A stretch of DNA of 64,000 nt from Inonotus obliquus (Eukaryota > Basidiomycota > Agaricomycetes > Hymenochaetales > Hymenochaetaceae), in assembly GCA_032164295.1 (NCBI GenBank), contig JAJHTX010000012.1, positions 1-64,000 of the forward strand, given 5' to 3'. The stretch's first letter is position 1, and each line of letters starts with the position of its first letter. Under the pieces are notes generated by a model. The model was given only the letters and a program-made list of their open reading frames with translations. It was not told the DNA's origin and did no database searches. Position numbers and translations under genes: made by a program. Positions 1 through 64,000 of this stretch are shown here, one piece after another.

Positions 1-20
1 TTTTATAAAATGAGTAGAAA

Positions 21-146
21 CCCTAAGCCTAACCCTAACCCTAACCCTAACCCTAAGCCTAACCCTAAGCCTAACCCTAAGCCTAACCCTAAGCCTAACC
101 CTAAGCCTAACCCTAAGCCTAACCCTAACCCTAAGCCTAACCCTAA
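21..146 (+). repeat. interstitial telomere-like repeat array 1
   Basis: About 126 bp of CCCTAA units mixed with the variant GCCTAA. It is preceded by 20 bp of unique sequence, so the window does not start at a chromosome end. The right edge runs directly into integrase coding sequence of element B. Read through in frame, it gives an artificial Asn-Pro-Lys-Pro repeat that is fused to the integrase fragment in an ORF starting at 10. Confidence 0.9.
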
Positions 147-903
147 TCGTCAACAAAAAGGTTGGGTCCGAGCGCTCCCCCAGGTCTGCTTTGAACTCAT
201 GAATACCATCAATGCTTCTACCGGTTTCTCACCTTTTCAACTACATCTCGGTTGTGCCTCCTGTCTTTTACCAACTCTACAACCTCTTCAAACTGACAGT
301 TCCAAGCTCCCTGAAGATCTTAAAGCTTGCGCCCTGTTTCAACAAATCGAACTTGATGTTCTAGAAGCTCGCGATGCACTAGTTCTCGCCAAAGTCAATC
401 AAACACATCACGCCAACAAAATGTGGTCCCCAGAAATCCCGTATAGAGTCGGCGACTATGTAATGTTGAACACCTTGCACCGTCGACGGGACTATGCCCA
501 GAAGGGTGATGGAAGGGTTGCGAAGTTTATGCCCCGATGGGACGGTAAGTACAAAATTACACAAGCATTTACTGACTCCTCTACGTATCAATTAGAACTA
601 CCAAATGCACGGGGCCGCTACGCCACTTTTTATGCGAGTCAACTCAAACCTTACCACGCCAACAACTCTACCGTCTACCCGGGACGACAGTTGTCCGGAC
701 CGCCACCGCCCATACTAACGGAAGATGGATTCGAGGAGTTTGAGGTAGAGGTGATTATTGATCAAAGAAGAAGAGAACGAGGTCTGCAGTATCTGGTTAG
801 ATGGCGAGGACAAGGACAAGAAGACGACCTCTGGATTCCTAGACGCGAGCGTGTTGAATGCGAAGCTCTGGACCGCTGGGAAGAACATATCCAGCGTACA
901 TAA
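147..903 (+). pseudogene. Gypsy element B: 3' end of pol (integrase C-terminus and chromodomain)
   Basis: The frame stays open for about 250 residues. It covers the end of the integrase core (motif MNTINASTGFSPFQL), the GPY/F-type region (RWDGKYKI, then QLKPYH) and a C-terminal chromodomain (YLVRWRGQGQEDDLWIPR). Everything upstream (gag, protease, RT, RNase H and most of the integrase) is missing and is replaced at 146/147 by telomere-like repeats. The chromodomain places it among chromoviruses, whose integrases are thought to be guided to chromatin marks. The matching 3' LTR follows at 1045. The missing 5' half appears to be the minus-strand fragment at 16651-19600. Family confidence is high; the fragment cannot be functional alone. 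Confidence 0.85.
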
Positions 904-1044
904 TGATTGTTTTTCTAATTCTTACATTTTCTTTTTTATTCCCCCCTTTTTTAGTTTTCCCCTTGTTGTCCCTCTTTTTTTCACGGTGTTCATTTTCCAC
1001 TTCCTGTCCCTTGCATGAGTTCATTTCTATCGAGTAGGAAAGAG

Positions 1045-1321
1045 TGTAATCCCCGGATTACATCAGTCATGATTTCATCATAGTTATTTATAGTTTTAGA
1101 TAGTTACATCACGAGTTACATCACGACCAAACACGTCCACGTCATGTGGGCGTGTCCACCTCCCACGCATAGTATATAAGTAGATAGTGTTCCTCTCCGC
1201 CGAGACAAGAACCCCACCCCCGCATTCCTATACTCATATTCCCCCCTTTCCATTCCACCCCATTTAAAGTCTCAATACCAGAGTTCGTGCCTGTTCAGCT
1301 CCAGTGTGACTGCGTGTTTCA
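1045..1321 (+). repeat. element B 3' LTR (277 bp)
   Basis: The LTR begins TGTAATCC and ends TGTTTCA (TG...CA). It contains a TATATAAG box near 1171. The same sequence, reverse-complemented and interrupted by a 1.72-kb insertion, occupies 17599-19600. It is followed at 1322 by GGTGG, the same 5-mer that precedes the 5' LTR (read on the minus strand) at 19601-19605. Confidence 0.9.
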
Positions 1322-1531
1322 GGTGGGTACATTAAGTCTTCGCCCCCCCTTCAGATTTAGAAGGTAGATTTGCATACTTTATATGGCAATTTAAGTGTCA
1401 GGTAGCTCCCTGGTAACCTGTTCATATTGGCAAGGTCTGAGTTCGACTCAATTACTTACCTAATAAGGCATGCAAATCACCTTCCAAATTTGGGGGGGGC
1501 CAAAAACTTAATTTACTCACCTGTATTTGGA
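1322..1531. repeat. imperfect inverted repeat
   Basis: Arms of roughly 58 bp (1323-1380 and 1466-1531) contain a C-run/G-run pair, AAGGT(A/G)ATTTGCAT and a TTAAGT word, so the segment can fold into a long hairpin with a loop of about 85 bp. No ORF is present. It resembles a small non-autonomous transposon, but no clear target duplication was found. Confidence 0.5.
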
Positions 1532-1566
1532 ATGAAGCTGAGAGAAAATAAATCATTACATACAAA

Positions 1567-2345
1567 TTGTCAGGATCTTCCGGACAGTTGGTGAAAGCTC
1601 AAAAATAGAAAGAATTTTAATGCGGATTGGATTGAGTACTACAGGAAAATACCGTTCCTTTAAACACCAATTACAAATCTGCCCCCAGGTCTTTCCACAC
1701 ACAACTTCTCAAAAATTAAAATACATGTTCATGGAGCATACTATAGGAGACACATGCTGATTTTTTTCTAAGCCGGAAGGTGTGCTAGAAAAATAGATAT
1801 GGACCTGGGAAGAAACAAGGGCCTCTGTCACGGAAAACAACTCCTTTGAACACCTTGTGACGTAGTGTCACGCTAATATCAATTACACTCCGGTTCTAAT
1901 GAGTCGCCGAGATATCCTATTTTGTCAGCACGCCGATCATTTTGACTATCACACTCTTGAGATTTTCTTACAATATTAATTGATTGAGATGCAATTTCTC
2001 CCTGAAACTTGGAGTGAAAGTAGAATATGTAGCATAGTTTTTAAGTATCACATTATCTATACAGTTAAATAACAGGGGAAATTGCAGGAGGAATTGGTTT
2101 CGACTCAGGTCTGTGAATTTCATCAAATATCAACACTGTATAGTTTCTCTAGACTCAACAGCTTGCTCAAATTTCTTGTAAATTTGCAGACTCAGTGATA
2201 CATACTGTCCTTGAGTACGTGCATTTTTCTGAGCTTATAAGTGAAGAATTGAGTGAGAAAAGTCATGGTGTTCAAAGGAACGGTACTGTTTAAAGGACCG
2301 GTATTTTCCTGTAGTTGTCCGGAATTTCCGGACAGTGGCAGAGGG
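1567..2345. repeat. noncoding segment with inverted subterminal words
   Basis: No coding potential. Near its ends are inverted copies of CTACAGGAAAATACCG (1649 on the plus strand, about 2315 on the minus strand). TTCCGGACA words also lie near both edges, and TTTAAACA or TTTGAACACC words lie inside. This suggests an old DNA transposon derivative with inverted ends, but the boundaries are uncertain. Confidence 0.35.
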
Positions 2346-2649
2346 CTCTAAATTAGGCAAATTCACGTGATGTTTTTGATGCGCATCGTGCCCTCAGAGG
2401 TCAAAAACTCACTAAATGCCCAATTTCTCGGTCAATTCAGCACGTAAAATTATGATATAGATATGTAAATTAAGTATTCGATAATGTGCATCTACCCATG
2501 TAAAACTATTGAGAAAATATTATGTGTATGTGGCAGGAAAATCCCTGTGGATCATTGGAAGTTGACTATCACGTGACTCATCTGGGGAGGACGTGTTCAC
2601 TACGTGCTCCATCCGCTTTGTCCCATTCACAACGAGTACAAACTCTTGT

Positions 2650-5340
2650 TCTTGACAATGGCTGACATGTCTACGCTCCTCATATCTTCTCTGAATCCAG
2701 CCGGAAGCAAGCAGAGCAGAACCTGGCAATCCTCTCAGTGCAACCAGGGTTACTGCAATGAGTCACTAGTCAAAGCCAAGATCGATCAGTCCGATCAGCC
2801 GCCAGTGTCTATCTCAAGAACAACGTGAAGCGTAGATGGAAGGATGTGCATGCTAGGACCGGTCGATGCATGTATTCATTTTCTGATTCGCTCCTAGGAC
2901 GAGCCAGTCATACCGGTTGTCAAAAAGGAGCAGCTACGCCCCCAGCTCATACCTGCAATGATTTTGCTGGCAAATCCTTCAGACAAGAATCTACGTGCTC
3001 AGGTTGCTGAGACTGTTGCTATCATTGCTAGCTATGATTTCCTGGTTAGTCTAAACGTCCCTTGTGGCTGTATGCAGCTCTGACGAGCAGCAAGGAACTT
3101 GTAAATGCACTCCGTCCGTCACCTGAAGCCTATTCAGTCAACTTGTCCATACTTGAGACTGCTCATTCCATTTTTGGGCGATGGTGATCTGAAATGCAAT
3201 CAGACGAGTTATTTACAGTCATCAACTTTGTTTTGTCACAATTTGCAGAGCCATTCTTTCAAGTCTTCTGTTACACCGCCAGAATGTTTCTTTATTGATA
3301 ACACTCTACCACCCAAAAAGGATGCAGAGACTGTCGCGCATGCTATGGTGCTGCTGCTCAATATATTCTACGATCTTGTATGCCAGGATCTCCCCCCAGC
3401 TCTCGAAGACACGCATGCCGAGTTCTTTGGCGCGGGGGATGGCATGTTCATTCGATTTCTTCAATGGGATCCACTCAAGCTACAGACAGATCCGGACAAA
3501 CCTACAACTAGCACGCCATCACAGATCAAGACCACTTCGAGCTTGCCAAGGCAAACACACATCGATATCCTGAACTCGGGTCCCGTTGAGGCAGTCGCCC
3601 GTGCTCTATGGAATCTTCTCAGTGGTGGATAGAGAATCGGGGTCGTCTGGTCAGCTAAGCACTTCGTTTTTTCTGCACCGCTAGACTACCATCAACGAGC
3701 TTGTGAAAGAAGTCGTCATTTTCAATGTTTCTCTTAGGACGCACGAAGGCGAGCAGTTCGAGGATGACCCTCCGGAATATGTCCGCCTCGATCTGTCGTT
3801 TGTGAACGCGAGTTCAGCCACCGTGGCTAGAGGTCTGACTGCAGAGGGAACTATGCGTCGTCAGGCAGCCACATACGGATTCGAGGATGCTACGGAAGTC
3901 GTACTCAGATGGTTCGGGTCGGGTTGCAGGAATATGGATCTGATCCTCACGGGGAGGATAGGTGGAAACGAAAGGACGAGAGTGTTTTTCTCCTCACTGC
4001 GATCGCGCTACTGCAGCTCAGGTAAGCATCTGGTCACAGTAGATATTCTGTCAGGAGGCATTGACGATCGCATAGCAAGGGGTATACTCGTGGTGCTAGA
4101 GCTAGTTGGCGACATGCGCCGACGCTCGTTATCATTCGTCATCGATTGCTTTTGCTTCCCTTGCACCTCGGATCCTCCTCCTGCAAGATTTACGCCCGAA
4201 TAGGATTTTGACAAAGGATGGGGCTCGCTTTTCCGCAGCGGACCGCGCGAAGCCAGAGACGGCAGCATAGACAGGCGTTCCGACAAGGTCGACAAGATTC
4301 TCGAAGGAGCCTCGGATGTCGGCGTAGAGCGCGAGAAGAATTGTGACTTTGACGACCGGGTGCGCAAGGAAGCCATGCTTGTGTTTGGCGACAACGTCAT
4401 GCTGTTCACTCTATTCGTGAAAGGAGATAGCGCATCCTCATCCTCGCTTTGATTCCGAAGTACCCATCACTCCAACCAAGACCTGTCGTCAGCCCCAAAC
4501 CCTCCTTCAGGAGCCTTCCATCGCGGTGGCGGCGGCGACGTTTATCCGTACCTCGCTCGTCCTTGAACAAGCCGGACTTCGTCACCTCTGATCTGAATGA
4601 TGCTACAAGACATGCCACAGTCAGCGCAAAACTACAAAAGATACTCGACTAAACCAACGAACGCACTGGTCGACGTCGTCGACTTGTTTTCGAGAAAACT
4701 CTCTGTGGACTCAATTCGTTACTTGTATTTCTTCCGGAGCCAGGCAAGTTCATTCCACTGTGTCGTCTTTCCGTGTATATTGATGTAATCCTAGCTTTCG
4801 AAAGAAACAACTTCTCTTGCTCCTCCCAGACCTACTCCGACACCTTGGTTCGTCAAGCTACGTCTGCTATACGTATCCTTCGACGACTATTGAATGGATC
4901 CTCATAATTAAGCGGAACTCCTAGTTACTGTACGTGCCGACATGTGCTTCCATTGTGTCTGGAGTACTTCTCGTTCAGGTTCAATCAGGAGGACATACGC
5001 GAGACTGCTCCTCAGATCATCAATGTCGTTCTGAATAGGGTGGATCGGGCAGTTCTCCGGAGAGGATCGCAGAGAATCATTATCCGAGAAAGGTACGTGG
5101 ATGTTGCTTGCCATGGTCTTTGACTTACAGCCTTCCCAAAGGTGTCATGCGTGTCATAATGACCGCCCGTGCAACGCTCGTCCACGCGCACCAGTCCCTG
5201 CTCCAGCGTTTGGTTGAGATACTCGGAGATAGTCAAGTACCCGAGTAATCCTGTTTTCGATCAGTATCTTTTTGAAAGTATCTCTGCCCCAGTAAGATAA
5301 GCAATGCCAGGTTTACTGTTGTGGCATCACCAGAGACGCT
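2650..5340 (+). pseudogene. CSE1: CSE1 (exportin-2, importin-alpha re-exporter) pseudogene, copy 1
   Basis: Pieces in several frames match successive parts of the CSE1/CAS HEAT-repeat karyopherin, which returns importin-alpha to the cytoplasm with RanGTP. They are the N-terminal AEQNL helix near 2700, SVYLKNNVKRRW near 2800, a VVKKEQLRPQLIPAM stretch near 2915, LILETAHSIFG-type text near 3150, YDLVCQDLPPALED near 3380, FEDDPPEYVRLDL near 3760, and a C-proximal LLQRLVEILG piece near 5200. Frame changes, in-frame stops and a foreign block of about 580 bp (4075-4655) break it. The family match is strong because the order and spacing of many motifs are preserved. It is not translatable as one protein. 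Confidence 0.8.
4075..4655 (-). pseudogene. foreign serine-rich gene fragment inside CSE1 copy 1
   Basis: The block is present at the same place in CSE1 copies 1 and 2 (about 6115-6700) but absent from copy 3, where the flanking CSE1 text (ARRDRH then TNALVDVDF) is nearly contiguous. On the minus strand it encodes two open pieces (4406-4618 and 4008-4409). They are rich in Ser, Arg and Leu, with repeated SMASLRTRSSKS-like text, as in low-complexity fungal regulatory proteins. The parent gene was not recognised. It probably entered CSE1 before the copy 1/copy 2 duplication. Confidence 0.5.
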
Positions 5341-5625
5341 TTCGTGCCGCTTCTCAGCCCGTTTAAGTCCTGAGCAAGACGATTCAAGCAGCCGACTGCG
5401 TCCTCGGATGCTTGAGCCGCTTCTGCGCTACGGCCCGTGGAGTTGTTTCTGCGCCGACAAAGTCCTGAACGACAGTCAACAAAGTCTCCAGACCGCCTTC
5501 TTTCACAACGCTGAGAGCTACGTTAGGGATCCGTCGATGAATACTTTGCGACAACAACGTACACGACGAATAGGCTGCGGTAAATCTTAGTACATCACAG
5601 TCACATCCACAATCCATTCCCATCT
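5341..5625. other. non-CSE1 tail shared by CSE1 copies 1 and 2
   Basis: After the CSE1 motif FTVVASPETL the sequence departs from CSE1. It continues with text shared between copy 1 (5341-5625) and copy 2 (about 8031-8520) but not copy 3. Copy 2 has about 200 bp more in the middle. Open frames exist on the minus strand, including a 108-codon one at 8002-8328, but no family was recognised. It marks the end of the duplicated unit. Confidence 0.45.
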
Positions 5626-6668
5626 TCTCAGTGATGGTTAGAGAATCGGAGTCGTCTAGTCAACCAAGCACTTCGTTTTTCAGCACCGCTATTCGCTCTA
5701 GTAACTACTGCGAAGAGACCATCATCGGGCTTTTGGAAGGACTCGTCGTTCCCAACGCTTCTCTTAGGGCACATGAAGTCGAGCAGCTCAAGGGTGACCC
5801 TGCGGAATATGTCGGCCTCGATCTGTCGTTTGCGAGCGCGAGTTCAGCCACCGTGGATGGAGGTCTGACTGCGGAGGGAACTATGCGTCGTCAGACAGCC
5901 GCAGATGTCCTACGGGCACTCGTTTCGAGCGGATTCGAGGATGCTACTACGGAAGCCATACACAGATGGGTCAGGTCAGGTTTACAGGCATACAGGGGAG
6001 GATAGGTGGAAATGAAAAGATGAGAGTGTCTTTCTCCTCACTGCGGTCGCGACATTGGGTGCTACAGCTCAGGTAAGTCTGATCTCAGTAGATATTCTGT
6101 CAGGAGGCATTGACGATCGCATAGCAAGGGGTATACTCGTGGTACTAGAGCTAGTTGGCGACATGGACTGGCGCTCGTTATCATTCGTCATCGATCGCTT
6201 TTGCTTCCCTTGCACCTCGGATCCTCCTCGTGCAAGACTCACGCTCGAATAGGATTTTGACAAAGGATGGGCTCGCTTTTCCGCAGCGGACCGCGCGAAG
6301 CCAGAGACGGCAGCATAGACAGGCGTTCCGACAAGGTCGACAAGATTCTCGAAGGAGCCTCGGATGTCGGCGTAGAGCGCGAGAAGAATTGTGACTTTGA
6401 CGACCGGGTGCGCAAGGAAGCCATGCTTGTGTTTCGCGATAATGACATGCTCTTCACTCTATTCGTGAAAGGAGATGGTGCATTCTCATCCTCGCTTTGA
6501 TTCCGAAGTACTCATCACTCGAACCGAGACCTGTCGTCAGCCCCAAACCCTCCTTCAGGAGCCTTCCATCGCGGTGGTGGCGGCGACGTTTATCCGTACC
6601 TCGCTCGTCCTTGAACAAACCGGACCTCGTCATCAAAAATCCGAATGATGCTACAAGACATGCCACAG

Positions 6669-7313
6669 TCAGCGCAAAACTACAAAAGATACTCGACTAA
6701 ACCAACCATTGGTGACATAGCTCGCAACGCTGTCCCTTCCTATATCTATGAACGAGCTTCGCGTACTAAGGGATCCGAATGACATGGAGGCGATTACTTT
6801 GGATTGGGGAGATAATACACGCTCGCGTACAAGGATGTGAGGTGGCGGAGTGTGCAAATCGATATCGCTATCACTCTCTTCTTCTTCCGGGGACCCGTTA
6901 ACGGAAGTATCGTTTAACGTTGCTTCCGCCTCCTCGGCGTAAAAGTCTCTATCATTGTGACCCTCTAGCAAAAAGCCAAACTCGTCGACATTGCTTGGTG
7001 ACGGAGACAGATCGTACGCCCCCCGGTGTCTTGCGATCGCAACACCATAATCTACGGTCGCATCCACATCTTCCTCTATCCCACCATGTGCATCCGTGAA
7101 CACCGAACCAGCAGATCGCTGCATAGGTAATCCCTCCCGATTGAGACCTGAGTTACGCGAAGAAGAGGATGAAACAGCGCTAAATCGCGAATTAGCCCTC
7201 TGCCTCTCACTCTCATCAGGCAAAGACGGGCGGATGCTTCGTCGCCTGGTCGTACTCTTGATAGAGCTGGAGCGGGTAGAGAGAGATTTGCTTGACCGAC
7301 TCGACCTTGCCAA
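6669..7313 (-). pseudogene. captured fragment of an unidentified Ser/Arg-rich gene
   Basis: An open frame of 214 codons on the minus strand lies within the block unique to CSE1 copy 2. It opens with a basic Ser/Arg-rich stretch (SSRSSKSLSTRSSSIKST) and moves to an acidic region (SPEEEESDSDIDLHTP). A second frame at 7076-7486 seems to be the upstream continuation after a frame change. No domain was recognised. The left junction follows the shared ACTAAACCAAC at about 6703 and the right junction precedes CTACGTCTG at about 7490, so it looks like filler DNA exchanged into CSE1. Confidence 0.4.
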
Positions 7314-7642
7314 AAGGGACTTGGAACGTAGACCTGAACGGGTGTTTGCTTCATCGTGTCAATGTCGGGACTTGTGCCACCGTCCCGAGCTACATTGCGC
7401 ACCCTGGCCTCGACCTCGGATGGCATCGATGGCCTCATCTGCAAGAGACGCAGTCTCACGGCTAACAACGGAAGAGAGATATTCACACAAACTACGTCTG
7501 TTATGCGTATGCTATGACGACTATCGAACGGATCCTCTTAGTTAAGCGGAACTCCCAGTTATTGTAAGTGCTCGACGTGTGCTTCCATTGTCTCTGGAGT
7601 AATTCTCGTTCAGGTTCAATCAGGAGGACATAAGCGAGATTG

Positions 7643-7664
7643 CCCCCCCCCCCCCCCCCCCCCC
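7643..7664 (+). repeat. poly-C tract, 22 nt
   Basis: A homopolymer of 22 C lies inside CSE1 copy 2. Copies 1 and 3 both read TGCTCCTCAGAT at the equivalent place, so the run is an expansion or replacement particular to this copy. Confidence 0.9.
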
Positions 7665-8554
7665 AAATTATCACCGTCGTCCTGAATGGAATTGAGTCGC
7701 GCGGTTTCCGGAGAAAATCGCAGAGAATGATTATCTGTTGAAATGTACTTGGTTGTTGCTTGCCATGGTCTTTGACTTACAGCCTTCTCAAAGGTGTCAC
7801 GCGTGTCAAAATGACTGCCCGTGCAACGCTCGTCCACGCGCGCCAGTACTGCTCCAGCGTTTGGTTGAGATACTCGGAGCGATCGCCAAGAACCCGAGTA
7901 ATCCTGTTTTCGATCAGTATATTTTTGAAAGTATCTCTGCCCCAGTAAGGTAAGCAATAGCCGTCCTTCCGCAGGGAGACTGTCTTGATATCTGTCCAGA
8001 TTTACTGTCGTGGCATCACCAGAAACATTTTCGTGCCGCTTCTCAGCCCGTTAAGGTCCTGAGCGAGACAAATCAAGCAGCCAACTGCGTCGTCGTATGC
8101 TTGAGCCGCTTCTGCGCCACCCAGTAACCACTCTCCACGTGCCTCTGTCAAATTCTTCCGCAGACCCGCTTGATGGTCCTTCACCGCGCGTTGAAGGTGA
8201 CTCTGAGAAACAGTTGTTTCTGTGTCCGCTATCAAGAATGTTATGTGAGAAGGTGGAGGAGAGTCGCATAAGAGTCCAATATTCGCGTGATGTTCTTCTG
8301 TAGTCCCGAGTATGCGGTCTGCGGCCATAAGGAATAGCAGACGAGATTCATTATTACTGCGCCGAAGACCTGAACGACAGTCACAAAGTTTCCAGACCGC
8401 CTTCTTTCACAACGCTGAGAGCTACGTTAGAGATCCGTCGATGAATTCTTTGCCACAATAACTGACACGACGAATAGAATGATCGAGGTCATGCTGCAGG
8501 CTGCGGTAAATCTTATCACATCACAAGTGATTAAATTTGGGAGATGAGTAGGGT

Positions 8555-8735
8555 TGCCGAAGTCCGGTCCTGGACCGTGTGGACCGCAGTCCGGACACGG
8601 ACCGAACCAATAGTCCAGTCCAGTTCAGGTCCGGTTCAGCTGAGGTCCAGGTTGGTTCGGTCCTTGGTCCGGCTCCCTTCTGTTTTTCCGGACCGGGGTG
8701 GACCAGTCCGGACCTGGACTGGACCGGTTTGGCAG
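8555..8735. repeat. GGTCC/GGACC word cluster
   Basis: A stretch of about 180 bp contains about a dozen GGTCC or GGACC words, often as GGTCCGG or its complement, with no fixed period. A smaller outlier (GGTCCAGGTCCGGACC) lies at about 9733, on the far side of the USP7-like fragment. The words are self-complementary and could form many alternative hairpins. It may be the end of a repeat family that carries the USP7-like fragment. Confidence 0.6.
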
Positions 8736-8749
8736 GTACGCAATAAGGT

Positions 8750-9430
<681 letters not shown>

Positions 9431-10109
9431 TCCACACCCCTTTCATGTCAAGAGCAAATGCTTGTCCACCGAATCTACCTGCAATAACGACTTCGATCGA
9501 CACCCTGATAACTTCGTTTGCAAGTGACGAAAGTTGGGCAACCATGCTGTTCACGGTTTCCTAACATTCCACCCTGCACATCTACGTCGACAACCTTGGA
9601 CAAGTTCCGTGCGCGACAGCCTTTGTGACTCACGAAATTGAACACACTTGGTTAGTGAGGTTGCTAAAACTTCGACAGTGTGCATGGTAAACCAAATATT
9701 CACAGAATAATGGAATTAACAAAAATACATCTGGTCCAGGTCCGGACCAGGGTCGGATTCTATGCCGGAGACTACATTTGGGCAGGTGACCCGAGGTCAG
9801 GATGCGAGCGTATCTGGGATAGCGAGAGAAGAATGGCAGATGGGAGTAACGAAAGCATTTATCAAGAATCGACAGTAAGGAATACTTTTCCATGTTGCTT
9901 CTGCTGTCACAGACATTGACGACATTCATCCTTATTAGCTCTTTGCTCTCGAGCACAGGCGAGATCGGTATTGGCACAACATGGCGGTTGTGCCCGCGAG
10001 ATTATCTGGACCCTGCGAATCTTTGTAGGCGCGATGCTCTCTGGTTCGCGTCCAGAGAGTCCATCGAGTGTTATGAGATCCCAAGGTCCATTATTCATCG
10101 CAAATCAAC
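9431..10109. other. no recognisable gene
   Basis: About 680 bp without a supported gene. It holds the small GGTCC outlier at 9733 and short open frames on both strands without family signals. Confidence 0.4.
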
Positions 10110-10499
10110 TTGGCCCGATTTCACCCCGCCTCACCTCGACCTAGTTCACCAGGCGCTCCGGCTACCGCCCCACCTCCGAACAAAAGAACCAGCACTGGTT
10201 TGAGCAACGTCTCAGTTCCTTCGTTAACTAATATTCCTGCTACCACATCTGCTACAGGACCACCTGCCGCAGTGTTTGCATATTTATCCGAGAAGCAGAG
10301 ACTAGCACGGAATGACACGGTTTCTTCAGCATCTGTTTATTCGCAGCCTTCTCAGCCTTCTCAGGCGCCGACGCCTCCTCCGGCAAAAGCTTTAAATATA
10401 CAGCCTCAACAAACGAGTAGTGCGAATGTGGTTGTTCATACGGATGTGGGATGTTTTGCGAGGGAACCTTCTGATCAACCTCCCGCTTATCAGAAATGA
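10110..10499 (+). CDS. hypothetical Pro/Ser/Thr-rich C-terminal fragment
   Basis: An open frame of 129 codons, first usable codon TTG rather than ATG, so it is likely a terminal exon or a fragment. The composition is low-complexity (SPRPSSPGAPATAPPPNK, then QPSQPSQAPTPPP) and it ends with SDQPPAYQK. No domain was recognised. It could be the disordered tail of a broken gene whose upstream part is not visible. About 500 bp of AT-rich sequence without a gene follows (10500-10990). Confidence 0.3.
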   Translation: MARFHPASPRPSSPGAPATAPPPNKRTSTGLSNVSVPSLTNIPATTSATGPPAAVFAYLSEKQRLARNDTVSSASVYSQPSQPSQAPTPPPAKALNIQPQQTSSANVVVHTDVGCFAREPSDQPPAYQK

Positions 10500-11003
10500 G
10501 CGTGACGTGGTGCTTTGGTTTGGGATGCCTGGCTCCAGTGCATCGTCTGCTTCCTTTCTTCCTTCGATTGTATGTGCTGTGGTCATATCACTGTACTGTA
10601 GAGAGTATAATACAAATTGTTTTGCATCTTACCATCTGATAACATGTCTTGAATAATCTGACTTAATGGGCTCCATGTCTTGTATATTTTGAAATACTTG
10701 TCAAAATTGACAAGTATTGTACGTATTGCCAATATATATCACCCTAATAAATGTGATGACGATTTGATGTACAAGCCTTCTACATATTTTACATATAACT
10801 TATCTTACATGTACCGGTTTTACATTCTCAGATCGTGCAGTTTTTTGTGATGAATGGACGACGTCCTCGCATAGATCATCGTCGACAACACACGAGGCTC
10901 GCACAGTCAACTAAGTGCTTTCACCGATGCGAGCATTTCTGTTACAACCTTTGGCAGAAATACAGCGTGCAAGAAGAGGGAACGGACAGCTGATGCAAAT
11001 ACT

Positions 11004-11675
11004 GTGACGTCTGCCCCTCTGCCGGAGAGTTCTCGTGGCAAGAAGAAACGGAAACTCCCGCGAACCGGTAATGTGCAGGCGTCCGCTTTGTCTTGCGACA
11101 CCACAGAAGAGATCTCTTTGGCCGATTCTCACTCCGTGTCCACTAATCGGAAGAAAAAGAAAGAGAAGAAGGCAATTTCTGAACCTAGGTTTCAGAAGCG
11201 CAGTGGAGCGCCGGCGAAAGATCCCTTCTTATCGTCAAGAATGAGAGGCGCCAATTCCGCTCCTCTAAGCTGGGCGGCAACGGGGAATGCTGAAGTGGTG
11301 CGCGTGACTTCCCAGAGACTCAGCGGAGTGCGTACTGGGGACATTCGTCTTCCGCAGCACGATGGTTGTATTGTGCCACCCGTGCAGGCACTAAGGCCTT
11401 CGTCAGCCTCGTCGGATGACACTCTTGTTGACGGTGTTACGAGTGATGAACTTCAATCCCAGCGCCGCTGCAAGAAACAGCTATATGGTATCGATGCCGA
11501 CTGCTCACAAGAAAGTTGTTGTGAGGACCATGCCAGGCTTGAAAAGATGGCAGCGTCGCTGAAGTGTGTTCCATCTTTGTTTTCTCCTTCAGACAGCCGA
11601 TTTTATTATCCAGCTTTAGCCATCCGACATGCAACAGCGCGAAGCCGCTACTACCAGATACGCTACGACCATTGA
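11004..11675 (+). CDS. hypothetical Lys-rich protein fragment
   Basis: An open frame of 223 codons beginning with GTG, so the true start is upstream or the ORF is an exon. It has two strongly basic clusters (SRGKKKRKLPR and NRKKKKEKK) that look like nuclear localisation signals, followed by a Ser-rich region and a Cys-containing stretch (DCSQESCCEDH). No family was recognised. At 11770-11960 a plus-strand frame reads SYHGGVYFNDGKAHGYLLGG and then RDIFHHDGRLIISHG after a plausible intron, which may be a further exon. The gene, if real, is cut at 12074 by the telomere-like array. Confidence 0.35.
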   Translation: MTSAPLPESSRGKKKRKLPRTGNVQASALSCDTTEEISLADSHSVSTNRKKKKEKKAISEPRFQKRSGAPAKDPFLSSRMRGANSAPLSWAATGNAEVVRVTSQRLSGVRTGDIRLPQHDGCIVPPVQALRPSSASSDDTLVDGVTSDELQSQRRCKKQLYGIDADCSQESCCEDHARLEKMAASLKCVPSLFSPSDSRFYYPALAIRHATARSRYYQIRYDH

Positions 11676-12073
11676 TATGGGCTGCGGTACGTAATAGGCT
11701 TATCCGTCTCTTTGAGCCTTCTGGTGACTCTATAATTCTAGTCACGTCAAGCACTGTGCGAAACTACGTCCTTTTTTCGAAGCTATCATGGTGGCGTCTA
11801 CTTCAATGACGGCAAGGCCCACGGCTACTTGTTAGGCGGGTATGCTTCACAGTAAGTCTGATAACCCGAGGTATGTGTCGCGTATACCTAAACCTCTTCT
11901 TCAGACGAGACATTTTCCACCATGACGGCAGGCTTATCATTTCGCACGGGTACTTGCAGTTTACAAATAACTGTCACACTTATTAATGCTATCACTTTTT
12001 TAAGAGGCGGGAAGTCCTTGGAGGGGTTTCAAGGACAACGAGAGCAAGACGCTTCCGTCCGCGCGCTGCTCTT

Positions 12074-12203
12074 ACCCTAACCCTAAGCCTAACCCTAAGC
12101 CTAACCCTAACCCTAACCCTAAGCCTAACCCTAACCCTAAGCCTAACCCTAAGCCTAACCCTAACCCTAAGCCTAACCCTAAGCCTAACCCTAAGCCTAA
12201 CCC
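12074..12203 (+). repeat. interstitial telomere-like repeat array 2
   Basis: About 130 bp of CCCTAA and GCCTAA units in irregular alternation, the same two unit types as array 1. It separates the end of the preceding gene fragment from the AlkB-like gene. Confidence 0.9.
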
Positions 12204-12392
12204 TTAACTCTTGGACTAATCGGGACTGGTCTAACTGATTTAGCTGAGAGGGATGTGGCTGTGATCGATGGGAGATTAGATGTCCGTGTTAAGTACAAGT
12301 TTGCCTTTCAGTACTGTGCAGGACAAGCATCACCATGGTGGATAAACTCTTCAATCGCGTCCGACACTATCTCCGATGTACCAGATTCTACT

Positions 12393-14297
12393 ATGAGCAT
12401 ACCAGCTTCTAATCGGGAATTGCCTTTCTGCGCCGACACGTCTTTCGGAGAGTTTTCATCTCCATTATCCCCGTTATCTCCATTGTCTCCATTATCTCCA
12501 TTATCTCCATTATCTGATGACGATACTGAATGGGGTACATGTAATAGCGAGCATGCGAAGAAAGTGAGCCACCAAAGTCATTACCTGACTCTAATCACTG
12601 ACGCTTCTTTATGCAGGACATTTGCTGCTCTCGGTGCGAAAGAGAAACTCCTCGAATTTACAAGCAAGGCTGGATGTGCCTCTATCCTGACTGTCCTGAC
12701 TTTTTCCGTATAAATGCGGAAGAAGTTTTCTCGCTTGAATATGACGAGCAGTTTCTCGGGCTTCACCCCGATCCAGACTTCGGGAAGATCGATTTAAGCC
12801 TAGCGTCTCCACTTGCGCAGGAAGACGAGTCGGCGGATTCGATCTATTCGATAAAGGGATGGTGGTGCAGGAATTGCGGACAGCTTTGCTCTCGGTGAGG
12901 TTATAAAAATCGTTGCATATCAAAACCCGGACTCAGGCTTGCTTCAGAGAAAGGTGGGAGTGCTGGAAATGTTCGCAATGCAACGCAAGTGTTTTTCTCT
13001 GCGACCGCACTTTCTCTCACCTGTAAGATAGATATCCTTCCCCCTTGACGGTTGTTTGCCTATCAGGAGTCACACGGAATTTGCGGGCCAAGAACTAGAG
13101 CTCAAGAAGTACCAAGAGTTTAAGATTTACAATGCTTCAGGTCAGCATTATCCGTTACGGTTTGATATGTTCACTGACGCTACTTTCAGGATTGATCGTG
13201 TCTAGGCATAGGTGGATCTCCCGGAGTGATAACGGCAGCGGCCTTCGCAGTTCATTCTGTCTTCCTGACAACCAGTAAGGAGTAGTTATTAGACTGGGAC
13301 TGGACTCGAACTGAGACAATATCAGCGGGAAGATACACCTAATTCGTTGGAACTCACTCGTTAATGAACGTGCCAATGATCTGTTCCGCCAATATCAGGA
13401 AGAAGCGCGAGAAAAGAAATTCCTGAGAAGATATCCACTGCGTTGGGTTTGTGTTCCATGCTTGAGAATCGCACAACATCACTGACACACTTGCAGCACC
13501 ATGGTACGCATGATCAACTTGTTTGAAAGTGTTGGCTTACACGATCGTAGCGCGTGGACGGATGTTTACGAACTACTTTTCACATAACGGTAGGTCTTTT
13601 ACTGTCCTAACAGAACCATTTTTCTCCCTAACACACTGATCCGATAGCTGGAGCACCGTACAAGGTACATATGAGAAGAACATGATATATAACGGTACTC
13701 ATGCTAGTGACAGTACGCTGTCGCCACGAATATAACAGATCCCTTTGATCGAGCACCGGTCTGCGTCAACGGAGCACTACAGCTCATCAAGGACCGAGCT
13801 TCAACAGTCGTGCAACACGAAGGCGAGTTCAATGAGATTCTAACCGCCGCGTATATGGCAAAGCAGAAGATGTCTGTAAGTTCCAGCATCATTGCTCTCG
13901 TTCTCTCCTCCCTTTTAATGCTAATGTTTTCGATAGTATCACACTGATGACGAGAAGGGACTCGGTCCAGTGGTAGCATCTCTTTCTTTGGGTTCACCTG
14001 CCCTGATGCACTTCCGACATAGGAAAAGTACTGTTGCAGATGGCCGCGCTGAGAAGGTGCTTACTATAGTGTTGCGCCACATAGGTTCATTTCACTGCCT
14101 TTCACTGATACCTATGATTGACTGGAGAAATATAGGGAGACGTACTTGTTATGGAAGGAGCTCAGATACAAAAGCTGTACGAGGTACGTACATAAAGGGT
14201 CTCTAGTAGGGGGCAACAGTGTTGTTCACGGATGCTTTAGCACACTGTCGTCCCCACGAATTACCGGATCGCGGCGGCCGCTCGCTGTATAGGCTGA
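12393..14297 (+). CDS. AlkB-like 2-oxoglutarate/Fe(II) dioxygenase with N-terminal zinc-binding region
   Basis: A multi-exon gene that reads through cleanly once short GT-AG introns are removed; the first is 12564-12616 and the second 12895-12947. The proposed start is ATG at 12393, in frame with a PLS repeat (9-bp DNA repeat at about 12464-12514). Exon 2 and 3 carry two Cys clusters (CCSRCE...C...C and WWCRNCG...CWKCSQC), probably zinc-binding. The C-terminal half has the dioxygenase signature: metal ligands in YHTDDE, the LGPVVASLSLGS strand, GDVLVMEGAQIQ, a distal His in YEHTVVP and the 2-oxoglutarate Arg in NYRIAAAAR. AlkB-type enzymes oxidatively demethylate nucleic acids, but the substrate here is unknown. 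All catalytic residues are present, so it may be functional, unlike most neighbours. Confidence 0.7.
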
Positions 14298-14653
14298 ATA
14301 CCCACAGCTCCCCATCTCTTCTTGGTCGCACAATATCCGCTGATCTTCACTATCCATTCGGAAGATGTTCAGTGCCTCTATTGCAATTATCTATTACTTG
14401 GGTACAGGCAGCGGTCTTGCTCTAGAATTGGAACGTGTAGGAGGCGCTGCTGGTACTTGAAGACTTTGTCGTACCAGCTCTGCTTGATTCTGCTCACTCA
14501 ACTTCATTATCAATTCTTTATTAGCATACTTCACGTTCTATTTCTTGCGGTTCTGAGAAACCACATACCATTTCAGCCCTTTGTTTAGCGAAACATGTGA
14601 ATAGATCTGCTATTTGCTGTTCTAACATTTGACGCTCTCTTTGGTAAAGTTGC

Positions 14654-14856
14654 AGTCACTAACAAAGTGCGACGAAGATGGCTAGCGGAGATCGCACGAG
14701 ACAGATTGGCGTACCAGGAGTACGTCGACGCGCGAGAGGCGTTAGATAAGAATATTCTTCCGATATACACGAAGCTGCAGAAGAAGGACGGGCCGTAGGT
14801 GAATAAGAAGAAAAAGAAGGGTGGCGGAGAGGGTACGGGTCCTGCGGGACCTCAAG
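14654..14856 (+). pseudogene. ADA3/NGG1 fragment (SAGA histone acetyltransferase adaptor)
   Basis: About 65 codons match the conserved region of the Ada3 family: an RDRLAYQEYVDAREALDKN helix followed by YTKLQKKDGP and NKKKKKGGGEG. An in-frame TAG replaces a residue immediately after KKDGP. No other part of ADA3 is visible, so this is an isolated, decayed fragment. The parent protein bridges Gcn5 and Ada2 in SAGA. Confidence 0.65.
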
Positions 14857-15042
14857 TGAGAAGCTATATCTCACCATTTACAGAACACTATGACATTCTA
14901 TCATCAGGCACATCTCTCAGTCATAGGATCAAATAGATAAACTGTTTGGAAATATGACTAATGTCATAGATAAGAGTGTGTGTGTGCTTAATATCCCAGA
15001 ACACTTCTGGTACATCTACTGTGCAACACTCTCTAGCAGACT

Positions 15043-15549
15043 ACAATCTGTACGGGTGCAGCTGTAACGGTAATGCAGAGAAAGTTGTGCTGCATAGGGT
15101 AACGCGTAACACGGGTATCAGGTTGCTTCCTATATTAGGTGTTACTGTACTTGTAAGTACTTGAAAAAATCAAAAAAAATGTCCTTCTAGTCATCAATTA
15201 GCCCAGGCAAATTACCTTCGCCTCAGGCCTTGCCATGCTCGTCAAATGCAAAAAGATCTTCCATACGCATTTTCAAGCACCAGAACTACTAGTACTGTCT
15301 TATTTGCCAACTTAAGAAAGTGAGTCGACCGAAAGACCAATTAATTAGAATAGGAAATAGTGAGAAGTTTCTATGTTCTGATGGTGAGATCTGAATCTCG
15401 AGTAAATCTAACAATATTGTAACATTCTTGCACCTATTTGCAGGCCCTTTGGTTGCATGTAACCAGTCAAGTAACGTGAAAACACAGACCGGTTGCCCAT
15501 TTCGTCACTGTAACGCAGACCCTCTGGTTGCACCTGTACAGATTGCAAC
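15043..15549. mobile_element. possible MITE with ~24-bp inverted ends
   Basis: The left end CTACAATCTGTACGGGTGCA and the right end, read on the other strand, TTGCAATCTGTACAGGTGCA match at most positions. The roughly 505-bp interior is noncoding and has several GTTGCA/TGCAAC words. No confident target duplication was found, so the class is open. Confidence 0.4.
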
Positions 15550-15589
15550 AGTATATTAAGAGCTAATGGTAATTTTCTTACACTAATAT

Positions 15590-16441
15590 TTGATACTTGG
15601 TATGTATCCATACACTGTGTCTGTACACCTAGCACATCTATGTACTGCATTGACGGCTAGTGCTTTCACTTTCCATTTGTCGTATGTTACTGGTACCTTC
15701 TCTGCTCACATCACTCCTCGAAGGACATCAGGGTTAACTGCCTGTTCCAGACGATGGATAAGGATGGCGTCATGCTCCGTTTTGACAAGTCCTGCCGAGA
15801 TCCTTAGCTGTTCAAAAACATCAAAGAATTCATCTGCTGTACGACATCCTTGTACCTCTGAGTAGATTCGCTCAAGTGCCTTAGATGCCTTGTGGGGATC
15901 TCTAAAAGATGCATCGAGGGCTTCAATGAACTTCTTAAAGTTGTCAGAAATAGTTGAGCTTCCATCAGCTGCTGTATTCGAATCGATGTAGTTTTGTGCC
16001 CACGTTGAGGCTCATCCTGACTTCAGATATGACAGCACAAATTTGATCCAATTGACGTCGGTTCCAAACCTTCCCAGGTTTTCCGAGACATACAACAGGA
16101 ATTCTCGATGAAGGTCTTTGTATTTGTTGCCTCCGTGATACTGCCTTGGTTTGTCAACAGATGGATTGTCCGTCGACATTGTTGCTCGGTTGTCCTACTC
16201 CTGCTTGTGCCAATGCTTGGGTGACAATAGCCGCTATTACATCGGCTGTGAGGTGCGACATATTGTCTTCAGGTGGTTCAATGTCAATGGGACCTTCTTT
16301 AAGGGGGGGTGGAACAGGTTCGTGTGTCGATGTTGGTCTAGATATAATACCTTGAGGAGGATCGAATGCTCCTATCAATGGTTCTCCAGGTTCTTCATGT
16401 GCAGAGAATCTTGCAGCTATCGAAGATGTGGGAGCGAACAA
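15590..16441 (-). pseudogene. Gypsy gag fragment
   Basis: The minus strand shows an N-terminal piece (16154-16441). After a frame change it continues through a capsid-like region (KFVLSYLKSG, an in-frame stop, then ASTWAQNYIDS and FEQLRISAGL) to VTYDKWKVKALAV near 15650. The ASTWAQNY motif and its spacing match the gag of element C at 63350-63958. No RT or LTR accompanies it. It is a decayed fragment of a C-like element. Confidence 0.65.
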
Positions 16442-16628
16442 TAAGATTGGAGCTAGGGTGCTAGTTGGTGCATGTGCCCAGTTGTCCTTTACTTGATCCC
16501 AAACTATATGCTGTTCCTTTCCAGTGTTTGTCGTATAATAGAAACCTTGACGACTTGCACTGTACCTCCCTTGTCTAAGGCCACTAAGACACTGACATGC
16601 GTGTTCTGATATGGTATCTATTGTGGCA

Positions 16629-16649
16629 GTTAGGGTTAGGGTTAGGGTT
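16629..16649 (-). repeat. short telomere-like tract 3 at the gag break of element B
   Basis: Three GGGTTA units on the plus strand (CCCTAA in the sense of element B). It directly abuts the interrupted gag of element B at the word GGAACCC. This is the counterpart of array 1, which abuts the integrase half. Confidence 0.8.
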
Positions 16650-16757
16650 CCTTGGGGGAAGACTGGCAGGAGCTGATTGTGGGCCTTGGGTAAGTAGGCT
16701 TATTGTACTGCAGAGGATACGGGTTCCTTGGGGGAAGACTGGCGGGAGCTGATTGTG
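16645..16757 (-). repeat. direct repeat, ~36-bp units 76 bp apart
   Basis: Units starting GGGTTCCTTGGGGGAAGACT at 16645 and 16721 are nearly identical (one A/G difference seen). The outer unit is the one that joins the telomere-like tract, so the end of gag was partly duplicated when the tract formed. Confidence 0.75.
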
Positions 16758-17409
16758 CGGAGTGTTTGTCCTTTTCATGACAAAGGGTATTGGCGACAAT
16801 TAACCATTGTGTCCGTGCACGGTCGTCTGCCTCGAAAACCTGCAGGAGCCATTGATCGAAATCATCTGTTCCCTGAATGGTAGGATCATTGACAAGCATT
16901 TTAAGGTCTTCGTCAAATCGGGCAGATAGTAGAAAACATATTTCTTGGTTGCTGAGCGCGAACGTAGTGTTGATGAGAAGTTGATTTTTGGCAAGAATTT
17001 CGAAATAAAATTCATTAGCCTTCCTACCCTCCTGTCGCAGATTTTGAATCTCCGTCCATATCTGTAGTTCCCAGTTACGTTTGAGGACGATGTTCTTCAG
17101 GGAGAGATGGAAATCCTCGAATGACATTTCCTCGATGCACTCGGCTTGACCTGCGTACCATGTTTGAATTTCGATGGGTCCCAACCCATGAATAACAGAT
17201 CGAACTTGATTGTCCTTCGCAATCCCTTTGTGATTAAAGAAGGCACAGCAATAACGTACGTACTCTGAAAGCAATTTTGGCATCATACGGCCATCAGTTA
17301 CTATGGGGGCCACATTGGGCTTGAATTCACGGAATTGAGCAAGGGGGCGAGGCATATTGACGGTCTGAGCAAGGAGCTGAGCGAGGCGAAAATCCTTCTG
17401 TAAGAGCAA
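16651..17409 (-). pseudogene. Gypsy element B: 5' half (gag)
   Basis: An open frame of about 250 codons on the minus strand starts about 190 bp after the 5' LTR, as expected for gag. It has a retrotransposon-gag capsid fold signature (VIHGLGPIEIQTWYAGQ, then a long helical stretch LQIWTEIQNLRQEGRKANEFY) and ends in a Pro-rich segment. Gag normally packages RNA, and a zinc knuckle would follow. Here the frame runs into the 76-bp direct repeat and telomere-like units at 16650, so nucleocapsid, protease and pol are missing. The downstream part of the same insertion is proposed to be at 147-1321. Confidence 0.75.
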
Positions 17410-17598
17410 GCGTTTTTAAGCAGAGCACAGAGCCAGGAGCTAGCAGCGAGACAGGGAAGCAGTTTCCTGAGACAACCAGATGTCTTGGTGAATGAGCACA
17501 AGGGAGAGCCAGAGCCGAGACCTTGGAAAGGGGATAGGAGCTATGCGAGGCTGATGCGCAGCCGCAGCTTCGGAGTTCAGGTGATGTTCAAAAAAAAG

Positions 17599-19600
17599 TG
17601 AAACACGCAGTCACACTGGAGCTGAACAGGCACGAACTCTGGTATTGAGACTTTAAATGGGGTGGAATGGAAAGGGGGGAATATGAGTACAGGAATGTGG
17701 TGAATGTGCGAGAATGCGGCCGGTATCAGAAATACCGGACGAGGGGGGTACGATTTAGATGTGTTGGGAGGGCCGGTACGTGGCGGTACTAAGTCGTACA
17801 GTCACAGACAAGTCGTCAAGAGAGAATAGTAGGGCCTGGCTGGATTGATGAGTACGGGAGACTATAGGTGACCGCTCAAGAGGAGAGGTATCAGGAGACG
17901 ACCAATACCGAGACGAATCCGTCGATACCGAGTCGTCTGGTGTCCGGTATTACGGTAGAGAGAACAAAGCAGTAGAGGAGGCGAGCTGAGGAAGTGTTTC
18001 TGATGGGACTGGTCGTGAGACGAGAGACGAGGGCGACGAAGACGAGAACGACGACTACCGGTATCGATACCGGAGACTACGAGACGAGACGAACGAACGG
18101 GGACTTGAACGAGATGAGCAAAACCCGGACCTTCACTCTGGAAGTTCCTCTCAGATTAGCTGGTTTGCTACAGTAGAACATGCAGGCTATAAATACCATA
18201 ATACCATAGCCATTCAAGATACCAAATGGGGGGTTTTTACAAGTCGAATCGTACCGTAATCCGGTACAAGAAATGGAACATAAAGTCGAATTGAATGTAA
18301 AATTACAATCAGGGGAAACATAAGACGATGAATGAATAAGAAGTTTTATCAGGGGGTAGCTAAGAATAGGGTGGGACGAGACAAGAACCCAATGAAAACT
18401 CACGACGAGTGATACCGAGGTAGGGCGGCGATACCGACGTCGACCAGCGCTAAATTAAGGACGTGTCTCAAGCTACCGCATGGGCGCTCCTGGCGATGTC
18501 CCTGTCGTAGAAGAAGCACGTCATCCTGATTTACCTTTGTTCTGGTATCATGATCCGTGCGGCGTCAGTCTGGGCGTCTACCGGTCGATTGGACAGCGTG
18601 CTCCAATGTTGACGTGTCGGTACAACCCAACCTTGGCAATGGGGTACTCTACCGTTCAGTACCAATCAGTACCCTGGGATCGTCCCTGAGCATCGCTCTA
18701 GCCCCTCGATATCGACCGGTACGCGTCGCCTGACTCGACTGGGCATTGCTTGGCTTCCCCTCCGAGTCGGATCGATGGCCTCCTCCGAGATCGAAGCAGC
18801 GTACGGCGGACTTGATTCATTTCCCAACCTTCCTCTCGACGTAGATCTCCGATGGCGTGGTCTCGACCTAGCACACGTAACGAACTCCGGTACCGGAGCG
18901 GACCATCGGTATCAACACCGGTATCGTCGGTATCGATGCATGGCGGTTCGGAAGGGCATACCGTCGGGCTTGGAGCTTCGACCATGATCCAACTCTTCGC
19001 AGCAACGTATGGCAGACCGAGTGCAGCTTTGTGAGCCTTTTTCTATGGTATGGGCTGTCGAGGGCGTAGTATCGACTAGATGTGGAGTATTAAGCGTCGG
19101 TATCAGGACGGGTGGACGGTACGGTATCGGTATCATCGGTATCGAAGTCTGGTGGTTCGGTACTATGATGGAAGACGGGCGTAGGGATTGGTGATTCGGT
19201 ATTGGCGCAGAAGTGGACCAGTTCTCAATCGTTCTTAGCCTTGTCGAATCGCAGAAGCCTTGTACTTTGTTGGAACCGCAGGCGTAGATAGGACGGCAGA
19301 AGTACCGTGGTCCGAAGAGAAGTAAGAAGCGGTAGAATCGCAGAAGTATTGTTAATTGGAAGAAGCGGTAGAATCGCAGAATTAAGCCCATATCGATCGT
19401 AGCCTCCGGTATTACTCTTTAGCGGGGGTGGGGTTCTTGTCTCGGCGGAAAGGAACACTATCTACTTATATACTACGCGTGGGAGGTGGACACGCTCATA
19501 TGACGTGGACGCATTTGGTCGTGATGTAACTCGTGATGTAACTATCTAAAACTATAAATAACTATGATGAAATCGTGACTGATGTAATCCGGGGATTACA
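17599..19600 (-). repeat. element B 5' LTR, split by a nested 1.72-kb insertion
   Basis: The outer parts (17599-17700 and 19422-19600) match the 277-bp LTR at 1045-1321. On the minus strand it begins TGTAATCC at 19600 and ends TGTTTCA at 17599. The 5-mer before it (19601-19605, GGTGG on the minus strand) equals the 5-mer after the 3' LTR at 1322-1326. Confidence 0.88.
17701..19421 (-). mobile_element. unclassified 1.72-kb element, copy 1
   Basis: Nested in the LTR of element B. Comparison with the uninterrupted LTR shows the empty site contained GCGG. It is now GTGG on the left (17697-17700) and GCGG on the right (19422-19425), a 4-bp duplication with one substitution. The element starts TGAATGTGCGAGAA and ends ACTCTTTA, without terminal inverted repeats. 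It is packed with CGGTAT/ATACCG words, including the palindrome CCGGTATCGATACCGG near 18058 and a CCGGTAT-CAGAA-ATACCGG hairpin near one end. An open frame of 159 codons (18912-19391) is partly shared with copy 2 but may be incidental. Confidence 0.8.
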
Positions 19601-19616
19601 CCACCTGTAGTATACT

Positions 19617-19806
19617 GGCTGCCTCACAGGAGTGTCCTGAGATTTGGGACATTCTCTGCTCTCAACTGTATTGCAGATCATATAATGACTGCCTCACAGC
19701 AGTGTCCCGGAATTTGGGACATTCTCTGCTCTCAACTTCATTCCAAATTATAGATTGACTGCCTTACAGCAGTGTCCCGAATCTCAGGACATTCTCTGTG
19801 GTCAAC
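19617..19806 (+). repeat. three tandem imperfect ~70-bp repeats
   Basis: Units starting near 19617, 19687 and 19757 share GCCTCACAGCAGTGTCC, GGGACATTCTCTG and a CTCAACT end. Within each unit GTGTCCC and GGGACA can pair. They lie immediately outside element B, in the flank of its insertion site. Confidence 0.75.
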
Positions 19807-20522
19807 TCTCTCTCTCTACAGTCTGAGTCAACTCCAACCTCCCTCCAGTCACTCAAGCACCTCAAATTCTACTCAAAATGTTCTAAGCCTACTTCAATCA
19901 TTCCACATTTCCCTTTAACTGATTGCCTGTCCAGACGTGAACTAAGAGACGACATACCAAAACAAATGCCGCGAGGCACCTACAACACTCGACCGTCTCG
20001 CTGAGCAACTCCTTGATTATAAAATTCAGCTCCTCTGCCCTGTCTCTCACATTCTTTGCCTTCTCTGAGAAATTACAAGTGTCCGCCACCGTTTGGACCA
20101 TTTCTCAAAGCCGAGCAAGCTGCAGAAGGATATCAGCTCAAGACAATGACTCGGAGATACAAGGAGGATAAGATGTACCTTGTACAGTGCTGAGGTTGCT
20201 TTCCACGACACATCGAACCAATCCCTCCAGAGCATCCAATCGTGCCCACCGTGAATCCCACTCTTGATGCTCTAATCTATCCTACATTCTGTTCGGTGTT
20301 CGCCAATTCTGCCAAGGACAGCTCAAAGGCATCCACTGTCTTGAGTTGAGTATGGACAGCACCGCCAGTCACAGGATCGAGGTTCAATCGAAAGCATGCA
20401 GACTTTCTTCCTCAGGCATCGAAATAGTCTGAGAGCAGGAGATAAACAAATTTTCCAACTTCCGAGAGAGCAAATCTGTGGAAGACTCTGTGCTGTTGCT
20501 CAGTCCCGGTGGACACCATTAT
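19807..20522. other. no recognisable gene
   Basis: About 700 bp with only short open frames. A CT microsatellite at about 19805-19817 borders the tandem repeats. No family signal was seen on either strand. Confidence 0.4.
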
Positions 20523-21080
20523 TGTTACGACATTTCCTTTATACGGCCTTTCTTTTATTTTCGTCAATGCATATTTACACTCCTTTTAACCACATTCCTT
20601 ACTTAATACATACAGGCTTAGCTAATTACAATCTATAACAACTTTATCCCGCCATTCCCTTTTGTTCTTTTTCCCATTCTATTATTACTCATTCTTGCTG
20701 ACTCATTATTCTTCTTTCCGTTTAACCCGACGACGCTTACTCATCTTTACTCATTCTTGCTGACTCATCGGGCCCCGTTGTTTGTTTGTTCATATTTACT
20801 TGCTGCTAGTCAGCACCTATTTAGAGTAGAACTGACCCGCGACCAAAGTGTATATAAGGCTGAACCAGAGAGCTAGGGATTCCCCACTCTCTTGTTTTAG
20901 TACTATCACCTAGGTCACAGGTAAGTCGTACATTACTTGTACCTTAGATAGACGTGCTAATTTAGTACTATCACCTACGTCGCAGACTCCGGTCTCTTGT
21001 GATTAAGTGGTAGCTCGTCTTCTTGCTCGTCGACATCTCCGATCCTGTGATCGACGTCTCTGACTGCGCAAGGCGTAACA
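20523..21080 (+). mobile_element. solo LTR of the element C family (558 bp)
   Basis: Begins TGTTACGACATTTCC and ends GCAAGGCGTAACA (TG...CA with inverted GTTACG ends). A closely similar sequence, reverse-complemented, forms the 3' LTR of element C at 55591-56149 plus 41660-41672. It has TATATAAGG near 20851. Flanks are ATTAT and ATCAT, a 5-bp duplication with one difference. No internal retroelement sequence adjoins it, so it arose by LTR-LTR recombination. Confidence 0.85.
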
Positions 21081-21254
21081 ATCATAAGCCCAGCAGTTGC
21101 CTGATCAGCGTAGGTTACACGTTTTGTGTGCGGAATGAAATGAAATGAGAGCCAGGAGTAGCCTTTCAGTGAAGCGATTATGTAATATGTAGTAGGTGAT
21201 CATTCTCACGTGCCTCATTTGATGCTAAATCTGGATTGCGATAGGCTGAGATTC

Positions 21255-21470
21255 TTCCTTCCTCTCCGCTTTGACGCGTACCACGTACACAGACTACAGA
21301 CTCTCGCTCGTGGCAAAAAAAAAGGCCGGCTTGTCTATGCTCCTCATGGCCTCTTTGAACCCGTCTAGCCAGAAGCAAGCAGAGCAGAACCTGGCGACTC
21401 TCCCAGTGCTTTTAGTCAGGTGCCATTGCACCTCTAAGCTAACTTGGAAGGTCAATCTCTGAGCTTTTGT
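21255..21470 (+). pseudogene. CSE1: CSE1 N-terminal fragment, copy 4
   Basis: Contains the same N-terminal helix text as copy 1 (SLNPSSQKQAEQNLATLPV at about 21345-21405, against SLNPAGSKQ...AEQNL in copy 1) and related upstream sequence with CGCTTTG...CGTACC near 21268. It ends near 21470, where Mediator-12-like text begins. Confidence 0.65.
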
Positions 21471-21483
21471 CCGCTCTTATCCA

Positions 21484-24400
21484 GTGACACTTTCCAGGGA
21501 TACCAGTTCTCTATTGCAACATTCTCAAGTGAGCTGTGGCGTACTTCATCGGTCCCCTCTGGATGTATGTAACACCGTTGTCCCTGAGCTGAGGGAGATT
21601 TCTCGCAAACTTTACTTATCACTTGCGTGGCGTGCTTTTTGGCTGCAGTATGGGGATCATCGTCCGTACGCAGCTGCGATGCTGCTTCACCATTTGCATG
21701 ACAAAGCTGAGGAATGTGCATGTAGGCGGTAAAGAGTAATACCGGAGGCTACGATTGATATGGGCTTAATTCTGCGATTCTACCGCTTCTTCCAATTGAC
21801 AATACTTCTGCGATTCTACTGCTTCTTACTTCTCTTCGGACCATGGTACTTCTGCCGTCCTATCTACGCCTACGGTTCCAACAAAGTACGAGGCTTCTGC
21901 GATTCGACAAGGCTAAGAACAATTGAGAACTGGTCCACTTCTGCGCCAATACCAAATCACCAATCCCTACGCCCGTCTTCCCTCACAGTACCGGACCACC
22001 AGACTTCAATACCGATGATACCGATACGGTACCGGATGCCTAATAGTCCACGCCTAGTCGATACTACGCCCTCGACGGCCTATACCAGAGGGAAAGGCTC
22101 ACAAGATACGATCGGTCTGCCATACGTTGCTGCGAACAGTTGGATCATTGTTGAAGCTCCTAGTCCGACGGTATGCCCTTCTGAACCGCCATGCATCGAT
22201 ACCGACGATACCGGAGTTGATACCGATGGTCCACTCCGGTACCGAAGTTCGTAACGTGAGCTAGGTCGAGACCACGCCCTCGGAGATCTACGTCGAGAGG
22301 AAGGTTGGGAAATGAATCAGGTCCGCCGTACGCTGCTTCGATCTTGGAGGAGACCATCGATCCGACTTGGAGGGGAAGCCAAGCCATGCCCAGTCGAGTC
22401 AGGCCACGCGTACCGATCGATATCGAGGGGCTCGAGCGATCTCATTAATGCCCAGGGACGATCACCAGCGTACTGATTGGTACTGAGCGATAGAGTACTC
22501 CACTGCCAAGGTTAGGTTGTACCGACATGTCAACATCGGAGCACACCGTCCGATCGATCGTTAGACGCCCAGACTGACACCGCACGGATCATGATACCGG
22601 AACAAAGGTAAATCAGGATGACGTGCTTCTCCGGAGAAGGGGACGACAGGGCCATCGCCAGGAGCGCCCATGCGGTAGCTTGAGACATGTCCTTATTTTA
22701 GCGCTGGTCGACGTCGGTACCGCCACCCTACCTCGGTATCACTCGTCGTGAGTTTTCATTGGGTTCTTGTTTTGTCCCACCCTATTCTTAGCCATCCCCT
22801 GATAAAGCTTCTTATTCATTCTTCGTCTTATGTTTCCCCTGAATTTATTTATACATTCATTTCGATCTTATGTTCCCCTTCTTGTACCGGATTGTGGTAC
22901 GATTCGACTTGTAAAACTCCCCATTTGGTATCTTGAATGGCTATGGTATTACGGTATTTATAGCCCACATGTTCTACTGTAGCAAACCAGCTAATCAGAG
23001 AGGAACTTCCAGAGTGAAGGTCTGGGTTTTGCTCATCTTATTCAAGCCCCCGTTCGTTCGTCTCGTCTCGTAGTCGCCGGTATCGATACCGGTAGTCGTC
23101 GATATCGTCTCCGTTGTCCTCCCCTCTCGTCTCACAACTAGTCATATCAAAGATACCCCCTCTGCTCGTCTTCTCTACTGTTTCATTCTCTCTACCGTGA
23201 TACCGGACAACAATCGACTCGGTATTGACGGATTCGACTCGGTATCGATCGTCTCCTGATACCTCGCCTCTTGAGCGGTCACCTAGAGCCCCCTGTACTC
23301 ATCAATCCAGCCAGGCCCTATTATCTCTCTTGACGACTTGTCTGTGACAGTATGACTTTGTACCACCACGTACCGGCCCTCCCAACGCACCTAAATCGTA
23401 CCCCCCTCGTCCGGTACTTCTGATACCGGCCGCGTTCTCGCACATTCAGCGGGACAGCGCATCTCCAGATGACCTTATTCAGGATGGGCTATTCGAGTGG
23501 CTTGATACGGACGACAATGCATGCGATGGTCATCACCTTACAATGGTTGTACTGCTGTTTAGCGAGTTTGTACTAGAAATGCCTGTTCTCCTACAACCGA
23601 TACATTCAGGGTATGCCCAGTGTTCGGACATTTTTATCGATGTAAGGCTTCTTCCTTCACCGATCTTTGCTGACACTCTGAACGTGATAGTAGGGGTTTT
23701 TGGGAAATCTCAACTCCATTCTCAGTTCACACTGGATGCCCTCAAACTGACATCTGCAACGAAGCCTAGGGGTGTTCATATAAGATGCCTTGTGCCTTGA
23801 CACCGTTTCTCGACAACATGTCATCGAAGATGCAGGCCATTTTGCTCAAGTCCGTAGATACCCTTCTAGTGCATAGCTCACAGAACATGACCACAGGCCC
23901 GCCCTTCGTCCAGTGGATGAGTTACCCGCTATTGTACCAGCGAAGCTTCCCGAGGTTTTTGCTCTTTTACAGGAAAACAATCCAGATAATCCTGCCAGTC
24001 TAGCGAACTCACTCTGGTACAAATCCCGAACATCGGCAAACTGGATGTACAGTGTCTGGATGAATGTTGTCAATAGTCTTATAGAACAGCCGATTCTTGG
24101 GACATCATGATCCTTGTATTCCTGCATCTTGCGGTCCACGATGCGTTCAGGACATCGTATTTCCGGTGTGGCAAATTGCTGCCGCGATAGAAAGTACTGA
24201 ACAGTTCGAAGAGAACAGGCTTCTCTTACGAGCAGCATATTCTCTATGCAGGGAGCTTTTGGCCAAGCAGATATCCGCTTCAGAAGACGGTCTACCTCTG
24301 TCTGATGGAGAACGTCCCGGCTCTGGTTTTCATAGAGCATAATGAGAACATCGAAGAGAAAGTTAGAATCCAAGTAGCTGACCTTCGATGATTGCTCTCC

Positions 24401-25440
24401 TGTAAAGTTGACTTTAGGCTTGCTGCTGCGAGTAACATCGGTACTGTCATCGGAGCTTTTTCCAACCCATCCTTTGCCAAGTCCTATCAGGAAAGCATGC
24501 ACGGATCGCTCACCTCTGCGCTGCGCCTGATTTTCAATGATGAAGAAGGAGATGACCAGGCGCAAGTCACAACCCTCCTCAGTCCATGGATGGAAGCTTT
24601 CTGCGACTGCGGCAGTTACATCATTCGTGTTACAGCAGATAGGCCAACAGCTGCATAATCCTTCGACAGAGGCGCAAGCGAAGAAAGGTCTGAATAAGCT
24701 CGCGAGCAGGTTAATGCATAATGCAATCAGTGCGCAGGAGGCAGACTTCGTCTCTGAGATGGTAAAAGGTGTCAGCATTGAAGTCGCAGGGGCGGTACAT
24801 TCATCCTTCATCCTGTAAGCTAACAAGTATGCTAACTATTTTCTTTCGGATAGTTTGTGAACGAGGGCCTCCATTGCATCGCCAGAATTCTCGAGAAAAT
24901 AAGCAGTGATGATTTGGGAGCTTTGGAGTCTATTCCTATGAAGGCTGGCCATTTCCTAAACCTACTGAGCACTATAATGCGACCATTCAGGCATGAGTCA
25001 AATTTACTTCCTCCATTGGACCAGACCATCCAGGATTCAGTCTTCACCTGCGTCACAACGAACTCTCAACCCTAGACAATCAGATTCAAGAAATGAAGGG
25101 CAACTATGAGGTTTATGTTCCATTGACTGATACAATACTCTTCTTAGCCCGGCTTCTCTAATTTGATCTTGGTTTTCCAGGAGTCTGGACTCAAACTACG
25201 AAAAGTCTGCCATTTAGCTCTTGTTCACCATCCTTCGACTTGCTGTCTTCTTTGGGTGTCCGTACAGAATCCTGTTGCATTTACTCTATTGCTTGACACT
25301 GCCTTTTATGTATTTGATGGTGAATCTTCTGGTTTTACTTTGACGAAGGATTCTAACGCGTTATCAGAACTTCCTGCAGGACCTTGACAACGTACAGATA
25401 TATTCCAACGTTGCATTTCTCTGGACTCACTGAGTGTTCC
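21484..25440 (+). pseudogene. Mediator subunit 12-like pseudogene interrupted by the 1.72-kb element
   Basis: Pieces on the plus strand read SLAWRAFWLQYGDHRPYAAA near 21615, then (after the 21730-23448 insertion) DGLFEWLDT near 23490. They continue with LANSLWYKSRTSANW near 24000, LLSPWMEAFCDCGSY near 24575, LNKLASRLMHNAISAQE near 24690 and VNEGLHCIARILEK near 24860. If the insertion and one GCGG copy are removed, the frame is continuous across the junction. The set and order resemble the large Med12/Srb8 subunit of the Mediator kinase module, from memory of the fungal family, not from a search. Several frame changes and stops indicate decay. Alternative: another large helical nuclear protein. 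Confidence 0.5.
21730..23448 (+). mobile_element. unclassified 1.72-kb element, copy 2
   Basis: Same sequence as 17701-19421 in opposite orientation (starts TAAAGAGTAATACCGG, ends CTCGCACATTCA). It is flanked by perfect GCGG (21726-21729 and 23449-23452). It carries the same CGGTAT/ATACCG words, the palindrome CCGGTATCGATACCGG near 23077, and an open frame of 165 codons at 21760-22254 whose first ~90 residues match copy 1. It interrupts the Mediator-12-like sequence. Confidence 0.82.
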
Positions 25441-25628
25441 AGTCAGCTTGGCGTATGCCACACGAGATGGCGAAGGAAACCTTCAGCCAACTGCACCCGT
25501 GTAGATGAGAACTTGGGAATGGATTGATTGTCTTGGTGATCCTCCACTTCTTGATGCAAAAGAAATCCAGCGCGAGGCGGAGGAGAAAGAGCACCGCGGA
25601 CTACGATACTTTGTCCGCAACAATACAA

Positions 25629-26273
25629 GTATACCTCATGTACATTTTTTTCTGCTCTCAATTCTGGGTCTGCAGCACCCACAAGTGTCTCAGAATGCTC
25701 AGATGGAATAACTGTGAATTTAAGGACTGCATTTGAGATGTATTATAAGGTGAGTGTGCTGTTCTGGGGCATGCCTAGAAGGCAGAAATGCCCCCCCCCC
25801 CCATCTCTCAAGCTCCCCATTCCCTTGAAAAAATATCTGAGGCCAAAATCATGCATAGAAACTCATTTGGAGTATAATGAAACTCGTCTGAGACTCTCCC
25901 AGAGCAAATGTATATGTTGGGAAGCTGGGGAAAGGCAGGGAAGCACGATGCATATGCCCTGTCTCCCCCACCTCAAACAATGCACCAATCCTCATAGCAG
26001 ACATAAGAAGTACTCAAATCACTTCCAATAGACCTGGAATGAATTTACATGTATGAGATTGGCCTCAGATATATCTTCTTGGGGCATGGGGAGAGAGGGC
26101 AGGGAGGGGGCATTTCTGCCTTCCAGGCATGCCCGCAGACTGGCACATACACCTTCAAATACATCTCAAATTCAGGCCCTAAATTCACAGTTATTCCATC
26201 TGAGTATTCTGAGACACTTGTGGGTGCTGCAGACCCAGAATTGAGTGCAAGAAAAAATGGACATGAGGAATAC
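25629..26273. repeat. long inverted repeat, ~237-bp arms
   Basis: The left arm 25629-25866 and right arm 26039-26273 are reverse complements with scattered mismatches. Shared words include TCTGGGTCTGCAGCACCC, AATAACTGTGAATTTA and AAGGCAGAAATGCCCCC. The spacer is 172 bp. The left arm has a 13-nt C run near 25793 where the right arm has an interrupted C-rich stretch. It may be a terminal-inverted-repeat transposon derivative or an inverted duplication. The outer flanks show no clear duplication. Confidence 0.75.
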
Positions 26274-26790
26274 ATGAAAAAACGACATTTTGCACCGTTT
26301 CGGGGTCAAGTCTTGCTCGAACTTGCTCGGGTTTGTTACAGTTCGGACGGCACGATTGGGGCATGAATTTAGCAACTTAGATGACACGAAACGGTCAAGA
26401 ATTGAGTGAGATATGATTTAGTTTGTGTTCTGAGATACTGAAGGGGCCGAAATTGGCGAAAATCACGTGTCCAAATTCTTATGGAATTCCCTGTTGTACT
26501 TCTGGTAGATTCGGTATTAATCCTAATCTATTGTCGTATGAAAAAGACTGTACTTTTGCGAACGGCTGTATGAGAAAAACTGTAAATTTGCACTTCCCAA
26601 TCCTAATTCTCGTATTGGCACATGCCTGCAGTGTGTACACCTGAACCATTATTATTACGGAAATATAGCAAAGTATACAAATGTGCGTCTAGAAACAGCT
26701 AGGACAAAACCCGAAGATGTTACACCTGGCAGGAACATAAATATGGCATTAGATCTCCTGGCAAATAACATCTACATCAATCAGAAGTGT
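26274..26790. other. no recognisable gene
   Basis: About 500 AT-rich bases between the inverted repeat and the 3' end of the Crinkler-type gene. No supported ORF was seen. Confidence 0.4.
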
Positions 26791-29041
26791 CTAATGGCAA
26801 GCGGACCTTGACGTTACCTTTGATTCTATTGACATGTTGATCCTTGCCGTGAAGAGAGTCCCTACCGATATATTAGGCTTTGGACAATTGAAGCCTTCGA
26901 GGTCGTCCGGAAGTACGAACACGAACCGCCAGTCGGATTTTGGTGGGATATCAACGAGCTTGTCCAGAAAACATTTGAGCTCGTCCTTAATATCGTGGTG
27001 TTTGCTTCCGGTCATTTGAAACAAGTACAGATGATTGTCGTGGACCAAGAAGGAGTCAATCCCGACCAGTTGCCTCGTCTTGGGCTGATAGTATATATCA
27101 GGCTGAACGTGTAGCGCTTGTACGTTATAATCAAAGAGAAAGCTGTTCGGTCGCAAATCAAGTACGAAACTTGCAGGCATAAAGCCCTGCTTTGCCTCTT
27201 TCAACTTGGATTGGCCACTGAACGAAGAAAACAGCGCATGATAATTGCCTTGCTGGGATATTTGGAACATCTGCTCGCCAGAAATTTTGACGTGCTTTCG
27301 GAAGGTACGCTGCATATAGCACTCGAACACTACACCCGTCATACCTCTTGCATCACCATAGGGTGAGAAATTGCGCCACAAGTCCAAGATAACCTCCTCC
27401 TTGACCTCCAGCAGTTTTTTTGCGCAGAGATCCTCGATGCAGTCGGACGTGAAATGCATGCTGTGCTTCATCGACTCAATCTCTCCTTGTCGTCGAAGCA
27501 GGCAAATTTTATGTGATACTTTGTCCGGCACAGCACTCCCTTCTTCCATAGTGTCCAGCCTCTGACCACGCTGAATAATCCCAGATAGAAGCTCTGCGAT
27601 ATTCTTTGCCCGCGCGATATAGCTTCGCGCATCTGCCTCGTATCTTGTTACAGAGTCATCAGCCTCACTGAAACAAATGCGCGGAACTGGCCCCAAACGA
27701 TGAAATCTCTGGCGGACCAACTCTTTCCTCGCTGGATCGAAATCACGGGTTCTAGACAAGGCCAATAAGAATATATTACTTCTTTTTCTGTGAGAAGCAT
27801 ACCCGACACCTACACGTAATCAGTCTCCTCCCAGGACCAGGGATTCATAACTACAACCGATCGAGCTTTAGTCTTATTGAGCCTTTTCCACCGACTTCTT
27901 TGTGGGGGTGTGACATAGATAGGATAGACACCTTTCTGCGCCGTATCGCTAACTTGGACGGGAAGACCACCAAGGGACGACTCCGAATCAACGAGGCACC
28001 ATGGGATTTCGCTGAGAATTTTCTGACGGAAGAGAGGACTCGTATGTGGTACTATTTTCACTCCTTCGTCAGAAAAAAGGTAGAAGGTCTTGGCCGAATA
28101 GTATAAGGTGGGTTGCCCGTTTCCGAGACGCCGAGATAGAGCATAAAGTATCCAGACGGTTTTTCCTGGTCAAGGTATAAGCTCAGTTAGAATAGCATTG
28201 AGGTAAATTTACCGATTCCAGGTTGACCCGTAACAACCACAGCCGGAGGTAATTTGTGGTCATCCCTCGCAAAGTACTTCTCGATGAAATTGTATACCCG
28301 TATGTATTCGGCGCGAACAAGAAATCCCTTTGGTTCCTCCACGAAGGACACTGTCATAGTGGGCCGGTCGGGAAGAAGATCTCCATCCGAAAGGGAGCAG
28401 GGATCATCGGTGGCATCCGCGGCTTTCTCGGGTAATGTCGTAAGATTGGTGCTAAGGGGGCATTTCCAGGTGGTTCTCCAGTAGACCGAGAACGGATCTG
28501 TCTCGGGAAGCATGCTGTCATTTATAACTGTCGTCATGTCCTCTTCGGATAAACTGCTAAGTCTTGTTCGCTTCCGACCTACGGCCATATTGCCTTCAGA
28601 TGCTGGAATCAACCTTGAGCCTCATTTTGAAAAGAGGAAGAAGCGCAACGCACCGGGCAATTGCACAAGCAGTATCTCATTCTTGGAGAGCTCGAGGGCC
28701 GCTATTTTTTTCTTGATGCCAGGCCGGTTTACCATGTCCGTCTTGTTGAAGTCGACTTTCTTCAATGCCTCCTCCAGAACTGTCAATTCCCCGTCTGCGA
28801 GCAGTTTCGGGTCCTTGCATCTCCACACGGCGAGTGATGCGGGAACGACGTGCTCGAGGACATCCGGTCTCTTCTCCTTGACCGCCTCTTTCAAGCCCTC
28901 GATCGTTGCATTGGGTTGAACCCTAACACTGAATGCGTCTCCGTGGGTGATCTTCCGTTCACTGTCAATGAGGAGGCACGAGATTATGAGGTCTGTGGTG
29001 GGAGGAGGCATGTAGTGAGCAGGAGATGGGGGGGTGCTCAT
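26791..29041 (-). CDS. Crinkler (CRN)-type protein: header, P-loop NTPase, nuclease-like C-terminus
   Basis: Four exons (29041-28654, 28602-28213, 28165-27814, 27751-26791) with GT-AG introns of 51, 47 and 62 nt. Their sum is an integral number of codons (about 696 residues), so the gene looks intact. The N-terminus (SCLLIDSERKITHGDAFSV, then IEGLKEAVKEKRPDVLE) matches the ubiquitin-like Crinkler header. The second exon boundary falls inside a Walker A motif (GQPGIG, then KT after splicing). The last exon contains a GIDSFLV...LYLFQMTGS pattern like a degraded PD-(D/E)XK nuclease core. Such proteins are known as oomycete and chytrid effectors and also occur in basidiomycetes, where roles in conflict or effector functions are proposed. 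The role here is unknown. An in-frame ATG at 29074 is an alternative start. Confidence 0.75.
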
Positions 29042-29748
29042 GTTGGGAGGATGAAGGGCGCACATCAAGTTCCTATCCAAGACTACAGAGTCCACGCTAG
29101 TCCACACACAGAGCCACCACGGGACGAATCAGGATCAGGTGAGCGGGCGGGATGTCATCATTGATCACATAAGATTTCCCTCTTTAGACTAATAAGGAAA
29201 TAATGCCACGCAAGTAATAGGAAAAGTTTGCGAGAAAATGCCAGTCATTCCCAACATCGAAGAAAGACAGCGGGCCAAGCTCAGATCTACTCGTAATCGA
29301 GTTCAATAGTTACCCGGTACACAGTGAAAATGAGAGTGTGTCAAAACGCAGAGATATATCGACCGAACATGGAGGTTGAGCACCTATACTGAATAGCATA
29401 GCCTCGTTCCGCTTCTTGACATCTAGCAACGTCTCGTTAATGAGAACCTGTACACTTTGGCTCCCGTGTGATTCCGTCGTTTGCCAGGTGGAATCGTTTC
29501 CTGCCATTAGTTGAGTTCTTATCTGACCGAGCTCTCATAGATTTACGCATAGCAAGTTTTCAAGATGGTTCCATGTCTCCTTTACAGGGTAGTTTTCTAT
29601 CTAGTGCGGAAGTAAGCTCCAATAACTATGGTCAACAAACTTGCTTCGTTCGGTCGCGGTCCTTAGTGCAGGAATTACGTGCGGTATGATATCCAATAAA
29701 TGATGCGTACGGTCCACAGGAGGCAAAAAGGACGCCCGGAACCGGATA
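29042..29748. other. intergenic, no recognisable gene
   Basis: About 700 bp between two minus-strand genes. A minus-strand ATG frame of 65 codons (29310-29507) has no family signal. This interval should hold the promoter of the Crinkler-type gene and the 3' end of the ECL1-type gene. Confidence 0.4.
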
Positions 29749-32040
29749 TTATGCCTTGCCTCCGCCAAATCGGAAGAGGCGCTTGGATTCAAGGATAGCG
29801 CGCACCTCCCACTCCTTCTCGATCCACCAGCCAGTCTTTCCTTCGTGTTCACCACGACGTCGCCCGATATCACATATAGCACGGCGCGAAATTTCCTTAT
29901 CACGCAAATGCAACACCGAAATTCGGATGATGTCCTTTTGCGGGGCAGCAGAGTCGCCTTCTGGAGTGGAGTCGGATTCGAAGATTTCCTCAAAACGCTG
30001 CTGGTTTTGGGGCAACGGAGGAACAGCGTCATACACTGGTCCCTTACTTGCATAATCCAGGCCAGGTGCTACTGGGCCCGCATTGTCAGCACCCCGTCCA
30101 TGCTCAAGGGACTGAAACATAAACCTACTTTCAACAGGAGGCCTTCTCTCAACACCTTTGCCTTTGCCCTTGCTCCTCCGGCTCCTACCACTCACGCTAG
30201 TCAAATCCCCACTCCCATCCTCCAGACGATGCCAAACACCCTCGACCTCGACACCTTCCCTCACGACTGCCAACGCGCTTGCACTTTGCCCAGTCTTCTT
30301 GCTAGTCACGTTTGCATCACTACCTTCACTATGTCTCATTCCCGATGAGGAGGCAGTAGGGGTGGGCAAACCCGTGCCAGAAGGCAGCGAGCTACTCAGC
30401 TGAACAGGGGGGCGTAGAAGTACATCGGGCAGGACCAATTTCCCTTCATATCCCTTCGCAATGGGTCGTCGCGGTCCTGCAAGCCGTTTACCAATATACA
30501 GCTCTGGGTCCATGCCGGGGGCCGCCAAAACACTCGCACCCGCTGTCTTGTCTGAATTGTCACTCGACGAGCTCCTCCCAGATGCCGAAAAGGAACTCGT
30601 AACTCCGTAAGCTGGTGCGTAGCTCGTCATGAGTAATGCACTAGACTTGTTAATGGTCCTAGTCGCACCCGATGAAGAGCGTGCGGAAAACGGGGACTTT
30701 GCATATAGCTCGAGTATGCTTTGCGGTCGGTTCGGCGCTTCCGGTGCCCGGATCTCTTTCGAGGGATCCGTGTTCGACGCACGACGATGAGTAGAAGGGA
30801 TCCCTGGCGAGGCAGAGGATGCGCTGGAAGAAGTCGCACCGTACTGATACACAACCTCGGTCCAGCGCAAAGGATCAAATGGCTCCTCCTGCTTCTTCTT
30901 CTCCCGATCATTGCTGCTCGAGCGGAAGAACTCGCCAGTAAAGTCCCACCTCCGTAAGCGCTCCTCCTCCTTCCTTTGCTTCTCCTCTCTTTCCCTCTTC
31001 TCTGCACGTGTCCGATCATCGTCTGCAGCACCTGAAGCGAGAAGGTTCTGTAGGCGCTTTGCAACCATCATGTTTCCCCGATCGAATCTCAGAGCTTCTT
31101 CCTTGTCACGTCTTGGTCTCGGTTGAACGACGGGTGCACTAGGTCGATGTGGATGCAGAGGTAGGGGCGGAAGCGGTGGTGGTTGCGGATCAGTGTACAA
31201 ATTTGAGTTGTCGAATAAATCCCGCTCCTCCGTCGGTGACCGATCCGACGCGGTGAAACTCGCTCCGGATGCACTCGATGAATCTGAATGTTCGTCGGCC
31301 TCCTCTTGAACGCATGCAACCAGTTCGTCAAGGTCAAGCTTCCGGCTTGGTCGGGGCCTGATGGACGCCCGCAGTGAGTTAGGGGGCACAGGAGGGATGG
31401 TTGGACTTGGTGGAGGTGGGGAAGCGCAAGCGGAGCTGAGCTGGGCAGGATGAGCACCAAGCTGTATCTGCGAGGCTCTTTGAGAAGTAGGAGCCTCGAT
31501 GGCATCATGAGCGGCTGGTAGGACAATCGGCCAAGAGTCTTCAAGGTCCTTTAGCCGGCAGCTCTCGCTGCAGTAGAGGGGTGTTGGGCCGGGGTCAATG
31601 ACCGTGCGCATACGCACGGGCTCCTCGAGGAGCACTTGGTTGCGTTGGGGGCCCTTCCCCTTTGTCGAGTTTGCTCGGTTGAGTGCAGGACGAACGCGGC
31701 CAGTGCCTTGTAAGAGACTGGACCGCACCTTGATAGTACCGTGCTTCCGCGTCTTCTGGCTGCTCCTGATTGCTGTTGGTTGGGGTGTAGGTGTGACGGG
31801 GACGGTGAAGCGTTTTGGTGGGATTTCGCGATCGCATATTATGAACTGCGCGACACTCGCAAGATGTACGGAAGCCGTATGTAGGAATGTTGAAGAAGGT
31901 ACGGAAGAAGAGATCGGTAGTCGGCAGGAACTTCTCCCCGGTGCAGTTCCAGCATCTGCGAGATAACTTGAAAGATGTAGGGAATGAACGCCGCTGTTGC
32001 ACCATGCAGTGATCAGAAGGATGACACTTCTAAATCCCAT
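29749..32040 (-). CDS. ECL1/2/3-type zinc-binding (life-span regulatory factor-like) protein, 763 codons
   Basis: A single long open frame. Residues around 70-90 (ICDREIPPKRFTVPVTP) and around 150-160 (TPLYCSESCRLKDL) match the two halves of the fungal ECL1/2/3 zinc-binding region. The rest is largely disordered, Ser/Pro-rich, with a charged coiled segment (EKREREEKQRKEEERLRR) near residue 350. ECL family proteins influence chronological life span and stress responses in yeasts; the role of the large basidiomycete forms is not established. About the first 70 residues correspond to CSE1-derived DNA (see separate entry), and only one Cys of the first expected pair remains. The present N-terminus is therefore chimeric and zinc binding may be impaired. 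Confidence 0.6.
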   Translation of the reverse strand: MGFRSVILLITAWCNSGVHSLHLSSYLADAGTAPGRSSCRLPISSSVPSSTFLHTASVHLASVAQFIICDREIPPKRFTVPVTPTPQPTAIRSSQKTRKHGTIKVRSSLLQGTGRVRPALNRANSTKGKGPQRNQVLLEEPVRMRTVIDPGPTPLYCSESCRLKDLEDSWPIVLPAAHDAIEAPTSQRASQIQLGAHPAQLSSACASPPPPSPTIPPVPPNSLRASIRPRPSRKLDLDELVACVQEEADEHSDSSSASGASFTASDRSPTEERDLFDNSNLYTDPQPPPLPPLPLHPHRPSAPVVQPRPRRDKEEALRFDRGNMMVAKRLQNLLASGAADDDRTRAEKREREEKQRKEEERLRRWDFTGEFFRSSSNDREKKKQEEPFDPLRWTEVVYQYGATSSSASSASPGIPSTHRRASNTDPSKEIRAPEAPNRPQSILELYAKSPFSARSSSGATRTINKSSALLMTSYAPAYGVTSSFSASGRSSSSDNSDKTAGASVLAAPGMDPELYIGKRLAGPRRPIAKGYEGKLVLPDVLLRPPVQLSSSLPSGTGLPTPTASSSGMRHSEGSDANVTSKKTGQSASALAVVREGVEVEGVWHRLEDGSGDLTSVSGRSRRSKGKGKGVERRPPVESRFMFQSLEHGRGADNAGPVAPGLDYASKGPVYDAVPPLPQNQQRFEEIFESDSTPEGDSAAPQKDIIRISVLHLRDKEISRRAICDIGRRRGEHEGKTGWWIEKEWEVRAILESKRLFRFGGGKA
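31838..32019 (-). pseudogene. CSE1: CSE1 fragment, copy 5, forming the 5' end of the ECL1-type ORF
   Basis: About 180 bp on the minus strand match the C-proximal CSE1 text of copy 3 (37488-37680). They share TTATCTCGCAGATGCTGGAA, ACCGGGGAGAAGT and GACTACCGATCTCTTC. In the CSE1 frame this reads FIPYIFQVISQMLELHRGEV. In the long ECL1-type frame the first part is read out of phase, and the last part (FLHTASVHLASVAQF) in phase, with CSE1. Confidence 0.75.
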
Positions 32041-32307
32041 GTTCTTATCTGCGTGATCTACGTAAGTCTAGGATATATCATCGCTTGCTTGCCTCATGTA
32101 GGCCTGAATAATATATATAGGGAATGAGGTGGGCCTTCGTGCGATACAATTCTTCCTTGTGTTGCCCTTCAGAAAGTTCCATCCAGCACGAGGCAGTTGC
32201 CTATTGACTCCTTGTATGCATGCTTGCCGATCTGCCCTCTGTTTACATATAAAGGTCAAGCTCCGTCGACTCATCCTGCCTTCCTCTCCCCTGACACCCT
32301 TTGAACT

Positions 32308-35300
32308 ATGGACCCACTCAAGTCAGTATTAACTCCACTCGGAGTCGGTACAAACAATTTCCAGGATATACTGGTAAGACCCAAGTTGTGCCACAACTAA
32401 CCCTATGATTTCGACTTGCTCATTATGCTTGCCTGCTTTTTTTACTGTGTTGACTGGTCGAACAGAAATGGGCTGTTATCAGTGACTGGGACTGTAGAGA
32501 CGGCACGTTACGCATCAAGGTCAGCGTGGGCTATGCTTATCAACGGTAAGTACTTTTCTAGATCCCTAGAGTTTGCCACTTAATTTCCGACTGTGGTATT
32601 TGCCCTACCTTTTTTTGCCTCCTTTGTTTGTGAGTCATGGGAACGAGAGACCTGGACTGACATGTAACCTGTTTGCGCAGCCTTCTTTCTTACGGCGCAT
32701 TTTCGCCAAGGAGACGGCCCGTTCGACTGGTACGTGCCCTTGATTAGTATTGAAAACACGTTGAGCTGACGCTTTGTTGCAATAGGATTGTGCACTGGCT
32801 ATCCAAGGTTAGTGCGCGCCAGACTAGACACCTGAGGCCCCGCTCGGCTGCACCTGTTAGTTAACTTTTTGGCGTATGGGAAAGTTGCTAAGCGAGGTTA
32901 GCTAACAGGAAGTGACAAAAAGCGTGACGCGATGGATCGCTTTGCCTGCAAAAGAGCCCTGTGACAGCCTGTGATAAGTCAGTTAACGGGGCTCCCCGTT
33001 AGCTAACAGGTGCAGCCGAGCGGGGCCTGAGATTTCGCCTTGTGCTCTGCACGTGGACAGTGGCCTTCCCTTCTACCCGAATATGGATGTTTACTCACAC
33101 ACTCACCTTGGTGCTAAATAATATATTTAGCAACCGGCATGGGGTCAAAGTCGAGAGGTCGACATCACAACCTGCAGCGTAGGTCGGACAACCCTCACTA
33201 GTGATGAAGAACTTGAGGATGGGGATGAGCTAGTGCATGGTAGGCGTAAGAGAAAGGTTGTGTTTATGCCCAGCTCTGGTGAGTCTGAGATGTAATGGAG
33301 TTTATACTGAACGAAACTAAATAAAATGAGTGTTTCATCGGCAGGCACAACCCACACAATCTATTATCGTGGGCATTGGCTTTGGGTATGCCAGTTGCAC
33401 TTAAAAGGTCATTCCCACAACGTGGCTGAACATGCGCCACCTCTCCACAGATAACAGGTACTAGGGATGATAGCTATTGCTCTTATTCCAAGATTGCCAT
33501 CAGGTATGTTCGGTCCGTGGTTTACGGATTCAGCATTTAATAGTCGATATCAGTGTCATTGCACGGAGCAACAATATTCTCAAGAAGCTCGTACTTGAGG
33601 CGAAAATAGAATATGACCAAGACGCAGAACACCGCGTACACATTTTCATGGCTGACTCGTGCGTATCTGGTGTTGGCGGAGCTATTGTAGTTGTGCTTAA
33701 ACTTTACCCCTGACCCGTTCATTTTGCATCATAAGCGTGCTCGGAAGCTGGCGTTTTAATGGGGCGCGCCAGAAGCGCCCAATGAGGTCCATCATCCTTG
33801 AACCAAAAACCAAGGACATGCTTCTTACAGACTGCCGGGACTTCCTCCGCTCCGAGGAATGGTATGCCGAGCAAGGTTAGTTGTCGATTTTGATGCAAGT
33901 TTCCTCAGCTTTCAGGGACAACAAGATTTACGAGAGCGCTAATCTTTTATCAATCCTATTCCATTCCGACGTGGTTACCTCCTCTACGGAGTTCCAGGAA
34001 GGTCAGTCTTTCATCAGTCGAGTATCACAAGGCTCTGCTCAATTTTATTGACAACTACTGTATTAGTGGGAAAACACCGCTCATTCATTCTTTGGCTGGA
34101 GAACTCGGCCTTGACATCTATGTATTGAGTCTTTCATCAAAAGGGTACGTTTCTTAAAATTTAGATAACTGACGGAAGGTCTTACGTCGAATTTTAAAAA
34201 GCATGAGTGATAATACTCTAGCGACTTTGATGGGAAGGGTTCCATCACGGTGCGCAAATTTTAATTTACTGGTTGGGCTTCTTACTGATATGATGGTGCC
34301 AAAGTTGTATCCTTCTGCTCGAGGACCTCGATGCAGCTTTCACCCGGTCTGTCTCAAGAGACGATAAATTGACGAGTAACCCTAAAGACGATGATTCGTC
34401 GGACAGCAGCTCATCCAAGAGCAGCAAGAATAAAATAGGAGGTTCGACGCTGAGTTTAAGCGGCTTGCTTAATGCACTTGATGGCGTTGCGGCGGCCGAG
34501 GGCAGGTAAGGTTCATTCAAGCAAGACCTGATTTGTGGTTGCTAACTCTGCAATTTAGGTTGCTGTTTGCAACAACGAACCACGTCGAGCGCCTTGATCC
34601 TGCGTTAAGTCGGCCGGGACGCATGGACATTTGGGTGAATTTCACAAATGCAACAAAGTGGCAGGCAGAAGGCGTGTTCAAATGCTTCTTCCCTTCACAT
34701 TCTGCCAAAGAGAAAGAGGAGCAGGAGCTATCCTTGGCGTCAGAATCGGCTGAGAAGGGAAAAGAAGCGGACGCAGGGACACGTAACGTTCCTGGACCGA
34801 AACGCAAGACATTTGCTCATGTAGTACCACTACTTGAGGAAGACGAGATCAACAAGCTCGCAAAACGCTTCGCAGAGCAGATACCGGAAGATGAGATGAG
34901 CGTACGTACTCCCCAAGCGCACGCAGGTTATAAGAAACATTGTATTGATATTTACCTTCTATTTTTTGCCTTCTCCTTTCCTTCTATCTTGGAACGTGGA
35001 TGTGTGTATCTATAGGTTGCGAGTTTGCAGGGTTATCTCCTCAAGAACAAGACTCGACCGCGCGAATGCGTCGATGAAGTTGCCGAATGGTGAGTATTGC
35101 TGAAGCCTGGTTGAGCCTCCTATCGATAAGCCTCGATCGCATACTGATGTCGGTTATTCGCTCTCTTCTGAGGGATCATCAAGGAACGCGAAACGAGGGC
35201 AAAGCTGAAGAAGGAAAAAGAAGAGGTAAGCAGTCTAATTTTCTATCTTCCTTGTCAGGACTCGGAGAGTACTGACGAGATTTCATCGGCGATCTGTAGA

Positions 35301-35545
35301 TGCAGAAAACTGAGAAGGACGAGAAGGTTTCTAGGAAAGAAAGCCAGAAGTCCTCAAGGTCTGAACGTCGATCCATCGAAAAAGCAACATCGTCATCAAC
35401 GACAATTGACTCGTCCCCCAGCACGTCAGACTATGATGGTACAGCTGATCTGGAGGACGGCTTGACAACCGACGAGGAGATCGAGAAGTTCGTCGATGCC
35501 GCTATGACCGTGGAGGCCGCCACTGAGCAAGACTCGAAGAAGTGA
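32308..35545 (+). CDS. BCS1-type AAA ATPase
   Basis: A plus-strand gene with many short GT-AG introns, proposed start ATG at 32308. The BCS1-specific N region includes HRVHIFMADS followed after an intron by GSWRFNGARQKRPMRSI, then DMLLTDCRDFLRSEEWYAEQ. The AAA domain has RRGYLLYGVPG with the Walker A motif completed across an intron (34008-34070 region), Walker B LLLEDLDAAF near 34313, and the sensor/arginine-finger segment ATTNHVERLDPALSRPGRMD near 34570. A charged C-terminal extension ends at 35545, or possibly in a small further exon because GTGAGT overlaps the stop. Mitochondrial BCS1 inserts the Rieske protein into complex III; basidiomycetes carry many paralogues of unknown role. All ATPase motifs are present, so it is probably functional. 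Confidence 0.75.
32836..33027. mobile_element. 192-bp MITE, PIF/Harbinger-like, in a BCS1 intron
   Basis: Terminal inverted repeats of 30 bp with one mismatch begin GGCCCCGCTCGGCTGCACCT. It is flanked by TGA on both sides (32833-32835 and 33028-33030). The G-rich start and 3-bp T-N-A duplication fit Tourist/PIF-Harbinger MITEs. It has no coding capacity. It lies in a plus-strand intron of the ATPase gene and should be spliced out. Confidence 0.85.
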
Positions 35546-35915
35546 GTAAACGTCAAGAGTAATGCTGACAAGAGTGCTACCCCGGCGACCTCCACTGAAA
35601 CCAATGATACAGGCGCCGGTCGTTGTGTTCTGTCTTGTTCTGATTATTCTCTGGGACTCTGCTTTTCATTTTTCTCCTGACTGTTGACTGCACTCTCCCA
35701 TTTTCCCGTGTCCTGCAATTGTTGAATGTTATTACAATTTTTCTTTTCATTGTAAATGCTATGTAGATGTGCTCAAACGGATTGTTTCATTAACAAAAAG
35801 ATTTACATTGACGAACAATGTCCGCCGAACTTACTGATATTATCAGAGAATGGAGTTACTACTCAGAGATAGAGGCACGTGAGAATAATCACCAAAAACT
35901 TCTAATGATCGACGC
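35546..35915. other. 3' flank of the BCS1-type gene
   Basis: AT-rich sequence with possible polyadenylation region near 35730-35800. No further gene was seen. Confidence 0.4.
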
Positions 35916-37795
35916 GTGCAGGCTTTCTGATATCTGATCTCTTCTATGGGATACACCTGAGCTACAGACAGATCGGGACGAACCTATGCCTAGCATGCTA
36001 TCACAGATAAGACCGCATCTTCGAGCTTGCCGAGGTGTACGTGCATCAATATCCTGAACTGTAAGCAGGCTCGGGTTCCGTTGAGGCAGTTGTCCGTGCT
36101 CTATGGAATCCTCTCGGTGATGGACAGAGAATCGGGGTCGTCTAGTCAGCCAAGCACTTCGTTTTCTCGGCACCACTATTCGCTCCAGTAGCTACCACGA
36201 AGAGACCATCATCGGGATTGTTGAAGGAGTCGTCGTTCCCAGTGCTTCTCTTAGGGCGTACAAAGTCGAGCAGTTCGAGGATGGGCCTCTGGAATATGTC
36301 CGCCTCGATCTGTCATTTGCGAGAGCGAGTTCGGCCGCCATGGCTGGATGCCGAGGGAATCACTCGTTGTCAGGCAGTCGCAGACGTCCTATGGGCACTC
36401 GTTTCAAGAGGATTCGAGACTGCTACCCAGGAAGCCATGCTCGGATGGGTCAGGTCGGGTTTACGGGCATATGGATCTGATCGTCATGGAGAGGATAGGT
36501 GGAAACGAAAGGACGTGAGTCTTTCTCTCCTCACTGTGGTCGCGACACTGGGTGCTACAGCTCAGGTAAGCTTCTGATCTCAGTACATATTAAGCCAGGA
36601 AGCATTGGCGATCATGTAGCAAGGCGTGACAGGCACGAACGCACTGGTCGACGTCGACTTCTTTTCGAGAAATGTCTCCCAGGACTTACAAGCAGACGAC
36701 TCTTCAGTCCATCTCATTCTCCAAGTGGACTCGATCCATTACTTGTACTCCTTCCGGAGCCAGGAAAGTTCATTCCACTGTGTTGTCTTTCCATGTATAT
36801 TGATGTAGTCCTACGCAAGCTTTCGAAAGAACAGATTGTCTCTGTCCTCCCATACCTACTCAGACACCTTGGTTCGTCAAGCTATGTCTGTTGTACGTAT
36901 GCTACGAACGGATCCTCGTAATTAAGCAAAACTCCCAGTTATTGTGAGTGCTCGACGTGTGCTTCCATTATCTCTGGAGCAATTCTCGTTCAGGTTCAAT
37001 TAGAAGGACATATGCGAGATTGCTCCTCAGATGATGAATGTCGTTCTGAATAGGGTTGATGGGGTGGTTTCCGGAGAAGATCGCAGGGAATGATTATCTG
37101 ATGAAATGTACGTGGACGTTGCTTGCCATGGTCTATGACTTACATCCTTCCCAAAGGTGCCATGCGTGTCATAATGGCAACACTCATCCATGAGCACCAA
37201 TCCCTGCTTCAGCGTTTGGGTGGAGCACTCAGAGAGATTGCCAAGAACCCAAGTAATCCTGTTTTCGACCAGTATATTTTTGAAAGCATCTTGGTAAGGT
37301 AAGCAATAGCCGTCCTTCCGCAGGGAGATCCTGAATATCTGTCCAGGTTTAATGTTGCGGCATCACCAGAAACTCTTTCGACGTTCGAGACAAATCTCTT
37401 TGGCCGTTTACTATTATCATACAATATGACATAGACTGTGCGTCCCTTGCTTGACACTTCTTTATTGTTGGCTGATGTACATTGCAGCGTTCATCCCCTG
37501 CATCTTTCAGGTTATCTCGCAGATGCTGGAACTGCACCGGGGAGAAGTACGCGCCGACTACCGATCTCTTCTCCCTTCCCTTCTTCAGCCGTCAAGCTGG
37601 ACTTGTTCGCCTTCTGAAAGCATTCCTACATGCGGATTCCGTACGTCTTGTGAGTATTGGGCAGTTCAGGAGTGTCCTGGCTGTTGTAAACTTATCCGTC
37701 AATTATAATTGATACTTGGGGCTTTGAGCATCTGAGGCGGTTGTTCGGTACATACCGCTGCGGAACTTGGTCAATACATGAAGAGTATCATCACT
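35916..37795 (+). pseudogene. CSE1: CSE1 pseudogene, copy 3 (central to C-terminal part)
   Basis: Lacks the N-terminal third but extends further toward the C-terminus than copies 1 and 2. Text includes a GIVEGVVVPSASLR region near 36225, ETATQEAMLGWVRSG near 36420, TNALVDVDFFSRNVSQD near 36640 and an AKNPSNPVFDQYIFES stretch near 37245. It continues with ASPETLSTFETNLFG near 37365, FIPCIFQVISQMLELHRGEV near 37490, AFLHADSVRLVSIGQFRS near 37625 and a final VVRYIPLRNL near 37745. Frame shifts and stops are frequent. It does not contain the foreign blocks of copies 1 and 2 and so shows what they replaced. Confidence 0.8.
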
Positions 37796-37909
37796 AGAGA
37801 GAGTAGCTCTCAGAGCGAAGCAGCAGGAAGAGAGTATGGTATGTGTTTACCCCCACGTTTTTGCCTTCGTTTCTCTCTACTCACAACCACATCTGTGAAA
37901 TTCCAATAA

Positions 37910-40900
37910 CAGGCAGACTACCTCAACCACGAAGCAAATTTTGTCCTTTCAATCGAAGATGTTGAACGCCTCGTCCAAATTGTTGCAAATGAGATCATTC
38001 AGCGTGGTCTCACCACTCCATTCCATTTTCCAATAAGTATGGCTCTTGGTCTCAACACATCTTCCATTCAGAGGTTTATCGACTATTTCATACGTATATC
38101 CGACTTCCACAAAGAGGTTCGCTTTTCAGTACCGTTCACTTTTCAGTACCTCACGGGCTTGGTTCTTTTCTTTGGTGAGGACTTTCTCGACCTGTTCGTA
38201 TCGTCAACGGAATCAAATTTCATGAAGTTATCGACTGGGAAGTTTATTTGCACTGGCGACACGTCGGGCATTCCGGAAATCTCAGCAAGACAGTGTTGTC
38301 CAGTTTTGTCGGCTTGGTGCATCCACAGCTGCGCAATCTTATCCTCATGCTCTATCCCTTCCTCTCTCGTTCGCTTGCCAATTCTACGAGCTCGTGACTC
38401 ACTCCGGCAACCCTCGCGAGCTTGTTCGGTCCGCTCCTATTCGGTTTACCAACTTCTAGTTTCCATGCAGCATATCATGCTTACTTGAGGTCCGCCCATG
38501 CAACTGAGCACCTGTTGCTTTCGTATGTTCGGCTTCAGATTTCAGAAGCTCCACCAAGTGCGCCCCCGCCTCGTTGGCTTATTACCTGGGTACAAGGCTA
38601 TCCAGCTATGCTCGCTCCTATTGTTTCGTTCGAGAGACCGAGGCTCGGTGTACGTACGCGTCGTTTTGCTAGTATTCGCAGAAATGTTCGCCTCTACTCG
38701 GAGGATTAGTCAGGAGTTGCGCAGCTTGGGCGAAAGGACCGGAAGGCTCGGCTGTGAGAAATAGCAAAGAACGGGGACACATCGCACCTGAGAAGCGTGA
38801 CGGTGCGCGTCTTGATCCTCGTTATTCAGATGCATGCAGAAAGAAGCTTGATCTGCCGCCCGGATTCCACCCCTCAACCTCTATTTATCTCTCCCTCCTG
38901 TGCCTTCTTCTCTGGCGGAGGAGGCCAAATTTTGCCGCTTGACTGATATGAAATGGTGTGAATTCTCTATGTTGAGGGTCTCCAATTTGATCTCACGGAG
39001 GGTGGACGCAGTGCCCGTGCTGCGAAGAGGCAGACACTCACTTGGAATGATTTCAGGGCCGCTGGCTTCAGTCGCAGTGATGCGAGCCTAAGTCAAACTC
39101 TCCAGTTCTCTCCTCCAATTCAACAGACTGTCCAGCAATGGCCCCAGCATGAAAAGGAGGTGCATAAGAAACTGAAGAAGAACGTGCAAAAGGCACTCTC
39201 ACCGTTCGGTTGGGACACGGCGCCGATCATGGATGGTAGAGAGGATGTGATCGAGGAGGGCTTTCTGGACGTGTTTTGTGATCTTTTGTATGGCGGAAGT
39301 TGGATAGACCGAAGCGAAACGACGTTTAGGGAGTTCAATTGGGCAATGGTAAGTGCCATACCTCTTCCATTATTGTCTTTCTAAGGATCTTGAATAGGTG
39401 GAATTCAAGTCCCTGCCAACCTCACATACAGAATCCTCTGCGAAGTCGACCTCCCTTTCCCTGACTGCAACGACTGACTCTAATGATCCACGCACATCGA
39501 CCACTCTGCTCTTGGTCGAAAAGTTCGTTCCTGCAGAATATCGCAACTCCAGGGGAACAAACTAAACATCTGCACGCGTTTTGGCATCTCGTCGCTTTTC
39601 TCGCCAAAGAAGAGCATAGGGAAGCAATGGAAACAGGTGGCAATGCTTAATAGAAGGCCGTATGCCATAGGAATAGTGCCTAGGAGCCAGAATGCGAGAG
39701 AAGTAGATTTTGAAAGATTGCTGGGCTGGGGAAATACGAGCGCGACGAAGAAATTATCTCTCGGGAGCTCTGCTACTATAGGGCATTCAACCAGTGGCGC
39801 GTTACATGCAGAGACACCGACACGAGAGCCTAAACTTACATTGCCAACCTCACAGCATCCGAATGTAGCGTCTCCCAGCATTTTATCGCCTCTAACGACT
39901 GTATCGATTGGTCCACTTTTGCCGTCCAAGTCCTCGAACGAGTCCCCCACTCATGGGCGTACGTTGTCGCCTTTCACACCCACCTCCCTTCGTAAGCTAC
40001 TCTTTCGGTTTCCCGGCAGTCGCGAGAACCGTGGAATAGTCCCGTCAGAGTACGAAACAGTCGAGTTTGACACTCGTCTCGCTAGTTACAGCGATAACGA
40101 GTTGAACGGTCGAAATAGTGCAGAGGGGACCAAGGCGGGCCCCGCTGGGGTACATCAAAAGACTGCGAAGGAGAAGAGGATGAGAAAAGACGATGCCTGG
40201 GTTGATATACTCATTGCAAGTGGCGGGAAGCGCATGACGAACCAGGATGCGGAGATGAGGTGGAGCAAGCACGGGAAGGAACTTGGGTGTGGGAGGAACG
40301 ACTGGAGTGGGTCGTTCAGATCCCGAGTTGGCGAGCATGGAGGTTGCACAGGCTCTAGCAGCTGTACGTCAGCCGACACCGACTAGCGATGACGACGGCG
40401 CTCGTGATCACAAAAGCTCTTCACCACTTGGGATTGGGATTGGTAACGGGTATGGACCAGACTTGACCGCTAAACTCGACATTGAAGATGATGAAGATGA
40501 ACTAGCTTAGTAACCGCCGAGATGACAATTGGGATACTTTGACTTGCATCCTGATCGCCGTCCCGCGAAGTACGACGAACCATGCCGTCCGACAACGTCT
40601 GGATACAAAGAATCTGCTCAGACATCTATCTATATTGAGGGCGATTTCGAACGATGCTGATGTAGAGGGTGCCATTCCTAATACAACTCCGAGCCAAAAG
40701 GACTATGATATGCCACCTCAACCTGAGGCACATGGTTCTCATATTGGTTCTCCGGCGGCACAAAGCAAAACTGCAGGTCTTATTGAGGGAGCGTGAGCGG
40801 CAGGGGATGTCGACAACGGCTCCGCTCCAGATCCAGAAACCTTCGCAACTTCCTGTTCGTTCCTCATCACTGCAACAGGAACAGGTTGATACTACCGTGT

Positions 40901-41080
40901 CTTTTACAGTCATCCCTGTTCAAGATCCTTCCCCAGACTTGGAAGGTGATGATGAGGATGTCGACTTCCAGGTATTGGAGCTTGAAGAGCCCTATACTTT
41001 CTCGGAACTTGGCCGCTCGAGTCCGGGCCACTATGTACATGGAGCACCTTTACACAATGTACTAGAGGAGGAGGAGGAGG
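37910..41080 (+). pseudogene. Msb1/Mug8-domain (DUF1708) gene, broken
   Basis: The order of motifs follows the large basidiomycete Msb1/Mug8 proteins. FVLSIEDVERLVQIVANEI near 37945 is followed by LGLNTSSIQRFIDYF near 38045, LLFGL then ATEHLLLSYVRLQ near 38500, and PAMLAPIVSFERPRLGVRT near 38610. Then come LQFDLTEGGRSAR near 38980, EEGFLDVFCDLLYGG near 39260, RPYAIGIVPRS near 39655, DDAWVDILIASGG near 40190 and YVHGAPLHNVLEEEEE near 41040. Msb1-type proteins act with Rho/Cdc42 in polarised growth. Stops and single-base frame losses (for example near 38705, where one T appears missing, and near 38390) indicate a pseudogene, although some breaks may be introns. Long open stretches remain at 39637-40386. 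Confidence 0.7.
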
Positions 41081-41659
41081 AGGAAGAGTCAGCCTTAAAT
41101 TTCCTTCTTTCCTCCTTCTTGGGACTCTTGCGTCTCGCTTCTTTTCTCCTTCGCTGCTGCATGCTCATCAGGAAAAAGTCTCAACGCTTACATATACTTT
41201 CAGCCTATATATGGTAATATCAGTCTGTTAGTTATTGTATATCTTAGTCATCATGCTGCTATCTACATATATTGAATCCGAAGGTCTGATAACATCTTGC
41301 AAGAAGATTATGAGACTGTTCTCCCCTTACATTGCAAATAACTATGCTCTGGAATCTTATATGAGCTGAATCATGATGAAATTTACCTTGCAAGATAACA
41401 ATCTTAATTTTTTTGTGTTTGTATGGCTAGCATAAGACTGCTCAGGTCCTTATAGGGGGTTCGGAAACATTCTTCAGTCTTGCAAAATACCGCAACAGTG
41501 ACATGTATCATGTAAGTTACAAAGCTGGATACCTTTTCATTGTAAGTTGAAGAAGAGGATGTTAATGCAAATATATTGTTGACACAAGGGTGATCTGAAG
41601 CTGATACAGCTTCCATCAGGTACAGAAGGTACAGAAAAATGGCTTTTTTGGCAACAAAA
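41081..41659. other. AT-rich spacer, no recognisable gene
   Basis: About 580 bp between the Msb1/Mug8 pseudogene and the retrotransposon complex. Only short frames were seen. Confidence 0.4.
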
Positions 41660-41672
41660 TGTTACGCCTTGC
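41660..41672 (-). repeat. distal end of the element C 3' LTR, cut off by element D
   Basis: TGTTACGCCTTGC is the reverse complement of the last 13 bases of the C-family LTR (compare 21068-21080). Its last five bases CTTGC are repeated at 55591-55595, on the other side of element D, where the rest of the LTR resumes. Confidence 0.9.
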
Positions 41673-42143
41673 TGTTAGAAAACGCTCGCCCTACGGGACT
41701 ATACAGTAACCACAATAGGACGGCCTCAGTGTTACGGGTTCGGCGATGCTTTTCTAAGAGTTTCCGGAGCCTACTCGGTTTTCACAAGCAGGGCAGATTC
41801 CCAAGTATAATAAGCGTTGCCTCGGACGTTTTCGTTTAGCTAATCAAGTCGGGCCTCAACCTCGTTGACAGACTAGTAGGACAGTGTCGACTGCCGTTCG
41901 TAAGCTTCCCTAGTCGGTGGACGACTAATCAATCGTTCCACGCCGTAGAGTAAGAGAGGTTAAGCAGATTAGGTGGTCTTCAGATTAGAAGCTAGATGCC
42001 TAAGAGGACTCGATGTACAAGACGATCGAAAGAAAGATGGGGAGCTACGGTCTAAGTCTACAACTATTTATACCTTTTCCTCATGTTGTGGACGGACCAC
42101 TTCCTACGCTCCGTAGTTCCTACTCTCGATCTGATTCGTTGTT

Positions 42144-42437
42144 CTAGCTTCCAAACTCGTGCGGTAATTCCATTGTTCTGCTGCGGATTGACTCATCGAC
42201 TGCGCCCTGTGCAGGATGATGACTCGGCGTTGACTCATCTTGACTTGAACTGAATTGAAACCTATGCTCGGGGTCGGCCTTGTGCTGCGCCCTGTGCATA
42301 GAGTGAGTCAGTGAGTGAGTCATTGAATGCGTGTTCGTATGCCATTGGTTTTGCATGGCTGCGCCGTAGTTAAAGTTCGCTCGTCCGCAGTTGCTCGTGC
42401 ATTTAAGGAATTCCGTCGGGGTTCCGTTGTATAGCAT
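42144..42437 (-). CDS. LTR-encoded ORF-b of element D (97 codons), overlaps ORF-a
   Basis: Starts at ATG 42437, overlapping the end of ORF-a by 35 bp in another frame. It is intact in all four LTR copies. The protein has a HSMTHSLTHSMHRAQHKA stretch whose DNA is a GAGTCA-like short repeat, so the His/Ser richness may simply reflect a repeat. It could be a C-terminal extension of ORF-a by frameshifting, or noncoding. Confidence 0.4.
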   Translation of the reverse strand: MLYNGTPTEFLKCTSNCGRANFNYGAAMQNQWHTNTHSMTHSLTHSMHRAQHKADPEHRFQFSSSQDESTPSHHPAQGAVDESIRSRTMELPHEFGS

Positions 42438-43179
42438 CTGGGGCTATGAAGGCTGTGATTTGCTTGTCGCCTCGGGACTCTTGTTCGGGCCTGTCAAGTG
42501 TGATTCGACATCGGATATCATCGTGGGGAAACCAAGGTGGTTTAACGTATGTGCCTATGGTGATGAGTAGCCGTACACTTCGTCGAGTATCGTTCGAAGG
42601 TATTCTCCAGCCTAGGTATAGGTCTCCTTGTAGTCGAATAGCTTTGCAGTATGCCCATAGTTCCCTGAGTGTGTTTGCAACCCATGCCGCTGTTATCGGT
42701 GAGCGGCGGTTCGTAACATAGTCTGCACTGATCTCCACGAATGTGCTTGGGCACTCGAGTGCTAATATGTCGTGGATTCCTACTATTGTCCAGTGCGTCT
42801 TTGGTTGCATGCCTATTGCCGTATCCATTGCTATTGTTGACCTCGTGCGATTTCGAACGACCTCCGGGGGATTGTGATATTCTCGATAAGCTGTTGCTCG
42901 TTCGCTGGACACATGATATGTCAACATGCCCGTTGCCTCCCGTAGTATTATCTTGTGTAGGTCTTCGATGATCTGTCGCACTCTTCTGCATTTATAGCAA
43001 GCCGTTGGAGGTTGCTGTACGTGCTGCATCGTTTGCGAAGGTTTAGTGTGATCGTCGGGATTAGCGTTGCTAGCCGATGCTTCTTGATCGTCGGCTTCGG
43101 ATTGTATTAGATTCGCGTGTTCTCCGCTTCTCGCTGTCGATCCTGATCGTCTCCGGCTAGTGAAATTAACTGGTCCCAT
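42403..43179 (-). CDS. LTR-encoded ORF of element D (U3 ORF-a, 258 codons), 3' LTR copy
   Basis: Starts at ATG 43179. It lies entirely in U3 upstream of the TATA box, so it would be the most 3' ORF of the genomic RNA. The protein has a hydrophilic N-terminus (RRRSGSTARSGE, then DDHTKPSQTMQ) and a CYKCRRVRQIIEDLHKIIL helix near residue 55. A more structured second half (WVANTLRELWAYCKAIRLQG, then GTYVKPPWFPHDDIRCRI) follows. No family was recognised: no RT, integrase, env or superantigen signature. The ORF is uninterrupted in all four LTR copies of the window, with only a few substitutions, which suggests selection or very recent spread. Function unknown. Confidence 0.65.
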   Translation of the reverse strand: MGPVNFTSRRRSGSTARSGEHANLIQSEADDQEASASNANPDDHTKPSQTMQHVQQPPTACYKCRRVRQIIEDLHKIILREATGMLTYHVSSERATAYREYHNPPEVVRNRTRSTIAMDTAIGMQPKTHWTIVGIHDILALECPSTFVEISADYVTNRRSPITAAWVANTLRELWAYCKAIRLQGDLYLGWRIPSNDTRRSVRLLITIGTYVKPPWFPHDDIRCRITLDRPEQESRGDKQITAFIAPDAIQRNPDGIP

Positions 43180-43237
43180 CCGGGGTAGTTTCGATCGGCG
43201 TTCCTAATCGAATCAAAATTTCAGCACAATCCTTTCA

Positions 43238-43253
43238 CTCGCCCCCCTCCAAG
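43238..43253 (-). promoter_or_regulatory. polypurine tract of element D
   Basis: On the minus strand CTTGGAGGGGGGCGAG ends exactly where the 3' LTR begins, the position and composition expected for the plus-strand DNA primer of an LTR retrotransposon. Confidence 0.8.
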
Positions 43254-43610
43254 ATCTTTACTCGATAGGGAAAAGATCTCAATTGGGTTGAAATTGCGAT
43301 GAGATCGTAGGATCGTGTGCGAAATTAGTGACGATGTTGCTTCGTATTTCCTTCGAAATTCGTGTGCGTGATGCAGTTGAAAGACTTTTCGAAGTCTGAA
43401 ATCGTATCCTGAGCTCGATTTGAGAGCGTGCTTCGAGGGTAATTTGAAGAAAGTAAAGGGAGATAGCTTGACTCCCAGTCGAATTGTTGTTTCTTCTTGC
43501 AAATTTCCTTTAAGTTTCACTTTAGTGGACTTAGACTTGTCACACCAAAAGCAAAATAAGAAAATTTTTCTTTATTATTTTCCTCCCTCTGCACCTCTTG
43601 CCCTGCCGGT

Positions 43611-44375
43611 TCAGTCCTCCCAGTGGGTCTGACCGTCATTCCATCCGCGCGCTGTCCACTCGCGATCTCGGCTCTCACCGGGGCTTACTGAGCCTTCGCC
43701 GGACTCTGGCGAATCGGCTGCCCGGTGGTGCAGGCCTGACCTTTCCGACACCCGCTGTCTTCCTCGCATCGGCCACCACGGGGCATTAGCCGGCGGTTGC
43801 GGACCCTGTAGTATGTACGGGCCGCCCCACGCGTTTGCTTCTGCTTCTGCCGCGTCTGCTTCGGGCCATGCTTCTGGTTCGGGTTGTACGTAGCCGGGTA
43901 GGTCGACGTATAGGTCGTCGGGCGTTGCCGGTGGTGCTTCTACCGGTGCCTGTGCCTGTTGTGCTTCTGCCGTGTTCCTGATCGCTTCGAGTTCTTCTAT
44001 TGCCGCCCGCATCCTTGCGACGTCATCGACCAGCTGATCGAGTCTTGCTGCGCTCGATGTTGCTAGGTCTTCGATTGCTCGGTCGGGGATGCTCTGTAGT
44101 ACTTCTTGAAGGCGGTCTTCGATGCGTCCGAAGGACGTTGCGCTTAGGTGGTGGAGTGCCTCGACCGTGAGGTTACGGCCTTGGGCTCGTGCTCGTCTTA
44201 TTTCTTGGGTCCTTCGTGACTCCTCTATCCTCGTCTCTCGCTGTTCCCTGTTTATTTCCTCTAGCCTCACTACTAACTGCTCCCAGCGTTCCAGCGCTCG
44301 TCGTACGACATCCACGATCACAACGGCTGTGGTGCAGACCGTGATGATGAGGAGTGCGGTGTAGTAGGCGTTCAT
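43611..44375 (-). CDS. element D accessory ORF: N-terminal membrane segment plus coiled coil (254 codons)
   Basis: Starts at ATG 44375. Residues 4-24 (YYTALLIITVCTTAVVIVDVV) form a clear hydrophobic helix. They are followed by a long charged helical region with heptad-like spacing (LERWEQLVVRLEEINREQRE and onward to about residue 140), then a Pro/Ala/acidic region and a Trp-rich tail. This is the layout of a small single-pass membrane protein with a cytoplasmic or luminal coiled coil. Its position, last internal ORF before the 3' LTR, is where env genes sit in retroviruses. However, it has no Cys pattern, no fusion peptide and no other env hallmark, so calling it env-like would be only positional. 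No family was recognised. Confidence 0.55.
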   Translation of the reverse strand: MNAYYTALLIITVCTTAVVIVDVVRRALERWEQLVVRLEEINREQRETRIEESRRTQEIRRARAQGRNLTVEALHHLSATSFGRIEDRLQEVLQSIPDRAIEDLATSSAARLDQLVDDVARMRAAIEELEAIRNTAEAQQAQAPVEAPPATPDDLYVDLPGYVQPEPEAWPEADAAEAEANAWGGPYILQGPQPPANAPWWPMRGRQRVSERSGLHHRAADSPESGEGSVSPGESRDREWTARGWNDGQTHWED

Positions 44376-44783
44376 TGTGTTCGAGGTGTCGTTGGTGTTT
44401 CTAGACTACTTGAATGCTTTTCCAGCTGAGGCTCTCCTGTCGGATTCCTGCCTCTATTTATGCTTTTCCAACTCGTACCCTTCGTGACTCTGTTCTAGTC
44501 TTCCCCGGGTTCACCGTGCTGCGGTTGCTGCGGTTTTCAATTGTCTTGCTGCGATCTGTGCTTCGCTGTCGCACTCTATTATTGTCGTGCTGCGGATTTC
44601 CCATATCCTGTCATTCGTGTACGAATTATCTTGCCCGTAGTCGCTTCGTAATAGTCCCGTGATTCTTTGATGTATGTGCGCAGTTGACTTGGCATTCATA
44701 AATACCATAGGGGATTTCGGGTTGCATAATGTTGCGCATGTGTTGTCCTGTTAATAAATACCATAGAAGAATGAGTTGCATAG

Positions 44784-45800
44784 TTATGCTTCGTCATCTG
44801 TCGGCGCTAGATCGAATTCTTCTGTGTCATCGTGGGATCTCTTGCGACTATTGGATGTCTCGTCCTCGGGTTTCCGGGATTGTAGCTTCTGCGGATATTG
44901 ATATACGTCCGTGAACCAGCTACTATCTTTAGGATGTAGTACTGCGCCTAGGGTGTATCTAAGGCGGTATTCCGCACTATTGAGTGCCTGGAGGTAGTCC
45001 TCGTCGTAAGGCCAACAAATAGATTGGTCTAGTTTGTCCGGAGGGTTCTCCCATAATCCTTCCGCTGCTTCTTTCGCTTTGTTGCGGCGTTCTGTTTCTT
45101 CGTTCTCGATCAGTTTCCACGCCTCCAAGTATGGTAAGTCTCGATGAGGTGTGTCCCATGGGATAGATCGTCCTGGTGCCTTTGTTCGTTCCCATGTTTG
45201 TCTAAGTATGTTGATCGTAGAATAGAAATGTCTCTTGAGTCGTGCATATTGAATTTGCTGTTGCGCGATGTACTCGATGTAGTCGCGTTCTTTGGCTGTG
45301 ATACAGTGGATAAGCGACCATCGCATGACCTTGTGTTCGAATGCTTCTGTGAGCTCGACTCGATATGCGCAGATCCTTGTTGCTGCATAGAGTAATGCGA
45401 CGCAATTGTTGACTGTTTCCGTTTGTGACAACAGCAACGGTTGATACGATAGAATCGCTGTGCTGAGATCTAGAGCATATGCGATGTAAGCGTCGTCATT
45501 GAGTCTTCTCACTGAATTGTAAGCTTCTGTAGTCATGGCAAACCAAGATCCAAAGAATATCGGTGGCATTAGCAGCATATTGTATCCCATGCCGCGTTGA
45601 TGTGCCATGCTGATCTTGTCCATGAAATCGTCGAAATATCTGCCGACGTTCGAGGGTATGATGTCATCCCATAACATCTCGGTGTTCTCCCTGTCGTCTA
45701 GCTGTGGCCATTGATATTTGTCGGGTCGTGACTGTATGTCGACTTCTGTGACATTGAGTTGCGCATGCTGTACTTCTGCAAGTGTTTCGAGTAGTGGCAT
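44784..45800 (-). CDS. element D accessory ORF of 338 codons, unknown function
   Basis: Starts at ATG 45800, about 310 bp after the end of pol. The predicted protein is mostly helical and moderately hydrophobic in the middle (GMGYNMLLMPPIFFGSWFA, then CVALLYAATRICAYRVEL). It has a conserved-looking WPYDEDYLQALNSAEYRLRY segment and a charged C-terminus with a basic cluster (SNSRKRSHDDTEE) that could be a nuclear localisation signal. No match to capsid, protease, env or host families was recognised. The full-length ORF in a young element argues that it is used, possibly from a spliced RNA. Confidence 0.55.
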   Translation of the reverse strand: MPLLETLAEVQHAQLNVTEVDIQSRPDKYQWPQLDDRENTEMLWDDIIPSNVGRYFDDFMDKISMAHQRGMGYNMLLMPPIFFGSWFAMTTEAYNSVRRLNDDAYIAYALDLSTAILSYQPLLLSQTETVNNCVALLYAATRICAYRVELTEAFEHKVMRWSLIHCITAKERDYIEYIAQQQIQYARLKRHFYSTINILRQTWERTKAPGRSIPWDTPHRDLPYLEAWKLIENEETERRNKAKEAAEGLWENPPDKLDQSICWPYDEDYLQALNSAEYRLRYTLGAVLHPKDSSWFTDVYQYPQKLQSRKPEDETSNSRKRSHDDTEEFDLAPTDDEA

Positions 45801-46112
45801 TTCGAAATGTAGACTTGTTTCGTGTCGAATGAGAGTTGTTTCTGGCGTTGGTGCCGTTCATAGGTCATTACTGCTTGTTCTTATAGCTTTGTGTCGTTAC
45901 TGCGTATGACTGGGTGATCGGTCCAGTTGTTTTCGATATGACTTGACCTCTACTGCGTATACTGTGCCGCAGTGTCTCTCGTTCGTTCGTGACTGTTCAT
46001 GACTTGTCGTGACTTCGTAAATTCTCAAGCATTGCTGCGAGAATGTCATCATCTGCTGCGATCTGCTGTGATTGGCTGTGGATGAGTACTACTTGCTGTG
46101 CCGCAGTTATGC

Positions 46113-49100
46113 CTACTGCGGGCGTAGTCGTCTGCTGCTGCGCGTAGTCCTTCCTCGACTGCGCATGCTGCGTTGACTGTCTTCTGATACTGTGCTTTCG
46201 GTATCAGTATTACCTTCTGAGTCTGACGTCGATCCTTCTGATCCGTCAGAGGATTCTTCCGTGTCCTCGTGACTCGTTTGTTTCCTATTCCGGCGCCTCG
46301 CGGATAACCATTGCGTAAGGTTCCGTGGCTTCTGCGCCTGAGGGTACTTCTTGTGGAAGTCCTCAACTAGCTTGTACGTGTGCTTCAGGTTCTCCAGCGG
46401 TTCCCATGTTGTTTCTGCATAGCCTTTCCATCTGACTAGGTATTGCACCTTGCTGCGCCGCAGTCTGGTATCTTGAACTGCTTCGACTTCGTATTCGGCT
46501 GCGCCTTCCACTTCTACTGGTGGTGGTTCCGTAAGTTGTTTACGTCCTGGGAATTCCTTCCGCTTGTATGGCTTCAATAGACTCGCATGAAATACTGGGT
46601 GAATTGCCATCGTTTCAGGAAGTTTCAGTCGAAATGAAACCTTCCCCACGGCCTTGTCGACTTTATAAGGCCCTGCCCATTTCATGGCTAGTTTCTTCGT
46701 CGGTTCGAGTCTTGCTAAGTTCTTCATATCCAACATCACTTCGTCTCCAGGTCGATAATCTGGTAGCTTTCCTCGATGTAAGTCTGCATATAACTTCATC
46801 GCTTCGTTAGCCTGCTTAATGCTTGCATAGGCTTGTCGCTGCGCTTGTTGAAGCTCCTCTCGGTAATCTTGTGCTTCTGGGACGTTGCTTTCGTCGTGAC
46901 TGGCAAAGTCAGTTGTTGGATTCCATCCGTACAACGTGTAGAATGGTGATTGACGTGTCGCTGAATGCTGTCTGTTGTTATAGGCGAATTCTGCGAGATC
47001 CAAGTAATGTGCCCAATCTGTCTGTCGGTAGGACACATAGCAGCGTAAGTACTGTTCCATCGTTTGGTTCAGTCGCTCTGTTTGACCATCGGTTTGTGGG
47101 TGATACGCGGTGCTAGTTTTCCAATCGATTTTGAGGAGTCGGCAGAACTCCTTCAAAAACTGCGCCGTGAAGTTGCTTCCTCTGTCGGAGAGTACAACCT
47201 TTGGGGTCCCATAATGCTTGAAGATGTTTTGGATGAACATCTGTGCAATGCGTTTGGCATTCGGTACACCCGTCGTAGGGATGAACCTCCCCATCTTGGT
47301 AAGTCTATCCACAACAACCAATATGGTGTCATATCCCTCGGTACTGACTGGTAGGTCTGTAACCAGGTCACAGGAAATGGCTTCCCATGGCCTTTCAGGT
47401 GGGGATATCGGTTGAATCGGTGGCTCGCGATTTTGCCGAAGAGGCTTTGATCGCTGACATGCGTCGCAAGTTGTTACGTAGTCTCGGACGTCCGATCGAA
47501 GGTTTGGCCAATAGTATCGTCTCTCCAGAAGCTCAGTGGTTTTGGCTACTCCGGGATGGCCTGCAGTTGTGTGGTCATGGTGCCTTCGCATTAGTAGACT
47601 TCGTAGGTTGGCGTTCGGCGGGATCCATAACTTTCCATCTACATAACGAGTTCCATCCGTGTAGGTGTGGCTTCTGTCTTTCGTATTCCGTATGACGTTC
47701 CATTCGGTTTGTGCCTCCTTCGTCGCATAGTCCTTTCGAATAGTTCGAAGTATCGGGTCCGTGATCCTGACTGACGTAGTTTTCAACTCGTATAGTCCTG
47801 CGACTTCCGTTCGTTTCAACGTTTGCTGCTGTATGCGGTCTGCTGGTAGCATAGTGATCTTCTCTGTGTCTTTGCCGATTTCGTAATCGGTTCGCCTTGA
47901 TAGTGCGTCGGCTTTGTTCTCCTTGCCTGGCCAATGTATCATCTTGAAGTTAAACTGGGATAGCTTTAGCATCCATCGTTTCAGCTTCTCAGATAGGTTT
48001 TGTCCTGTCATAAACCATTGCAGGTTCTTATGATCTGTTCGAATGATAAAAGGATGTTTCGTTCCTTCGAGCAAGTGTCTCCATTCGTTGAGTGAATGAA
48101 CAATTGCGAACATCTCTTTTTCGTGAACTGGCCAGTTGAGTTGTGCTCCTGACAACTGCTTCGACATTGTGGCTAACGGTCGTAGTTCGCCCTTGTCGTC
48201 TTCTTGTTGGAGTAAAGCTCCGATCGCAAATTTCGATGCATCTGTTTCGAGGATGAATGGTTTATCGTGGTTTGGATAACCTAGCGTTATTTCCGTTTGA
48301 AACGCTTGCTTGATGTCCTCGAATGCTTGCTGACATTCAGTTGTCCATACGAACTTCCTATCCTTCTTGGTGAGTTCGTTAATTGGGTGTATGCGCTCTG
48401 CATAGTTCTTCACGAATCTTCGATAGAAGTTGCAAAATCCTTGGAACTTCCTGATTTCCCGTTTCGTCGTTGGTGTAGGCCATTCTGCGATTGCTTTGAG
48501 TTTGTACGGGTCCATTTGTACTCCCTTGTCGCCCACTATAAAGCCTAGGTAGTCTAGCTTCTTCTGTAGGAAATGGCACTTCTCGATCTTCAAGTAGATA
48601 TCGAGTTCTCGGCATTTCTTCAAGACTGCTCGTAGGAGTTTCCAGTGTTCCTCCTCAGTCTTTGCCTTTCCGATGATGTCGTCCAGGTAGATAAGTATCT
48701 CCTGACTTCGTAGCCATTGCTCAAAGTTGTCGTTCATGAATCGTTGGAATATTGCGGGTGAGTTCTTCATTCCGAACATCATAACGAGTGGCTTGTAAAT
48801 TGCGTTGCCGACTCGGAATGCCGCTTTCCATTCATCTCCTTCCTTGATACGCAAGTTGTGGTATCCGGATCGCATGTCCAATGTGAAGAAGTAATTGTTG
48901 CCTGCCAACTTGTCTGGTAACCCATTCATGATTGGAATCGGGTACGGGTCTGGTATCGTGATTTGGTTTATCGCTCGATAGTCCGTTACGACTCTTGCCC
49001 CTCCGTCCTTCTTTCCAACAAAGAATACGGGTGATGCTACTGGGCATGGTTCGTGTGGTTCGACCTTGGTGATCCATCCTTTCTTCATCAGCTCATCTAC

Positions 49101-51514
49101 GTGGTTGTCCAGTGCTTCCTGTTCGACTGGCGTGAGCTTGATAATAGGTCGTGGTTTTGGTAACGGTTCCTTCTCATCGAGGTGTATGACCATGTCATAC
49201 TTCGTATGTCTTGGTAGTCGTCTTGCCCTGTCTGGATCGAATACGTCTGCATAGTCTGCTATCTGCCTTGGTAGCAGTTTGCGCCAATCTTGTTTCTGCG
49301 TGTCTAGCAATCCCTCTGCTGCTGCTTTCTGCTGCGAGTATTGCTGCGCTACTGAGCTAACCTTGTTCAATGGTTGCTTCTCTTGGCGATGCTGTCGATT
49401 CGTATTTGGTGACCAATTTCGTTTGATCTCAAACATTTCTGCGAGATCCTCCTTCTGCAGTAAGGGTTTTGATTTACCTCGAGCCTCGGTGGCGAGATAC
49501 GCTATTCGTTGCTGAATAGGTGATGGTTCGTTGGTTACCATACGTTCGATATGCATTTCTTCTTGAGGTTGGGTTCCTCCTGGTTCTTGCAGTTCGTCCA
49601 TAACTTCGTCTTGATCCGTGTGCTCCCACCTTGTTCTTTTCGGTGCGGGGCTTCGTGTTCGTGTACTTCCTGTACTATCGATAGACTGTCTTCGCCGATG
49701 TCCTAGTATCGGTTTGTCTTCGAATCGTTCCTTCCGTGGCATAATCCATGTACCTTTCGGATCAAAGTTTCCTACGGCTTCTTCTCCTTCTCGAAGATAA
49801 CCTTTCCAGTACTTGAATGTAGGGTCTTCCTTGACTACTCGTGGTTTCGTTGTCTTCCGTTCGACTGACGGTGACTCTTGTCTTCGCTTTTCTAGTGATG
49901 TCGTACTCGGTTGCAAGGGCTTATTGCGACTGCCTTGACTCTGTACTCGTGTGTCAGGTCTTTCTGCCTGTTCATTCCCGAATCTTGATATAGGCGATCT
50001 TGATTCGTCTTCGGGTCTTATTGGTACTGCCCAGTCTTGTCGAGTCTTATTGCTACTGCTCTGACTAGACTGCAAAGTCTTATTGGCGCTGCTTTGTCTT
50101 GGTGCGTTCGACGTTCGTTCACCTTCTGGCGTCCGTGCTCTCTTCCTTGGAGCATTGCTGAATTGACTTCCTGATCGTGGTCTAATTCTCGGTGGTGAAA
50201 CGTTCCTTATTTCGTTTCTCGTCGATCGGCTTTCGCTTCGGTTTCTGCCTTCCATAGGGCGGTCGTCCCTTTGCCTTTCCTTCGTGTTGAGGTCTGGCCT
50301 AATCCATATTCCACTATCGTTGTCGCTATCGCTGTCGGTTTCTGAGTTGTCAGATGAGCCGGATCCCGGGCTCTTCGTAGCTTTAGCTTTCGTCTTCCTG
50401 CCATAGGCTGTCTTGCGCGTAACAGGTGAGTTACTATCCAACGGCAACGTCTTATTGGTACTGCGTTGACTGTTCAAGGGCTTATTGCCAATGCCTTGTT
50501 GTTTCGGTCGTTGATCGTCTCGACTCTTCAAGGTCTTATTGCGACTGCCTTGTGCCTGCTTGGTCTTATTGCCACTGCCATGCTGCGATCGTTGATCTAC
50601 TTGTGGAACCTTTCGTTTCTCTGTCTTGTATAGAGCTTTCGATGTCTTCGTGCCTTCGTCTTGGGTAATGGCTCTTTCATTCCCGTACCAGGATGGTCGC
50701 TCCTGACTAGTCGCCTCTCCTATTCGATTGGGCCTAGCTTTCCTTCGTTGTTCGCGATTACAACTGTTCTCCTGATCGTCTACCGATTTGCGCTTGTCGG
50801 TTACCAGATTTCCCTTTGGTCCGCTGACGCTTGGGTCGTTTCGTGTAGCCTTATTGCCATTGCTACTCTGGTTCGATCGTAAGGTCTTATTGACTCTGCC
50901 TTTCGTAGTCTTATTGCCATTGCTACCCCGCCGTTCGGTCTTATTGGTGCTGCCTGAACGCGGTGAGGGCTTATTTGTTTTGCCTCTACGATTACGGTTT
51001 GTACTTTTCCGTTTTCGTTTCCGTTTCTTGCTTGTCGACTCTGCTCGAACGATACTGAGCTCGAATGGTATTGTTTGTCCATTTCCTTCCATGACTTGTT
51101 CCTTCCAATCGATGATCGGGTTGGCCTTGCCCAAATAATCGATGCCTAGTATGATCTGATCTGTTCCCGTATGTGCGACTGCCAGAGTTTGACCGATGGG
51201 CTTGATTCCGTCAAATATAAGTGCGTCCACTTCGTACTTGATTGCTCCTTTTCGGTTTGCTGTTCCATCTGCATTTCGCAACGGTCTAGGTTGTGATAGC
51301 GTTCGTCTTGGTAAGTCGTGTTTCCGTACTAACTCCGGATGAATAGTACTGCATGTTGCTCCTGAGTCGATAAGTGCTTTGACTGCTAAGGTTTGCGTTC
51401 CCACAAGAATCCTGATAGGCAATCTTGGGTGTAATGCATATGTCGGTAATCCTTTACTGTACATTTCTTCGCAATCCTTAATACCCTCTCGCTTCGCAGT
51501 CTTGAGCGGAGGTG
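46113..51514 (-). CDS. element D pol: protease, long spacer, RT, RNase H, integrase, chromodomain
   Basis: The frame is open from about 51514 to the stop at 46113; the first ATG is 51464 (1783 codons from there). Numbered from that ATG, protease active site DSGAT is at residues 33-37. A ~500-residue low-complexity spacer has repeated NKT motifs. The RT has YLDD near residue 925 and the RNase H has ETDASKFAIGALL. The integrase has its zinc-binding HHDH...CDACQ region, DLVTDLP, LSDRGSNF and the AYHPQTDGQTERLNQ block. A GPY-type segment and a C-terminal chromodomain (YLVRWKGYAETTWEP, near residue 1680) follow. Domain order is Gypsy/Metaviridae-type, chromovirus branch. No stop or frameshift was seen. 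Translation probably depends on -1 frameshifting from gag (see 51492-51527). Confidence 0.92.
49915..50990 (-). repeat. dispersed short repeat within the protease-RT spacer of pol
   Basis: A motif reading CTTATTG followed by about four variable bases and TGC on the plus strand occurs about a dozen times (for example at 49919, 50047, 50087, 50483, 50537, 50570, 50885, 50909). It encodes the recurrent NKT or NKP of the spacer. Spacing is irregular and often 24-36 bp. Confidence 0.7.
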
Positions 51515-51527
51515 CTAGTCTTTTCCC
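51492..51527 (-). promoter_or_regulatory. -1 ribosomal frameshift signal between gag and pol of element D
   Basis: On the minus strand the heptamer GGGAAAA (51527-51521) sits in the gag frame as G-GGA-AAA, one codon before the gag stop TAG (51517-51515). The -1 frame leads directly into the open pol frame. After an 8-nt spacer a stem follows, CCTCCGCT pairing with AGCGAGAGG (eight pairs, one bulged A, 11-nt loop). Slippery heptamer, spacer length and stem match the classical X-XXY-YYZ arrangement. Confidence 0.75.
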
Positions 51528-52630
51528 TGACCTTGTGCCTTAGCCTTTCCTTTGTTAGGCTTCTGGTCGCGTGGTTTGGGATTGACGTTTCGCTTGTTCG
51601 TATGATCGTCGTCTTCTTCTTCCTCGGATTCGGCTTCTTGAATTCTCGCGTGCATGGTTCTTCTATTCTTCTTGTGATGCTTCGACGATCTTCCACGTGC
51701 TCCTTTAGACGTGTTTGGTCGACGATGTTGGCGGTGATTACCTAGTGCTCCTTTAGACGTAGGTGATCTTCTCGGTTCGGGGCATTTGCTTGCATAGTGA
51801 CCCTGTCTTCCGCAATTGTAACATCCTGATGATCCCTTCTTCGGCAAGCCTCGGATTGCATCGATGTCCATTGCGTTCGGATCTCTTTCTAGTCTTGTAG
51901 GCTGCTCGTACCTCGGTTGTCCATGAAATGAATACCGTGGTTGATATGTTCCTTGCGTGAGCTGAGCCTTTGTCTTGTTCATGACTGCATATTGCTCCGT
52001 TATTGCCATCCATTCTTCATAACTGAATTTCGTGAATGCTTCCATGTCGTGTGCGAGTACGCGATTGATAAGCCATTGATCCAATCCTTTGATGTAGCAG
52101 TGCTTAATCGTATTCTCGTCCACTGTGCTTGCAATCTTCGTTCGTAGTTGCCTGAACGCGTGATTGTAACTCTCGATAGGTTTGCTGGCCTGTTTGATAT
52201 TGAATATCTTGTTCAGGGCCTCGAGTTCTTGTGGAACGGTTTTGCCTGCTTTGGTACGGATGAATTGAATCATATCCCTGAGTGATGCGAACATAGCGGT
52301 AGGAGGTTTCGCAACCGCTCCTGCTGCATCTACGACGGTAGGTAAGCTCTTGAGTGCTCCGGTGGTAGCGTCGAATGATACGGTGAGTTGCTTTTCGAGG
52401 AACCAATTGAATGCATCTCCCTCGATAGCTAGGAATAGCGCGTTCGCAATTTCCTTCTCGTCCTTAATTCCGTTTGACACTAATTTCGCCACACTCCTGT
52501 CTACCCATTGATCGATACTTTCGTCTCGTGCGCCTAGAAACTTTGGTAGTTTAATCGACAATCTTGCCATTCGACTGGTAAGCTCATTGATCCGAGCTTG
52601 TAGTTGATCTGGTGTTGGAGGTGTTGCCAT
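51515..52630 (-). CDS. element D gag (371 codons)
   Basis: Starts at ATG 52630 and ends at TAG 51515-51517. The N-terminal and central part is a Gypsy capsid-type helical domain (DQWVDRSVAKLVSNGIKDE, then FRQLRTKIASTVDENTIKH). The C-terminal nucleocapsid has one CCHC zinc knuckle (CYNCGRQGHYASKC, about residue 270). A basic and then acidic tail (EAESEEEEDDDH) precedes the slippery site. Gag assembles the particle that packages element RNA. It overlaps the upstream coiled-coil ORF by 47 bp. It is intact. Confidence 0.9.
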   Translation of the reverse strand: MATPPTPDQLQARINELTSRMARLSIKLPKFLGARDESIDQWVDRSVAKLVSNGIKDEKEIANALFLAIEGDAFNWFLEKQLTVSFDATTGALKSLPTVVDAAGAVAKPPTAMFASLRDMIQFIRTKAGKTVPQELEALNKIFNIKQASKPIESYNHAFRQLRTKIASTVDENTIKHCYIKGLDQWLINRVLAHDMEAFTKFSYEEWMAITEQYAVMNKTKAQLTQGTYQPRYSFHGQPRYEQPTRLERDPNAMDIDAIRGLPKKGSSGCYNCGRQGHYASKCPEPRRSPTSKGALGNHRQHRRPNTSKGARGRSSKHHKKNRRTMHARIQEAESEEEEDDDHTNKRNVNPKPRDQKPNKGKAKAQGQGKD

Positions 52631-53348
52631 TGTCGGTAAATGCTACTACGCGAGGTGGTCTGATCGGTAATAGAGTTGTCTCGAATGTTTCAACGATTGG
52701 TACGCTTGTTTGTACGCTGCTTGATACTGTCGCGGGTTCTTCTTCCAATGTCAAGTTACGGATTCTCGTCAAGACTTCCTCAATCTGTTCACGTGGAATG
52801 AAGGTGAACTGTTCGATGTGCGTTTCGCCTGAGTCTATCGATTCGTTACTTTCCAATGACCTTTGGATTTCGTTGCGTGTCTCTTGAATGCGTTGAGTTG
52901 TTTCGATGTGTTCTCTCTGGATATTTCCGATTAACTCTGTGAGTTGCTGGTACTGGTCGTCGAGCTTCTTGTTCTGCTCTTCTAGCTGATTTGTTCTATC
53001 AACAAGTCCGTTGATTAACGTTCGTTCGACGAAGAATCGATGTCTTGTCGATTGCTCGAATTCCTCGAGATCCTTGGCTAGTCCAGATACTGTAACTCCT
53101 TCTCCTGTAGCGGTTTGCTCTGTCTGGAGATTTGACCTCTGTAAGTTTGCTGGCGTGCTTCCTGCGATAACGTTGTCTTGGAGTCCTTCGACGGCTGCTA
53201 TAATTCTTCTCGTTAAGAATTTGATTTCGTCGATTTCGATTTGACGTTGTTCCTCGTGGATCTCCAATAACTCTTGTCTGTTGTGTTGTGCGATCACTTG
53301 TCTTTCGAGTGTCGCGATCCTTGCTAGGGTTTCGTATTCCCTTGTCAA
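52584..53348 (-). CDS. element D upstream coiled-coil ORF (254 codons, no ATG)
   Basis: An open frame just upstream of gag and overlapping its first 47 bp. It has no ATG: the first usable codon is TTG at 53348 and a TGA lies eight codons upstream (53370-53372). If translated, it must be reached by splicing or frameshifting. The sequence is strongly helical with heptad character (RTNQLEEQNKKLDDQYQQL, then HIETTQRIQETRNEIQRSLE), without Cys, and ends in a Ser/Thr-rich tail. The leader upstream (53373-54007) contains a GTG-started frame with a hydrophobic segment (53692-53895) that could supply a first exon, but no splice pair could be proved. Confidence 0.45.
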   Translation of the reverse strand: MTREYETLARIATLERQVIAQHNRQELLEIHEEQRQIEIDEIKFLTRRIIAAVEGLQDNVIAGSTPANLQRSNLQTEQTATGEGVTVSGLAKDLEEFEQSTRHRFFVERTLINGLVDRTNQLEEQNKKLDDQYQQLTELIGNIQREHIETTQRIQETRNEIQRSLESNESIDSGETHIEQFTFIPREQIEEVLTRIRNLTLEEEPATVSSSVQTSVPIVETFETTLLPIRPPRVVAFTDNGNTSNTRSTTSSDQ

Positions 53349-54007
53349 CTCTCGTGCTTGTCTTGCGTTTCAATTGTTGTCTCGACGTTCTGGCTGTTCT
53401 TGTGTGTCGTTGCGTGGACCTCTTGGTAGGTTGCTTCGACCGTTACTACGTCGTTGATGTTGCATATATCGATAAGCGAATTGGCTTCTTTAGTTGACTT
53501 CGTATCCTTCCTGGATAATGTTCTTCGTAGTTGTCAGATTCTTTTCTCCTCCTGTAAGCCCAGGTTTCCTTCTGAATCAATCTTCAACTAGCTACGAGTC
53601 AGTCGACTTCCGATGAAGGTGACTCTAGTAGACTTGTACTCGATTCGATGTGCGATGGGACACTTGATCGTATATCGTATCGGTGCTGGTTTCACTGTAG
53701 CTCAACTACGTGTGTAGGAACTGCAGGTAATGGTTCTTCGACGAGTGGCTGGCAATCACAACTGCTCGAGTCGAAGTTGGGTGAATACAACTGATACTCT
53801 TCCTGACTAACGTTTGCTACGCAAGCCCAGTAAAGAATAACAGTGGCTAATTTGATAATGATGTGAGTAATTTGTAGAACGGTAGTGACGTGCACCTTTC
53901 ACTAGCGTTAGACGCTGTTGGTTATTACACTCCCAATTGCGAGTGGATCTTTCCTTCTTCGAATGTTAGAAAGCGATAACACTGATCTACTGAGATTCCC
54001 GAAGGAG

Positions 54008-54023
54008 ATCTTTCTTTCGATCG
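54008..54023 (-). promoter_or_regulatory. self-complementary primer-binding site of element D
   Basis: On the minus strand CGATCGAAAGAAAGAT lies two nucleotides downstream of the 5' LTR end. It is the exact 16-nt reverse complement of ATCTTTCTTTCGATCG in the LTR (minus strand 54391-54376), which begins about 34 nt after the start of the TATA box, at the predicted RNA 5' end. Tf1/sushi-type elements prime reverse transcription with their own RNA 5' end in this way. The two extra bases fit integrase end-trimming. Confidence 0.8.
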
Positions 54024-54025
54024 AA

Positions 54026-55590
54026 TGTTAGAAAACGCTCGCCCTACGGGACTATACAGTAACCACAATAGGACGGCCTCAGTGTTACGGGTTCGGCGAT
54101 GCTTTTCTAAGAGTTTCCGGAGCCTACTCGGTTTTCACAAGCAGGGCAGATTCCCAAGTATAATAAGCGTTGCCTCGGACGTTTTCGTTTAACTAATCAA
54201 GTCGGGCCTCAACCTCGTTGACAGACTAGTAGGACAGTGTCGACTGCTGTTCGTAAGCTTCCCTAGTCGGTGGACGACTAATCAATCGTTCCACGCCGTA
54301 GAGTAAGAGAGGTTAAGCAGATTAGGTGGTCTTCAGATTAGAAGCTAGATGCCTAAGAGGACTCGATGTACAAGACGATCGAAAGAAAGATGGGGAGCTA
54401 CGGTCTAAGTCTACAACTATTTATACCTTTTCCTCATGTTGTGGACGGACCACTTCCTACGCTCCGTAGTTCCTACTCTCGATCTGATTCGTTGTTCTAG
54501 CTTCCAAACTCGTGCGGTAATTCCATTGTTCTGCTGCGGATTGACTCATCGACTGCGCCCTGTGCAGGATGATGACTCGGCGTTGACTCATCTTGACTTG
54601 AACTGAATTGAAACCTATGCTCGGGGTCGGCCTTGTGCTGCGCCCTGTGCATAGAGTGAGTCAGTGAGTGAGTCATTGAATGCGTGTTCGTATGCCATTG
54701 GTTTTGCATGGCTGCGCCGTAGTTAAAGTTCGCTCGTCCGCAGTTGCTCGTGCATTTAAGGAATTCCGTCGGGGTTCCGTTGTATAGCATCTGGGGCTAT
54801 GAAGGCTGTGATTTGCTTGTCGCCTCGGGACTCTTGTTCGGGGCCGTCAAGTGTGATTCGACATCGGATATCATCGTGGGGAAACCAAGGTGGTTTAACG
54901 TATGTGCCTATGGCGATGAGTAGCCGTACACTTCGTCGAGTATCGTTCGAAGGTATTCTCCAGCCTAGGTATAGGTCTCCTTGTAGTCGAATAGCTTTGC
55001 AGTATGCCCATAGTTCCCTGAGTGTGTTTGCAACCCATGCCGCTGTTATCGGTGAGCGGCGGTTCGTAACATAGTCTGCACTGATCTCCACGAATGTGCT
55101 TGGGCACTCGAGTGCTAATATGTCGTGGATTCCTACTATTGTCCAGTGCGTCTTTGGTTGCATGCCTATTGCCGTATCCATTGCTATTGTTGACCTCGTG
55201 CGATTTCGAACGACCTCCGGGGGATTGTGATATTCTCGATAAGCTGTTGCTCGTTCGCTGGACACATGATATGTCAACATGCCCGTTGCCTCCCGTAGTA
55301 TTATCTTGTGTAGGTCTTCGATGATCTGTCGCACTCTTCTGCATTTATAGCAAGCCGTTGGAGGTTGCTGTACGTGCTGCATCGTTTGCGAAGGTTTAGT
55401 GTGATCGTCGGGATTAGCGTTGCTAGCCGATGCTTCTTGATCGTCAGCTTCGGATTGTATTAGATTCGCGTGTTCTCCGCTTCTCGCTGTCGATCCTGAT
55501 CGTCTCTGGCTAGTGAAATTAACCGGTCCCATCCGGGGTAGTTTCGATCGGCGTTCCTAATCGAATCAAAATTTCAGCACAATCCTTTCA
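54026..55590 (-). repeat. element D 5' LTR (1565 bp)
   Basis: Same length as, and nearly identical to, the 3' LTR. On the minus strand the TATAAATA box is at 54418-54425 and the predicted RNA start is near 54391. Flanked on the right by CTTGC (55591-55595), which matches 41668-41672. Confidence 0.93.
54756..55532 (-). CDS. U3 ORF-a, 5' LTR copy
   Basis: Intact 258-codon copy. It differs from the 3' LTR copy at only a few residues (for example R/Q near residue 9, T/A and R/G in the last 50). The overlapping 97-codon ORF-b is at 54497-54790. If both LTR copies are translated, this one would need transcription starting upstream of the LTR. Confidence 0.6.
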   Translation of the reverse strand: MGPVNFTSQRRSGSTARSGEHANLIQSEADDQEASASNANPDDHTKPSQTMQHVQQPPTACYKCRRVRQIIEDLHKIILREATGMLTYHVSSERATAYREYHNPPEVVRNRTRSTIAMDTAIGMQPKTHWTIVGIHDILALECPSTFVEISADYVTNRRSPITAAWVANTLRELWAYCKAIRLQGDLYLGWRIPSNDTRRSVRLLIAIGTYVKPPWFPHDDIRCRITLDGPEQESRGDKQITAFIAPDAIQRNPDGIP

Positions 55591-56149
55591 CTTGCGCAGT
55601 CAGAGACGTTGATCACAGGATCAGAGACGTCGACGAGCAAGAAGACGAGCTACCACTTAATCACAAGAGACCGGAGTCTGCGACGTAGGTGATAGTACTA
55701 GATTAGCATGTCTAACTAAGGTACAAGTATTTGTATGACTTACCTGCGACGTAGGTGATAGTACTAGAACAAGAGAGTGGGGAATCCCTAACTCTCTGGT
55801 CCAGCCTTATATACACTTTGGTCGCAGGTAAGTTCTACTCTAAATAGGTGCCGACTAGCAGCAAGTAAATATGAACAAACAAACAATGGGGCCCGATGAG
55901 TCAGCAAGAATGAGTAAAGATGAGTAAGCATCGTTGGGTTAAACGGAAAGAAGAATAATGAATCAGCAAGAATGAGTAATAGTAGAATGGGAAAAGAATG
56001 AAAAGGGGTATCAGGATAAGATTGTTATAAATTGTAATTAGCTAAGCCTGTATGTATTAAGTAAGGAATGTGGTTAAAAGGAATGTAAATATGCATTGAC
56101 GAAAATAAAAGAAAGGCCGTGTAAAGGAAATGGAAAAGGTGTCGTAACA
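55591..56149 (-). repeat. element C 3' LTR, main part
   Basis: On the minus strand it begins TGTTACGACACC at 56149 and matches the solo LTR at 20523-21080 throughout. Its last bases are at 41660-41672, beyond element D. On its other side the solo D LTR 56154-57719 intervenes, with duplication ATTAC, exactly at the polypurine tract/LTR junction of element C. Confidence 0.88.
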
Positions 56150-56153
56150 TTAC

Positions 56154-57719
56154 TGTTAGAAAACGCTCGCCCTAAAGGGACTATACAGTAACCACAATAG
56201 GACGGCCTCAGTGTTACGGATTCGGCGATGCTTTTCTAAGAGTTTCCGGAGCCTACTCGGTTTTCACAAGCAGGGCAGATTCCCAAGTATACTAAGCGTT
56301 GCCTCAGACGTTTTCGTTTAGCTAATCAAGTCGGGCCTCAACCTCGTTGACAGACTAGTAGGACAGTGTCGACTGCCGTTCGTAAGCTTCCCTAGTCGGT
56401 GGACGACTAATCAATCGTTCCACGCCGTAGAGTAAGAGAGGTTAAGCAGATTAGGTGGTCTTCAGATTAGAAGCTAGATGCCTAAGAGGACTCGATGTAC
56501 AAGACGATCGAAAGAAAGATGGGGAGCTACGGTCTAAGTCTACAACTATTAATACCTTTTCCTCATGTTGTGGACGGACCACTTCCTACGCTCCGTAGTT
56601 CCTACTCTCGATCTGATTCGTTATTCTAGCTTCCAAACTCGTCTGGTATTCCCATTGTTCTGCTGCAGATTGACTCATCGACTGCGCCCTGTGCAAGGCG
56701 ATGACTCGGCGTTGACTCATCTTGACTTGAACTGAATTGAAACCTATGCTCGGGGTCGGCCTTGTGCTGCGCCCTGTGCATAGAGTGAGTCAGTGAGTGA
56801 GTCATTGAATGCGTGTTCGTATGCCATTGGTTTTGCATGGCTGCGCCGTAGTTAAAGTTCGCTCGTCCGCAGTTGCTCGTGCATTTAAGGAATTCCGTCG
56901 GGGTTCCGTTGTATAGCATCTGGGGCTATGAAGGCTGTGATTTGCTTGTCGCCTCGGGACTCTTGTTCGGGGCCGTCAAGTGTGATTCGACATCGGATAT
57001 CATCGTGGGGAAACCAAGGTGGTTTGACGTATGTGCCTATGGCGATGAGTAGCCGTACACTTCGTTGAGTATCGTTCGAAGGTATTCTCCAGCCTAGGTA
57101 TAGGTCTCCTTGTAGTCGAATAGCTTTGCAGTATGCCCATAGTTCCCTGAGTGTGTTTGCAACCCATGCCGCTGTTATCGGTGAGCGGCGGTTCGTAACG
57201 TAGTCTGCACTGATCTCCACGAATGTGCTTGGGCACTCGAGTGCTAATATGTCGTGGATTCCTACTATTGTCCAGTGCGTCTTTGGTTGCATGCCTATTG
57301 CCGTATCCATTGCTATTGTTGACCTCGTGCGATTTCGAACGACCTCCGGGGGATTGTGGTATTCTCGATAAGCTGTTGCTCGTTCGCTGGACACATGATA
57401 TGTCAACATGCCCGTTGCCTCCCGTAGTATTATCTTGTGTAGGTCTTCGATGATCTGTCGCACTCTTCTGCATTTATAGCAAGCCGTTGGAGGTTGCTGT
57501 ACTTGCTGCATCGTTTGCGAAGGTTTAGTGTGATCGTCGGGATTAGCGTTGCTAGCCGATGCTTCTTGATCGTCGGCTTCGGATTGTATTAGATTCGCGT
57601 GTTCTCCGCTTCTCGCTGTCGATCCTGATCGTCTCCGGCCAGTGAAATTAACCGGTCCCATCCGGGGTAGTTTCAATCGGCGTTCCTAATCGAATCAAAA
57701 TTTCAGCACAATCCTTTCA
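56154..57719 (-). mobile_element. solo D-family LTR (LTR3), recombined
   Basis: A 1566-bp D-family LTR with a mutated TATA box (TATTAATA). Left flank is ATTAC (56149-56153) and right flank ATCGC (57720-57724), which do not match each other. They match, inverted, the left and right flanks of LTR4. It is almost identical to LTR4 and less so to the LTRs of element D. Confidence 0.92.
56885..57661 (-). CDS. U3 ORF-a, copy in LTR3
   Basis: Intact 258-codon copy from ATG 57661. A further in-frame codon series upstream lacks an ATG. It has a few subfamily differences from the D copies (HVQQ to QVQQ, TRRSVR to TQRSVR). ORF-b copy is at 56626-56919 with a different C-terminus (MGIPDEFGS). Confidence 0.6.
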   Translation of the reverse strand: MGPVNFTGRRRSGSTARSGEHANLIQSEADDQEASASNANPDDHTKPSQTMQQVQQPPTACYKCRRVRQIIEDLHKIILREATGMLTYHVSSERATAYREYHNPPEVVRNRTRSTIAMDTAIGMQPKTHWTIVGIHDILALECPSTFVEISADYVTNRRSPITAAWVANTLRELWAYCKAIRLQGDLYLGWRIPSNDTQRSVRLLIAIGTYVKPPWFPHDDIRCRITLDGPEQESRGDKQITAFIAPDAIQRNPDGIP

Positions 57720-58169
57720 ATCGCCTTCGATGCAAAAGAAAAAGAGGTTCGCCAGCTGAGACGACAGAACACTCCAACACAGCAACCTCCGCGTCGACAA
57801 ACCTTCCAGCCAGCACTGCAAAAGCCGACCCTATTTGACCTGCCGTGCGGCGACAAAAGAGACGCAATGGGCGTCACGTTTGGAGGACAAGGCGAACCAA
57901 TGCAGGTTAGCCTCCAACGTCTTCGACATGATGGAGTGTGTTGGGAATGCGGGAAGCCGGGGCACATAGCCAGGTTCTGCAAGACGCCGAAAACCCCACA
58001 AGCCGTCCGAGCCGTCGTCACTGAACTCTCCGACGAAATGAAGGAATTACTCCGCAACGAATTGTTCACGGAAGCTGACATAGCGTCAGCAGCAGCGCGT
58101 AGGGTTGAAGCAGAAGAAGCCGTCAATGAAAGTAATCCCGATGGCGAGGATTTTTCGAACAGCCAGTAG
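57720..58169 (+). pseudogene. element C gag, C-terminal part
   Basis: Contains the nucleocapsid zinc knuckle CWECGKPGHIARFC near 57940. The frame begins FDAKEKE right at the LTR3 boundary. It joins without loss to the N-terminal gag part at 63350-63958 (ending EMKLYAIA) if one ATCGC copy and the LTR are removed, so one gag gene was split by the LTR insertion and inversion. The frame ends at 58169. The pol frame begins in a different phase after a run of five T near 58152, probably a single-base change. Confidence 0.8.
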
Positions 58170-61100
58170 ATGACGTTGATGTCTCTGGCTTAGGTTTCTC
58201 GGACGATTCGTTACACTCCCCAGTAAATTATAATTCGTCAAATGTACCACTATTAGTTGAAACAGTCTCGAATAAAACTGGCGAATTAAAAAATCAAACA
58301 CAGAGTGAACAATCGGAAGGAAAAGAATTCGACAATGATGACTTTGGGCTTCTCCTCGACGAACTCGTCAAAGGCCCAGTCGTTAGAAAAATGGAAGAGG
58401 AAAACAAGACAGGATATCGGCAGGAGCTGGACCTATACATTGATTTGATTCTTGATGATGGAAGAGTGTTAGATGCTCATGCGTTGATAGACTCAGGTTG
58501 TACGGACTCCTATATCGATGCTGGCTTCGTCAAACGTTATCAAATTCCAACGAAAGAACTCCCGTATTCAACAAATGTCACAAATGCCGATGGAACAGTA
58601 AACGAAGGAGGCAAGATGACACATTATGTCGAGCTTAACCTTCGAATCGAAAACCACGAGGAACAGCTTCGTTTGTCTGTTCTCACCATTGCATCGACAA
58701 ATCTGTTCCTTGGATATTCATGGCTAAACCGGCATAATCCGTCAATTGATTGAAAATCGGGATGCATAGACTTCGACAAATGCCCGATAACGTGCAAGCA
58801 ACATGACGTTCCGAAAGCTCGATACATTATTCCTCAGCGCAGGGAATTGTCTTGGCCAGCCTATTTGGATGAATATGCTGATGTCTTTAGTGAGGAAAAC
58901 TTTGAGCGGTTACCCGAGCACAGAATATGGGACCACGTCATTGACCTCAAACCGGACTTCAAACCATCAGACTGCAAGGTTTATCCGCTAAACATGAAGG
59001 AACATGAAGAACTACACACCTTCATCGACGAGAACCTAAAGTCGGGTCGTATACGTGAGTCGTCGTCACCCATGGCATCTCCCTTCTTTTTCATTAAAAA
59101 GGCAGATGGCTCGTTACAAGCGATCCAAGATTACACGAAGCTCAACGAGGGTACAATAAAGAACAAGTACCCATTACCGCTCATTGGTGAACTCGTTGAC
59201 AAGGTCAAGACAGCACGGTTTATCACGAAACTCGATGTTAGATGGGGATACTACAATGTCCGTATCAGGGAAGGCGACGAATGGAAGGCAGCCTTCAGAA
59301 CAAACGAGGGACTGTTCGAGCCCACCGTCATGTTCTTCGGTTTATGTAACGCACCTGCAACTTTCCAGACGTTCGTCAACAACATCTTTAGGGACTTGAT
59401 CGGACAAGGGAAGGTCGTCATTTATCTCGACGATATCCTCATCTTCTCGGATAATCAGGATGAACATCGACGGCTGGTTAAACAAGTATTCAGTGTGCTG
59501 AGGGAGCATAGACTGTACTTGAAGCCGGCGAAGTGTGAGTTTGAAGTGTCGATGGTGAAGTTCCTCGGTTACATCCTCGGTAATGGTGAAGTGCGCATGG
59601 ATCCTGCAAAGATCGATGCCGTCGCAAAATGGCCTCCTCCGAAGAACAAGAATCAGCTACAACAGTTTCTTGGGCTAGGCAACTGGTTGCGACGATTCGT
59701 CAAGGGATACAGTGCTATTGTTCGACCGTTAAATCGATTAACCAGAGACGTCATTTGGGAATGGACTACTACTGAACAAGAAGTGTTTGAGGAAGTAAAA
59801 AGGAGGCTCACAAGTGCTCCTGTCTTAACAATTCCAAATGACGATGACCCTTTTCAAGTAGAAACTGATGTGTCAGATTTTGCAACTGGAGGAGTCTTAC
59901 TTCAAAAACAAGAGGACATATGGAAGGTGGTTGCGTACAGGTCACAAATGTTGTCAACGGCAGAGCAGAATTACCAGATATATGACAAGGAACTCCTTGC
60001 GGTTGTTCAAGCGCTAACAGAATGGAGACATTACCTCTTGGGCGCTAAACATCCTGTCAAACTCTGGACGGATCATGCCAATCTGACGTACTTCCGAAGG
60101 CCTCAGGATCTCAATCGTCGACAAGCTCGTTGGTCGCTTTTCCTGTCTGAATTCAATTTTATGTTTGTCCATAAGCCAGGAACAATGATGACTAAGGCTG
60201 ATGCTCTCTCTCGTCGATACAACTATGACGATGGTAAGGAGGATAATCGAGGACTACAACTGTTGAATGAGGCTTGGTTTAAGGCTAGGGCAATTGTTGA
60301 AACGTCACGCACGACACTGGAACAGAAGATCAAGGATGCAAGTGAAGGGCTGGAGCCAAGAATAGATGGCAGACTTGTCGTTCCAACAGAATTCGTCGAA
60401 GACATTCTGAAGGAATACCACAACTCTTCTTTGGTGGGACATCCAGGTCAGACCAAGACTTGGAGGTCCATTGGCAAGAAGTTCTGGTGGCCAGGTCTGA
60501 TCCAAGATGTGGTTAAATATGTCAAGGAATGCGACATCTGTCAGAGAACCAAACCGTCTAGGCAACCTAAACGACGTACTCTACATCCACACGACGTTCC
60601 TGAAGGCCCATGGCAAACGATTTCTGTCGATTTCATTGGTGAACTCCCTGAATCGAATGGTTACAATGCAATCTGTGTCATCGTTGACAAGTTTTTGAAA
60701 CAGATACATGCGGTCCCGACGACGACAAAGATAACGGCTCAAGGAACGGCAAAACTATACCAAGATAACGTCTTTAGGCTACACGGACTTCCGAAGAAGA
60801 TCGTCCACGATCGAGGACCTCAATTCGACGCCGACTTTATGAAGAAACTATACAAGCTACTTCATATCGAAGGAAATCCATCGACGGCGTATCATCCTCA
60901 AACTGACGGACAAACAGAGTGAGTTAACCAAGAACTCGAACTGTATTTAAGGATGTACGTTAATCATTGACAATCGGATTGGTCGGAATGGCTAGCCCTT
61001 GCAGAGTTTGCATACAACAACCGAGAACATTCATCAACAAAAATGTCTCCGTTCTTCGTCAACACAGGCCTTAATCCTTTGGATCCAGGAACGATTCGTA

Positions 61101-61687
61101 CGACGTCAAGCAATCTGTCCACTGAGGAGTTTGCTAAAGAACTTAAGCAAACACACTCTCAAGCGAAGAAAAACCTGGCAAAAGCGAATGACATTATGAA
61201 GAAAGCGCATGATAGGCAGGCAACCGACGTCGTAGAATACAAGGTTGGAGACAAAGTTATGCTAGATGGAAGGAATATCGCAATGGTCAGACCCACTCGA
61301 AAGTTCGCGGACAAATGGTACGGTCCATTCGACGTCACTGAAAAAGCCGGAGCAGCAGCGTACAAACTCAAGCTGCCGAAGACGTGGAAGAAAGTACACC
61401 CAGTCTTCAATGAAGTGATTCTTAAACCATACATCGAACCGACTTTTGAAGGACAAAAGAAACCGCCTCCACCTCCGCCAGAACTTGTTGACGGAGAGGA
61501 AGAATATGAGGTCGATGAAATCCTGGATTCACATGAACATCGAGGAAAGCTTCAATTCCTCGTCAGATGGAAGGGTTACAACAAAACCACTTGGGAACCA
61601 CGCGATAACCTCATCCCAAACTCTAATGAGGTCATCGACGACTTTTACAAAAAACACCCAGGCGCTCCCCGAGCTTTCATCGCATGA
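58170..61687 (+). pseudogene. element C pol: protease, RT, RNase H, integrase, chromodomain, with stops
   Basis: Protease has LIDSGCTDSYID near 58486. An in-frame TGA at 58751 stands where Trp is expected after NPSID. RT (YLDDILIFS near 59422), RNase H (ETDVSDFATGGVLL near 59862), integrase zinc region (EYHNSSLVGHPGQTKTW to CDICQRTK) and the core (VDFIGELP, VHDRGPQFD) follow. The AYHPQTDGQTE block is followed by TGA at 60920 and another TGA near 60969. The frame then resumes (WLALAEFAYNNREHSSTK) through GPF and chromodomain (FLVRWKGYNKTTWEP near 61557) to 61687. A standard Gypsy chromovirus pol, inactivated by at least three nonsense mutations. It lies in inverted orientation relative to the rest of element C. 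Confidence 0.88.
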
Positions 61688-61763
61688 GGAATGAAGATGT
61701 TTAAGCCAATCTTCCAGTATACTGAGCCGGATCGTTCGAAGGGTTGGTCGGGATGCCCAACCT

Positions 61764-61775
61764 TGAAGAGGGGGT
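61764..61775 (+). promoter_or_regulatory. polypurine tract of element C
   Basis: GAAGAGGGGGTAA ends just before the point where the 3' LTR (TGTTACGACACC) would start. LTR4 is inserted here with the duplication GTAAT (61774-61778). Confidence 0.7.
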
Positions 61776-61778
61776 AAT

Positions 61779-63344
61779 TGAAAGGATTGTGCTGAAATTT
61801 TGATTCGATTAGGAACGCCGATTGAAACTACCCCGGATGGGACCGGTTAATTTCACTGGCCGGAGACGATCAGGATCGACAGCGAGAAGCGGAGAACACG
61901 CGAATCTAATACAATCCGAAGCCGACGATCAAGAAGCATCGGCTAGCAACGCTAATCCCGACGATCACACTAAACCTTCGCAAACGATGCAGCAAGTACA
62001 GCAACCTCCAACGGCTTGCTATAAATGCAGAAGAGTGCGACAGATCATCGAAGACCTACACAAGATAATACTACGGGAGGCAACGGGCATGTTGACATAT
62101 CATGTGTCCAGCGAACGAGCAACAGCTTATCGAGAATACCACAATCCCCCGGAGGTCGTTCGAAATCGCACGAGGTCAACAATAGCAATGGATACGGCAA
62201 TAGGCATGCAACCAAAGACGCACTGGACAATAGTAGGAATCCACGACATATTAGCACTCGAGTGCCCAAGCACATTCGTGGAGATCAGTGCAGACTACGT
62301 TACGAACCGCCGCTCACCGATAACAGCGGCATGGGTTGCAAACACACTCAGGGAACTATGGGCATACTGCAAAGCTATTCGACTACAAGGAGACCTATAC
62401 CTAGGCTGGAGAATACCTTCGAACGATACTCAACGAAGTGTACGGCTACTCATCGCCATAGGCACATACGTCAAACCACCTTGGTTTCCCCACGATGATA
62501 TCCGATGTCGAATCACACTTGACGGCCCCGAACAAGAGTCCCGAGGCGACAAGCAAATCACAGCCTTCATAGCCCCAGATGCTATACAACGGAACCCCGA
62601 CGGAATTCCTTAAATGCACGAGCAACTGCGGACGAGCGAACTTTAACTACGGCGCAGCCATGCAAAACCAATGGCATACGAACACGCATTCAATGACTCA
62701 CTCACTGACTCACTCTATGCACAGGGCGCAGCACAAGGCCGACCCCGAGCATAGGTTTCAATTCAGTTCAAGTCAAGATGAGTCAACGCCGAGTCATCGC
62801 CTTGCACAGGGCGCAGTCGATGAGTCAATCTGCAGCAGAACAATGGGAATACCAGACGAGTTTGGAAGCTAGAATAACGAATCAGATCGAGAGTAGGAAC
62901 TACGGAGCGTAGGAAGTGGTCCGTCCACAACATGAGGAAAAGGTATTAATAGTTGTAGACTTAGACCGTAGCTCCCCATCTTTCTTTCGATCGTCTTGTA
63001 CATCGAGTCCTCTTAGGCATCTAGCTTCTAATCTGAAGACCACCTAATCTGCTTAACCTCTCTTACTCTACGGCGTGGAACGATTGATTAGTCGTCCACC
63101 GACTAGGGAAGCTTACGAACGGCAGTCGACACTGTCCTACTAGTCTGTCAACGAGGTTGAGGCCCGACTTGATTAGCTAAACGAAAACGTCTGAGGCAAC
63201 GCTTAGTATACTTGGGAATCTGCCCTGCTTGTGAAAACCGAGTAGGCTCCGGAAACTCTTAGAAAAGCATCGCCGAATCTGTAACACTGAGGCCGTCCTA
63301 TTGTGGTTACTGTATAGTCCCTTTAGGGCGAGCGTTTTCTAACA
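61779..63344 (+). mobile_element. solo D-family LTR (LTR4), recombined
   Basis: A 1566-bp LTR in the plus orientation, nearly identical to LTR3. Flanks are GTAAT (61774-61778) on the left and GCGAT (63345-63349) on the right, unlike each other but the reverse complements of the LTR3 flanks ATTAC and ATCGC respectively. Confidence 0.92.
61837..62613 (+). CDS. U3 ORF-a, copy in LTR4
   Basis: Intact 258-codon copy starting at ATG 61837. Its translation is identical, as far as compared, to the LTR3 copy. The overlapping ORF-b is at 62579-62872. Confidence 0.6.
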   Translation: MGPVNFTGRRRSGSTARSGEHANLIQSEADDQEASASNANPDDHTKPSQTMQQVQQPPTACYKCRRVRQIIEDLHKIILREATGMLTYHVSSERATAYREYHNPPEVVRNRTRSTIAMDTAIGMQPKTHWTIVGIHDILALECPSTFVEISADYVTNRRSPITAAWVANTLRELWAYCKAIRLQGDLYLGWRIPSNDTQRSVRLLIAIGTYVKPPWFPHDDIRCRITLDGPEQESRGDKQITAFIAPDAIQRNPDGIP

Positions 63345-63349
63345 GCGAT

Positions 63350-63958
63350 GGCATACAACTTCATTTCGTCGTATGTCTTAGGGGAGGTAGGTAGACGAAT
63401 AATCGCCGTTGCAACTTCTTCATGCAGAGCCTTCTTCAGCTGCGGTAACACGACGTTAAGGTCACTCGTCACAATACCCGCTTGACTCATCGTGATTTCA
63501 AAATTTGCAAGGAAGACACCCACGTCGGCATTTCCTTGACGCATTTCCATCCATCGGGTATACGCCCGCTCTTTCTCTCCAGGGTCCTTGAATGACTGGT
63601 CGAGTTTCTCGAGGAACTTGTCGAAAGCATCAACGATCTTAATCGCTCCTTTTGCATCTGTTATTCCGTCATAGTAATTCTGAGCCCATGTCGACGCTGT
63701 TCCTTCCTTCATATATGAGAGGATGAACGAGATCTTCTTCTTGTCTGTGACGAAGATCGAATTAGTGTCATCGGCACTGATGTACGCCAGACATTCTCGA
63801 CAGAATCGGAGGTAGTCCTTTCCTCCAGTGAAGGGCGTCGGCAGTGCGATCCCGAGATCTTTCATCGTTGATGACTTGGTTACTTTGTTTTGAGCAGTCA
63901 TCGCCGTCGCGACTAGGACGGCAAAGTCTTTAAGCTGATCTGCGGTGAACGACGACAT
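63350..63958 (-). pseudogene. element C gag, N-terminal part
   Basis: Starts at ATG 63958 (SSFTADQLKDFAVL). It contains the capsid-type region ISFILSYMKEGTASTWAQNY and WMEMRQGNADVGVFLANFE. It is open to the LTR4 boundary, where it stops at KLYAIA. The continuation is at 57725 on the other strand. The 5' LTR of element C must lie beyond the right end of the window. Frame intact in this part. Confidence 0.82.
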
Positions 63959-64000
63959 TGTTGTTCGAGGATTCGAGGGGGTTCTCTGTAATCCAAACAC

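Follow-up and report, generated by a model that had tools for sequence, protein, structure and literature searches.

A chromovirus family of Inonotus obliquus with four constrained accessory genes and probable expression without splicing

Introduction

The closest described relatives of the element reported here are fungal chromoviruses of what we take to be the Tf1/sushi group, with which it has a 5-bp target site duplication and an apparently self-priming primer binding site (PBS) in common. The order RT-RNaseH-integrase-chromodomain and the SH3 domain of Tf2-1 are likewise shared with elements of this type, basidiomycete clades included, as far as covered by excerpts of a fungal Gypsy survey (PMC2864245). 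According to the same excerpts, most elements surveyed carry one or two ORFs, lengths span 4.4 to >13 kb, and the legend of Figure 3 names an additional ORF of function unknown (PMC2864245). Beyond the Tf1/sushi-type inventory, the I. obliquus family adds four accessory genes under selection, one of them in U3, an ORF1 overlapping gag, internal TATA boxes and a sense strand free of canonical splice donors.

In layout, and in layout only, the family also resembles complex retroviruses. Foamy viruses possess an internal promoter and genes extending into U3. With complex retroviruses, and especially with foamy viruses, for which the legend of a figure in PMC7828637 mentions an internal promoter, the family has in common small genes after gag-pol and a 3' U3 gene, to which candidate internal promoters may be added. 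In contrast to them, it combines a Ty3-type pol and a chromodomain with neither a recognised env nor canonical donors. Cer1 of C. elegans is kin to Ty3/Gypsy. As in the present family, an orphan gene follows pol in this LTR element; its product, CERV, acts on behalf of the RNA of Cer1 itself and is translated from a spliced mRNA, whereas the family described here has no canonical donor (PMC10309623, excerpted text). Retand and other plant elements are comparable in their long region between pol and 3' LTR, their orphan ORFs and their recent activity, but Retand belongs to a non-chromovirus lineage and has antisense ORFs in the excerpted part of PMC11963269, whereas all four ORFs considered here are in sense and accompany a chromodomain. 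Bdelloid rotifer LTR elements with an ORF3 have additional ORFs of various kinds downstream of pol, and some of these contain membrane helices; several have recognisable enzyme or env domains in the excerpts of PMC5408684, in contrast to the present family, whose ORFs match none.

Here, we follow up a preliminary description of one such element in a 64,000-nt stretch of I. obliquus DNA (the window). We consider it probable that it represents a self-primed chromovirus family with complex-retrovirus-like gene content which is expressed without splicing.

Results

A recently active family of ~14-kb elements

41673..55590, minus strand: chromovirus element, ~14 kb, Inonotus obliquus contig JAJHTX010000012.1
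54026..55590, minus strand: 5' LTR, 1565 bp (U3 55590-54392, R-U5 54391-54026, R start predicted)
41673..43237, minus strand: 3' LTR, 1565 bp
55591..55595, no strand: target site duplication CTTGC, 5' side of the element
41668..41672, no strand: target site duplication CTTGC, 3' side of the element
43238..43251, minus strand: polypurine tract TGGAGGGGGGCGAG

The LTRs differ by 8 mismatches over 1565 positions (99.49% identity), in agreement with the approximately 99.5% reported before, and the perfect CTTGC duplication was recovered at both flanks. The window element is one of 17 full or near-full copies found in the same genome. Sixteen could be scored with both LTRs: the polypurine tract is invariant in all of them, and in 10 the two LTRs do not differ within the aligned stretch. 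The same genome also contains sister gag families, and a gag of 56% identity (P0001) was noted. The family is hence recently active, and the attribute "young" holds at this level but not for the window copy, which by LTR divergence is the oldest of the 16. The earlier wording "unusually large" is borne out only moderately. The excerpted survey includes fungal Gypsy elements of >13 kb (PMC2864245), and 14 kb is therefore not unprecedented. The suggestion of an undescribed system can be upheld for the gene set, within the collections and literature searched.

A chromovirus gag-pol with Tf1-like priming

51515..52630, minus strand: gag, 371 aa, with a CCHC knuckle, a weak Ty3-type capsid match and a strong-context ATG
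46113..51539, minus strand: pol frame PR-RT-RNaseH-IN-chromodomain, open from 51539, first ATG at 51464
51521..51527, minus strand: GGGAAAA heptamer, candidate -1 frameshift site, one codon before the gag stop
54391..54425, minus strand: LTR promoter, TATAAATA from 54425, predicted RNA 5' end at 54391, 34 nt downstream
54008..54023, minus strand: self-priming PBS, 16 nt complementary to the predicted RNA 5' end (54391-54376)

The standard chromodomain Gypsy gag-pol of the preliminary description was confirmed (gag 51515-52630, pol 46113-51464). Pfam domains of pol follow the order RVT_1, RT_RNaseH, H2C2, rve, SH3 and Chromo, with RT-RNaseH before integrase as in Gypsy elements; the top PDB match is Ty3 (7q5b, over 767-1645), and the integrase C-terminus carries a chromodomain (PF00385, E 1.9e-10, pol 1658-1706) that is also matched by PDB chromodomains. 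By chromodomain and Gypsy-order, Ty3-like pol, the element classifies as a chromovirus (Metaviridae). An RT fragment searched in IMG/VR gave no match.

At GGGAAAA, which is unchanged in the 15 copies aligned, the pol frame is -1 relative to gag, and a -1 frameshift at this heptamer would yield Gag-Pol. A hairpin sought downstream of it was no better than in shuffles (z -0.40). Priming looks Tf1-like, as the PBS is complementary to the predicted 5' end of the element's own RNA. The 16th PBS pair is kept in 15/16 scored copies, with a change on both sides in copy C8a; copy C8b fails.

Four accessory genes under purifying selection

52584..53465, minus strand: ORF1, 293 codons in most copies, overlapping gag
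44784..45800, minus strand: ORF338, no homologue found
43611..44375, minus strand: ORF254
42403..43179, minus strand: U3 ORF, 258 aa, in the 3' LTR
54756..55532, minus strand: copy of the U3 ORF in the 5' LTR, upstream of the predicted RNA start

Besides gag and pol, the family carries four accessory genes, which brings the total to six. All three extra internal ORFs described earlier (254, 338 and 254 codons) are present, although the upstream 254-codon frame lacks an ATG and proved to be the 3' part of the 293-codon ORF1. ORF338 was found in 17 whole copies and one partial copy, ORF254 in 18, ORF1 in 17 and the U3 ORF in 18 copies of the 3' LTR. Normalised N/S, calculated from counts over copies and not tree-corrected, was 0.11 for ORF338 (p=2e-19), 0.16 for ORF1 (p=1e-12), 0.27 for ORF254 (p=6e-9; range 0.27-0.28) and 0.36 for the U3 ORF (p=1e-4), next to 0.19 for gag (p=4e-9) and 0.22 for pol. 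The other two frames of ORF338, ORF1, gag, ORF254 and the U3 ORF gave values of at least 1.06; among 12 tests of noncoding frames, one had p=0.034. On these counts, all four accessory genes are under frame-specific purifying selection about as strong as that on gag and pol, the case being weakest for the U3 ORF. The analysis proposed initially, a search of other copies for the ORFs and for dN/dS below 1, thus turned out in their favour: the copies carry them, and changes are mostly synonymous in frame.

An ordinary chromovirus joined to host fragments, with extra ORFs as mere passengers open only through the youth of the copies, would fit the lack of detected homologues for ORF338 and the U3 ORF, and the identical LTRs of 10/16 copies leave little time for decay. 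We nevertheless regard this as highly improbable, since in these frames the copies differ mainly by synonymous changes, with a bias about equal to that in gag and pol, and since distinct gap runs are rare in the accessory ORFs (none in ORF338, ORF1 and the U3 ORF, one in ORF254) compared with the three intervals that separate the downstream genes, which have 8, 5 and 3; the leader has 2 and the remainder of U3 has 0. For ORF338, ORF1 and ORF254, the selection data speak strongly against it.

Depletion of ATG in the leader and translation of ORF1

The true start of ORF1 is the ATG at 53465, from which 293 codons are open in 13/15 scored copies. In the window copy, a stop after codon 31 interrupts the frame. 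ORF1 of this copy is devoid of internal ATG in every frame, and the entire stretch from the predicted RNA start to the gag ATG holds a single ATG in 1761 nt, compared with 14.4 expected and a minimum of 4 in 5000 shuffles. This sole ATG is that of ORF1 itself and lies in a weak context (CGATATATGC), ahead of the strong context of the gag ATG (GACAATGG). Present in 15/15 scored copies, it is the only leader ATG in 11 of them; an extra one occurs in the remaining 4 and in the partial leader of copy C8c. Such an arrangement suggests leaky scanning past the ORF1 AUG to the gag AUG. Ribosomes scanning the RNA would meet the single weak-context AUG, where a fraction would translate ORF1, while the others would traverse the mostly AUG-free ORF1 body and initiate at gag. 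Selection on the first 39 codons of ORF1 was not significant (0.56, p=0.48). As a guess, the ORF1 product may be a partner of Gag. A 147-aa ORF overlapping ORF1 was discarded, as it showed no in-frame purifying selection and contained stops in 12/13 distinct sequences.

Candidate internal promoters and properties of ORF338 and ORF254

45880..46172, minus strand: candidate ORF338 promoter, TATAAG box at 45885 (85 nt upstream of the start codon), 8 CGCAG
44454..44594, minus strand: candidate ORF254 promoter, CATAAATAG box at 44462 (87 nt upstream of the start codon), 4 CGCAG

Eight TATA-like boxes were located on the sense strand, four of them outside the LTRs, and two of these four precede ORF338 and ORF254 by 85 and 87 nt, respectively. 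CGCAG, a motif picked post hoc after inspection of the sequence, is the most enriched 5-mer common to the three stretches upstream of the LTR start, ORF338 and ORF254. In total, 12/30 internal CGCAG sites fall within the two 300-nt stretches above ORF338 and ORF254 (1.67 expected); half of the eight above ORF338 are inside the 3' end of the pol coding sequence. Similarity between the ORF254 box and the LTR core taken alone (16/24) was not significant, being matched or exceeded by 13/40 shuffles. From box position and motif clustering, we infer that ORF338 and ORF254 may be expressed from shorter RNAs begun at their own TATA boxes, under the same CGCAG control as the LTR.

ORF1 and ORF254 gave weak Pfam and PHROG matches, either under the Pfam cut-offs or generic. 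A search of 5.8 billion proteins, covering ORF338, gag and the U3 ORF, returned no match for ORF338 or the U3 ORF. Against the PDB, ORF338 gave nothing and the U3 ORF a single chance-level match (E 1.3). Single-sequence AlphaFold2 models of both are unusable due to mean pLDDT values of 38.6 (ORF338, mostly helical at low confidence) and 38.7 (U3 ORF). An IMG/VR match of ORF338 (E 1e-5 among candidate stretches; 1.2e-4 and 15.8 bits on the record of the match) was judged by eye to be chance, because it consists of one 8-residue word, itself a search pattern, amid phage-like genes. Our guess is that the ORF338 and U3 proteins are soluble regulators or anti-silencing factors.

The ORF254 protein combines an N-terminal hydrophobic helix (KD19 2.43), one cysteine and an acidic, proline-rich tail, and we would guess at a membrane-anchored scaffold. 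A coiled coil is only a possibility, given that a crude heptad scan scored 6/8 for ORF1 and 7/8 for ORF254, and also 7/8 for gag. The membrane-type N-terminal stretch, the position after pol and the youth of the family could be taken to indicate an envelope-like protein and, in turn, an endogenous, potentially transmissible fungal retrovirus. This appears very improbable to us: the strongest hydrophobic stretch sits at the very N terminus, the single cysteine and the tail argue against it as well, and the Pfam matches of ORF254 include no fusion-protein family. No env family was among the Pfam matches of any accessory ORF (E up to 1), a type of search that may miss distant folds.

The U3 ORF

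The ATG of the U3 ORF in the 3' LTR is the first after ORF254, with 431 ATG-free nt ahead, and no TATA box or CGCAG cluster of its own was found. In some complex retroviruses, genes in the 3' LTR are read near the RNA 3' end, and the U3 ORF would likewise be translated there. Two ORFs per LTR had been described, of which the 258-aa one stands. The overlapping 149-aa one was rejected as a gene; with an N/S of 3.15 (p=0.06) it shows no in-frame purifying selection and represents an overlap artefact.

Absence of canonical splice donors from the sense strand

41673..55590, minus strand: sense strand without the 5' splice-site motif GTRNGT (55 on the opposite strand)

On the sense strand of the window element, GTRNGT occurs 0 times compared with 14.2 expected, and it is equally absent from the sense-strand element stretches scanned across 17 copies. 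The plus strand of window positions 904-41672 has 82 (82.0 expected). Donors created by new variants numbered 0 against 2.4 expected, which is not significant.

It could be argued that a strand rich in A (0.337) and poor in T (0.179), low GTR content and codon bias account for the missing donors, independently of splicing. Several sibling motifs are low as well (GTR 215 vs 336, GTRNGC 5 vs 19.6, TTRNGT 4 vs 10.8, GTRNCT 8 vs 15.0), and synonymous shuffles of the coding DNA predict just 4.1 GTRNGT, with zero reached in 0.9%. However, base composition predicts 12.3 in unique sequence where none is seen, roughly 9 would follow arithmetically from base frequencies given the 215 GTR present, trinucleotide-Markov shuffles average 7.1 with a minimum of 2 in 200, and the noncoding parts hold 0 vs 3.0. 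Control motifs are near expectation (GTYNGT 11 vs 10.6, GARNGT 25 vs 26.7; GGRNGT and GTRNGA likewise). Taken together, we consider a mere by-product unlikely.

The downstream genes might instead be translated from alternatively spliced transcripts of the LTR promoter, a mode that is usual for retroviral env and seen for Cer1 CERV in the excerpted text of PMC10309623. One sense-strand GTAAGC and a CTAAT branch-like motif at 43328, above the U3 ORF, are compatible with this. Yet the scanned sense-strand sequence of 17 copies lacks GTRNGT throughout, no CTRAY was seen in the scanned regions preceding ORF338 and ORF254, and TATA boxes are positioned at -85 and -87, making such splicing rather improbable in our view. 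We favor expression without splicing, in which the LTR promoter would give rise to one unspliced RNA. Having lost canonical 5' splice sites on its coding strand, this long RNA is proposed to escape the splicing machinery of a presumably intron-rich host.

Discussion

Going further, we tentatively put forward that the family has converged on a complex-retrovirus organisation, comprising four accessory genes including one in U3, internal promoters that have control elements in common with the LTR, and a leaky ORF1, and that a purge of donors from its whole 14-kb coding strand is a new solution to the problem of unspliced RNA, in place of an RNA exporter that is encoded or recruited; both parts together are possible rather than probable. 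Four orphan genes constrained about as strongly as gag and pol imply functions beyond copying, and host silencing is one possible target of these. With a sense strand free of donors, the survival of a long intronless retroelement RNA in an intron-rich nucleus becomes a testable matter, and the family offers four protein families for structural work.

Structure of the element and its family

The element, an LTR retrotransposon of 13,918 bp, runs along the minus strand from window position 55590 to 41673, bears LTRs of 1565 bp each (99.49% identity) and is flanked by a perfect CTTGC target duplication; size, near-identical LTRs and duplication agree with the preliminary description. Its parts, all on the minus strand, are the following.

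54026–55590, 5' LTR, carrying the U3 ORF (258 aa)
52584–53465, ORF1
51515–52630, gag
46113–51539, pol
44784–45800, ORF338
43611–44375, ORF254
41673–43237, 3' LTR, carrying the U3 ORF again

Gag contains a CCHC knuckle and a weak match to a Ty3-type capsid, below its cut-off. The pol product comprises protease, RT, RNase H, integrase, Tf2-1 SH3 and chromodomain, with Ty3 as its closest relative of solved structure. The sense strand of 41673–55590 is strongly biased in base content (A 0.337, T 0.179).

The genome searched amounts to 36.07 Mb in 30 contigs, the window being the beginning of contig C12. DUF6534, a family characteristic of Agaricomycetes, has 31 matches in this genome, 30 of them above cut-off, whereas 14 control genomes gave none; the host is accordingly taken as a mushroom-type fungus. 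DNA searches of this genome recovered 17 whole copies and one partial copy of ORF338, 18 copies of ORF254 and 17 of the ORF1 region (18 matches, of which two come from a single copy). In protein searches, the three internal accessory genes were confined to the family within their own genome (18, 17 and 18 matches, identity at least 94%), and gag had far relatives of 23–26% identity in other families of the same genome. Forty of 196 LTR candidates were scored, and all 40 matched. Six of eight fetched LTR loci appeared to be solo LTRs, judged by the absence of adjoining ORF254 or leader sequence, and the U3 ORF is still open in five of these. Among 16 copies scored with both LTRs, 10 have pairs identical over the aligned stretch; the largest divergence, eight mismatches, is that of the window copy. 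The 5-bp target duplication matches in 10 of the 16 scored copies, agrees in four of five bases in copy C6a, and could not be judged in three, where the alignment ended before the LTR end. The remaining two form a tandem pair (C12:389433–416220) with identical scored LTRs, a middle LTR apparently common to both elements and matching outer flanks (ATTCG), which may reflect recombination or an assembly effect.

Further repeats were observed in the window. Two family LTRs with a few flanking bases form an inverted pair of 1574 nt (56148–57721 and 61777–63350, listed as 100% complementary), enclosing 4055 nt with a different, apparently decayed chromovirus pol, ~40% identical to that of the element. 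A fragment of a further chromovirus, with SH3 and chromodomain, occupies 10–903 at the contig end where the window begins, and 17826–23324 is an imperfect palindrome of ~5.5 kb with arm pairs 88–95% complementary.

Purifying selection on the accessory genes

Nonsynonymous and synonymous variants were counted across distinct copies and normalised with kappa 3 (N/S), columns being treated as independent and without tree correction. The preliminary description had proposed dN/dS below 1 as a check on the accessory ORFs, and this was borne out for all four: N/S is 0.11 for ORF338, 0.16 for ORF1, 0.27–0.28 for ORF254 and 0.36 for the U3 ORF, next to 0.19 for gag and 0.22 for pol (p ~1e-4 or less throughout). 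The frame-specific test excluded C7p, a partial copy, as well as C6b and C8c where the 5' part was concerned; in it, N/S ranged from 1.06 to 3.55 in the two alternative frames of ORF338, ORF254, ORF1, gag and the U3 ORF. Out of 12 noncoding frames tested, 11 lacked the signal, the remaining one being leader frame 2 (N/S 0.47, p=0.034). Within ORF1, the first 39 codons alone show N/S 0.56 (p=0.48), and their removal lowers the value to 0.13.

In-frame stops occur in none of 18 copies of ORF254, one of 17 whole copies of ORF338 and one of 18 of the U3 ORF, as well as in gag (2/16) and pol (4/16 whole copies). Of 17 copies of ORF1, 14 are open, two (the window copy and C13) carry a nonsense codon, and one is fused to pol through a deletion. 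At one locus (C6:2505134–2512661), a deletion took out gag and left ORF1 in a single reading frame, open over 1700 codons and apparently including pol. Variation within the element is highest in R-U5 (54026–54391 and 41673–42038), at 0.16–0.18 variable sites per base and with 14 gap runs, vs 0.05–0.11 variable sites per base in the other profiled regions.

Predicted transcription start, priming and translation of ORF1, gag and pol

The LTR contains TATAAATA at 54425. A 16-nt stretch begins 34 nt downstream of it, at 54391, and recurs as its exact reverse complement 2 nt beyond the 5' LTR. Self-priming with a primer binding site complementary to the RNA's own 5' end is the Tf1-type arrangement, and since the self-complement fits it, the RNA 5' end was placed at 54391. 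The 16th pair is kept in 15 of 16 scored copies and fails in C8b; in C8a it is kept by a change on both sides. This paired change supports the self-priming mechanism, but not as independent covariation, since the primer may be copied into the binding site during reverse transcription. Four TGASTCA sites per LTR, which are AP-1/Gcn4-like, lie upstream of the TATA box (54548–54675 and 42195–42322) and suggest a stress or starvation control.

Between 54391 and the gag ATG, the 1761-nt leader of the window copy holds a single ATG vs 14.4 expected (shuffle minimum 4, n=5000), and contains 22 CAT (the reverse complement) and 24 GTA. This lone ATG, at 53465, starts the 293-codon ORF1, where T at -3 and C at +4 make the context poor; the gag ATG is flanked by A at -3 and by G at +4. 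The ORF1 ATG was found in all 15 scored copies (C6b, which has lost the gag start, was left out) and is the sole leader ATG in 11, the other four having one additional ATG each that opens 7 to 15 codons; C8c, its leader partly covered, has a second ATG. Thirteen of the 15 keep the 293-codon frame intact; it overlaps gag by 47 nt, an arrangement that closely fits leaky scanning. Pol lies in the -1 frame relative to gag, and their 25-nt overlap contains GGGAAAA, invariant in 15 aligned copies; a hairpin downstream of it was no better than in shuffled sequences.

Absence of splice donor motifs

Mushroom-type fungi (Agaricomycetes) are intron-rich, and in fungi the 5' splice-site consensus is usually GTRNGT. 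On the sense strand of the entire element this motif does not occur, vs 14.2 expected from base composition (12.3 with the LTR counted once) and 55 occurrences on the opposite strand. It was likewise absent from the element stretches scanned across 17 copies (C8c without its 5' LTR) and from six solo LTRs. As controls, window 904–41672 has 82 on the plus strand vs 82.0 expected (72 on the other strand), and the adjoining, apparently decayed chromovirus fragment has 5 vs 6.4.

Some sibling motifs on the sense strand are near expectation (observed/expected: GTYNGT 11/10.6, GARNGT 25/26.7, GGRNGT 22/18.6, GTRNGA 21/26.7); others are also depleted (GTR 215/336, GTRNGC 5/19.6, TTRNGT 4/10.8, GTRNCT 8/15.0), and the 215 GTR present would still predict ~9 GTRNGT. 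In part, the deficit is one of base and codon choice, because synonymous shuffles of the coding parts expect 4.1, with 0.9% reaching zero. Variants newly create no GTRNGT vs 2.4 expected, which is not significant. An excerpt of PMC2483917 terms GTRNGT "more typical" in the context of the alga Ostreococcus.

Candidate internal promoters of the downstream genes

The pattern [TC]ATAA[AG] occurs eight times on the sense strand: four times in the LTRs (two sites, twice), twice in pol and once each above ORF338 and ORF254. The last two, candidate boxes at 45885 and 44462, precede the respective ATG by 85 and 87 nt and are invariant among aligned copies having the region. The first ATG after the ORF254 box is the gene's own. 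Two ATGs follow the ORF338 box, 45868 (unique to the window copy among aligned copies) and 45861, both upstream of the RNA start expected ~30 nt past the box.

CGCAG is the most enriched 5-mer common to the three upstream stretches, with 4 sites per 300 nt above the box in the LTR, 8 above that of ORF338 (4 inside the pol end) and 4 above that of ORF254; the latter two stretches hold 12 of 30 internal sites vs 1.67 expected, an enrichment tested after the motif had been noticed. By similarity alone, the ORF254 box region did not significantly resemble the LTR core promoter. The U3 ORF has no TATA-like box of this form such as ORF338 and ORF254 have. The 431 nt between ORF254 and the U3 ORF are free of ATG (4.2 expected, p=0.013), and the U3 ORF may be translated either on the ORF254 RNA or on one with an unseen start.

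Accessory proteins and relation to known elements

Neither ORF338 nor the U3 protein had a match among 5.8 billion proteins. Gag found three in this collection (best 56% identity), which therefore holds some relatives of the element, but few. Additional genes are known in plant Retand elements (PMC11963269), rotifer LTR elements (PMC5408684) and C. elegans Cer1 (PMC10309623). A fungal survey (PMC2864245) gives Gypsy lengths from 4.4 to >13 kb, with one or two ORFs in most elements, and names in a figure legend an additional ORF without assigned function; a further source is PMC3248453. Within open-licence literature, mostly titles and abstract beginnings, neither a chromovirus with four accessory genes nor an LTR-encoded gene of a fungal element nor the purging of splice donors was found reported.

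Functions put forward for the accessory proteins are guesses. A coiled-coil character of ORF254 and ORF1 is only a possibility, based on weak matches; a crude heptad scan did not set the two apart from gag. The 254-residue stretch of ORF1 examined lacks Met, Cys and Trp. A hydrophobic stretch of 19 residues lies at residue 6 of ORF254, with arginines after it, and the protein has an acidic tail; this composition suggests a membrane anchor, with the remainder of the protein in the cytosol.
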